Origin: Deltaproteobacteria bacterium
GTDB taxonomy: Bacteria > Desulfobacterota > Desulfarculia > Adiutricales > Adiutricaceae
NCBI GenBank assembly: GCA_031264145.1
Contig: JAISEK010000096.1
Coordinates: forward strand, 1 to 42,104
DNA: 42,104 bases
Direction: 5' to 3'
Below, in pieces: positions 1-42,104 of the stretch. Under the pieces are notes generated by a model. The model was not told the origin of the DNA. It saw only the letters and a program-made list of their open reading frames with translations, and did not search any database. Both the position numbers and the translations under genes were made by a program. Position 1 is the first letter of the stretch. Each line of letters opens with the position of its first letter.

Positions 1-85
1 TCGGGCTAAGTCTTGGCTAAGCTGGCAAGTGAGAGAGCTATTTTCCCGTCTCGACTGAGCCGGGCCCATCCAAAGGAGGCCAAAT

Positions 86-331
86 ATGCCGACCACCATC
101 ATACCCATGCATCAGGCCAAGAGCTCTTTGTCCAAACTGGTCAAGCGCGCCGCCGGTGGGGAAACCATTTTCATCGGCAGTTATGGCCGGGCCGAGGCTA
201 TTCTGATTTCAGCCTCAAGTTCCAGGCCTAAAAAACTGGGCCTTATGGAAGGCAAGCTGACCGTTCCCGATGATTTTGACGCTCCTTTGCCGCCGGAAAT
301 TCTCGCCGCCTTCGAGGGTGGGAAGAAATGA
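86..331 (+). CDS. Phd/YefM-type antitoxin
   Basis: Small antitoxin of 81 residues. The N-terminal part (PTTIIPMHQAKSSLSKLVKRA) has the Phd/YefM pattern, in which an early 'a+..Ls+Lv..v..Ge' segment forms the DNA-binding and dimer fold. It is followed by 'GGETIFIGSYGRAEAILIS', the usual strand with a Gly-rich turn. The acidic C-terminal tail would wrap the toxin. The gene is preceded by an AAAGGAGG ribosome site and its stop overlaps the start of the PIN toxin by 4 bases, the standard coupled arrangement. By family knowledge the complex would repress its own promoter. No clear operator was identified in the 85 bases upstream. Confidence 0.85.
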   Translation: MPTTIIPMHQAKSSLSKLVKRAAGGETIFIGSYGRAEAILISASSSRPKKLGLMEGKLTVPDDFDAPLPPEILAAFEGGKK

Positions 332-705
332 GGTTGCTGCTGGACACCAACGCCCTGCTTTGGGCCCTGGCCAATGCTCCACGCATCGAGCCCGTGAAGG
401 ATTTGCTTCTTGATGACGGCAATGAAGTGTTCGTCAGCGCAGTGTCCTGGTGGGAAATAGCCACCAAAACACGCTTGGGCAAGCTGGACGCGGATTTGAC
501 TGAACTCCGGACCGCCGCCTGGGAGAGCGGTTTCATGGAGCTGCCGTTGCTGGGCTGGCATGCGGCCGTATTGGCGAGCCTGCCTCGTCATCATAATGAC
601 CCTTTTGACAATATGCTGGTGGCTCAAGCTCTGGCCGAACCCATGCGCCTGATTACCGGCGACGGGATTCTATCCCAATACACGCCTCTGGTCACGCTAA
701 TTTGA
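328..705 (+). CDS. PIN-domain toxin, VapC-like
   Basis: PIN-domain ribonuclease of 125 residues, a normal length for VapC-like toxins. It begins with LLLDTNALLWAL, giving the first catalytic Asp. Then come SAVSWWEIATKTRLGKL, containing the conserved Glu, and HHNDPFDNMLVAQAL with the central Asp pair. It ends with LITGDGILSQY, the last acidic position. All four PIN acidic positions are therefore present and the protein looks active. It overlaps the Phd/YefM antitoxin gene, so the two form a type II toxin-antitoxin module. The exact RNA target cannot be told from sequence. Confidence 0.88.
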   Translation: MRLLLDTNALLWALANAPRIEPVKDLLLDDGNEVFVSAVSWWEIATKTRLGKLDADLTELRTAAWESGFMELPLLGWHAAVLASLPRHHNDPFDNMLVAQALAEPMRLITGDGILSQYTPLVTLI

Positions 706-721
706 CCCGCTTCATTTGGAA

Positions 722-1401
722 TCAATGAGCCAGGTCCTGTCGGCATTCGCATGGGCCGGGCCCTCTCGGGGACTTCCGCGCCAAAAGCACGCCGACCCTG
801 GTCGTCGGCTCTGATGCCCAGGCCAGTCCGCCCTGGAGTTCCCGCAGCCTCGCCTTGACGGCCGCCAGATTGTCCAGGGTCCTGGCCTCGAAGACCCAAA
901 AAAGGACACCGAAGGCACCAGAGATAAAACCGTGAGAATAAACTTCCACTGGGCCCCGCCATCTGGTGCCACTTGGCCAGGCGGCGGTCGCCTCTTTGAT
1001 CGCCCTGGCACTATACCCATGATCCGGCAGGTAGCCGGCAGCACCACCGGCCTGGCCTGGGGCGACGGCGGTTGGCTTTTCCGCTCTTTCAGCCATGGCC
1101 CGGGCGGCTCTTGGGGTGGTGTCCGCCGCCTCCATGAGGGGCAGCTCCAAACCTTGCCGGCCTTGACGTTCGTGGGCGGGACCATGCCCATCGTGGGGAT
1201 CGGGACCGACATGTCGGACTTTGGGATTCCTGACGGCTCGCCTCGCAGGACGGCCCCAGCCGAAACGAGTCCCCACCGGCATAGAAAGGAAACGGCAAAG
1301 GCAGATGCCTCCCCCGCCAGACGAGGCCGCCAGTAAGTCCCCGGGACCCTATCTGGGCGAATGTCCGGCCAACCGGCGACGCACCGCCTGGGGAGCCGCA
1401 C
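722..1401 (-). pseudogene. decayed reading frames, possibly transposase C-terminus
   Basis: No intact gene is convincing between the PIN toxin and the stress-protein gene. One minus-strand frame carries a protein-like stretch (HGYSARAIKEATAAW, then GAFGVLFWVFEARTLDNLAA). Its order loosely resembles the third catalytic region and helical C-terminus of IS1634/IS4-type DDE transposases. The rest is low-complexity Gly/Pro/Arg sequence typical of GC-rich noncoding DNA. The assignment is a weak visual impression. It may simply be intergenic sequence. Confidence 0.2.
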
Positions 1402-1431
1402 CCTTAAACGTAAGGGCGGCCGGGACGGTGG

Positions 1432-2328
1432 TCAGGCGGGGAAACCGCATACGGCCAGGACGGGGAACTGGCCCAGGCGAACGACGCGGTCGGTGGTCGA
1501 GCCGACCATCAGCTTCTCGATGAAGCCCCGGCCGTGGACGCCCATGACTATCAGGTCGATGTGGTTGAGAATGGCGTACTTGTTGAGCTCGTCGTGGGGG
1601 TGCCCGGCCAGGACGACCACGGAGGTGGACTCCCTAAGCTCCTCGGGGACGTAGGCCTTGAGCTTGCCCGTCAGATCCTCTAGCAGGCGGTCGGCCACCG
1701 AGTGCTCCTTCTGCGGATCCATGGTCAGGATCTGGTCCAGCTGGCCCTGCTCTATGACCGTGGCCAGGGTGAGCTTGGCCGAGAATGTCTTGGAGAACCC
1801 AACCCCCCACTCTATGGCCGTGACCGCGTCCTCCGAGAAGTCGCAGGCGATGAGGATGGACTCGATGCGCTGGAGGGCCGAGCGCTCCGTCGGGAGCGAG
1901 CCGGGCACGATGTAGAAGGGCACGTTCAAGGTGCTCATGAGCTTGCGGCTGACCGAGCCCAAGAGGAGCCGCTCCAGGCCGCTCCGCACGTGGGTGGCTG
2001 CCACCAGAAGGCCGGCCTTGGAGTCGCAGACGACCTGCTGGATCTCCTTGGCCGGATAGCCTATGGAAATCTGGAGTTCCCACTCCAGGCCCTCTACGTG
2101 TCCGAGAATGTCGGCCACCTGGGTCCTGGTTGACTGCTCGACCCTGACCTTCAGTTCCTGGGGATCGACCATGGTCTCGCCATAGGGGGTCACGGCCGGG
2201 AGGTCGATGATGTGGGTCACGATCAGCCTGGAGTTGAAGCCCTTGGCCATGTAGGCGGCCAGGGGGATGGCCTTGTTGGAGCCCTCGGAGAGATCGGTGG
2301 CGCAGACCACGGCTGGCATGGAAATCAT
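1432..2328 (-). CDS. tandem-domain universal stress protein (UspA family)
   Basis: Cytoplasmic stress protein of 298 residues with two Usp domains. The first domain opens with MPAVVCATDLSEGSNKAIPLA; the second begins near residue 155 with ILIACDFSEDAVTAIEWG. The second ends with GVHGRGFIEKLMVGSTTDRV, a textbook G-2x-G-9x-G(S/T) ATP-binding signature. In the first domain the equivalent segment (HVRSGLERLLLGSVSRKL) is close but less canonical. The start at 2328 is chosen because GAGGAAG lies six bases upstream; a longer frame starting at 2361 lacks such a site. The gene is transcribed away from the decayed region and downstream of the kinase gene on the same strand. A sigma-70-like promoter lies about 110 bases upstream. 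Which stress it answers is unknown. Confidence 0.9.
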   Translation of the reverse strand: MISMPAVVCATDLSEGSNKAIPLAAYMAKGFNSRLIVTHIIDLPAVTPYGETMVDPQELKVRVEQSTRTQVADILGHVEGLEWELQISIGYPAKEIQQVVCDSKAGLLVAATHVRSGLERLLLGSVSRKLMSTLNVPFYIVPGSLPTERSALQRIESILIACDFSEDAVTAIEWGVGFSKTFSAKLTLATVIEQGQLDQILTMDPQKEHSVADRLLEDLTGKLKAYVPEELRESTSVVVLAGHPHDELNKYAILNHIDLIVMGVHGRGFIEKLMVGSTTDRVVRLGQFPVLAVCGFPA

Positions 2329-2440
2329 GGCTTCCTCGCTTGAACTGTCGCAACCAGGCAACGGCTGGCCGGAAAGGCGCGGCCATCGCCACCCCCAGGC
2401 CCCCGCGGCCCTGGCATTGGGCCGGCGTTATTTCGCTTAC

Positions 2441-2469
2441 AGTCTAACACCAAAACGATAATTTTACAA
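2441..2469 (-). promoter_or_regulatory. candidate sigma-70 promoter for the Usp gene
   Basis: Reading the minus strand, TTGTAA (2469-2464) and TAGACT (2446-2441) are separated by exactly 17 bases. Each matches four of six consensus positions. The site lies in an AT-rich patch between the kinase gene and the Usp gene, the one place in this interval where a promoter would stand out. Inferred from sequence only. Confidence 0.4.
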
Positions 2470-2539
2470 AAAATGGGCCCGCCAGCCCAGAGGCCGCGGA
2501 CCCGTCAGGCACTGGCCCTGCAGCCGTGCCCGTGGACGC

Positions 2540-3604
2540 TCAGATGCCCGACAGCTCCATGTCGCGGTCCAGAAGTTCCTCGGCCAGGTCGAGCATGTGC
2601 CGGCCGCGGGAGGCGTTCTGCTCATGGAGCGAGGGATAGGCGTCGGCGTCCCACCTGAAATAGGTCTCGGCCAGGGCATCGGTCAGGTAACGGCGGGCCA
2701 GGTTCAGGGCCAGGGCCCTGACCACGGCCGGCAGGAGCCTGTACTCGGAGGGGGACAGCCCGAGGCCGGCCTGGCGGTAGCCACCGACGATGGCCGCGGC
2801 CATGGAGGCGTCATAGAAGGGCCTCGTGGCGGAGACGGCCCAGGAGCGGCACATCTCGCCTATGTCCAGCAGGGGGTCGCCGTAGCCCACCGTGTCCCAG
2901 TCGATTAGCGACTCAAGACCCTGGCCGATCAGGAAATTGTCAGACTTGCAGTCCAGATGGACGACCAGGTCCCGGGCCGCGAAGACCCTAGCGAACGCCG
3001 GCCGGCCAGGGAGCCAGGCCGCGGCCGTCCGGCCCCTACCGACGTCGGGCGCGATCGCATCGAGGTTCGGGTGCCCGCGGTAGCTGGAAGCTATGGCCTC
3101 GAAGTCGGAGGGAAGGCACCTCTTCTGGTTGGTGAAGTCGCCGCCGCCAAGGGCGGGCATGAGGCCAATGGGCCTGGGCCTGTTGAGGGCCGCATGGCAG
3201 CGCCCAAGGGTGGCGGCGGCCAGGCTGGCCTCCTCCTGGGAGTCCCTGCGGGGCACCCGACCGGGCAGGAAGGCGGTCAGCCGCCAGGCTGCGCCCAGCC
3301 CGCCTGGGTCGCGGAAGAGCCAGCCGCCCCCGCTGGCCGGAAAAATCCCTGGAAAGCCCACGCCGGAGCCGGCCAGGGCCAGGCCGACCCTGTTCCAGTT
3401 CTCGGTCAGGGCCTCGGCCGGGCCAAAAAGGGAGTTGAGTTTCTGGAGGACGTACCTGGGTCCACCCCCGAGGGACACCACATAGGTCTCGTTGACCCTC
3501 CCGGACTCGATCCTTCCAATGTCGGCACCGGCGGCCCCGTCAAGGCCGAAGCCCCGAGCAAGAACGTCGCGCAACCTTGCCTGGGCGCCGGCCTCTGGTT
3601 CCAA
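2540..3604 (-). CDS. APH-fold small-molecule kinase (phosphotransferase family)
   Basis: Phosphotransferase of the aminoglycoside/choline/N-acetylhexosamine kinase superfamily. The catalytic loop is VVHLDCKSDNFLIG (the His-x-Asp ... Asn of Brenner's motif). It is followed by LESLIDWDTVGYGDPLLDIG, whose IDWD is the metal-binding counterpart of DFG. The N-terminal lobe has SGRVNETYVVSL, the loop typical of NahK-like sugar kinases, and YVLQKLN with the presumed ATP-binding Lys. Length of about 354 residues agrees with NahK-type enzymes. A TTG start at 3604 is preferred because AAGGAG lies six bases upstream. The longer frame to a GTG at 3679 has no ribosome site and an unconvincing Arg/Pro-rich lead. 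The substrate is not identifiable; a sugar or amino alcohol is plausible. Confidence 0.8.
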   Translation of the reverse strand: MEPEAGAQARLRDVLARGFGLDGAAGADIGRIESGRVNETYVVSLGGGPRYVLQKLNSLFGPAEALTENWNRVGLALAGSGVGFPGIFPASGGGWLFRDPGGLGAAWRLTAFLPGRVPRRDSQEEASLAAATLGRCHAALNRPRPIGLMPALGGGDFTNQKRCLPSDFEAIASSYRGHPNLDAIAPDVGRGRTAAAWLPGRPAFARVFAARDLVVHLDCKSDNFLIGQGLESLIDWDTVGYGDPLLDIGEMCRSWAVSATRPFYDASMAAAIVGGYRQAGLGLSPSEYRLLPAVVRALALNLARRYLTDALAETYFRWDADAYPSLHEQNASRGRHMLDLAEELLDRDMELSGI

Positions 3605-3956
3605 ACCTGACTCCTTGGGGACTCGATGGCGGCCAAAGCGCCCCCAGGCGCACGGGAGGACGCCCTCCCGGCCAGGCACCGGCGCATGGATGTCGCTTTT
3701 TCACTGGCCATCTTACCATACAGCCAGGCCAAGGCCAAACCCCGCCCCTGGCCGGCCGCGGTTTCCCGCCTCCTCCCGCCCGGGGGCGAGGGCCAGGGTA
3801 CGGAAAAACCTTGCCCAGGCCGGCATTTCGAGATAGGATTGGCGCATAATGGCCTACTATCTCCCCCCGACGCGGCCGGAAAAGCGGCGGCCGGGCCGTC
3901 GGCCAAGGGGGGGAGGCCGACAAGCGGCGCTCCGCCAAGCCAACTGGAGCCAGGGC

Positions 3957-4784
3957 ATGAAAACCACCAGCCTGCTAGTCCTCACGCTCGCCTTGCTGAT
4001 CCTGCTGGCCCAGACGCGGCCGGCACCGGCCGAAATGGACGGTCTATACGGCCTGACGCCGACCATCGGCCCGGAATTGCCCAACCTGGGCTTCGTGACC
4101 CTGAGGGGAACCTTTCCGGACCCGCAGTGCCCGGCCCTCAGCAACTCGGTGGGACTGGCCTACCCCATCGGGATCGGGGCCAGGGAACTGGAGAGGGCCC
4201 TGGGCGCCGAGGCCAGGGCCAGCTTCAGCGAACTGGCCGGGAACGAAAACGGCTTCTGCCCCGAGCCCGGCGAGGAATTCCCTAGCAGCAGGACCTCCGA
4301 GACCCGGGTTTCCTTCACCGCCAGGGCCCCGGGCCGCAACCATCTGTCCATACTCACGACCACATACGCCTTTGGCATCGGGGCGGCCCACGGCGGCTCG
4401 TTCTCCGAGGCCGTCACCTATGACCTCCGGACGGGGGAACGGCTGGAGCTATGGGACCTTTTCGCCGACCCCGCCGAGGCCGTCCCCAGGCTTTGGGATT
4501 ACGTGGCCAAAGGCTGGTGCGTCGTCTCCCCGCAAGGCACCCTGCCCTCCTTCTACGAACTTCCCGACAGCAAGTGCTTCTCCGGCAATCACCCCCTGCC
4601 CAAGGCCCTGGGGGCCGCAAGGGCGCCCTTCTCGGCCCTGGGCAAGGTCATCCTCACCCCAGAGGGCATGACCGTCTCGCTGGATCCCTACGAGGGCTGG
4701 AGCTTCGCCGACGGGCCGTCCAGCCTCGACATCCCCAGAAACGTGCTGCTCAGGCTGGGCGCGGACAGGGAGCTCTGGGACTAG
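3957..4784 (+). CDS. secreted DUF3298/RsiV-like protein, paralogue 1
   Basis: Exported protein of 275 residues. The start at 3957 follows GGAGC and opens a clean Sec signal peptide: MKTTS, a Leu-rich core, then PAPAEM as a likely cleavage site. Residues roughly 140-230 contain AFGIGAAHGGS, then TYDLRTGERLELWDLF. This resembles the 'aHpn ... ynyDlktGk.l.l.DlF' pattern of DUF3298 domains found in PdaC and RsiV-like proteins. Four Cys positions are shared with the neighbouring paralogue, suggesting two disulfides in the mature periplasmic protein. The two genes are tandem duplicates about 220 bases apart. Function is unknown; a peptidoglycan-related or lysozyme-sensing role is only a family-based suggestion. 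Confidence 0.72.
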   Translation: MKTTSLLVLTLALLILLAQTRPAPAEMDGLYGLTPTIGPELPNLGFVTLRGTFPDPQCPALSNSVGLAYPIGIGARELERALGAEARASFSELAGNENGFCPEPGEEFPSSRTSETRVSFTARAPGRNHLSILTTTYAFGIGAAHGGSFSEAVTYDLRTGERLELWDLFADPAEAVPRLWDYVAKGWCVVSPQGTLPSFYELPDSKCFSGNHPLPKALGAARAPFSALGKVILTPEGMTVSLDPYEGWSFADGPSSLDIPRNVLLRLGADRELWD

Positions 4785-5007
4785 GGGCAGGGAGGGGCCG
4801 TCAGCCACACCGCCGCCTTACCGGGCCAGCAGGAGACGGGGCCGGCCAGGGCTTGCCTTGCGGGCCATTTCGGGCTAGGATCGTTCGCGTCGCACCCGGC
4901 CCCGGCTTTTCCCCGAGGCACCAGAAGGAGGCCGCCAGGGCCGGGTCATCGGGATTTATCCAACCCGCACCAACTTCCAACCGCGAAATGCGCGATGAGG
5001 AACCGAT

Positions 5008-5832
5008 ATGAGAATAAAAGTCATCCTTTTTTTGACCATTATGGGACTGGCTCTGGCCAACTGCCCCGAGACCAGGGCCGAGATGGCCGAGCTCTACGGC
5101 CTGGCCCCCAACATCGGGGCGGAACTGCCCAACCTGGGCTTCTCCACGCTGAGGGGCACCTTCCCCGACCCAAAATGCCCGGCCCTCAAGAACGAGGTGG
5201 GCGTGACCTTCCCGGTGGGGATCGACTCCCCAGGGCTGGACAAGAGGCTGGCCGAACAGGCCAAGGCCAAATTCGACGAGCTCTCCTCCCTGGAGGCCGG
5301 GAGCTGCCCCGGGCCAGGCGAGACGCCGCCCAACCCCGTGACCGACGTCAAGGTGACCTTCACGGCCACCTCGCCGAGCAGGAACTACCTCTCTCTCCTT
5401 GACACCGTCTTCGAGTCTTCCCCGATGGCGGCCCACCCCTCCACGACCACCTCGGCCACCACCTACAACCTCCAGACGGGCCAGCCCCTCAAGCTCAGCG
5501 ACCTGTTCGCCGATCCGGCCAAGTCCATGCCCAAGCTCTGGGCCCAGATGGCAGCCGGCTTCTGCGAGGACTACGGCCACGAGACCCTGCCTTACTTCTA
5601 CGGCCTTCCAGAGGACCAGGGCTGCGCCTCCAAGGACATCCCCTTGCCCGATGCCCTCAAGGGCGCGGACATCCCCTTCTCGGCCCTGGGCAGCGCCGTC
5701 CTGACCACAGACGGGCTGCAGATCATACTGGACGCCGGCGACGCCTGGAGCTACGCGGACGGCCCGGCCGAGCTGGTCATCCCCAAGGACGACCTGGTAA
5801 AGATGGGGGCCAAGATGGAGACCTGGAACTGA
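5008..5832 (+). CDS. secreted DUF3298/RsiV-like protein, paralogue 2
   Basis: Exported protein of 274 residues, clearly homologous along its whole length to the gene just upstream. Shared segments include ELPNLGF, LRGTFPDP, and YNLQTGQPLKLSDLFADPA. It starts with a short basic n-region and a hydrophobic core (VILFLTIMGLALA). GAGGAA sits five bases before the ATG. The conserved Cys set matches the paralogue (CPAL, SCPGPGE, FCED, GCASK). Here the His motif is MAAHPST, closer to the family 'aHPn' pattern than in paralogue 1. The pair probably forms one transcription unit ending at the terminator near 6123. Function is unknown. Confidence 0.72.
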   Translation: MRIKVILFLTIMGLALANCPETRAEMAELYGLAPNIGAELPNLGFSTLRGTFPDPKCPALKNEVGVTFPVGIDSPGLDKRLAEQAKAKFDELSSLEAGSCPGPGETPPNPVTDVKVTFTATSPSRNYLSLLDTVFESSPMAAHPSTTTSATTYNLQTGQPLKLSDLFADPAKSMPKLWAQMAAGFCEDYGHETLPYFYGLPEDQGCASKDIPLPDALKGADIPFSALGSAVLTTDGLQIILDAGDAWSYADGPAELVIPKDDLVKMGAKMETWN

Positions 5833-5911
5833 GGCTTTCGTCCGCCGTCCGGCTAGGACCGGCTGAAGCCAATCGTCTCCTCTTGCCCCACCTCAAACCC
5901 CCAAGGCCAAC

Positions 5912-5946
5912 GGCCCCCCTGGCAGGGACAGCCTGCCAGGGGGGCC
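5912..5946 (+). other. perfect 15-bp hairpin downstream of the secreted pair
   Basis: The left arm at 5912-5926 (GGCCCCCCTGGCAGG) pairs perfectly with 5932-5946 around a five-base loop (GACAG). No T-run follows, so it is not a canonical intrinsic terminator. It could be a 3' mRNA stability structure or part of a structured RNA that extends to the terminator at 6123. Confidence 0.6.
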
Positions 5947-6096
5947 GGCAGCCGGCCGACATGGCCGGCGCGATGATTCCCCTGGGGACGTCGAACCCGG
6001 CCCTGCCGGCGGGCAAACGCCAGCGCGACATGTCCCTGGCCAAGGCCGCCGGACAGGATAATACCAAAAAGCCATATCTTTCTCTGGAGCCCCGCT

Positions 6097-6115
6097 GGAC
6101 CCTAGGCGAGGGTCC
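6097..6115 (+). other. short hairpin preceding the terminator
   Basis: GGACCCT (6097-6103) pairs with AGGGTCC (6109-6115) around AGGCG. It lies eight bases before the terminator stem, giving a tandem-hairpin 3' end. Confidence 0.5.
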
Positions 6116-6122
6116 CTCAGCC

Positions 6123-6158
6123 AAGAGCCACCGGGCCAATGCCGGTGGCTCTTTTTTT
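6123..6158 (+). terminator. strong intrinsic terminator
   Basis: A 12-bp stem (AAGAGCCACCGG at 6123-6134 with CCGGTGGCTCTT at 6142-6153) has a seven-base loop and is followed by a run of T to 6158. The mirror-image A-run is short, so it works best on the plus strand. It would end the transcript of the two secreted proteins or of a small RNA encoded in 5850-6150. Confidence 0.9.
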
Positions 6159-6423
6159 GCGGCCAGAGAGCTCCAGGGCGGCTAAAAGCCCCCGGGGAAC
6201 GATATCGTCCGCCACCGGCCAAGGGCCGTGGTCCAAAGGCCGGAAGACGTCATGCGGCATGAGCCGCCATTAGATCATGTTCTGCGCCCAACCATGCCAT
6301 ATGATAAAATTGTCATGAAAATATATTTATCAAATACTTTAGCTATATATTTAATAATTTTTATACTTATTATAAGGAATTGTTTTGCTAAACGTTGATC
6401 GCAAAATACCCAAAAAAGATGTT

Positions 6424-8355
6424 TCACGATCTGGGACCTCCCTTTTTTTTCTTCCCCTCGGAAGCCGCTGGAGGTTTTGCCTTGCCGGCCATATCGGATT
6501 GTTCCTTGTATTGCTTCTTTGAAGGAACTCCGAGCTCAATCCTCCCGCGCCTCCCCTCCTTGACGAAGACGCAGGCGGCGACGTTTCTCGTGTCCTCGGC
6601 CACCGCCAATGACAAGAGAATGGGATCGTCGTAGGAGTCGGCGTAGCCGGTGCCGATAATCTGCTTCATGCCTCTTTTGGCGGCTGACTCGGCCTCGGAG
6701 GCCTTGCCCACGACCTTCATCTCAATGACGTATGTTTTGCCGCCATGCTCCACGACCAGATCGCCGCGGCCCTGGCTGGAGTGGATCTCCGGGATGGCTT
6801 TCAGGCCGGCACCCAGCAGGAAGGAATGCAGATTCGCCCGATAGAAACTCTCGTTAAACTTGAGGCGGATTTCCTTCCCGTGGCCGCCGCCTAAAAAAAA
6901 CGAGTCCATGATCGAGAATGCCCGCCCATAGTCGTTACCGCTGACAGCCTCCATGATTTGATCGGTTTTCTCCATGATGGCATAGCTTTCAAAACTGGAT
7001 TCCAAAAGACGGGTCAACTCGGCCCGCTGGTCCCTGGAAATGGCGATGAACAGGGAAAGACGCTTGGCTGCCGCATGATCGTCATAGGCGATCCTGGAAT
7101 AAAGGCGCCTGAAATCGCCCACTATAGCCGCGACGTCCCCATCGGCGACGTGTTCCCTCAGCCTTATCGAGGCCTGGCCCGCGTCGAGCGTCGAGGGGAA
7201 CAGGTTGTCGATGAACAGCCTGGACATGGACGACAGCACCTCGAAGTTGGGATAGTCGAGGGCGTAGGATGAGTCGGTATTTTTTCGCAGGGTAAGATAG
7301 CCGGCCTGGTAAAGGAACCCGTGGGCCGGGGTTTTCTCTATTTCCCCTGGAAAACGGGCAAAGTCCTTGTCTACCGGATAATCGCGGAACTGGTCCACAG
7401 TGAGTCCCTTGTCACTCAGCATCTCCCGGATGAGGGTATTCGATCCGGATTCCATCCAATAATTGTTGAACTCCATGTCCCCGAAAAAATTCATGGTGGA
7501 GAAGGGATTGTACACCCTTGTCTCCCCGTCAAAGGAAAAACCGTCATAATAGTCCCTGATTTTGTCCAGCAGGACATTCTCCCTCAGGTCCAGCGCGTCG
7601 GCCATCCTCCTGACAAATGGCCTGAAACTGTTTTCCAGCTCCTCCTGCGTGAAACCGACGATGCCGGCGAATTCGGGCAAAAGGGAGATGTCTTTCAAAT
7701 TGTTCAGGGTGGAGAAGACGCCCATGCGGGAAAATTTGGTGACCCCGGTGATGAAGACGAATTCCAGGTATTTGTCGGCAGCTTTGACCTTGCCGTAAAA
7801 ATCGGACATGACGGCCCGGGTACCTTTAAGCAAATCTTTAATCTCTGACAATCCTGGAGTCTGGATGACCTTTATCACCGGGGCATCGTACTCGTCAATC
7901 AGAAGGACGACTTTTTGGGAGCTGGCCTCTTGGATGTCCACCATCAGATTTAGAAAGACACTCGCCGAATTTGCTCCCCGCAAGGCGACGCCATGACGTC
8001 GGGCTTGCAGCAGAAGCTGGTCGGCAATGTTTGATTCCAGCGTGGCCTTGCTGTCGGCCCCGCTGGGGGCGCTCATGTCCAGGTGGATGACGGGCCTTGG
8101 GACAAAACCAGGCGAGTCCATGAACTTTTCGGCTGCCAGCCCCTCAAAAAGCTCTTTTTCTCCCGAGTAGAAGGAGTCCAGGGTGGAGACGGTCAGGGAC
8201 TTGCCGAAGCGCCTGGGACGGGAGAGGAAGATGACCTTGCCATACCCGCGCAGGGCGGGGAGGTAACTTGTCTTATCCACATATAGGCTTTTTTTTTCTC
8301 TGAATTCCTCGAAAGTATTCATGCCTAGCGGCAGAAGAGGCGTGCTGTTCTCCAT
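6424..8355 (-). CDS. AAA-ATPase-like / PD-(D/E)XK nuclease family protein
   Basis: Protein of about 643 residues with the AAA-ATPase_like (PF09820-type) plus C-terminal PD-(D/E)XK (DUF1703-type) architecture. Near the N-terminus are LYVDKTSYL and FLSRPRRFGKSLTVSTL, the family's modified P-loop. Walker B is VVLLIDEYDAPV. The nuclease core near residue 560 reads GRGDLVVEHGGKTYVIEMKV, giving D...ExK. A Lys-rich tail (KKKKGG) ends the protein. The start at 8355 is preferred because AGGAGG lies upstream; an earlier Met at 8385 would place that site inside the coding region. These genes are often multi-copy in gut bacteria and their role is not settled. A decayed copy lies at 20718-21135 and another begins at 41860. 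Confidence 0.88.
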   Translation of the reverse strand: MENSTPLLPLGMNTFEEFREKKSLYVDKTSYLPALRGYGKVIFLSRPRRFGKSLTVSTLDSFYSGEKELFEGLAAEKFMDSPGFVPRPVIHLDMSAPSGADSKATLESNIADQLLLQARRHGVALRGANSASVFLNLMVDIQEASSQKVVLLIDEYDAPVIKVIQTPGLSEIKDLLKGTRAVMSDFYGKVKAADKYLEFVFITGVTKFSRMGVFSTLNNLKDISLLPEFAGIVGFTQEELENSFRPFVRRMADALDLRENVLLDKIRDYYDGFSFDGETRVYNPFSTMNFFGDMEFNNYWMESGSNTLIREMLSDKGLTVDQFRDYPVDKDFARFPGEIEKTPAHGFLYQAGYLTLRKNTDSSYALDYPNFEVLSSMSRLFIDNLFPSTLDAGQASIRLREHVADGDVAAIVGDFRRLYSRIAYDDHAAAKRLSLFIAISRDQRAELTRLLESSFESYAIMEKTDQIMEAVSGNDYGRAFSIMDSFFLGGGHGKEIRLKFNESFYRANLHSFLLGAGLKAIPEIHSSQGRGDLVVEHGGKTYVIEMKVVGKASEAESAAKRGMKQIIGTGYADSYDDPILLSLAVAEDTRNVAACVFVKEGRRGRIELGVPSKKQYKEQSDMAGKAKPPAASEGKKKKGGPRS

Positions 8356-9175
8356 AATTCTTTGACCTCCTCCTGGCTGAGGCAAACCTCATGGGCCTTG
8401 GCGGAAAAGTAAAAACACCATATATTTTTAAAACAATTTGGGGTTTTAGTCAATGCTGGTCCAGGCGACGAGGCGAGCACCTGGCTGGCCCGATGTGCCA
8501 TGGGCGTGGTGACCGGCCATGTGGTGCCTTGTGGCATTTCGCGCGGGTCAAATTCCGAGGTCCTGGGCAGGGCGGGTGGCCGGATCCGGCAGGCCGCGGC
8601 CCCAGGCAAGGGAGGCCGGGATCGCGCGTCGCCATATCCGCTTCCCCCAGGCCTGGTCGCCCGAGGGCCGGAACCTTGGCCCCGAGGTCGGCCGTGTCGG
8701 TCCCGTGGGCCGGCGGACGGGCGGTCTGGTCCCGGCGGGCAGCGCCTGATGGCGGGGACGTCCCCTGGCCGGGTACCCGGAATCGCCTCCCGGCCTCGCC
8801 GGCCGCCGAGGGGCCTGGGTGCCGGAGGGTCGCCAAAGTTCCGACAAAGTGCCAAAAATGTCCAAAAAGTCCTCCTAAGCGCCTCTGGACCCGGCCCGGC
8901 TTTCGTGCTACCATGGCCAACGGCCCAGCCTGACAGCCGGCCATCTGGCCCGCAACCCCCATAACCCCAAGGCAAGACGTTGTCCCAGGCGTTCCGGTTA
9001 TCTGGCCGGGCTCCAGGCCTTTTATTGTTTTCGCCCGTTTCCGGCCTGGCCCCCCTTGGCCGGCCCTTCCCCGCTCGTATCCGCCAGGCGAGTCCTAGTC
9101 CGCCGGTCTCGGCCCGTCCGTCTCGCGCCGCCGGCTCTTCCGGCCCATGGCCAACAGGGTTTTCGTGTCGTCCAG
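8356..9175. other. intergenic region before uvrB, no supported gene
   Basis: About 820 bases separate the divergent nuclease-family gene and uvrB. An AT-rich patch at 8405-8440 probably carries the promoter of the minus-strand gene. The rest is GC-rich with overlapping open frames on both strands that are Arg/Pro/Gly-rich and show no recognisable domain. I see no RNA gene or clear terminator. Confidence 0.5.
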
Positions 9176-11176
<2,001 letters not shown>

Positions 11177-11186
11177 GGGAGGAAGC

Positions 11187-12869
11187 ATGCCCTGGAAATA
11201 CCGCCCATGGGACCCCGAGGTGGCCAGGAGACTGGCGCTGGCCATGGACAAGCCCATGAAGTACGGCGATTTTCTGGCCGGCCGGGGCTTCGAGGAGGCC
11301 TCCGAGGTCCAGGCCTTCATGTCCACCTCCCTGAAGGATCTGCCCGATCCCCTGACCATGCCCGGCATGGAGAAGGCCGTGGCCATTTTGGGGGAGGCCA
11401 GGGGGGAAGGGGCCCTCGTGGCCATAAGCGGCGACTTCGACGTGGACGGCCTGACGGCCACGGCCCTCCTGAAGAGGGCCCTGGGGGACTTCGGCTTCAG
11501 GGTCGTCAGCCGCATACCCAACCGCATCGACGAGGGCTACGGCCTCTCCCCGGCCGCCGTCGGCGAACTCCACGACATGGGGGCCACCTATCTCATCACC
11601 GTCGACTCGGGGGTCTCCGACGCCGAGGCCGTCCTGGAGGCCGGACGGCTGGGCATGAAGGTCATCATCACCGACCACCACCATCTGCCGCCCTCCCTGC
11701 CGGCCGCGGCGGCCATCATCAACCCCCACCTGGGCGGCGGCTGGGAGGATGCCCCCCTGGCCGGGGTCGGGGTGGCCTTCATGCTGGCCGGGGCCCTGCG
11801 CAGGTCGCTAGGGGAACAGAGGCAGGTCCAGCTCATCGACCACCTGGCCCTGGTGGCCCTGGGGACCATCGCCGACCTGGCCCCGCTGCTGGGGCCCAAC
11901 CGGACCATGGTCCGGAACGGCCTGAAGGTCCTCCTGGCCAGCGAATGGCCAGGGCTGGCGGCCCTCAGGCGCAGCCTCAGGCTTGACGGCCAGCCCCGCA
12001 TCTCGGTCAGGGACGTGGGCTTCAAGATGGGCCCCAGGCTGAACGCCGCCGGGCGGCTCGGCAGCGCTGGGCCGGCCCTGGACATCCTGATGACCGAGGA
12101 TCCCGTCGAGGCCAGCCGCCTGGCCCGGCAGCTCGACGCGCTCAACAAGGTCCGCTACGACACCCAGGCCAGCCTGGTCGAGGAGGCCATGGAGATGCTG
12201 GAGATCGAGTGCCTCTCCTCCTCCCTGACCGTGGTCCTCGCCAAGGAGGGCTGGCCCAAGGGCATCCTGGGCCTGGCCGCCTCCCGGCTGGCCGAGCGCT
12301 CCGGCAAGCCAACCGTCATGTTGACCATCCAGGACGGCGTGGCCATGGGCAGCGGCCGGACGGCCGGCAACTTCGACCTCTTCGGGGCCCTCTCGAGGGT
12401 CCGCCACCTCTGCCTGTCCATGGGCGGCCACTCCCAGGCGGCCGGCCTCAAGGTCCCCCTGGAGTCCCTCGATGGGTTCAGGGAGGCCTTCGAGCGGGCG
12501 GCCGGCGAGCAGAGCTGGTCCCTGGGCCAGAACGATCTCCTGGTCGACATGGTCGGCTCCCTGCCAGACCTGGCGGTCCTGGCCCGGCACCTGCCGGAGC
12601 TGGAGCCCTACGGCCAGGGCCATCCCGCCCCGGTCATAGCCATCCAGGGCCTCAACGTCCTCCACGCCGTCTGCTCCCGGACCGGGCGGGTCGACCTCAG
12701 GCTCTCCGACGGCCTCAACAGGCTCAACGTCTCCGGCTTCAACCTGGCCTCCCGCCTGGAGGAGGTCGGGCCGGTCATGGACGTGGCCGTGGTCTTCGAC
12801 CCCGAGAGCAGCGGCTACGGCAACATCTGGCGGCTGGTCGATTTCCGGCCATCCGGGCAGGATTCCTGA
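11187..12869 (+). CDS. recJ: single-stranded-DNA exonuclease RecJ
   Basis: DHH/DHHA1 5'-3' single-strand exonuclease of 560 residues, acting in recombination and mismatch/base-excision repair. Motifs in order: SGDFDVDGLTATALL (motif I, near residue 82), LITVDSGVSD, IITDHHHLPPSLPAA (the DHH box near residue 162), ALGTIADLAPLLGPNR, GPRLNAAGRLGSA, then in the DHHA1 part GWPKGILGLAASRLAE, GSGRT and GGHSQAAGL. All metal ligands expected for RecJ appear present; motif I has Phe for the usual Tyr. The ATG at 11187 is preceded by GGGGAGGAAGC. Only 10 bases separate it from uvrB, so this is a repair operon. Confidence 0.95.
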   Translation: MPWKYRPWDPEVARRLALAMDKPMKYGDFLAGRGFEEASEVQAFMSTSLKDLPDPLTMPGMEKAVAILGEARGEGALVAISGDFDVDGLTATALLKRALGDFGFRVVSRIPNRIDEGYGLSPAAVGELHDMGATYLITVDSGVSDAEAVLEAGRLGMKVIITDHHHLPPSLPAAAAIINPHLGGGWEDAPLAGVGVAFMLAGALRRSLGEQRQVQLIDHLALVALGTIADLAPLLGPNRTMVRNGLKVLLASEWPGLAALRRSLRLDGQPRISVRDVGFKMGPRLNAAGRLGSAGPALDILMTEDPVEASRLARQLDALNKVRYDTQASLVEEAMEMLEIECLSSSLTVVLAKEGWPKGILGLAASRLAERSGKPTVMLTIQDGVAMGSGRTAGNFDLFGALSRVRHLCLSMGGHSQAAGLKVPLESLDGFREAFERAAGEQSWSLGQNDLLVDMVGSLPDLAVLARHLPELEPYGQGHPAPVIAIQGLNVLHAVCSRTGRVDLRLSDGLNRLNVSGFNLASRLEEVGPVMDVAVVFDPESSGYGNIWRLVDFRPSGQDS

Positions 12870-12877
12870 TTCTTTTG

Positions 12878-12898
12878 CCCGCCGGCCTTCCAGGCGGG
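12878..12898 (+). terminator. possible weak terminator after recJ
   Basis: CCCGCC (12878-12883) pairs with GGCGGG (12893-12898) around a nine-base loop. No convincing T-run follows on the plus strand, so its role in termination is uncertain. Confidence 0.3.
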
Positions 12899-12979
12899 AG
12901 GCTCCTTTGGGCCCGTCGCGGCCTTGTCAGGTGAATCGTCAAGGTGGTCTTGACAATCATTATGGAGGATTAAACCTAA

Positions 12980-13417
12980 ATGTCTGAGTTTGATAGCGGT
13001 TCGAACAGCGTGTTCTCTGTCCAGTTGCACATCGTCTGGGTAACTAAGCACCGCAAGAAGCTTTTGATGGGTGAGACTAGCCTGAAACTGCGGGAAACGA
13101 TACGTGAAATCTGCGATTCCGAGGCCGTCCAGATCATCGACGGCCACATCGCCAAGGACTACGTCCACATCCTGGTCTCCGTCCCGCCGAAAATCAGCAT
13201 GAACAAGTTCATCCTGCTCCTCAAGGGCAAGACCACCTACAACCTCCTGACGGCCTTCGACGAGCTGCGCCAGGAATACCGCGGCCGCCACCTCTGGGCC
13301 AAGGGCTGCTTCTGCTGCTCCAGCGGCCAGGTGACCGACGAGACCATCCAGAGGTTCGTCGAGGGCCAGGGCGAGGAGGAGCCCCCGGCCCCCTCGCCCC
13401 AGTCCAGCCCCTGGTGA
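12980..13417 (+). CDS. tnpA: IS200/IS605-type TnpA with altered catalytic residues
   Basis: Y1-family transposase-like protein of 145 residues, a normal TnpA length. It keeps HIVWVTKHRKKLL, VSVPPKISMNKFILLLKGK, RHLWAKG and CCSSGQVTDETIQRFVEGQ. In active TnpA the HUH pair is H-x-H and the nucleophile is the Tyr in '(I/V)xxYIxxQ'. Here the HUH motif reads DYVHIL (Tyr61, His63) and the nucleophile position is Phe126, followed by the conserved Gln130. GYF is also changed to GCF. Cleavage chemistry should therefore be lost. The frame is intact, the start follows GGAGG, and no TnpB is adjacent. The 5' end is less GC-rich than the rest. It is either a recently inactivated insertion or a domesticated DNA-binding protein. 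Confidence 0.85.
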   Translation: MSEFDSGSNSVFSVQLHIVWVTKHRKKLLMGETSLKLRETIREICDSEAVQIIDGHIAKDYVHILVSVPPKISMNKFILLLKGKTTYNLLTAFDELRQEYRGRHLWAKGCFCCSSGQVTDETIQRFVEGQGEEEPPAPSPQSSPW

Positions 13418-13418
13418 C

Positions 13419-13443
13419 GGCCGGCCCCAGCCTGGGGCCGGCC
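13419..13443 (+). repeat. perfect hairpin at the 3' edge of tnpA
   Basis: GGCCGGCCCCA (13419-13429) pairs with TGGGGCCGGCC (13433-13443) across a three-base loop, two bases after the tnpA stop codon. IS200-type elements carry subterminal hairpins near their ends, so this may be the right-end structure. It could also act in termination, although no T-run follows. Confidence 0.45.
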
Positions 13444-13513
13444 ACCGCCACGAGATTAGCGAGGACCTTCCGGCCCCGGCGGACGCCGTCCTCGCCACAG
13501 GAGTCTCCCGCTC

Positions 13514-14917
13514 ATGGAAAATTTGGTCGCCAGAGCCGAGGAAGCCTTTAGGGATGGCCGGGCCCAGGAGGCCCTGGCCCTCTTCGCCCAGGTGCTGGAG
13601 ATTGACCCCGGCCAGGGCCGCGCCCTCATGGGCCTGGGGGCCATCTGCCACGGCCAGGGACGCTTCGCCGAGGCCCAGGGGGCCTTCGGGCGCCTCCTGG
13701 AGCTGGAGCCAGGGAACATGGAGGCCATGAGGAACCTGGCCCTGTCCCTGGTCTCGGCCGCCGAGTACGACCGGGCCCGGCCGCTTCTGGAGAAGCTCCT
13801 GGCCGGGAACCAGAACGACGCGAGGCTCTGGGCCCTCCTGGCCCGGCTGGAGAAGGCCGCCGGCCGCCCCAAGGCCGCCCTGGAGCATGCCCGGCGCTCG
13901 CTCCTGATCGAGCCGGGGCAGCCGGAGCTGGAGGCCTTCGTCTCGGCCGCCTCGGCCTCGCCGGCCCCGGCCCCGGCCGCCGCCGGGAAGGCCGAGCGCC
14001 GGCTGTTCGTGGCCTGCCCGCCGGAGCGGGACGAGGAGGTCTCCCTAGTCCTGTCCCGCCTCCAGGGGGCCCTGGACGTGGCCAAGGTCGTGAGCCTCAA
14101 GATCCCCCCCTACCTGGAAGGCGCCTCCAGGGGCGGCCCGGTCTGGCTTGAGGGGACCGGCCAGGCCACGGCGGCCCTCCTGCGCGAGCGGGGACTTCTG
14201 GACGGCCGCCGGGTCTTCCTCCGCCTGGGACCGGACGAGATCCTTTCCGGCCTCCCGGCCGGCCTGGACCTGTCGAAGGTTTCCGACCTGGTGGTCGAGA
14301 GCCTGTTCGCCAGGGACATGGCCCTGGCCCGACGGCCGGCCCTGAGGCCCGGGGCCAGGCTCCACGTCGTCCCCAGGGCCGTGGATCTGGCCCGCTTCAA
14401 GGCCCGCCCCGATGGCCCGCTCGGGGCCAAAATCGCCCTCCCCGGGCCCCATGGCCCATATTCCGGCCTCATCGAGGCCCTCTCGGCCTTCCAGGGGCTC
14501 AAGGCCCTGCGGCCGGAGGCCGAGCTCCACCTGTCCGGGCCCTTCCTGAGCCCCGTCCTGGAGCAGGCCCTGGCCCACTTCGTCCTCAAGTCCGGCCTGG
14601 CCGAGTCCGTCTTCCTCCTCCAGAAGCCCCCGGATCCCCGGGCCTTCCTCCTGGACAAGGACTTCATCCTCCACTGCCCGGTGGCCGCCGGGGCCCACGG
14701 GCCGGCCGAGGCCCTCCACCTGGGCCTGAGGCCCCTCATCAGGGAGGCCCCCGGCCAGGCCGAGCTCTTTCCCCCCGAGTGGCTGTGGCTGTCCCCGGCC
14801 CAGCTCGCGGAGCGCCTGGCCTCGCCCCCGGATCCCGGGGAGGGCAGGCGCCTGGTGGCCGCCCGCCACGACCCGGATCGGGTGGCCAGGGCCCTCCTGG
14901 CCCTCCTCGCGGCCTAG
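13514..14917 (+). CDS. TPR protein with a glycosyltransferase-like C-terminal half
   Basis: Protein of 467 residues. Residues 1-135 form about four TPR units (AEEAFRDGRAQEALALFAQV, then LGAICHGQGRFAEAQGAFG and so on). An Ala/Pro linker (ASPAPAPAAAG) joins a second half that resembles a GT-B glycosyltransferase. Supporting signs are VVPRAVDLARF, the 'pngvD...f' loop, and a late AEALHLGLRPLIREAPG segment corresponding to the nucleotide-sugar-binding 'eA...G.pvi' region. The usual E-x7-E motif is not clear, so activity is uncertain. AGGAG precedes the ATG by about nine bases. The stop lies four bases before the chelatase start, so translation is probably coupled. The functional link is unknown. 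Confidence 0.6.
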   Translation: MENLVARAEEAFRDGRAQEALALFAQVLEIDPGQGRALMGLGAICHGQGRFAEAQGAFGRLLELEPGNMEAMRNLALSLVSAAEYDRARPLLEKLLAGNQNDARLWALLARLEKAAGRPKAALEHARRSLLIEPGQPELEAFVSAASASPAPAPAAAGKAERRLFVACPPERDEEVSLVLSRLQGALDVAKVVSLKIPPYLEGASRGGPVWLEGTGQATAALLRERGLLDGRRVFLRLGPDEILSGLPAGLDLSKVSDLVVESLFARDMALARRPALRPGARLHVVPRAVDLARFKARPDGPLGAKIALPGPHGPYSGLIEALSAFQGLKALRPEAELHLSGPFLSPVLEQALAHFVLKSGLAESVFLLQKPPDPRAFLLDKDFILHCPVAAGAHGPAEALHLGLRPLIREAPGQAELFPPEWLWLSPAQLAERLASPPDPGEGRRLVAARHDPDRVARALLALLAA

Positions 14918-14921
14918 GACC

Positions 14922-16934
14922 GTGCGCCCGGCCCGGCAGGAATCCCGCCAGCTGGGGGACGGCTATCCGCTGGCCGCCCTGGCCGGGCAGGCCGAGATGG
15001 TGCTGGCCCTGGAGCTTCTGGCCGTGGACCCGTCCCTGGGCGGCGTCCTCCTGGTCGGGGAGAAGGGCACGGCCAAGAGCACGGCCGCCCGGGCCCTGGC
15101 CGAGATCCTGCCGCCCTTCCTGGCCCGCGACTGCCCCTTCCACTGCCGTCCAGACCGTCCCGGCGAACTCTGCCCCGCCTGCGGCGTGAGCCGCGGCCCG
15201 GTCGGCCTGGCCTGGCCGACCTTCAGGACCGTCCCCCTGGGGGTGACCGAGGAGCGCCTCCTGGGCGGCCTGGACTGGGAGGCCACCCTCAGGGGCGGCC
15301 GGCCGGCCCTGAGGCCTGGGCTCCTGGGGGAGGCCAACAACGGGCTCCTGTACGTCGACGAGATAAACCTGCTCGATCCCTCCCTGGCCCACCTCCTCCT
15401 GGACGCCGCCGCCAGCGGCCGGGTCGTGGTCGAGCGGGACGGGCTCTCGCTCTGGCACCCGGCCAGGGTGTCCCTCCTGGGCTCCATGAACCCGGAGGAG
15501 GGGCCCCTGGGCCCCCAGCTGGCCGACCGCTTCGCCCTCACGGTCCGCCTTAGGGGCGAGGCCGATCCGCTGGTCAGGGCCGAGATCGTCCGGCGGCGGC
15601 TGTCCTTCGAGCGCGACCCCAAATCGTTCAGGGCCCTCTACGCCGCCCAGGGCCAGGCCCTGGCCCGCCGCGTGGGGGCCGCCAGGGCCTGGCTGCCATT
15701 CCTCGCGCCATCACGCCGGACCGCCCTGGAGGCGGCCCGCCTGGCCAGGCAGGCCAGGGCCGCCGGCCACCGGGCCGATCTGGCCCTCTGCCTGGCCGCC
15801 AGGGCCCTTTTCGCCTGGGAGATGGCCGCCCGCGGGCCCTTGGTCCCCCACGCCCCGTTGGACCTCCCGACAGCCTTCCTGGGGCGGGTGGCCCACCTGG
15901 TGCTGCCGGCCAGGGAGCGTCTCGAGCGGGCCAGGCCCATGCTGGCCGTGGCCCGGGTGGCCAAGGCGGCGCCGGCCGCCGACGGGGCCGAGCCGGCCTT
16001 CGTGGCCGGCCAGCCCGAGATTCCCCCCGAGCCCCGCGGCCACGCCCCGGACCCGGACGAGAAGGCCATCCTGACGGTCTACGAGGCCGCCCAGGCCTTC
16101 GAGGTCGTGACCCCCAAGGCCGCCAGGGAGAACGGCCCCAGGGAGTGCTCCGGACGCCGGGGCTGGCGGGAGACGGCCAAGGCCAGGGGCCGGGCCTACA
16201 AGACCACGGCCAGGCGGCTGGGCCGCCCGGTCTCGCTCTCGGCCACCCTTCGCGCCGCCGCCCCCTTCCAGGCCCTCCGCCGCCAGGGCCAGGCCCCCGG
16301 CCCGGCCGGGCCAGGCCACGGCCTGGTCCTCCGCCCGGCCGACTTCCGGGAGAAGGTCTACCGCCTCAAGACTGGGCGCCTGGTCCTCTTCGTGGTCGAT
16401 TCCTCCGGGTCCATCGGCACCCTATACCGCATGGAGGAGGCCAAGGCCGCCGCCCTGGCCCTCCTGGCCGACGCCTACCGCAAGCGCGACCGGGTGGCCC
16501 TGATCGCCTTCTACGGCCAGGCCGCCGAGCTCCTCCTGCCGCCCACCAACAGCCCCGACCTGGCCGGACGGCTCCTGGCCGCCCTCCCGTCTGGCGGCAA
16601 GACGCCCCTGGCCGCCGCCCTGGCCATGGCCCACAGGCTCATCGCCACCGAGCGGGCCAGGGACCCCAAGCTTTCCCCATACGTGATCCTCATGACCGAC
16701 GGCCGGCCCAACGTGCCCCTGGACCCCGGCCGCCAGCCCTGGCCAGAGGCCCTCTCCCTGGCCGGCCGCATGGCCGCCGACCCCACGGTGAGGTTCCTCC
16801 TGATCGACACTGACCGGGGGGCCTACAACGACTACAAGCTGACCCGGGAACTGGCCGAGCGCCTGGGCTGCCCCAGGATGAGCCTCGAGGAGCTGCGCCA
16901 GGGCCGCCTGGACGCCTGGCTCGGGGCCAACTAG
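14922..16934 (+). CDS. ChlI-ChlD-type magnesium/cobalt chelatase AAA+ / VWA fusion
   Basis: Protein of 670 residues starting at GTG. An AAA+ module carries Walker A GEKGTAKST (near residue 46), Walker B LLYVDEINLLD (near 141) and sensor GSMNPEEG (near 186). A four-Cys segment (CPFHC ... CPAC) is typical of BchI/ChlI. A Pro/Ala linker leads to a VWA domain with a MIDAS DSSGS near residue 492 and TDGRPN near 592. This is the I-plus-D fusion seen in many magnesium-chelatase-like or cobaltochelatase motor proteins. The large catalytic subunit (CobN/BchH) is not in this window. A role in tetrapyrrole metal insertion is family-based. MoxR/VWA-style chaperone use is an alternative. It is coupled to the upstream TPR gene. 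Confidence 0.85.
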   Translation: MRPARQESRQLGDGYPLAALAGQAEMVLALELLAVDPSLGGVLLVGEKGTAKSTAARALAEILPPFLARDCPFHCRPDRPGELCPACGVSRGPVGLAWPTFRTVPLGVTEERLLGGLDWEATLRGGRPALRPGLLGEANNGLLYVDEINLLDPSLAHLLLDAAASGRVVVERDGLSLWHPARVSLLGSMNPEEGPLGPQLADRFALTVRLRGEADPLVRAEIVRRRLSFERDPKSFRALYAAQGQALARRVGAARAWLPFLAPSRRTALEAARLARQARAAGHRADLALCLAARALFAWEMAARGPLVPHAPLDLPTAFLGRVAHLVLPARERLERARPMLAVARVAKAAPAADGAEPAFVAGQPEIPPEPRGHAPDPDEKAILTVYEAAQAFEVVTPKAARENGPRECSGRRGWRETAKARGRAYKTTARRLGRPVSLSATLRAAAPFQALRRQGQAPGPAGPGHGLVLRPADFREKVYRLKTGRLVLFVVDSSGSIGTLYRMEEAKAAALALLADAYRKRDRVALIAFYGQAAELLLPPTNSPDLAGRLLAALPSGGKTPLAAALAMAHRLIATERARDPKLSPYVILMTDGRPNVPLDPGRQPWPEALSLAGRMAADPTVRFLLIDTDRGAYNDYKLTRELAERLGCPRMSLEELRQGRLDAWLGAN

Positions 16935-17039
16935 GCCGTCGTTTTTCCGGCATGGCCGGCGGCCGGTGGCGGCCCGGCCTGGTTGGCGAAACTGGCGCCT
17001 GGGACTTCGCCAGGCATGATGGCCTGATTTTCTGCCCAA

Positions 17040-18330
17040 TATGTCCATCATGGCTGATATGGGCTTGAATGGCTTGCATCATGGAAACAGGACCGCAAAT
17101 CCTGCGACCTCCCATGTTCTGGCGACATATCCGTTCGCGCCTGACATGGAAATAACCATGCCGCGTTCTTCTGTGCCGTCGATGCCGTGGCAAGACATTC
17201 CCAATCACCCATTGGGCCGCGTGTTTTCGCCCCAGGGCACCTGCAAACGTCGTTTAGTCTTGTCGTCCGGCCATCCGCCGTGGCCGCGGGCGCCATGTCC
17301 GGGGAGCAATCAGCATGGTACCCGCCGCATGGTGCCCGCCGCATGTCGGCGTGGCGCTGGTCGTGACCGGCGAGATCCCCTTTCTTCCAGACATGGCCCA
17401 GATACCGTGCCGTCAAACCACGGCATGATCCCAGGTTTCCCCTCCGGCCCGCCTACGAAAGACGCTTTTCCATATGACGCGGCGATGTCGTCCTGGACGT
17501 TATGCCCGGCGTCCATGATGGCCAACCCCGTAACCGCGCGGACGGGCCCCGGCACCCCGATGGCCTTGCCGGGGCAGCACCGGGAATAAGCCGGCAGTCC
17601 CGTCCCCAGCTGGGCAGCCAGCAGGGCAACATGGATCAGGCCCGCCTCACCGCCGGTCTCCCAGCCATGGTTGCCGACGGCGGCCAAAGGAAAGCGGACA
17701 TGCCGCCAGGCGACCAGGTACTGTCCAAGGGGATGGTCGTCCCTTTCGGGACTTGCCTGCCCAGACAGGGCATGTATTCCGGGAAGATACCGCCCAAGCT
17801 TCCTTCCTCCCCCAGATCCCCCAGAAAACCGCCGATCCCCTGGCTGGCCAGGTCCGCCCTGGGAGACGGGATCCAGGCATGACTTCCCGCCTGCCCAGTC
17901 GGCCGCGCGACGCGCCGCCGGGCCGGGCAGGATGCGATACCCCGGCCTGGCGCGCAGCTTGTCCTGGCACGGTATCCGATCGCGCCAGGCGCAGCCGTGA
18001 GACATTCGCGCCGCGGGCATGGGTCAGGCAGGGAAGGTCGCCGAAATCAAGGATTGGTCTCTACCGGCTAGGCCCGGCAGGCGGCAGATGCTCGGCGTCC
18101 GGCATGCCGTGGACGTCATTCCTCGGGTCATGGGCAATGACCCCTCGTTCCTCGTTTTGACAGATGCCCTTTCCTTACCGGTTACCTTGCCATGGTTCTC
18201 ATAAGTCTTCAGTGTCATGTCTCCCTTCTTGCGTCTGGCGTCGCGGCAGGGCTTTGCGCAGAGCCCGCTGTCCTTCTTGTCGTGGATGATATCCATGGCG
18301 GCCACGCATTTTAGGTAGAATCAATCTACC
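17040..18330 (-). pseudogene. decayed IS1634/IS4-type DDE transposase
   Basis: The minus strand, read across several frames, retains a recognisable transposase. One frame has GLPAYSRCCPGKAIGV followed by AIMDAGHNVQDDIAASYG and ASFVGGPEGK. These match the order 'lPiyyr..pGNi.dv ... ilDaGy....ni..ly...fv.r.ken' of IS1634-family enzymes, including the second catalytic Asp. The continuation (HVWKKGDLAGHDQRHADMRRAP) appears in a different frame near 17400, so at least one frameshift separates them. An N-terminal part (LKTYENHGKVTGKERASV) lies near 18200-18000. Stops and shifts make it nonfunctional. A small inverted repeat (GGTAGA/TCTACC, 18314-18330) sits at the upstream edge and may be part of an IS end. 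Confidence 0.6.
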
Positions 18331-18489
18331 AACTAACGCAGATCATTCTGAGGCAAAAACCAGGGGACTTTTCCGAAAAATAGCGGTGTTTTGGGTTTTG
18401 GTAGTCTTATTGGGACGCCTTGGGGCAGGGTTGGTATGGAATTCCACGGGAACTACGGCTTAAGCAAGTCTCGGCACCAGGCGCAAAAA

Positions 18490-18690
18490 ATCAGACGTCT
18501 TGCTCCCCAGTTAGCGGGCCAGGGGACTAACGCCTTTTTTCGTATCTGGGGGTGGGGCCCCCTAAGTCGTTTACATCGGGTACCGCTTATGACTCATAAA
18601 GATGAGACGTTCAGGGGACGTCTGAGGCCATGTTTCATGTCAGCGGCCGCGCTCATGGTCAAACGCTATCTTTGCACTCGCAAGAAGATT
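18490..18690 (+). pseudogene. transposase C-terminal remnant
   Basis: A plus-strand frame reads RLAPQLAGQGTNAFFRI and then ETFRGRLRPCFMSAAALMVK. The second segment resembles the conserved 'etirGh...cF.all..r.l' C-terminus of IS1634/ISL3-type transposases. A related stretch (RLAPQLTGHERRPIFHIRGW) recurs at 41142. No intact gene is present. Confidence 0.35.
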
Positions 18691-18719
18691 ACAGGCATGA
18701 ATGTTAAATTGACTAGCAA

Positions 18720-19328
18720 AAATATTTATTAAGTAAAATATTTTACCTTTTATTAGTAATTAATTATGTTATAAAGGACTAACTAATATAATTAATTATT
18801 AAAAAATAAAATTAACAGTACAAAATGCGGATAATTTCTAGGACTCAGAAAACTTGGGGACTGCGGGTATCAAGGGAATAACCCCAGACGAACGCCATTT
18901 CTCTTGTCCAGTTTCTCATGTCTCGTTGTCCCGCCCAGCCAGGCCGGCCCCAGCCTTGCCGATCCTGTCCCGGCGTGGCCGGCAGTGGGGCAACGAAGCG
19001 CGAGATCGGTCGCGAAGGGAGCCGACCAGACCCAGGTAATAGCGGGCCCAAAAATCCAATGGCCGCAAGGGTTAATCTCTAGTCCCAAGCCGGTCAAAGA
19101 CACGCTAGGGATCGAAATTTTGATTTACTTCAGAAAATATTATAAAATACCTCTCTAGAGACACTGCCCGAAGGGCTATCCCGGAACCTTATGGAGCCTT
19201 TTTCTAAATTAAACATTATAAATTGAGTGCTTATCTTTAAATATAAATTCTTTTATTTTATATTTTAGTTTTAATAATATATATTGTGCGCTATTATTTT
19301 ATTTATTTCTATTAAATGAGGTATATAT
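18720..19328. other. AT-rich and mixed intergenic sequence upstream of the recombinase
   Basis: Two AT-rich blocks (18720-18835 and 19120-19328) flank a GC-richer piece (18840-19110) with no recognisable protein in any frame. The second block leads into the recombinase gene and ends with a GAGGTATATAT ribosome-site region. I see no tRNA gene that could serve as an attachment site. Confidence 0.5.
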
Positions 19329-20321
19329 ATGAAAAATAAACTTATAACTAAAATTCAAGCAAGCATGGCTTCTCATCTGACTAATGTCCAACAAGATGAA
19401 TTACAGTTGGTATTGACGTATCATTTTAGTGACTTTGATGTTGTGAGTAAGATTGATGGAGTTGGAGATAAAACTACTGACAATTCAGGTTTACTTGAAG
19501 TATTTATGGCTGCCAAAAGAATTGAAGGGTGTTCAGATAAATCAATGAAATATTATGATGCAACAATAAAACATATGCTTAATAATATATCAAAGTCTTT
19601 AAGATCAATAAATACAGACGATTTACGTATATATTTATCAAATTATCAGCGAGAAAGAAATACAGGCAAGGTAACAATAGATAATATCAGACGTATTATT
19701 TCCAGCTTCTTTTCTTGGCTTGAGGATGAAGACTATATTCTAAAAAGTCCCGTTCGCCGAATCCATAAAATCAAGACGGACAAGACTATCCGAGAAACTT
19801 TCTCCGATGAAGGAATGGAATTGCTCAAGGATGCCTGCGAAGAAATCCGTGATTTGGCGATGATAGATCTTCTCTCTTCAACGGGAATGCGTGTTGGAGA
19901 ATTGGTTGGCCTAAACCGAGAAGATATAAACTATAATGAACGAGAGTGCGTCGTTTTCGGGAAAGGCAACACTGAACGTCTAGTTTACTTTGATGCAAGG
20001 ACGAAAATTCATCTGACGAACTACATTAACTGCAGAACTGACGAAAACCCAGCCCTTTTTGTTTCTCTTTCATCACCATACGAACGGCTGATGATCGGCG
20101 GCGTGGAGACAAGGCTCCGTGAAATCGGAAAACGAGCCGACATCCAGAAGGTCCATCCACATAAATTCAGACGTACCCTCGCTACAAGGGCCATTGACAA
20201 GGGAATGCCGATAGAACAGGTACAACGGCTGCTTGGACACGTCAAAATAGATACGACCATGACCTATGCCATGGTCAATCAGGCAAATGTCAAGAATTCC
20301 CATCGCAAATTTATAGGTTAA
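19329..20321 (+). CDS. tyrosine site-specific recombinase (XerC/D-like integrase)
   Basis: Recombinase of 330 residues. A SAM-like N-terminal domain (FMAAKRIEGCSDKSMKYYDATI) precedes the catalytic domain. Active-site residues appear in order: STGMRVGELVGL (Arg I), VVFGKGNTERLVYF (Lys), HPHKFRRTLAT (His-x-x-Arg), LLGHVKIDTTMTYAMV (His and Tyr). The enzyme therefore looks active. GAGG lies upstream of the ATG. The gene is markedly AT-rich compared with uvrB, recJ and the jet genes. The protein resembles recombinases I associate with Firmicutes gut bacteria, including an N-terminal extension of about 60 residues. This suggests recent horizontal transfer. No phage or conjugation genes accompany it. 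Its target site is not identifiable here. Confidence 0.9.
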   Translation: MKNKLITKIQASMASHLTNVQQDELQLVLTYHFSDFDVVSKIDGVGDKTTDNSGLLEVFMAAKRIEGCSDKSMKYYDATIKHMLNNISKSLRSINTDDLRIYLSNYQRERNTGKVTIDNIRRIISSFFSWLEDEDYILKSPVRRIHKIKTDKTIRETFSDEGMELLKDACEEIRDLAMIDLLSSTGMRVGELVGLNREDINYNERECVVFGKGNTERLVYFDARTKIHLTNYINCRTDENPALFVSLSSPYERLMIGGVETRLREIGKRADIQKVHPHKFRRTLATRAIDKGMPIEQVQRLLGHVKIDTTMTYAMVNQANVKNSHRKFIG

Positions 20322-20717
20322 ATAATAAATTACTGAATTAATAATATATAGTTATATTTAATGAGATATTTTTTTAATTAAATGTTTCGTCAATTCTGGA
20401 AGAAGCTTGGGTTTAGGGCGCAGCCGACCATAGACGGACAGGCGAGACCTCCCGATTAGCCGAGACGATGCGGCTGGCCAGGCCGATGCCCCTCGTTCAC
20501 CCCTCGGCACCTGGCCTGTGGGCCAGGCTCATGAAACCCAGCGGCAGTGCCTGTGGACGAAAGCCAAGGCCACCCTGGCCAGTTATCTGGAAACACGGGT
20601 TAGAGGTTCTTGCATGGTCTGGTGCGTCTCATTGTCTTCTTCCCTGAGATGCGGCTGAAAGTTTATTTTTATCGTTTCTACCAAATATTTCAATTATTTG
20701 TTCCTTTAATTGTTTTT
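20322..20717. other. intergenic sequence after the recombinase
   Basis: An AT-rich tail (to about 20395) gives way to GC-rich sequence without a convincing reading frame. No terminator with a clear stem and T-run is seen. A second AT-rich patch lies at 20655-20720, at the edge of the nuclease-family remnant. Confidence 0.4.
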
Positions 20718-21135
20718 TCAGATGAACCACCTAATTCCGGCCTCTCGGTAGCCTGTCCTTGACGAAGACGCGCAGGCGGCCATGTTCCTCGTGTCCTCGG
20801 CCACGACCAGCGGCATGAGGATAGGTTTGTTGACGTAGCGGTCGGCGTAGCCGAGATCGATAATCTGTTGGATGGCGTTCTGGGCCGCGGTCTCGGACGA
20901 GGAGGCCTTCTCGATGACCTTCATCCCGATGACGTAGGCCATGCCCTTGTGCTCTATGGCCAGATCGCTTCGGCCCAGGCTGTATGGATCCCTGGGGTGG
21001 CCTTCAGGCCAGCGACAAGCAGAAAGGAATGCAGGTTCGACCGGTAGAAGCTCTCGTTCAGCTTCACGTGGATTTCCGTTCCCTGGCCGCTACTTTCTAT
21101 GAGGTCGTCCATGATGGAGAAGGCCTCAATCGCGC
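20718..21135 (-). pseudogene. C-terminal fragment of an AAA-ATPase/PD-(D/E)XK protein
   Basis: The minus strand encodes pieces matching the C-terminus of the intact gene at 6424-8355. One frame has LNESFYRSNLHSFLLVAGLK and then, after a frameshift near 20975, MAYVIGMKV and VVAEDTRNMAAC. The nuclease ExK motif has become GxK (VIGMKV versus VIEMKV), and the tail after 'RNMAAC' is frameshifted. The N-terminal ATPase part is absent. It is a dead copy. Confidence 0.8.
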
Positions 21136-21150
21136 CTGCGGGGATATGCT

Positions 21151-21177
21151 GGGGACGCCCGAAAGGGCGTCCCCTAC
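21151..21177 (-). repeat. REP-like hairpin with GTAG-type flank
   Basis: GGGGACGCCC (21151-21160) and GGGCGTCCCC (21165-21174) form a perfect 10-bp stem with a GAAA tetraloop. On the minus strand the palindrome is preceded by GTAG, overlapping its first base. This is the tetranucleotide flank typical of bacterial REP elements handled by Y1 transposases. It lies between the nuclease-family fragment and the 3' end of the autotransporter gene, and might also stabilise that mRNA. Confidence 0.5.
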
Positions 21178-21260
21178 AGCGAACGCAGGTGGCATTTTGG
21201 CACTTTCGGAAGGGGAGAGCCTTTTTTATTCAGCCATGGACCGACGCCAGGGCCGCTGTC

Positions 21261-24200
21261 TCAGAATTCGTAACCGGCCCTCACGCCGAGCGAAAACCCT
21301 CTTGAACGGCCCCCATAGACCTGAAAACCAGCCTCGACGTCCCAAGGGCGATCAGGGGTTGAGCGAAAAGAGACGCCCATCTCGCCGATGCCCGTGCCGC
21401 CCCTCAGCTCGTCAGCGCTGAACCTGATGTTTAGGTGCTCGCCCGAGCTCTTGCCAGCGAACTCTTGCTCCCAGTAACCGCCGGCGTAAAAGGTCGCGCG
21501 CTCATTATGGCGGAAAGAATAGCGGAGGCCGCCTCTGGCCCGTTTGGAGGCAACGGAGTCAAAGTTGACTATTTCGCCTGAGTTCAGGGCGACACTGTCG
21601 CTGTCGAGCATCGTGTAATAGAAACGGGAGACGAAATCCAGGATTGAGCGCTCGCCAATCCTATGTTCATAGCCGAGTCCGGCGTGAACCGACCAGAAGG
21701 GGGTCGTCATCTCATAATCCATGAAGTTGCCAAGGGCGTTGTCGAAGACATGGGACTTGAAGCTGTTTCTGACCAACCCGTACCGACCTGAGGCCTCCAG
21801 CCGCAAGCCGCCGTGCCACTGCTGGCGGACCATCATGCCAATGTCCCCGGCCGTGATGAGGCCTTCGGCGTTTATATTTGGACCGAAAAGAGAGCCATAG
21901 TTCGCTTCTAGCTTGTACTTGCCTTTGACGCATTCCAGCATGACGCCCAAAAGGAAATCTGAGGAATCGGCCGGCCGCTGCCAGGCCATGCCGGCCACGA
22001 GCCTACCTGAGTTGGTACGGAGCTTGGTTTCGCGACCGGTCTCAATCATGGCGAAGTCGAGACCGACGAATGGGGCAAAGGCCTTTTTTGACTGCCTCAG
22101 GGCCATGTCCGCGCTCTCGTAGCTGTGGTCCGGCAGCCAAGTCTGGTTGAGAAGCCCCACGGTAGCGGCCTGGCCAGCCGTGAGAAGCCTCGTCTCGGGT
22201 ATGAGCTCCAAGGGATCGTTGGGGCTGACGATGTTGCTGAACGGGTTGTTGGTGAGGGGCGTCCAAAGCTTGAACAGCGGTTCCCCCGTCGCGGACTTCA
22301 CGTAGACCACTTCCGGATTATCCACGGCCGTCTCGATCTGGACCACGAGAGGCTCGCCGACGGCGTCTTTGACCTGAACCACCAGAGGCTCCCCGGTCTG
22401 CTCATGGATTTCCACCATCAGCGGATCGCCGGTGGCTGACTTGACCTCCACCATCAACGGGTTATCTACGGCCGTTTTGAAGTAGACCACCAAAGGATCG
22501 CCAGTTTGTGAGCTTTCGTAGACTACCAGCGGCGTATCCACCTGGGGATCTCTGACCAGCTGAAACAGCGGATCCCCCACTTCGCTCCTGACATAGACAA
22601 CCTCCGGATTGTCCACGGCTGTCTCAAACTGAACCACGAGAGGAGTGTCGACATCGTATTTGCTGTAAACCACCAGAGGCTCCCCGGTCTCCTCGATGAA
22701 TTGTACCATCAGGGGATCGCCGGTGGCGGCTTTAACTTCAACAAACAACGGGTCGCCCACGGCTTCTTTCGTGTAGACAACCAGAGGTTCGCCCGTTTCC
22801 GCGTTTTGGTAGACTACCAGCGGCGTGTCCACCTGCGGGTTTCTGACCAGCTGAAACAGCGGCTCTCCCACTTCGCTCCTAACATAGACTACCTCCGGAT
22901 TGTCCACGGCTGTCTCAAACTGGACAAAGAGAGGCTCACCGACGGCGTCTTTGACATGAAACATCAGAGGCTCACCGGTCTCCTCACGGATTTCTACCTT
23001 CAGGGGAACATCGGTAGCTGACGTGAACTCTACCACCAGCGGGACGTCAACGGCTGTTTTGGTATAGACGACCAGCGGCTCGCCAGTTTGCGAGTTTTCG
23101 TAGACGACCAGCGGCTCGTCCACCTGTGGGGCCTTGTATCCCAGGCGAGCCACCAGGTATCGCCCATCCCCGCCGACCGCGTCCTCGTTGTCGACAATGA
23201 AGTTGTATCTTGTGAGCAAGCCTTGGCGGGCGGTGGCCATTTTGGTGTTCTGATCCTTGGTAATCCAGTTGTCTTTTAGGGAATCAATGAGATAAAACCG
23301 GTCGCCTGGCTTAAGGCCCTGGCCGGCGGGAAAGTCCCCCAGACTGACGGTGGCGCCGGTGACCACGACATGGTTTGGGCTGTCGACTGTCAGAAGCGCC
23401 GTTGACACGTCATTGACCGTCCCGGCGGCCAGGTTGAACCACAAGGCGCCATTGAGGTAGGCCTGTTTTACCGTAAAACTGTTTTGCCCTAGCACGTTCA
23501 GCCGGGCGGCGGAACCCAAGCTGAACATGTGGTTTGTCGCCTCAAGGGTCATCCCGGCGAGGATGGTGGTATTGCCGCCTGAGAAATTGAACACGTTGTT
23601 TGGGGTAGTTCTGTAGTCGGTATCAGTATATACCATATTATTGCCGCCCCAGATAAAATGGCCAGCCCCGATCACTTCCATTTTAAAATACTTATTGCCC
23701 ATGGAACCGGTCTGATCGACCAATATGGGATCAAACAGGCCCACGGAACCCCCTCGACTGGTGTCAATGACCAGTTTGGCGTCAAGCGCCGGCGGATCGT
23801 CTTTTATGCTGTATGTTCCATTGTTATAATCATATTCGGGTATCCCGCCGAAATACAGCGAGTTTGTTCTTATAGACTCGGTGCCATTTATGGTCGCGTT
23901 TATCGTGTTGTTGAAGAAAACGACGCTGGAATCAGGGGTGCTGACCAGCTTGACGACGGCGGCGTCGCCCCCGGCGATGGTGCCAGTGTCGATGGTCACG
24001 GTACCGTAAACCCCGTATTTTTCAGTATAGCCAGGATAAACGCTAGTGTAGCTAGCTGTTGAGTTTAGGGTGGCCTTGAAGGCATTGTTCTCAAACCAGG
24101 TGCCTTCAATTGTCATTCCATCGCCAATCGTGCCGTAAGAGTAGACCAGGCCTCCCATGATGATGCCGTTTTCGGCCACGACATTGTTCCCGACAAAGTA

Positions 24201-26492
24201 GCTGTCCCGTATTTCATGTATGCCAATCAATGGAGCAGAGGATTGGGCAGAGTTGCCGGTAACGCCGACAATCCCGCCCCCATCAATATAACGTTCAACG
24301 GTAATTTTGTTGTTGATGAAATTAAGGCTGTTCAGGCTGTATACTAAGGCATACTCGTCCGAGTAGGCACCTACGATACCTCCGCCTTCAATATATGCGG
24401 CCTGTATGTTCTCGTTATAAAAGTCGCTGTATTCGATGGGGCCGATTAAGGCCCAGCCGCCCTTGGCGTAATGGCCAATCACGCCGCCGCCGTTTATTCC
24501 GTGAGTTGATTTCACTTCAAGCGCGGAAAAAACGTTGTGGTCCATGGCGACGACTTGATTATCGTCATCAAAGGCGATGGTCGTGGCGGTGCCGGTTTCG
24601 GCGCCTATGCCTATGATGCCGCCGCCGTAAATATTGTCCGCCGATACCTTGGAATTTTTAAAGGTATTATTGAAAACCTTGCCCAGATAGGTCATATTAT
24701 CGGGAAATAATACATCGCTTGTGGAGACGCCGATTACCCCGCCGCCGTGAATGCTTTTGGCTATGTTGACGGTTATGTTGTCAAAATAGTTGTCGTTCAG
24801 ATTATCGATGGCCGCCGTTTGCAGCGACGAGGCGCCAACCACGCCTCCGCCATGCAATTCTCCGTCCCCCCCGTCCGTGGCCTCGACGGTCACCTTGATA
24901 TCCTTGAACAGGCTGTTTCTGACTCCACCAATGACGGCTGAATTATTATATGAATTTACCCCAATAATCCCGCCGCCATCCAGACCTGCGCCTTTATGGC
25001 GCGTCCCAACCTCTACCTCGATGTTATAAAAAACGTTGTTGTCAGCCAGGCCAAGATAGGAAGGCACATCGGTGTCTATCAGGATGCTTGATGGCTCGCA
25101 ATTATTTTTTGTTGTACTCGGATCAGTATCAGAGCATTTACTCTGCACTCCTACCACGCCACCACCTCTGAGGTAGCTTCCAACTTCCACGTCAACGCCG
25201 GCAAATACGTTGCTGTCAAGATTGTAAAGATTCGTCTTGGCGTTGCTTAAGGCGTTAACCCCAATCACTCCTCCGCCTCTCAGGGAATATTCGGTCATGA
25301 CGGTAATATTGCCGTCTTTTCCATTGCCAAAAATATTGCCCTTTACGGAGCCAAGCGTGGCGTAGGTATCGACATCATTGTTTCGGGAGTTGTTGTTTAC
25401 TCCCACTACGCCTCCTCCAAGCAGCATATCACCAGAAATGATCGTAATTGTGCTAAAATAATTATATCCAAAGGAATCAATTTCGGCGTGACCTGATTTT
25501 AAATCTGGCGAGGAGACCCCATTGACTCCGATGATGCCGCCGCCTTCAATGTATGGGCTTCCTTGGCTGTTGGCCGCAGTTTTTTTCGTCGTTACCGACA
25601 AACCTGAAAAATAGTTGCCTCTGATTCTCCCAATTTCAACATTTTGGGGCAACGCTGTCTGTTCCGATGTCGCCCTGAGGCCAATAATGCCGCCACCTGC
25701 CAAATATTGGGTGTCTCGGGGACCCTCAATCGTTATGCGTATGTTTTTAAAGGCATTGTCAATGAACCCCTGCATGGACACGGTAGAGGCATTTTTGTTG
25801 TCGCTCCCGATAAACGGGTTGATCACCCCGATGGTGCCAGTACTGTTGATTTGATCTATTGACAGAAAATCCTCAAAGCTGAGACTTTGCACCAGTAAAC
25901 CGGGAGTGTCTTTGGTAAAGTTTATTATCTTATGCGTGTCAAAGAGGGCTTGATCACTTTCCCTATGGGTTGCATCCTTGTTGTCGCCCCTGATGTAGGT
26001 CATATTGGAAGGAACCTGAAATGTCTGCAGCTGGTTCTCCAGCCAGGCCCCAAAGACGGCGGGATCGACTGAGCGCCGGTCCCAGGCTTGGCCCTGTCCA
26101 AGTATGGCTGAGTTCAGGCCGGTGATTCTGGAGGTAAGCGCGCTGTCATTGCCAAGCATGTACACGTCTGCTCTATTAAGCGTTACCGGCGTATCCGTTG
26201 GTCCAAAATTAATGCCGTTTAGTCTATGAAAGGTCACCGTTCCCTGACTGGTGATCCCTGCCTGCCAACCGGCTCTGTTTGGGGCCGTGACTTCACCGGC
26301 ATGGGAACTGCGGTAGCCGATCGTGGGGAAAAAGGCCAGCGCCAGGACTAGGGAAACCAGGATCCGCAAAAAACTTGGCCGGTATCTTGGGAGCACCATG
26401 TCCCTGGCCGTCAACTGGCCGTAGGTTCTGGGATGGGCCGTGTCGTTGTAGTTGGCCGTTTCTTGGACTTTGGAGCCGCAATGATTTGACAT
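21261..26492 (-). CDS. giant autotransporter with repeat-rich passenger and beta-barrel
   Basis: Type Va-style secreted or surface protein of 1743 residues. The start at 26492 follows CAGGAG eight bases upstream. An extended N-terminal region precedes a hydrophobic signal core (FLRILVSLVLALAFF, near residues 40-55). Residues about 260-785 hold around a dozen GGG(I/V)(I/V)G motifs spaced by Asn-rich 'N.F.....v' strands, typical of a beta-helix passenger. Residues about 1124-1411 are 24 tandem 12-residue units. The C-terminal 270 residues (from FAPFVGLDFAMIETG) are an autotransporter beta-domain ending in Phe (AGYEF), the usual BAM signal. Composition is less GC-rich than the housekeeping genes. 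The role is probably adhesion or surface interaction; no catalytic motif is seen. Confidence 0.9.
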   Translation of the reverse strand: MSNHCGSKVQETANYNDTAHPRTYGQLTARDMVLPRYRPSFLRILVSLVLALAFFPTIGYRSSHAGEVTAPNRAGWQAGITSQGTVTFHRLNGINFGPTDTPVTLNRADVYMLGNDSALTSRITGLNSAILGQGQAWDRRSVDPAVFGAWLENQLQTFQVPSNMTYIRGDNKDATHRESDQALFDTHKIINFTKDTPGLLVQSLSFEDFLSIDQINSTGTIGVINPFIGSDNKNASTVSMQGFIDNAFKNIRITIEGPRDTQYLAGGGIIGLRATSEQTALPQNVEIGRIRGNYFSGLSVTTKKTAANSQGSPYIEGGGIIGVNGVSSPDLKSGHAEIDSFGYNYFSTITIISGDMLLGGGVVGVNNNSRNNDVDTYATLGSVKGNIFGNGKDGNITVMTEYSLRGGGVIGVNALSNAKTNLYNLDSNVFAGVDVEVGSYLRGGGVVGVQSKCSDTDPSTTKNNCEPSSILIDTDVPSYLGLADNNVFYNIEVEVGTRHKGAGLDGGGIIGVNSYNNSAVIGGVRNSLFKDIKVTVEATDGGDGELHGGGVVGASSLQTAAIDNLNDNYFDNITVNIAKSIHGGGVIGVSTSDVLFPDNMTYLGKVFNNTFKNSKVSADNIYGGGIIGIGAETGTATTIAFDDDNQVVAMDHNVFSALEVKSTHGINGGGVIGHYAKGGWALIGPIEYSDFYNENIQAAYIEGGGIVGAYSDEYALVYSLNSLNFINNKITVERYIDGGGIVGVTGNSAQSSAPLIGIHEIRDSYFVGNNVVAENGIIMGGLVYSYGTIGDGMTIEGTWFENNAFKATLNSTASYTSVYPGYTEKYGVYGTVTIDTGTIAGGDAAVVKLVSTPDSSVVFFNNTINATINGTESIRTNSLYFGGIPEYDYNNGTYSIKDDPPALDAKLVIDTSRGGSVGLFDPILVDQTGSMGNKYFKMEVIGAGHFIWGGNNMVYTDTDYRTTPNNVFNFSGGNTTILAGMTLEATNHMFSLGSAARLNVLGQNSFTVKQAYLNGALWFNLAAGTVNDVSTALLTVDSPNHVVVTGATVSLGDFPAGQGLKPGDRFYLIDSLKDNWITKDQNTKMATARQGLLTRYNFIVDNEDAVGGDGRYLVARLGYKAPQVDEPLVVYENSQTGEPLVVYTKTAVDVPLVVEFTSATDVPLKVEIREETGEPLMFHVKDAVGEPLFVQFETAVDNPEVVYVRSEVGEPLFQLVRNPQVDTPLVVYQNAETGEPLVVYTKEAVGDPLFVEVKAATGDPLMVQFIEETGEPLVVYSKYDVDTPLVVQFETAVDNPEVVYVRSEVGDPLFQLVRDPQVDTPLVVYESSQTGDPLVVYFKTAVDNPLMVEVKSATGDPLMVEIHEQTGEPLVVQVKDAVGEPLVVQIETAVDNPEVVYVKSATGEPLFKLWTPLTNNPFSNIVSPNDPLELIPETRLLTAGQAATVGLLNQTWLPDHSYESADMALRQSKKAFAPFVGLDFAMIETGRETKLRTNSGRLVAGMAWQRPADSSDFLLGVMLECVKGKYKLEANYGSLFGPNINAEGLITAGDIGMMVRQQWHGGLRLEASGRYGLVRNSFKSHVFDNALGNFMDYEMTTPFWSVHAGLGYEHRIGERSILDFVSRFYYTMLDSDSVALNSGEIVNFDSVASKRARGGLRYSFRHNERATFYAGGYWEQEFAGKSSGEHLNIRFSADELRGGTGIGEMGVSFRSTPDRPWDVEAGFQVYGGRSRGFSLGVRAGYEF
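22259..23123 (-). repeat. 24 tandem 12-residue repeats in three 8-unit blocks
   Basis: The coding repeat unit is 36 bases and encodes [VT][DG]xP(L/E)xVxxxxx, for example TGEPLVVYTKTA and VGEPLFVQFETA. The units form three consecutive blocks of eight, with the eighth unit in the first two blocks lengthened to 13 residues by an extra Pro. The same unit order recurs in each block (for example VDNPEVVYVRSE as unit 7 each time), showing two levels of duplication. Confidence 0.9.
24130..25710 (-). repeat. GGG(I/V)(I/V)G passenger repeats
   Basis: About twelve degenerate repeats in the autotransporter passenger carry the core GGGIIGVN or close variants (GGGVVGVNN, GGGVIGVST, GGGIVGVTG), with a last decayed MGGLVYS. 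Spacing is roughly 35-55 residues. The intervening segments repeatedly contain 'N.F.n..v.v', consistent with rungs of a right-handed beta-helix. Confidence 0.8.
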
Positions 26493-26500
26493 AGTGAAAT

Positions 26501-26520
26501 CTCCTGAAAACCAACAGGAG
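26501..26520 (-). promoter_or_regulatory. 5' leader hairpin masking the autotransporter ribosome site
   Basis: On the minus strand CTCCTG (26520-26515) pairs with CAGGAG (26506-26501) around TTGGTTTT. CAGGAG is the ribosome-binding site of the autotransporter, eight bases before its ATG. The hairpin would begin at about the predicted transcript start. Confidence 0.5.
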
Positions 26521-26534
26521 GCAATTATATGCCT
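26519..26534 (-). promoter_or_regulatory. palindromic -10 region of the autotransporter promoter
   Basis: The minus strand reads AGGCA-TATAAT-TGCCT: a perfect consensus -10 hexamer flanked by five-base inverted repeats. The -35 region (CTTAAA, 17 bases upstream) is weak, which suggests activator or repressor control. The palindrome itself could be an operator. Confidence 0.5.
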
Positions 26535-26859
26535 AATCCTTATGTTTTAAGACATTTTTGCATCCAAGTCTCTTTATTTTGCTAAAGACGCTTGAAATAA
26601 TGTTCATAGTAGAAATATTTACAACTACAGTGAACAAATAATTTGGCTATAATCATGCCAATTGATTCAAAATAGAGGGGCCATGACCAATAAAAGTTCG
26701 GATAAATAATTGGTCGGCCCGAACAAATAATACTGGTCAGCTGGACATTAATGCAGCAACGTCTTTCCCCAAGGGGGCCATCGCATAAGGGCCGGGAGCA
26801 CCAAGAGGGCGGCGTTCGATAATGTCGTTTGACGAATCGCCAGCGCCCGGCGGCGCCAG

Positions 26860-27490
26860 ACAAGGCGTCCATCGAATCTTTGTCCCCTCATTCAGCGACA
26901 TCCCCAGCGCGCGTCCCGATGGAGGATTCAAAATCGAAGGCAAACTCTACGGACTTCCATCATGGAGCGTCTTGCGGATGTCATGCCTGGCACCTGAAAA
27001 TACCGCGATAATTGGCGATTGGTGCTACAGCCACGTCGCCCAGGCCAGCCACTTTTTCAGACCTGGCGCTGGCCTGATGGGCGACTCGGCGAGAAAATCG
27101 ATTGGGCCAATCGCTTTGGTGACATCAAATGAAGAAATGGCGATACATCAGCGATGAGTCCACCTGTTCATGAGACGCTCCAATTGGCCAATGAAGGCGT
27201 CAAGGACGAGCATCGAAACAAGGCCTCGCCAGAATTTTCCCCTGACCGCCGTGGTCATTGAGCTCATGGCAGGCAAAGCAGCCATGGGCAGCTTGATCCT
27301 CGCTGAAACCAGGCCGTTTTTGGCCAGCCAAGGCGAAGGGCCTGTGGGCCATAAGTGGCCACGAGACGAGCGTTTACCACTTGGCAAACGTGGGATGATT
27401 TGTCCTTGGGCTGGCTTGAGCCCAAGCGAACCAGTTTGAAGAAGAACTGGACCGCATTCCGCTGGTTGATCATGCCTCGTGGGACATCCA
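26860..27490 (+). pseudogene. decayed ISAs1-family transposase
   Basis: Plus-strand frames carry scattered ISAs1 landmarks in the right order. FSDIPSARPDG...KLYGLPS (26885-26960) resembles the N-terminal 'fs.ipDpR....kLypL'. AVVIELMAGKAAMGSLILAE (about 27250-27310) resembles 'vVTiDAMGcQk.iA..I'. TWDDLSLGWLEPKR (about 27387-27430) resembles 'W..L.siGmvEs.R', and RWLIMP follows where RYyIsSlP is expected. They lie in different frames, and the spacing is shorter than in intact elements, so deletions have occurred. Identification rests on motif order and is moderate. Confidence 0.5.
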
Positions 27491-28219
27491 CTCGCCTATG
27501 GCCTGCCTTGGTAGTAATGTTTACGAAAAATAGAATAAAATACCAGTAAGTACTTTCCATGACAATTAACAGATGCGTTATGGATTGTCAAGTCCCAAGA
27601 CTATATAGAAGCTACTAAAAGTGTGTCATTGTGGCTACTAATAAGTTGTAAGATTCTGAAATTACGTGCCAATAAAAAAATAACAGATGTAGCTTGCAGG
27701 CGATGGTTTTTTTGATTAGTTTTGTGATAGCTGGAGAACAAGAGCGCGTCACATTTCAGGCCGGCCAAGGTCGTTGCCCAGTCCATGTCTTCAAGCATCA
27801 TTTAAGAATACTACGTTCATTTTATTATGAACAAGTAAATGGTGATGTTTAGACCAAAATTGACATAAATAATTCCGTTAAAACCTGCAATTATTCAGAA
27901 CATAGAAATAATAGATCAATGAAACATGATTATATACACGTTATAGTAATATATAATGTCAACAATTTAATGTGTCAAACTTTGATGATGATATAAAAAG
28001 CATGTTTTATTGAAATCTATTAAAATAAAGCCCTGATAATATGTCTAAAACCTGGTCTTTTTTAGGCATTCCAGGTGTTTTGCCTAGGCCTCAACCTTCA
28101 GCGTTAGTTTTTGATAGATGTATGTGAACGCTATAATGGTAAAAATAGTAAAAAAATGTTTTGATTGAAAAATTAGACCCTTTGACCTGCCAATAATAGT
28201 GTCTGCCAATGGAGCCAGG

Positions 28220-28255
28220 CCACCACCAAAAATCTGACAGCCACCACCAAAAATC
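28220..28255 (+). repeat. two direct repeats with 21-bp period
   Basis: CCACCACCAAAAATC occurs at 28220-28234 and again at 28241-28255. The 21-base period places both copies on the same helix face, as in tandem activator or repressor sites. Confidence 0.6.
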
Positions 28256-28321
28256 CATGCCCGGTCCGGTCCAAAAGCCCGAAACGAGCCATGGATCCAG
28301 GCGACGGAATGTGCTATTATG

Positions 28322-28340
28322 AAAACTATCGCATAGTTTT
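28322..28340. promoter_or_regulatory. perfect palindrome, candidate operator
   Basis: AAAACTAT-CGC-ATAGTTTT is a perfect 8-base inverted repeat about 250 bases upstream of the helicase/Wadjet genes and 15 bases before a weak -35-like TTGACC. It lacks the GC-rich stem of a strong terminator. Confidence 0.4.
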
Positions 28341-28588
28341 GGGTCAGTTACACCCTTGACCAGCCTCTTGATTGTCAGGCATATATATCTTGGACGATTC
28401 CTTTTACGCTGAAACTTGAAAAAAGATGTCTTTTTGGGGCGGCCCCGCGCCTGGCTCAGGCCCGCCATTATCTTTTGCGTTAGGCCGGCCGGCACCTTGC
28501 CCGGCCGTCCATCCCCAGGCGCGGAAGACCAATCCATCCCCCCTGGCCCAGGGGCCCTGGCCAGGGCGTAGTTTTACCGGAGACCACG

Positions 28589-31243
28589 ATGTCAGCCATA
28601 AACGAGGAGATGACCTTCGTCTCGCGAGACTGCAAGAGCATACTGGACATCTGCGACAAGCTCAGCCAGGTCAGCCAGAAGATTCTGGCCAACGACAAGA
28701 CCCGTCTCCTGGACAGCGGCCAGCTTTCCACCCGCCTGGGCTCCAGGGACCACGACTCGGAGCTCTTCGCGGCGGCCAGGCTCCAGGACGTCCCGGTCAT
28801 CGCCAGGATCTCGTGCAAGGACGAGACAAACAGGACCAGGATCTTCTACACCTGCCCCTGCTCCCCGCCCTCGGGCATCCCCAGGGCCAACCTGGCCTCC
28901 ATCTACTCCCCCCTGGGCCGCCTGGCCGTCCTGCCCCTGGGCGCGACCCTGGCCACCAGCAGGGACGGGACCCTGGTGGTGACCGACAGGGCCGCCCTGC
29001 GGCCGGCCGACTACCGGGTGTCGAGGGACGTCCAGGACACCCTGTTCGAGTCCCTGCACCGGGACCGCATCAGGGTCAAGTCCCTCCGGGACTTCTTGCG
29101 CGTCTTCGGCGAGAACCGGGCGGCCCCGGCCCTCCCCGAGGGTGAAGAGCCGCCCCTGGTCCCGGCTGAGGAGCTGGACGTGGTGGTCGATGAGGGCGAG
29201 ACCCGGCCACAGGCCATCTTCCCGTCGCTCTTCCAGCCCCACCTGATGGACCTGCCCCAGGACGACGTCATGAGGCGCCCCTTCCAGGCCAGGCAGTTCA
29301 TCGTCGGCCCGCCGGGCTCGGGCAAGACCACCACCCTCATCAGGCGTCTGGACTTCATGGTCGCCGGCGAGGCCCTGGAGGCCGAGGAGAGGGGCCTGCC
29401 CGAGCGGCTGGACGGCCAGTCCGGCCAGGGCCATGCCTCCAGCTGGTACCTGTTCGTGCCCACGGACACCCTCCGCCAGTATCTCAAGGACTCCTTCGCC
29501 CACCTGGTCATCCCTGGCTCCGGGGAGAACGTCCTCACCTGGGAGGAGGCCAGGATCGATCTGGCCACGAGCCACTTCCGCATCCTGGACCAGGGCGACG
29601 GCCAGGGCCTGGCCCTGGCCAGGAGGCCAGGGCGGGTCTCCAGGGCGGCCATGGCCGACACGGCCCGCTGGTATTCCGATTTCGCCGCCTTCCAGGCCAG
29701 GGCCTATTACCGGTCCCTGGCCGTCCAGGCCGGGTTCCTGGCGGGCCACGACGACGGCGGGCTGTCCCGCCTGGGCCAGCAGCTCCTGGAACTCCTGGAG
29801 AAGAGCTCCGACCACACGCTGTCCTGGTTCAGGCGGGCCCTGGAGCCCTTCCAGGAGGCCATCTCCGAGCTGGTCCAGGCCAGGACGTCCGTCCTCCGGT
29901 CCGAGCTGAAGGCCGCCTTCCAGGCCCACACCGAGCGGGATCCCGCCCTGGTGGCCGGGCTGGTCTCGCTCTCCTCCGTGGCCGGGCAGGCCAGGGAGCC
30001 CGACCCCTCCCAGGCCCGCTTCCGCGCCGAGGCCGCCCGCGTCTACGCCTCGGCCCTCATCGACCAGGCGGTCGCCCTGGCCAAGGGCCGCAGGCTCGGC
30101 CGCGACAGCCTCTCCAGCCGGGTCGTGGCCTGGCTGGGGGAGGGGAGGCTCCTCCCGGCCGACCGCCTGAGGGAGCTGGGGGCCGATCAGGCCGTCTGCC
30201 GGGCCCTCCGACGCTTCAAGGTCGACGGCCGCGGCTTCCTGGACTGCTACTTCGACTCCATCGTCCCCAACTACCTCCTCTTCCGGCGGCGCGACCGCCT
30301 CTGGTACCAGGGTCGCGTCGGGGCCAGCCGCCAGGTGGAGCCCCTGGAGGTCGACCTGCTGCTTCTGGCCTTCCTGGAGTCGGGGGCCGAGCTCCTCAGG
30401 CATTCCGGCTCCCCCCACGAGACCATCCGCCCCAACTGGTCGCTCCAGAACCAGGCCTACCTCTCGAGGAACCAGGTCCTGGCCGACCAGGCCTCCGACT
30501 TCTCGCCCGTCCAGCTCAAGTGCATGGCCGCCCTTGCCGGCCCTGGCCTGGGCTCGGTCACCGTCGCCGGCGACCTGGATCTCCGGACCACACCCTGGGG
30601 CCTCCGGTCCCTGGACGATCTGGAGTGGGCCCTTCCCAAGGCTTCCCTTTCCGAGCTCCAGGTCAACTACCGCCAGTCGCGGCAGCTCCTGGATCTTTCC
30701 GACTCCCTGTCCGGCTCCAACCGGGACCGCTTCTCCGTGAGCCGCTTCGGGGCCCAGGGGCCCAGGCCGGCCCTGGCCCAGAACTGCGGTGGCCTCCAGG
30801 AGACGGCCCTCTGGCTGGCCGCCAGGGTGGCCGAGATCGTCTCCAGGGCCGGCCGTCTGCCCTCCACGGCCGTGGCCGTCCTCAGGCCCTCCGAGGCCGG
30901 CCCCCTGGCCGAGGCCCTTTCCCGGGCCCTGGAGGGGCAGGGCCTGAGGGCCCTGTCCTGCGGGGCCGGGCAACCCCTTGGCCGCTCGGCCGACGTGCGC
31001 GTCCTGCCCCTGGATCAGGCCAGGGGCCTGGAATTCGAGGCCTTCTTCCTGGTGGTCGGGGGGGATGCCCCGGCCGGGTCGGTGCCCCTGGGCCGCCTGG
31101 CCTACCTGGCCGCCTCCAGGGCCGCCACCTACCTGGGCCTCGTCTTCAGGGAGGCCCTGCCGGACGGCCTGGGGAACCTGGCCAGTCTGTCCGTGGCCAG
31201 CTGGTCCCAGCCCCTTGAGCCCCTCGAGGGCCTGGGCCTTTGA
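28589..31243 (+). CDS. HelD/UvrD-like SF1 helicase homologue with altered Walker B
   Basis: Protein of 884 residues resembling HelD-type SF1 proteins. It has an N-terminal coiled segment (FVSRDCKSILDICDKLSQV), a P-loop GPPGSGKTTTLIRRL near residue 240, then about 380 residues of inserted helical domain before the remaining motifs. LQVNYRQSRQLLDLSD (near 690), QARGLEFEAFFLVVGG (motif V, near 810) and LAYLAASRAAT (motif VI with Arg, near 840) are well kept. Motif II, normally DEAQD, reads DQASD (near 632), and motif III, normally GDxxQ, reads GDLDLR (near 660). ATP binding is plausible but hydrolysis should be impaired. GGAG precedes the ATG. It lies 78 bases upstream of jetA in the same direction and shares the composition of the jet genes. 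Confidence 0.75.
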   Translation: MSAINEEMTFVSRDCKSILDICDKLSQVSQKILANDKTRLLDSGQLSTRLGSRDHDSELFAAARLQDVPVIARISCKDETNRTRIFYTCPCSPPSGIPRANLASIYSPLGRLAVLPLGATLATSRDGTLVVTDRAALRPADYRVSRDVQDTLFESLHRDRIRVKSLRDFLRVFGENRAAPALPEGEEPPLVPAEELDVVVDEGETRPQAIFPSLFQPHLMDLPQDDVMRRPFQARQFIVGPPGSGKTTTLIRRLDFMVAGEALEAEERGLPERLDGQSGQGHASSWYLFVPTDTLRQYLKDSFAHLVIPGSGENVLTWEEARIDLATSHFRILDQGDGQGLALARRPGRVSRAAMADTARWYSDFAAFQARAYYRSLAVQAGFLAGHDDGGLSRLGQQLLELLEKSSDHTLSWFRRALEPFQEAISELVQARTSVLRSELKAAFQAHTERDPALVAGLVSLSSVAGQAREPDPSQARFRAEAARVYASALIDQAVALAKGRRLGRDSLSSRVVAWLGEGRLLPADRLRELGADQAVCRALRRFKVDGRGFLDCYFDSIVPNYLLFRRRDRLWYQGRVGASRQVEPLEVDLLLLAFLESGAELLRHSGSPHETIRPNWSLQNQAYLSRNQVLADQASDFSPVQLKCMAALAGPGLGSVTVAGDLDLRTTPWGLRSLDDLEWALPKASLSELQVNYRQSRQLLDLSDSLSGSNRDRFSVSRFGAQGPRPALAQNCGGLQETALWLAARVAEIVSRAGRLPSTAVAVLRPSEAGPLAEALSRALEGQGLRALSCGAGQPLGRSADVRVLPLDQARGLEFEAFFLVVGGDAPAGSVPLGRLAYLAASRAATYLGLVFREALPDGLGNLASLSVASWSQPLEPLEGLGL

Positions 31244-31321
31244 TGATGGCCCGGCCCCAACCCCCGGGCCCCCCCTCCACCTGGGGCCCGTGGCCGTCAT
31301 CTTGACCCCTGGCGCGGCCCG

Positions 31322-32791
31322 ATGTCGTCCAAGTCGAGGGTAGCCGACTATCTCGTCCTCAGGAAGTCGGCCCAGTGGCAGCTGCTGGCCTCCAACCAGG
31401 GCCCCTACGTCATCGCCATCCTCCAGGCCATCTTCCACGACGACCCCGACAGGCGGATCCAGAAGGGCTCCTCCGTGCTGGCCGCCCTTGGCCGGGAACT
31501 CTCGGGGCTCAGGGACCAGGGCCTCGGCGAGCTGGCCCGGAGGCCCCAGGACTACCTGAACGCCTGGGTCAACGACGGCTACCTGATCAGGAGGTTCCCG
31601 CCTGGGTCCAGGGAGGACGAGTATGAGCTGAGCGCCCCGGCCATCGACGCCATCCGGGTCGTCTCCGGCATGCTCAACCAGCGGGTGGCCCTGACCGAGA
31701 GCCGCCTGGCCATGGTCATCCAGGCCATGGAGCGCCTCTCGGATGACTCGGACCCCGACGCCGGACGCCGGGCCGAGCGCCTCCGGGAGGAGCGCGACAG
31801 GATCGGGCGGGAGATAGCGCGCCTGGAGAGCGGGCAGGCCACCATGGCGGCCCCCGAGGTCTCCCTGGAGCGGGCCAGGGAAATCATCGACATAAGCCAG
31901 GGCCTGACCGAGGACTTCAGGCGGGTCCAGGACCGCTTCGTGGCCCTCCACCAGAGGCTCAGGGAGAGGCTCCTCGTCTTCGACGAGAGCCGGGGCCAGG
32001 TGGCCGGCGAGGTCTTCGAGGGCATCCACGAGATAGAGGGGAGCGAGGACGGCCGCTCCTTCGACTCCTTCTTCGCGATGCTTATGGACGAGGAGCAGCG
32101 GGCCCGGATGACCCGCAGCCTGGGGAACATCCTGGAGGCCGACTTCTTCGCTGCCCTCGATCCCGTCGAGCAGGGTTACCTCAAGTCGTTCGACACCGCC
32201 CTGCTCAGGCAGTCGATGCTCGTCCAGAGGGAGACCACCCGCCTGGGCAAGGGGCTCAGGGAACTCGTGCAGAGCCGCTCCTACCGTGAGCGGCGCCGCC
32301 TCCTGGGGATCATAACGGAGGCCAGGGAGGTGGCCCTGGGGGTCAAGGAGATTGTCGGCCCGCCCAAGCCGCTGGACCTGGACCTGTCGCTCACCAGCGT
32401 GGGCCTGGGCTCGGTCTCCCAGGTCACCCTCTTCGATCCTTCCCAGGTCCCCTCGGCCGAGCCGATGCGCCGGGCCGAGGGGGGACAGGTCGATCTCGGC
32501 TCGCTTTCCAGCGCGATCCGGGGCTCGGAAATCGACTATCCCTCCCTCCGGAGGCTAGTGGCCGAGGCGGCCGGGAGGCTTGGCCGGGCCTCCATAGCCG
32601 ACATCCTGGGCCTTTTCCCGGCCACCCAGGGACTGGGCACCGTGGTCGGCCTGGTCCACCTGGCCCACCGCCACGGGGAGCGCGGCCAGGGACGGGAAAC
32701 GGTCGGCTGGCGGGGCCTGGACGGGTTCCGGCGCACGGCCAGGATTGACAGGTGGCTCTTCAGCCAGGAGAGGCTCCATGAGCTTTCATGA
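31322..32791 (+). CDS. jetA: Wadjet protein JetA (DUF3375, MukF-like kleisin)
   Basis: Kleisin-type subunit of 489 residues. The N-terminus (VADYLVLRKSAQWQLLASNQ...VIAILQAIF) and the long helical middle (LTESRLAMVIQAMERLSDDSD onward) fit the DUF3375 family that defines type I JetA, the counterpart of MukF/MksF. It would bridge the JetC heads and recruit JetB. The C-terminal part (PSLRRLVAEAAGRLGRASIADIL) looks like a winged-helix head-binding region. The ribosome site is weak. The end overlaps jetB by 14 bases. Nothing looks truncated. Confidence 0.88.
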   Translation: MSSKSRVADYLVLRKSAQWQLLASNQGPYVIAILQAIFHDDPDRRIQKGSSVLAALGRELSGLRDQGLGELARRPQDYLNAWVNDGYLIRRFPPGSREDEYELSAPAIDAIRVVSGMLNQRVALTESRLAMVIQAMERLSDDSDPDAGRRAERLREERDRIGREIARLESGQATMAAPEVSLERAREIIDISQGLTEDFRRVQDRFVALHQRLRERLLVFDESRGQVAGEVFEGIHEIEGSEDGRSFDSFFAMLMDEEQRARMTRSLGNILEADFFAALDPVEQGYLKSFDTALLRQSMLVQRETTRLGKGLRELVQSRSYRERRRLLGIITEAREVALGVKEIVGPPKPLDLDLSLTSVGLGSVSQVTLFDPSQVPSAEPMRRAEGGQVDLGSLSSAIRGSEIDYPSLRRLVAEAAGRLGRASIADILGLFPATQGLGTVVGLVHLAHRHGERGQGRETVGWRGLDGFRRTARIDRWLFSQERLHELS

Positions 32792-33674
32792 CCAGGATCC
32801 GCCCTTCCAGGGGCCAGAGACGGCGCCGGGCGGCCCCCTGGAGGCCGAGGCCGAAGACCGGGAATCCGTCGAGGAGGTGGAATCCCTCGAGGGCCAGCCC
32901 GGGGACATCCACGACCTTCCGAGGGGGCTCTTTTCCGGCGACCGGGGGCGGCTCCCCTTCCAGGCCAGGCTGGTGCTGTGCCGTCTCCTGAAGGGGCCCT
33001 ACATCGACCGGGCCCAGACCCCCGAGCTCTGGTCCGGCCTGGTCAGGTACCAGGACGCGGTGGAGGCGTGGCTGGGCGAGATCTTCGTCGAGCTGGTCGC
33101 CGACCTCCAGGCCGGGGTCGGCTTCATCCGGCAGGTCGACGCCGCCCAGCTGCCGGTGAGCGTGCCCACCCTCCTGCGCCGCCGGAAGGTTGGCTTCCTG
33201 GAGTCCCTCCTGCTCATCTATCTGAGGGAAAGGCTGTCGCTGGCCGAACTCCAGGGGGAGAGGGCCACGGTCAGGACCTCGGAGATGACCGAGCACCTGA
33301 GGGTCTTCCGGAGGAAGGGCGACACCGACCTCTCCGGGCTCGACAAGCGCATCAACGCCGCCATCTTCAACGTGGCCAACAAGTACTACTTCCTGCGGAG
33401 GGTGGGCTCCGCGGCCGAGGACGTCTACGAGATATCCCCGACCCTCAAGCTCATCCTGCCCCCCGAGACCATCGAGATGCTCAGGGAGGAATACCAGGAC
33501 TACCTCGGGAGGATCCAGGCTTCCGCCTCGCCGGACGGCGACGGCCTGGAGGACCTCTTCGGGCTTGAGGCCGAAGGGCCGGACGGCGACGGTTCCGGCC
33601 AGGACGATGGCGGGTCCTGGCCCGACGGGCCCCTTGACGGCGAAGACGGGGACGGGCCGGATGGCGATGGTTGA
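32778..33674 (+). CDS. jetB: Wadjet protein JetB (DUF4194, MukE-like)
   Basis: KITE-type subunit of 298 residues, counterpart of MukE/MksE. The core (LPFQARLVLCRLLKGPYIDR ... FLESLLLIYLRERLSLAE ... EMTEHLRVF) has the paired winged-helix pattern of DUF4194. The start at 32778 follows GGAGAGG and lies inside the end of jetA, indicating coupled translation; a longer frame lacks a site. From about residue 247 the protein ends in an acidic, Gly/Asp-rich tail (PDGDG, GQDDGGS, GEDGDGPDGDG). I do not expect this in the family, and it could be a flexible regulatory or DNA-mimicking tail. Confidence 0.85.
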   Translation: MSFHDQDPPFQGPETAPGGPLEAEAEDRESVEEVESLEGQPGDIHDLPRGLFSGDRGRLPFQARLVLCRLLKGPYIDRAQTPELWSGLVRYQDAVEAWLGEIFVELVADLQAGVGFIRQVDAAQLPVSVPTLLRRRKVGFLESLLLIYLRERLSLAELQGERATVRTSEMTEHLRVFRRKGDTDLSGLDKRINAAIFNVANKYYFLRRVGSAAEDVYEISPTLKLILPPETIEMLREEYQDYLGRIQASASPDGDGLEDLFGLEAEGPDGDGSGQDDGGSWPDGPLDGEDGDGPDGDG

Positions 33675-33809
33675 CCCCATAGTGGCTGGCCTTTTCCCGC
33701 CGCGCCCAGGCCCCCCGGTTCCCCCCCGTCGCCCCCCCGGACTCCTGCCCAGGCCATTTTGGTCCTTATGGGCCGGGCCGGTCCACCCTTCCCCAACGAT
33801 GGTCTTGCC

Positions 33810-36800
33810 ATGTCTCCCCCATTGGACTTTTCCCCAAAAAGCGACCTGAGGCTGCCGCGGCCCTCCCTCCTGGACGGGGTCAGGTATTCCCGCCCGCAAG
33901 GGGAGCAATACCGCCTGTCCCGCTTCCAGCTCCTCAACTGGGGGACTTTCTCTGACTACCATGACATCCCCGTGCCGCGGGACGGCCTTCTGGTCACCGG
34001 TCCCTCCGGGGCCGGCAAGACCACCCTCCTGGACGCCTATTCGACCATGATCATCCCGCCCCAGTGGCTGGAATACAACTCGGCCGCCAGGGACTCGGGC
34101 CGCCGGGACAGGAACTCGGTCAGCTACGTCAGGGGGGCCTGGGCGGCCCTGAGGACCGAGGAGCAGGGCCAAATCGTCACGCAGTTCCTGAGGCCGGGCA
34201 CGACCTGGTCGGCCCTGGCCCTGACCTTCAATAAGGGCCTCGGCCAGTTCCTGACGCTCCTGCAGCTGTTCTGGCTCAGGGGGGCGGCCAAGGGGAGCAT
34301 AGGCCGCCACTACTTCGTCCTCCGGCGGGAGCTTTCCCTGGAGGAGCTCAGGTTCAACGAGCTCGACTTCAGCGTCAGGGAACTCAGGAAGGCGATCGAC
34401 TTTGACCTTGAGGCCGGCAGCTTCGAGGAATACCAGGCCCACTTCGGCGAGATTCTCGGCCTGGCCCCAAACGCCCTGAGGCTCCTGCAAAAGACCCAGT
34501 CCATGAAGAACATCGAGGACCTCGACAGCTTCCTCCGCAACTTCATGCTCGACGTGCCCAACACCTTCGACGCCGCGAGCGAGCTGGTCGAGGAGTTCAC
34601 GGCCCTCAACCTGGCCCATGAGGCGGTCCTCAAGGCCAAGAGCCAGATGGAGGTCCTGGGCCCCATAAGGCTCGGCTGGAACGAGCACGTGAGGGCCGGG
34701 GCCGGCCTCGCGGAGGCCAGGCTCCTTTCCCAGTCCCTGGAGGCCTACTGTGGACAGCGCCGGATGGCCCTCATCAGGGAGGAGCTGGCCGGCCTCGAGA
34801 CCAGGGAGGCCGATCTCCGGCGCCAGGCCCTGAACCTGAGCGCCCTGATCAGGCTGGGTAACGAGAAGCTGAACGACCTCCGGGCCCAGTATGCCCAAAA
34901 CGACGGCGACCTCCTGGATCGGTGCCTGGCCGACCGCGAGGAGCGCAAGGGCCGGTTGGCCCATATGCGCTCCGAGCTGGAAAAGGCCCGCTCGGCGGCC
35001 GAGGCCCTCGGCCTCGGGCTCGGGGACGGCCAGGAGGGGTTCGCCGCCCTCCAGGCCAGGGCCCAGGCCGAGCTGGACGGCCTCGGCGAGCGGCGCCGGC
35101 TCTTCCGCCAGGCCTTCAAGACCCTGGTCGGCCTGGAGGACCGGATGGCCAGCGGGCTCGCCGGGGTCGAGCGGGAGATTGCCTGCCTGGGTAAACAGGC
35201 CGGCAACATCCCGGCCGACGACTGGGAGCTGAGGGAGGCCATGATCGGGGACCTGGGCCTCGATGGCGGGAGCCTGCCGTTCGTCGGCCAGCTCGTCTCG
35301 GTCAAGGACGACCACGGGGGCTGGGAGGCGGCCATCGAGCGGGCCCTGGCCCCTCTGGCCCGCTCGGTCCTGGTCGAGGAGGGCCAATACCTGGCGGTGA
35401 CCGAGTACGCCAACGCCCGGCACCTTGGCGGCCGGCTGTCCTTCCTCCTGGCGAGGACGGACGTCCCTGACTTTTCCGGGGTGGGCGATTTGTCAGCTGA
35501 CTCCCTCCTGGCCAAGCTGGAGATAAGGCCGGGGCCCTTCAGGCAGGCCCTGGTCCTGGAACTGGGCCGCCGCCTGGACCTGCGCTGCTCCGCCTCTCTG
35601 GACGGCTTCAGGGCCAGCGGGGCCGCCTTGACCCAGGAAGGCCAGGTCAAGCTGGACGGCGCCCTCCACGAGAAGGACGACCGGGCCGGCCTGGGCGACG
35701 AGCGGGGCTTCCTGCTGGGCGCCGACCCGTCGCGCAAGCTTTCGGCCCTCCGCCGGGACAAGGAGAGGCGCGAGGCCGAGCTTTCCGGGATAAGGGCCAG
35801 GCTGGGCGACAACGACAGCCAGGAGGCGGAGATGGAGAAAAGGGCCGGCCAGTGCCGGCTCATCCTGGATCTGGGCTGGGAGGGGATAGACGTCTCCGGC
35901 CTTTCCGGCTCCATCTCCGAGCTTGACGAAAGAATAAGGTCTCTGCAAAACAAGGATCGCAGGATATCTGAACTGAGGGACGAGATAACCCGCCAGGAAC
36001 GACATGTGGACAATCTGCGCAGAGACAATGCGGCCCGCGATCACGAGATTATCGTGGTTACTGGCAGAACATCAGAACTGTCAAGCGAATTGCGCCATCT
36101 CATGTCCGAAAAGGAAATCTACAATTTGAAAGATGACATAAAGGCGCAATTGGATAAGTATTTTATCGATCATGGAAAACTGTCCCTCAAGAACATCGAC
36201 TCGGTCATGCGGCGCGTGGAAAAAGCTATCGGGAACATCGAGCGCTCCCTCGACGGCGAGCAAAAGAGCCATGAGCTCTTCCTCCAGGCCTCGTTCAGGG
36301 ACTTCATGGCCAAATGGCCGGAGGACTCCCTGGACGTGAGGCCTGAGCTTTCCTACTCCTCGGACTTCATCTACAAGCTCGAGGCCCTGGAGAAGGACAG
36401 CCTGCCCAGGCTCCAGGGCGACTTCAACCATCTCCTCCAGAAGCAGGGCAAGCAGAAGGGGGCGGCCCTCCTGAGGTGGATGGACGTGGAGCGCCAGGAG
36501 ATCCTGAAGCGCATGGGGCTGGTCAACGAGAGCCTGGCCGGCATCCCTTTCAGCCAGACGGGCGGCAAGCCCTCCTTCCTGAACCTCAGGACCGTCTTCC
36601 GGGAGCCCGAGGAGGCGGTGGCCTTCAGGGCCTCCCTCAGGGGCGCCGTAAGCCAGATCGGGAGCCAGGACCCAGACCTTGACGAGGAGAGCTTCAGGAC
36701 GCTCAAGAGGCTGGTGGCCGACCTCTCCAGCCAGGACAGGGACAGGCTGGGCTGGCGCGACCGGGTCCTGGACGTCCGCCGCCATTTCGAGTTCACGGGC

Positions 36801-37280
36801 CTTGAGTTCGACGGGGACAAAAACGAGCTGGAGACCTACCGCAGCGGGGCCGGCAAGTCCGGGGGGCAGCGACAGAAGTTGGCCGCGACGTGCCTGGCGG
36901 CCGCCCTCCGCTACCAGCTGGGCGGCGCGGAGCAGGGTTTTCCCAGGTTCGGGACCGTGGTCTTCGACGAGGCCTTCGACAAGATAGACGCCGAGCTGAC
37001 CGTCCTGGCCCTCAAGATATTCAACAGCCTGGGCTTCCAGATGATCCTGGCCACGCCCATGAAGAACATCCCCCTCTCCGAGCCCTTCGTCGGCGGGGCG
37101 GTCTACGTCTCCATCGCCGATCGCCGCAAGTCAGGCGTCACGGCCATAGTCTACGACCAGGACCGGCGCCGGCTCCTGTGGCCGGAAGGCGGGGGTGGCC
37201 ACGATGGCGCCTCCCAGGACCAGGCCAGCCCTGCAGGGGGACCAGAGGGTGGCCCGCCGCCAATCCCTGACGGGGCCTGA
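33810..37280 (+). CDS. jetC: Wadjet protein JetC (MukB-like SMC ATPase)
   Basis: SMC-type motor of about 1156 residues. Walker A GPSGAGKTTLLDAYSTM lies near residue 64, a long coiled coil spans the middle, signature SGAGKSGGQRQKLA lies near 1018 and Walker B FGTVVFDEAFDKID near 1050. All ABC-ATPase elements look intact. It would extrude DNA loops with JetA/JetB and present small circles to JetD. ATG 33810 is preferred on family-like N-terminal sequence (SPPLDFSPKSDLRL). An in-frame ATG at 33768 and TTG at 33759 are possible, and none has a strong ribosome site. A stretch at about 35925-36185, inside the coiled coil, is visibly less GC-rich than its surroundings. Confidence 0.88.
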   Translation: MSPPLDFSPKSDLRLPRPSLLDGVRYSRPQGEQYRLSRFQLLNWGTFSDYHDIPVPRDGLLVTGPSGAGKTTLLDAYSTMIIPPQWLEYNSAARDSGRRDRNSVSYVRGAWAALRTEEQGQIVTQFLRPGTTWSALALTFNKGLGQFLTLLQLFWLRGAAKGSIGRHYFVLRRELSLEELRFNELDFSVRELRKAIDFDLEAGSFEEYQAHFGEILGLAPNALRLLQKTQSMKNIEDLDSFLRNFMLDVPNTFDAASELVEEFTALNLAHEAVLKAKSQMEVLGPIRLGWNEHVRAGAGLAEARLLSQSLEAYCGQRRMALIREELAGLETREADLRRQALNLSALIRLGNEKLNDLRAQYAQNDGDLLDRCLADREERKGRLAHMRSELEKARSAAEALGLGLGDGQEGFAALQARAQAELDGLGERRRLFRQAFKTLVGLEDRMASGLAGVEREIACLGKQAGNIPADDWELREAMIGDLGLDGGSLPFVGQLVSVKDDHGGWEAAIERALAPLARSVLVEEGQYLAVTEYANARHLGGRLSFLLARTDVPDFSGVGDLSADSLLAKLEIRPGPFRQALVLELGRRLDLRCSASLDGFRASGAALTQEGQVKLDGALHEKDDRAGLGDERGFLLGADPSRKLSALRRDKERREAELSGIRARLGDNDSQEAEMEKRAGQCRLILDLGWEGIDVSGLSGSISELDERIRSLQNKDRRISELRDEITRQERHVDNLRRDNAARDHEIIVVTGRTSELSSELRHLMSEKEIYNLKDDIKAQLDKYFIDHGKLSLKNIDSVMRRVEKAIGNIERSLDGEQKSHELFLQASFRDFMAKWPEDSLDVRPELSYSSDFIYKLEALEKDSLPRLQGDFNHLLQKQGKQKGAALLRWMDVERQEILKRMGLVNESLAGIPFSQTGGKPSFLNLRTVFREPEEAVAFRASLRGAVSQIGSQDPDLDEESFRTLKRLVADLSSQDRDRLGWRDRVLDVRRHFEFTGLEFDGDKNELETYRSGAGKSGGQRQKLAATCLAAALRYQLGGAEQGFPRFGTVVFDEAFDKIDAELTVLALKIFNSLGFQMILATPMKNIPLSEPFVGGAVYVSIADRRKSGVTAIVYDQDRRRLLWPEGGGGHDGASQDQASPAGGPEGGPPPIPDGA

Positions 37281-37285
37281 CGGCC

Positions 37286-38467
37286 ATGAGGACGCCCGAC
37301 GACCTGAGGGCCCAGATTGGCAGGGACTTCGCGAGGAGGGACAACCTGGACTCCTGGCTCAGGTTCCGTGCCGGGCAGGGGGAGCCACCCGGCCCCTGGC
37401 CCAGGACCTACGGCCTGGGGCCGCCCAGCCAGGAACAGGCCGAGGATTACGAGGCCTTTTCCCGCTTCGTGGCCTCCTGGCGCGACCTGGGCCTTCCCGG
37501 CCGGGTCTCCTGGGTGGAGAAGTCCTGGAGCCGCCTGGGCCGGCAGACCGTCCCCAGGACCCTCTCCATCGACGGCCCCGGGGATCTGGCCCGCTGGGCC
37601 GGCCAGGAGGAAAGATGGGCCCGGCTGGAGGCCAGATACCTGGCCCTCCTGGGGCGCTGGCCGGTCCTGGCCGAGGTCCTGGCCGGCCACCTGGGCGATC
37701 TGGCCGACTACCCCGAGGAGGATTTCGACAGGATATCCAAGGTCCTGGGGTGGCTGGAGAGAAACCCGTCCTCCTTCCTCTATCCCCGCCAGCTGCCCAT
37801 AGCCGGCCTGGACTCCAAGTGGCTGGAATCACGCATGAGGTTCATGGCCGGCCTGGCCGCCCCCATCCTGGGCCGCGAGGCGGCCGGGAAGGATTTCCAC
37901 GAGATCTGCGCCCTAAAAAGGCGGACCGGCCTGGTCCGCCTGCGGCTCCTGGACCCTGGCCTGCGGGCCGCCGTCGGGGGCCTCGGACAGCTGGCCGTCC
38001 CCAGGGAGGCCCTGGCCGGCCTCCCCTTGGCCCCCAGGACCGTCGTCATGGTCGAGAACCTGGAGACCGGGCTGGCCTTCGGTGACCTGCCGGGGACCGT
38101 CCTGATTCTGGGCCAAGGCAACGGCCTCAAGGGTCTCGGCCAGATTCCCTGGCTCTTGGCGGCCGAGCGCCATCTGTACTGGGGCGACATCGACCTGGCC
38201 GGCCTGGCCATCCTGGGCCGGGCCAGGAGGCAGGTCCCCGGCCTTGCCTCCGTCCTGATGGACGAGGCCACCCTCATGGCCAACCGGGACCTCTGGGGCA
38301 CGGACTCCAGCCTGGCCATCGAGGAGCCGGCCTTCCTCACCCCCCAGGAACTCGATCTCTTCAGGGCCCTTTCCTCCGGCCGATTTGGCCCCAGGGTGCG
38401 CCTGGAGCAGGAAAGGATCGCCTGGGATCGGGCCTGGCCTTCGTTCCTGTCCCTGGCCGGCCAGTAA
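37286..38467 (+). CDS. jetD: Wadjet nuclease JetD (DUF3322/DUF2220, Toprim)
   Basis: Nuclease subunit of 393 residues that cleaves the plasmid trapped by the JetABC complex. The N-terminal arm (DDLRAQIGRDFARRDNLDSWL...) is the DUF3322 part. The C-terminal half is DUF2220, a topoisomerase-VI-like Toprim domain. Catalytic features are visible: VVMVENLETGLAF gives the Toprim Glu (near residue 255) and LYWGDIDLAGLAIL the DxD pair (near 298). The start is five bases after the jetC stop. No terminator with a T-run follows. It is the last gene of the operon, and the sequence turns AT-rich soon after. Confidence 0.9.
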   Translation: MRTPDDLRAQIGRDFARRDNLDSWLRFRAGQGEPPGPWPRTYGLGPPSQEQAEDYEAFSRFVASWRDLGLPGRVSWVEKSWSRLGRQTVPRTLSIDGPGDLARWAGQEERWARLEARYLALLGRWPVLAEVLAGHLGDLADYPEEDFDRISKVLGWLERNPSSFLYPRQLPIAGLDSKWLESRMRFMAGLAAPILGREAAGKDFHEICALKRRTGLVRLRLLDPGLRAAVGGLGQLAVPREALAGLPLAPRTVVMVENLETGLAFGDLPGTVLILGQGNGLKGLGQIPWLLAAERHLYWGDIDLAGLAILGRARRQVPGLASVLMDEATLMANRDLWGTDSSLAIEEPAFLTPQELDLFRALSSGRFGPRVRLEQERIAWDRAWPSFLSLAGQ

Positions 38468-38713
38468 TCCGGGCCGTCACGGGCAGGCCTGGTTACCAGC
38501 CATCTTGTCGACTGAATTATCACGTTTTTGATTTACGACCTGAAAAATAAACGGACCCATCGCCGGAGGGGGACAGTCGGATCTCTTGCCCACGTTGTCC
38601 GGCAAGCTTCGGCCACGCCCTGGGTTTTATTTTGTTATTGACAGTTTTTGGCCTATGCCTGTAAAATGGATGGAAGTTTATTGTTGATTGAATTATTTTG
38701 TAGATGTATCGAC

Positions 38714-38770
38714 ATGCTTTTGTATCTTGACAACTGTTGTCTTAGCCGGCCTTTTGACTGGAATCGCCCA
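38714..38770 (+). pseudogene. N-terminal fragment of a PIN-domain protein
   Basis: The frame from ATG 38714 starts MLLYLDNCCLSRPFD, which matches the first strand and catalytic Asp of a PIN subfamily ('m.lYLD.c.lnRPfD'). Homology ends after about 17 residues and the rest of the frame is unrelated. It looks like the stub of a deleted toxin gene. Confidence 0.5.
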
Positions 38771-38879
38771 ATTTTTATGGGGCCAATCTTGTACCATGGC
38801 CTTGGCAAAATGGAACCAGCCCCAAAACAGTCATGGGGAACGCTAGAACAATGTCGGCCCAGGGGGCGACCATGGCAAA

Positions 38880-39530
38880 AGTTATATTTTTTAATTATTT
38901 GAAATTAATATATTGATTATAGATATAAAATTTAACACTATGTACATAAAAAAGAAACTATAATTAAGTAAAAGTCATCAATGTATAATTAATAATATAT
39001 TTAAGACATGCTTATTAGAATGTAATAATTACATAAAGTCGTAAAATATATTTATCTTATTAATAAAGTAAATGTAATTTATACTGCTTATATTGTTTTT
39101 TTATACTAGTGCCTAAAATTTAGATAAGAAAATTTGCATAAAGATTGTACTAGATGACTTGTTATAAACTAATAATTATATTTATAGAGCTATAGAAATA
39201 ATATCATAGAAGATGTATGGTGGCCAAATTATATTTTAGTCGAGCGAATGGAAATTAATTTGTTCAAATAATCATTGATTACATACAAAATCAAGGCAAT
39301 AATTTTGATAATGATTTTAAAGTCGGCTAAATATATCTTATATGGCTTAATTAGCATGATATATTCTGTCTTTAGGATACCAACTTTAGTCTTTAGCAGC
39401 TTATATAACCTTTTAAGCGGCTTTAAATACTTAAGAATAATTTTAATCTATATTATATTTTAAGTCACCGGTTTTAGCTATACATTATTAGCTATTAATT
39501 ATATTTTATGATATAAAATATTAAAGGATA
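38880..39530. other. AT-rich island, no supported gene
   Basis: About 650 bases of extremely AT-rich DNA lie between the Wadjet operon and the HEPN-MNT pair. A 62-residue open frame (39275-39463) is hydrophobic, but its composition is what random AT-rich DNA gives, so it is not called. AAAGGA just before 39537 is the ribosome site of the next frame. Confidence 0.5.
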
Positions 39531-39605
39531 ATATTAATGGATGCTCAGGACAAATATTATTACTGACTTGATTTAGCTCAAAATGATATTGCCTCATCAG
39601 AAATC

Positions 39606-39938
39606 ATGTTAAATAGCGGACGCTGGATGTATACAGTGTTTATGTGTCAACAGGCTATTGAAAAAATAGTTAAGGGGCTATATATTCTCTATATTGGTGA
39701 TAACGTTCCCTACACGCACAATATCAGTTTTCTCGTAAAAAAAATGAAAAGCCTGTTGCCTGAAGAGGTTACGGATGAACGCTTTAATTTCTTTGATAAA
39801 TTGACGGCGCATTACCTGGATGGGCGTTATCCCGACTACAAGCGGAAATATGATGAACGTCTAGACGAACAGACCGCCACTGATTATTTCAGACAAACAA
39901 AGGAGGTTTACGAGTGGCTTTTGACGATGAAACCTTGA
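39606..39938 (+). CDS. HEPN-domain protein, N-terminus interrupted by TGA
   Basis: HEPN protein (PF05168-like) with FMCQQAIEKIVKGLYILY, YTHNISFLVKKM, FFDKLTAHYLDGRYPDYK and a final YEWLL helix. The natural start is ATG 39537, preceded by AAAGGA. That frame reads MDAQDKYYY, then TGA at 39564-39566, then LDLAQNDIASSEI before joining this frame. Related HEPN proteins have Trp at that position (YW.dLA..D). A TGG-to-TGA change therefore truncates the first helix unless the codon is read through or translation restarts at ATG 39606. That restart has no ribosome site. The end overlaps the nucleotidyltransferase gene. The R-x4-6-H ribonuclease motif is not evident. Probably a damaged antitoxin/toxin partner. 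Confidence 0.75.
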   Translation: MLNSGRWMYTVFMCQQAIEKIVKGLYILYIGDNVPYTHNISFLVKKMKSLLPEEVTDERFNFFDKLTAHYLDGRYPDYKRKYDERLDEQTATDYFRQTKEVYEWLLTMKP

Positions 39939-40252
39939 ACAAAGTCATAAGTGACTATGTGTCTGATGTAATAGGGGCCATGCCGATAGACCGCGCCTAC
40001 CTGTTTGGCTCCTACGCCAAAGGAACGGCTACGGAACATAGCGATATTGACATCTGCTTTTTCTCAAGCGGTTTTGAAAACATGGCCTCGGTAGACGTCA
40101 TGATAGAGCTGTTCAGATTGGCCCGGAAATACAACGAGGCTGACATACAGCCGCGTGGATACCCGACATCTGATTTGGATAACGATAATCCATTTATCAA
40201 AGAGATTTTGAGGACGGGTCGCGAAGTTTACCCGTCAAACTCCACCGCCTAG
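39914..40252 (+). CDS. MNT-type minimal nucleotidyltransferase
   Basis: Minimal nucleotidyltransferase of 112 residues. The core AYLFGSYAKGTATEHSDIDI contains GS-x10-D-x-D, the metal-binding signature, and a later Asp (EADIQP) can serve as the third acid. The GTG start at 39914 follows AAAGGAGG and overlaps the HEPN gene by 25 bases. HEPN-MNT pairs of this kind act as toxin-antitoxin modules; in type VII systems the nucleotidyltransferase adenylylates the HEPN toxin. All catalytic residues are present here although the HEPN partner is damaged. Confidence 0.88.
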   Translation: MAFDDETLNKVISDYVSDVIGAMPIDRAYLFGSYAKGTATEHSDIDICFFSSGFENMASVDVMIELFRLARKYNEADIQPRGYPTSDLDNDNPFIKEILRTGREVYPSNSTA

Positions 40253-40530
40253 GAGTGGCATGCAAAATTCCAGGTTGATCAGGAAGGCACGTTGCGTTGC
40301 TATTTTGCCTGCTAACGGCAGGCTCTCTCCTTGGGTTCCGTGCCCATGAATGGTGATTTTGGTCTCGTCGGTCGCCCGGAGGCTTTTCGGCTGGAAGAGG
40401 CCTGTCGGCGGAGGCGGCCGTGCACCCTTCCCGGTCTCCCGCCAGGGCCAAGGAGACGAGTTCTGGGACCAGGAAAGCTTAGCGGCCGGTCAGCGAAAAG
40501 CGGGCAGTCTCGTCTTCCTCACGGCCCTTC

Positions 40531-40665
40531 CCCAATGTCAACAACCTAAGGGGCCGATCAGGCTTCGGGCACCAAAATACTGTCAATTCAAGCCTGTTAG
40601 CCAGAAAGTGAGACAAAGTGACTTTATTCTGGAGGCCGATATAAGCCTAGGTTGTTGGCATTGGG
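40531..40665. repeat. 20-bp inverted repeats about 95 bp apart
   Basis: CCCAATGTCAACAACCTAAG at 40531-40550 is matched in inverted orientation at about 40646-40665, whose reverse complement is CCCAATGCCAACAACCTAGG. There are two mismatches. The arms could bound a small MITE-like element. The interior has no gene. Confidence 0.5.
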
Positions 40666-40859
40666 CCCTTCCCGCCTCCAGCTTGCGACAAAATATGGTC
40701 CCAGGCGGGCCAGGGCGGACAGGGTACGAGGAAAAGGAAAGCCGGAGCCATGGGCCAGCCGACTTTCTGTGGGTTGGAAGGCGCGATAGGGTAGACGAGA
40801 CCGGGGGTCGGCTTGTCCTCCTTCCGAGTTTTAGGCCGTGTAACTCGTAATCTCTTGGC

Positions 40860-41859
40860 ATTCCAGCATTAATCGAATAAGGCTAGTGCTTGCGATTGTT
40901 TGTTTAACTTTCCATAGTTGATTTTCACTAAAGATCCTAAAATCATAGTCTACAACAAAAGTATCAAGGATAAATCATGTATTTTCATCTATATTTTAAA
41001 TTTAAAATCAATTTTTTTTGATGATTATAGCCAACTATTGTCAAAATACTTACTTTATTTTATTGGCTGATAGTTAATATCGCAAATTAATTGTTATATA
41101 GACACTATCATCTGTATTATTGCAAATAATTAAACGTCTTGCTCCTCAATTAACAGGCCATGAACGAAGACCAATTTTTCATATCCGAGGATGGAACACC
41201 TTAAACCCTGGTTTATCGATGGATCGCAATTCTACTCAATAGATAATTGTATAAAATTAAATTTAAATAAAATATTATATTTATATCTAATAAGCTATTT
41301 TAAAGTATTTATATTCAATATAATGTAGAATTTTTCAATATAAAGTTGAGTATATGCAAATACATATAGTATAATGAACCTCTAGACACTACTTCAAATA
41401 ATTACTATAATTGTATATTTATTAGATTAAAGAAAACAATTAATAAAGCAACTAAAGTAACTGATAAATTATTCGATTTTCGAAAACAGGACTATCGAGT
41501 GCCTGTAGTTCAAAGGACATTTTAGAATTTAGTATCGTGTCAAGCGGATGATTATGAGTTGGCACATCTGAAATCGCAAGTAGAAAAGCCAAAATGATCC
41601 AATAAATATATATAATATTATGATATAATTTATATTTTATCTTAGTTTTGGAAATAGTTATTCGCTTGTCTTTTGATAATTGTCAGTCACCATAAGTTAT
41701 TGCTTAAATCATAAAATGTAATCGATAATTTAGCTCAAAATATAGTATCTAAAGCAATTTATAACGATTTAATATGCCTTATTTTTATTGTTATTTTTAT
41801 TAAAATATTGATAATATGTATAAAGTGTAGTTATTTTTAGGCTTTCCAGGGGTTTTTAG
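40860..41859. other. AT-rich island with a small protein-like remnant
   Basis: A kilobase of mostly AT-rich sequence upstream of the second AAA-ATPase gene. At 41142-41225 one frame reads RLAPQLTGHERRPIFHIRGW, related to the remnant at 18490. Otherwise there are no convincing frames, RNA genes or terminators. Confidence 0.4.
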
Positions 41860-42104
41860 ATGTCCATAAATATTATGAAAAATAGCCCGCCTCTTTTGAA
41901 AACAGGCACGAGTTCCTTCAAGAAAATTAGAGCCGAGCAAAGGTTGTATGTCGATAAGACCATGTACCTTCCTGAGCTTATTGACAAAGGTGATGTCATA
42001 TTCCTCTCCCGGCCCAGACGGTTTGGGAAATCACTGACCGTCTCGACCCTGGACTCCTTCTACTCGGGAGAGAAGGAGCTGTTCAGGGGACTGGCAGCCG
42101 AGCG
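41860..42104 (+). CDS. AAA-ATPase-like / PD-(D/E)XK family protein, 5' part
   Basis: The gene runs off the window end; 81 residues are visible. It starts MSINIMKNSPPLLKTGTSSF and then LYVDKTMYL, followed by FLSRPRRFGKSLTVSTLD, the same modified P-loop as the gene at 6424-8355. From that point amino-acid identity is very high (SFYSGEKELF), whereas the first 25 residues and the upstream DNA are different and AT-rich. CCAGGGG precedes the ATG. Its C-terminal nuclease domain is outside the window, so completeness is unknown. It is in inverted orientation to the first copy. Confidence 0.85.
   Translation, partial: MSINIMKNSPPLLKTGTSSFKKIRAEQRLYVDKTMYLPELIDKGDVIFLSRPRRFGKSLTVSTLDSFYSGEKELFRGLAAE

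Follow-up and report, generated by a model that had tools for sequence, protein, structure and literature searches.

A motor-eroded HelD-like gene lies directly before a type I Wadjet operon in one genus of Desulfobacterota

The window analyzed here, by which we mean the whole stretch of 42,104 nucleotides, contains the features listed in Table 1. The ORF check confirmed that five genes follow one another in the same orientation and in tight packing, as the initial annotation had described: a gene for a HelD-like protein, which we call hel, and the genes jetA to jetD. The latter form the complete type I Wadjet operon that had been proposed, with PADLOC matches to JetA1 (6e-148), JetB1 (4e-59), JetC1 (0) and JetD1 (3e-112). 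The motifs of JetC look intact, i.e., GPSGAGKT (Walker A), SGGQRQK (signature) and VVFDEAFD (Walker B), as does the toprim E...DxD of JetD (E and GDID). The GC content is about 0.61-0.73 across the operon versus 0.44-0.56 immediately upstream. The described Wadjet set consists of JetABCD (PMC10586767), and in the open-access literature we found no report of a helicase in Wadjet operons or of a HelD-like gene in BREX.

Table 1. Coordinates of the hel-jet locus and of its older neighborhood in the window.
Feature	Position	Strand	Remarks
uvrB	9056..11176	+	older neighbor of hel
recJ-like (DHH-DHHA1-RecJ_OB)	11028..12869	+	
TPR protein	13514..14917	+	g7 counterpart 47-82 bp before hel
MoxR-type AAA + vWA protein	14922..16934	+	counterpart immediately precedes hel in other genomes of g1 and g11
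AT-richer block with integrase and 1743-aa repetitive ORF	18391..28537	.	splits the vWA gene from hel in the window genome only
hel, 884-aa HelD-like protein	28589..31243	+	profile, AlphaFold2 model, Foldseek; putative Gre-like N-terminal region; UvrD-like NTPase core divided by a large helical insert
First 20 codons of hel (MSAINEEMTFVSRDCKSILD)	28589..28648	+	no other 20-aa segment of the protein is as conserved
N-terminal globular domain, residues 67-175	28787..29113	+	corresponds collinearly to the globular part of the Gre-like region in HelD
Walker A GPPGSGKT, residues 240-247	29306..29329	+	intact
Motif II ADQASD, residues 632-637	30482..30499	+	catalytic Glu replaced by Gln; DEATD in plasmid/BREX homologues
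hel-jetA gap, 78 bp	31244..31321	+	GC-rich hairpin without U-run
jetA (DUF3375, kleisin)	31322..32791	+	Pfam/PADLOC
jetB (DUF4194, KITE)	about 32778..33674	+	ORF opens at TTG 32745; likely start ATG 32778
jetC (SMC ATPase)	33759..37280	+	true start possibly 33810; Pfam/PADLOC
jetD (toprim nuclease)	37286..38467	+	Pfam/PADLOC

The only regulatory-looking DNA had been placed before hel. Scoring of sigma70-like sites over positions 28000-38467 found none, such sites being present only in the AT-rich flanks; the operon and the hel-jetA gap are indeed free of them, but so is the segment before hel (28000-28588), and only half of that observation was retained. The gap could be read in all seven genomes of the window's genus, which we call g1 (in G001 two contigs abut inside jetA), and in six of the seven it contains a strong GC hairpin that lacks a U-run (z from -2.1 to -5.6). 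Because this hairpin is stable, some transcripts may end, or be processed, between hel and jetA.

The upstream gene had been described as HelD-like in architecture, which profile matches and structure prediction both support. Compared alone with the PDB by phmmer, the window protein found as best chains the HelD of M. smegmatis (6e-5) and that of B. subtilis (1e-3), and these single-sequence matches to 6yxu and 6wvk are weak. The family profile (alignment A3) matched 6yxu and 6wvk at 1.8e-18 and 3.2e-16, with collinear agreement from Walker A through motifs II-VI and a weak one in the N-terminal globular domain (a 29-letter stretch against LAKEPAIARVVVKDEEGRTRILYICRA). An AlphaFold2 model built on an alignment of 22 sequences, to which relatives from IMG/VR had been added, reached a pLDDT of 84 and a pTM of 0.85 and replaced a poor earlier model from 17 close sequences (pLDDT 64). 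The top seven Foldseek matches of this model in the PDB were seven RNA-polymerase-bound HelD chains (best E 8e-17), with AddAB and UvrD ranking behind them. By model and profile, the window protein follows the domain order of HelD, that is, Gre-like NTR, D1a, helical insert, D1b and D2. In HelD, a coiled-coil 'pike' and a globular domain make up the N-terminal region, described as Gre-like, and D1 bears a helical protrusion named the 'bumper' (PMC7749165). A direct Pfam GreA match was sought in the window copy and not found; it is collinearity with HelD that suggests a Gre-like nature for this region. No family of Pfam, PADLOC or NCBIfam was above cut-off for the window copy, which scored 15 bits versus the 1100 required by the NCBIfam model HelR_2 and 11-13 bits on Pfam UvrD-helicase and UvrD_C, the latter being passed by one sister copy from genus g7. 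On the NCBIfam HelD/HelR models its relatives obtained 30-59 bits, where the cut-off for HelD_BACSU is 419. Canonical HelD sequences, sought in the phylum for a profile-profile comparison, were not found.

The functional NTPase motif set of HelD is incomplete in the window copy, which has lost DExxD and GDxxQ and has kept Walker A, NYR and the Arg of motif VI. Within g1, the Glu of motif II is missing in six of the seven copies (DEAxD changed to DQ, DA, DG or DD) and the Gln of motif III in all seven. The motif II sequences of the genus are ADQASD (window), VDAASD, VDGACD (two genomes), VDGASG, LDDLAD and IDELTD, the last belonging to the sole genome that keeps the Glu. Homologues from plasmids, IMG/VR and g7 retain both motif II (VDEATDFSP or VDEAxDFSP) and the Gln of motif III; the copies of g10 and g11 have kept the Glu and lost the Gln, and those of g3 present DD in motif II. 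Walker A, NYR(Q), the GLEFE/GMEFE motif and the Arg of motif VI are retained throughout. In the closest pair of genomes (G001 and G006, both with VDGACD), dN/dS was 0.115 for hel, 0.094 for jetA and 0.165 for MoxR/vWA, so that hel is under purifying selection. Its reading frames are intact, with about 880-920 aa, wherever the gene is whole, and its first 20 residues show a mean identity of 98% in g1, above that of Walker A, and of 84% with the sister genera. Since residues of motifs II and III are lost while Walker A is kept and dN/dS is low, the window protein probably acts as an RNA polymerase factor that binds ATP, rather than as a functioning helicase. AMPPNP or ATPγS frees HelD from RNA polymerase (PMC7749165), and by analogy a form that binds ATP without hydrolyzing it could still be a working switch.

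Our survey of the window's family covered 37 genomes, MAGs that are 61-96% complete and whose counts depend on the collections searched: hel was found in 18, jetA in 9 and both in 7, all of genus g1. In each of these seven genomes hel lies directly before jetA, with hel protein identities of 50-88%, and this adjacency is kept although the identity of JetC within the genus falls to 41%. The association is thus not limited to this strain and holds across one genus. Taken in a general sense, the proposal of a HelD-like helicase as fifth gene of type I Wadjet is not supported: in genera g3, g7, g10 and g11 of the same family, hel is accompanied by no jetA in 11 genomes (where a missing jetA is not certain in each genome because the MAGs are incomplete), jetABCD occurs without hel in two genomes of genus g2 (loci L056 and L057), and hel was seen within about 9 kb at none of 13 further Wadjet loci of the phylum with readable context and at none of the six plasmid Wadjet loci viewed. 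Some contigs of the sister genera end at hel. A profile search of 395 genomes of the phylum found no hel outside the family, and no homologues were found in phage records. The genome contig scan for hel gave at least 17 loci, all in 'Deltaproteobacteria' MAGs of the same family, with patterns that were probably too specific; plasmid tblastn revealed a wider family. The hel-bearing family belongs to the Desulfobacterota and, judging in part from PMC9137090, probably consists of Adiutricaceae-like bacteria of the termite gut.

The neighborhood of hel on its other side is also conserved. In g7, hel closes a tight array cysS-uvrB-recJ-TPR-hel; in g11, it closes recJ-TPR-vWA-hel, and in both g11 and g1 uvrB and recJ precede the MoxR/vWA gene. 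The gap between the vWA gene and hel measures about 0.4-1.6 kb in the other g1 genomes. The position of hel behind uvrB-recJ-TPR(-MoxR/vWA) predates its link with Wadjet, and the simplest history, in which the order of events is deduced, has hel in residence before Wadjet arrived behind it in the ancestor of g1.

More distant relatives were found by plasmid tblastn, which returned ten full-length or partial proteins of 27-36% identity whose annotations do not go beyond 'ATP-binding domain-containing protein' or the like. In Raoultella, Aeromonas and E. coli, and also on IMG/VR contigs, the gene lies in the order WYL-SNF2-DUF4391-hel-type III MTase-type III REase, and in two IMG/VR contigs it stands between brxC and pglX of BREX. 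The Sphingomonas relative is beside a PLD nuclease and Ssp genes, that of Croceicoccus beside an N-6 methylase and HNH, and those of Caulobacter and Vibrio beside conjugation or partition genes; one IMG/VR relative (L131) directly follows a Rad50-type ATPase and its exonuclease. Among the contexts viewed on plasmids and IMG/VR contigs, none of the distant relatives adjoins Wadjet. A nearly whole relative is present in 8 of 5426 complete E. coli genomes, and short remnants only in 44.

With moderate confidence, we favor the view that hel encodes a motor-eroded, resident HelD-type protein directed at RNA polymerase, which Wadjet joined; this best fits the distribution, the neighbors and the motor loss. 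Judging from its fold, the product most likely works by binding RNA polymerase: its putative Gre-like N-terminal arm would dock at the secondary channel, its helical insert would wedge the main channel, and ATP binding, not hydrolysis, would trigger its release. What speaks against such binding is that the coiled coil of this arm looks shorter than the one in HelD. The gene would be an old resident of the uvrB-recJ-TPR-MoxR/vWA neighborhood in one Desulfobacterota family, behind which a cassette of type I Wadjet genes settled in the ancestor of one genus, and the two would have stayed together ever since, probably with shared expression from what may be a common transcript. We thus regard hel as a stable companion of the g1 Wadjet that is neither a core JetABCD subunit nor a working helicase.

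A closer relationship, which we see as plausible but less likely, is that hel is a functional fifth Wadjet gene in g1, whose product would either gate the complex or, by removing or sensing the RNA polymerase on plasmids, allow JetABC to extrude and JetD to cut. The constant adjacency despite JetC divergence agrees with this, as does the coincidence of the motor change with the Wadjet-linked clade; relatives embedded in BREX, in type III R-M/SNF2 operons and beside Ssp genes raise the prior for a functional link, and the relative behind the Rad50-type pair points the same way. Against it, none of the 13 other Wadjet loci of the phylum whose context could be read has hel, nor has any of the plasmid Wadjets viewed, hel is present without Wadjet in four sister genera, and the erosion of the motor (motif III in g10 and g11) started in genera without Wadjet. 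Moreover, because the whole uvrB-recJ-vWA-hel stretch is conserved as well, the adjacency of hel and jetA may be simple vertical inheritance. With much the same reserve, we suggest that this unnamed HelD-like family might be a shared accessory of several systems of DNA-targeting defense (BREX, type III R-M, Ssp, Rad50-type pairs and also Wadjet, though in one genus only), perhaps to clear RNA polymerase from target DNA or to sense it there, and that its Wadjet branch might be an ATP-binding pseudo-motor gating or assisting loop extrusion on transcribed plasmids.

It is very improbable that hel is a decaying, functionless neighbor retained by chance. Such a decay would suit the stepwise way in which g1 and g3 have lost residues of motifs II and III, whereas the almost invariant N-terminal helix does not fit it, and the intact frames together with a dN/dS similar to those of jetA and MoxR/vWA in the same pair led us to reject it. 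Least credible of all is the suggestion that the hel product loads or directs JetABC on DNA as an active helicase or translocase of SF1, since in spite of a UvrD-like core in which the Q-motif, Walker A and most of motifs IV-VI can be recognized, the catalytic residues of motifs II and III are lost in the window copy and the nearest folds are those of HelD, not of UvrD or Rep.

The locus bears on the question of how SMC motors such as Wadjet handle transcribing RNA polymerase on the circle being reeled in. A HelD-type protein that acts on RNA polymerase and has a fixed place beside Wadjet in a genus, together with the relatives within BREX and restriction operons, would make it possible to test directly whether DNA-targeting immunity has a shared helper that clears RNA polymerase. 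Should the link with Wadjet be a passive one, the family would still appear to represent an undescribed HelD branch beyond the Gram-positives, in which the loss of the motor can be followed as a natural series of steps.

Compared with known systems, the locus resembles type I Wadjet in carrying the full jetABCD in one tight operon with intact ATPase and nuclease motifs, and differs by the additional upstream gene, constant in g1 and absent from the other Wadjet loci examined. The UvrD-like defense helicases such as GajB show a weak similarity of the UvrD core, with scores near noise and no GajA seen beside hel, and the N-terminal region of putative Gre-like type places the window protein with HelD instead. 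The proteins of about 900 aa from proteobacterial plasmids and defense islands share with it full-length homology, motifs and domain order; they differ by their own intact DEATD and GDFNQR motifs and by their partners, which are BREX, type III R-M (SNF2, DUF4391), Ssp and conjugation genes and not Wadjet. Its best match by profile and by structure is HelD, the RNA polymerase recycling NTPase of B. subtilis and M. smegmatis, with which it shares the predicted Gre-like NTR, an NTPase core split by an insert and a reduced D2. The window protein is about 100-150 residues longer than HelD, has a larger helical insert (about 345-570) and an N-terminal coiled coil that looks shorter, lacks the motif II and III residues, and is found in a Gram-negative lineage with uvrB, recJ and Wadjet as neighbors.

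The gap between jetA and the HelD-like gene hel (window 31244-31321) contains in six of the seven genomes of the genus (the window, L040-L043 and L045) a strong GC-rich hairpin without a U-run, the sequence of which differs among the six. The HEPN and nucleotidyltransferase pair downstream of jetD is likely a HEPN/MNT toxin-antitoxin module. Elsewhere in the window, an IS200-type Y1 transposase ORF occupies a site common to three species of the genus (the assignment was checked with Pfam in two of them) and is perhaps a fixed or domesticated copy. The 1743-aa ORF carries three tandem repeats of 97 residues each, which are 76-77% identical at the DNA level, as well as short Gly-rich repeats, and its product is likely a large surface protein.

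Helicase genes were observed near jetA in two further loci: an SF2 (DEAD) and UvrD-type fusion of 1751 aa, two genes upstream, in another genome of the window's phylum (L109), and a RecB-type nuclease/helicase fusion immediately upstream of jetA-jetB-jetC on an Arthrobacter plasmid (L140), where no jetD is annotated 3' of jetC.

Distant homologues of hel also lie in other operons. Raoultella, Aeromonas and E. coli share the conserved order WYL/HTH regulator, SNF2 helicase, DUF4391, HelD-like gene, type III methylase and type III endonuclease; PADLOC and NCBIfam give this HelD-like gene no family above cut-off, and only short remnants of it are present in 44 E. coli genomes. In two BREX operons, for which no report of a HelD-like gene was found in the open-access papers searched, the order is brxC, HelD-like gene, pglX, and the motor of both proteins is intact. 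Finally, in L131 the HelD-like gene directly follows, on the 3' side, genes for an SbcD-like exonuclease and a Rad50/YhaN-type ATPase, which is a second link between the HelD-like family and an SMC-like ATPase.

Coordinates of the features in the window and in the compared loci (L-numbers)
Feature	Locus	Coordinates	Remark
IS200-type Y1 transposase ORF	window	12980-13417	behind recJ
IS200-type Y1 transposase ORF	L041	6427-6888	behind recJ
IS200-type Y1 transposase ORF	L043	4913-5407	behind recJ
Integrase	window	19329-20321	adjoins 1743-aa ORF
1743-aa ORF	window	21261-26492	(-)
HEPN + nucleotidyltransferase pair	window	39606-40252	just 3' of jetD
SF2/UvrD-type fusion, jetA	L109	2699-10474	
RecB-type fusion, jetA-jetB-jetC	L140	5223-14467	
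Type III operon with HelD-like gene	L119	7794-19732	
Type III operon with HelD-like gene	L123	7746-21301	
Type III operon with HelD-like gene	L146	6028-17830	
HelD-like gene, BREX	L134	4482-7202	IMG/VR contig
HelD-like gene, BREX	L135	7773-10496	IMG/VR contig
Exonuclease, ATPase, HelD-like genes	L131	3109-10574
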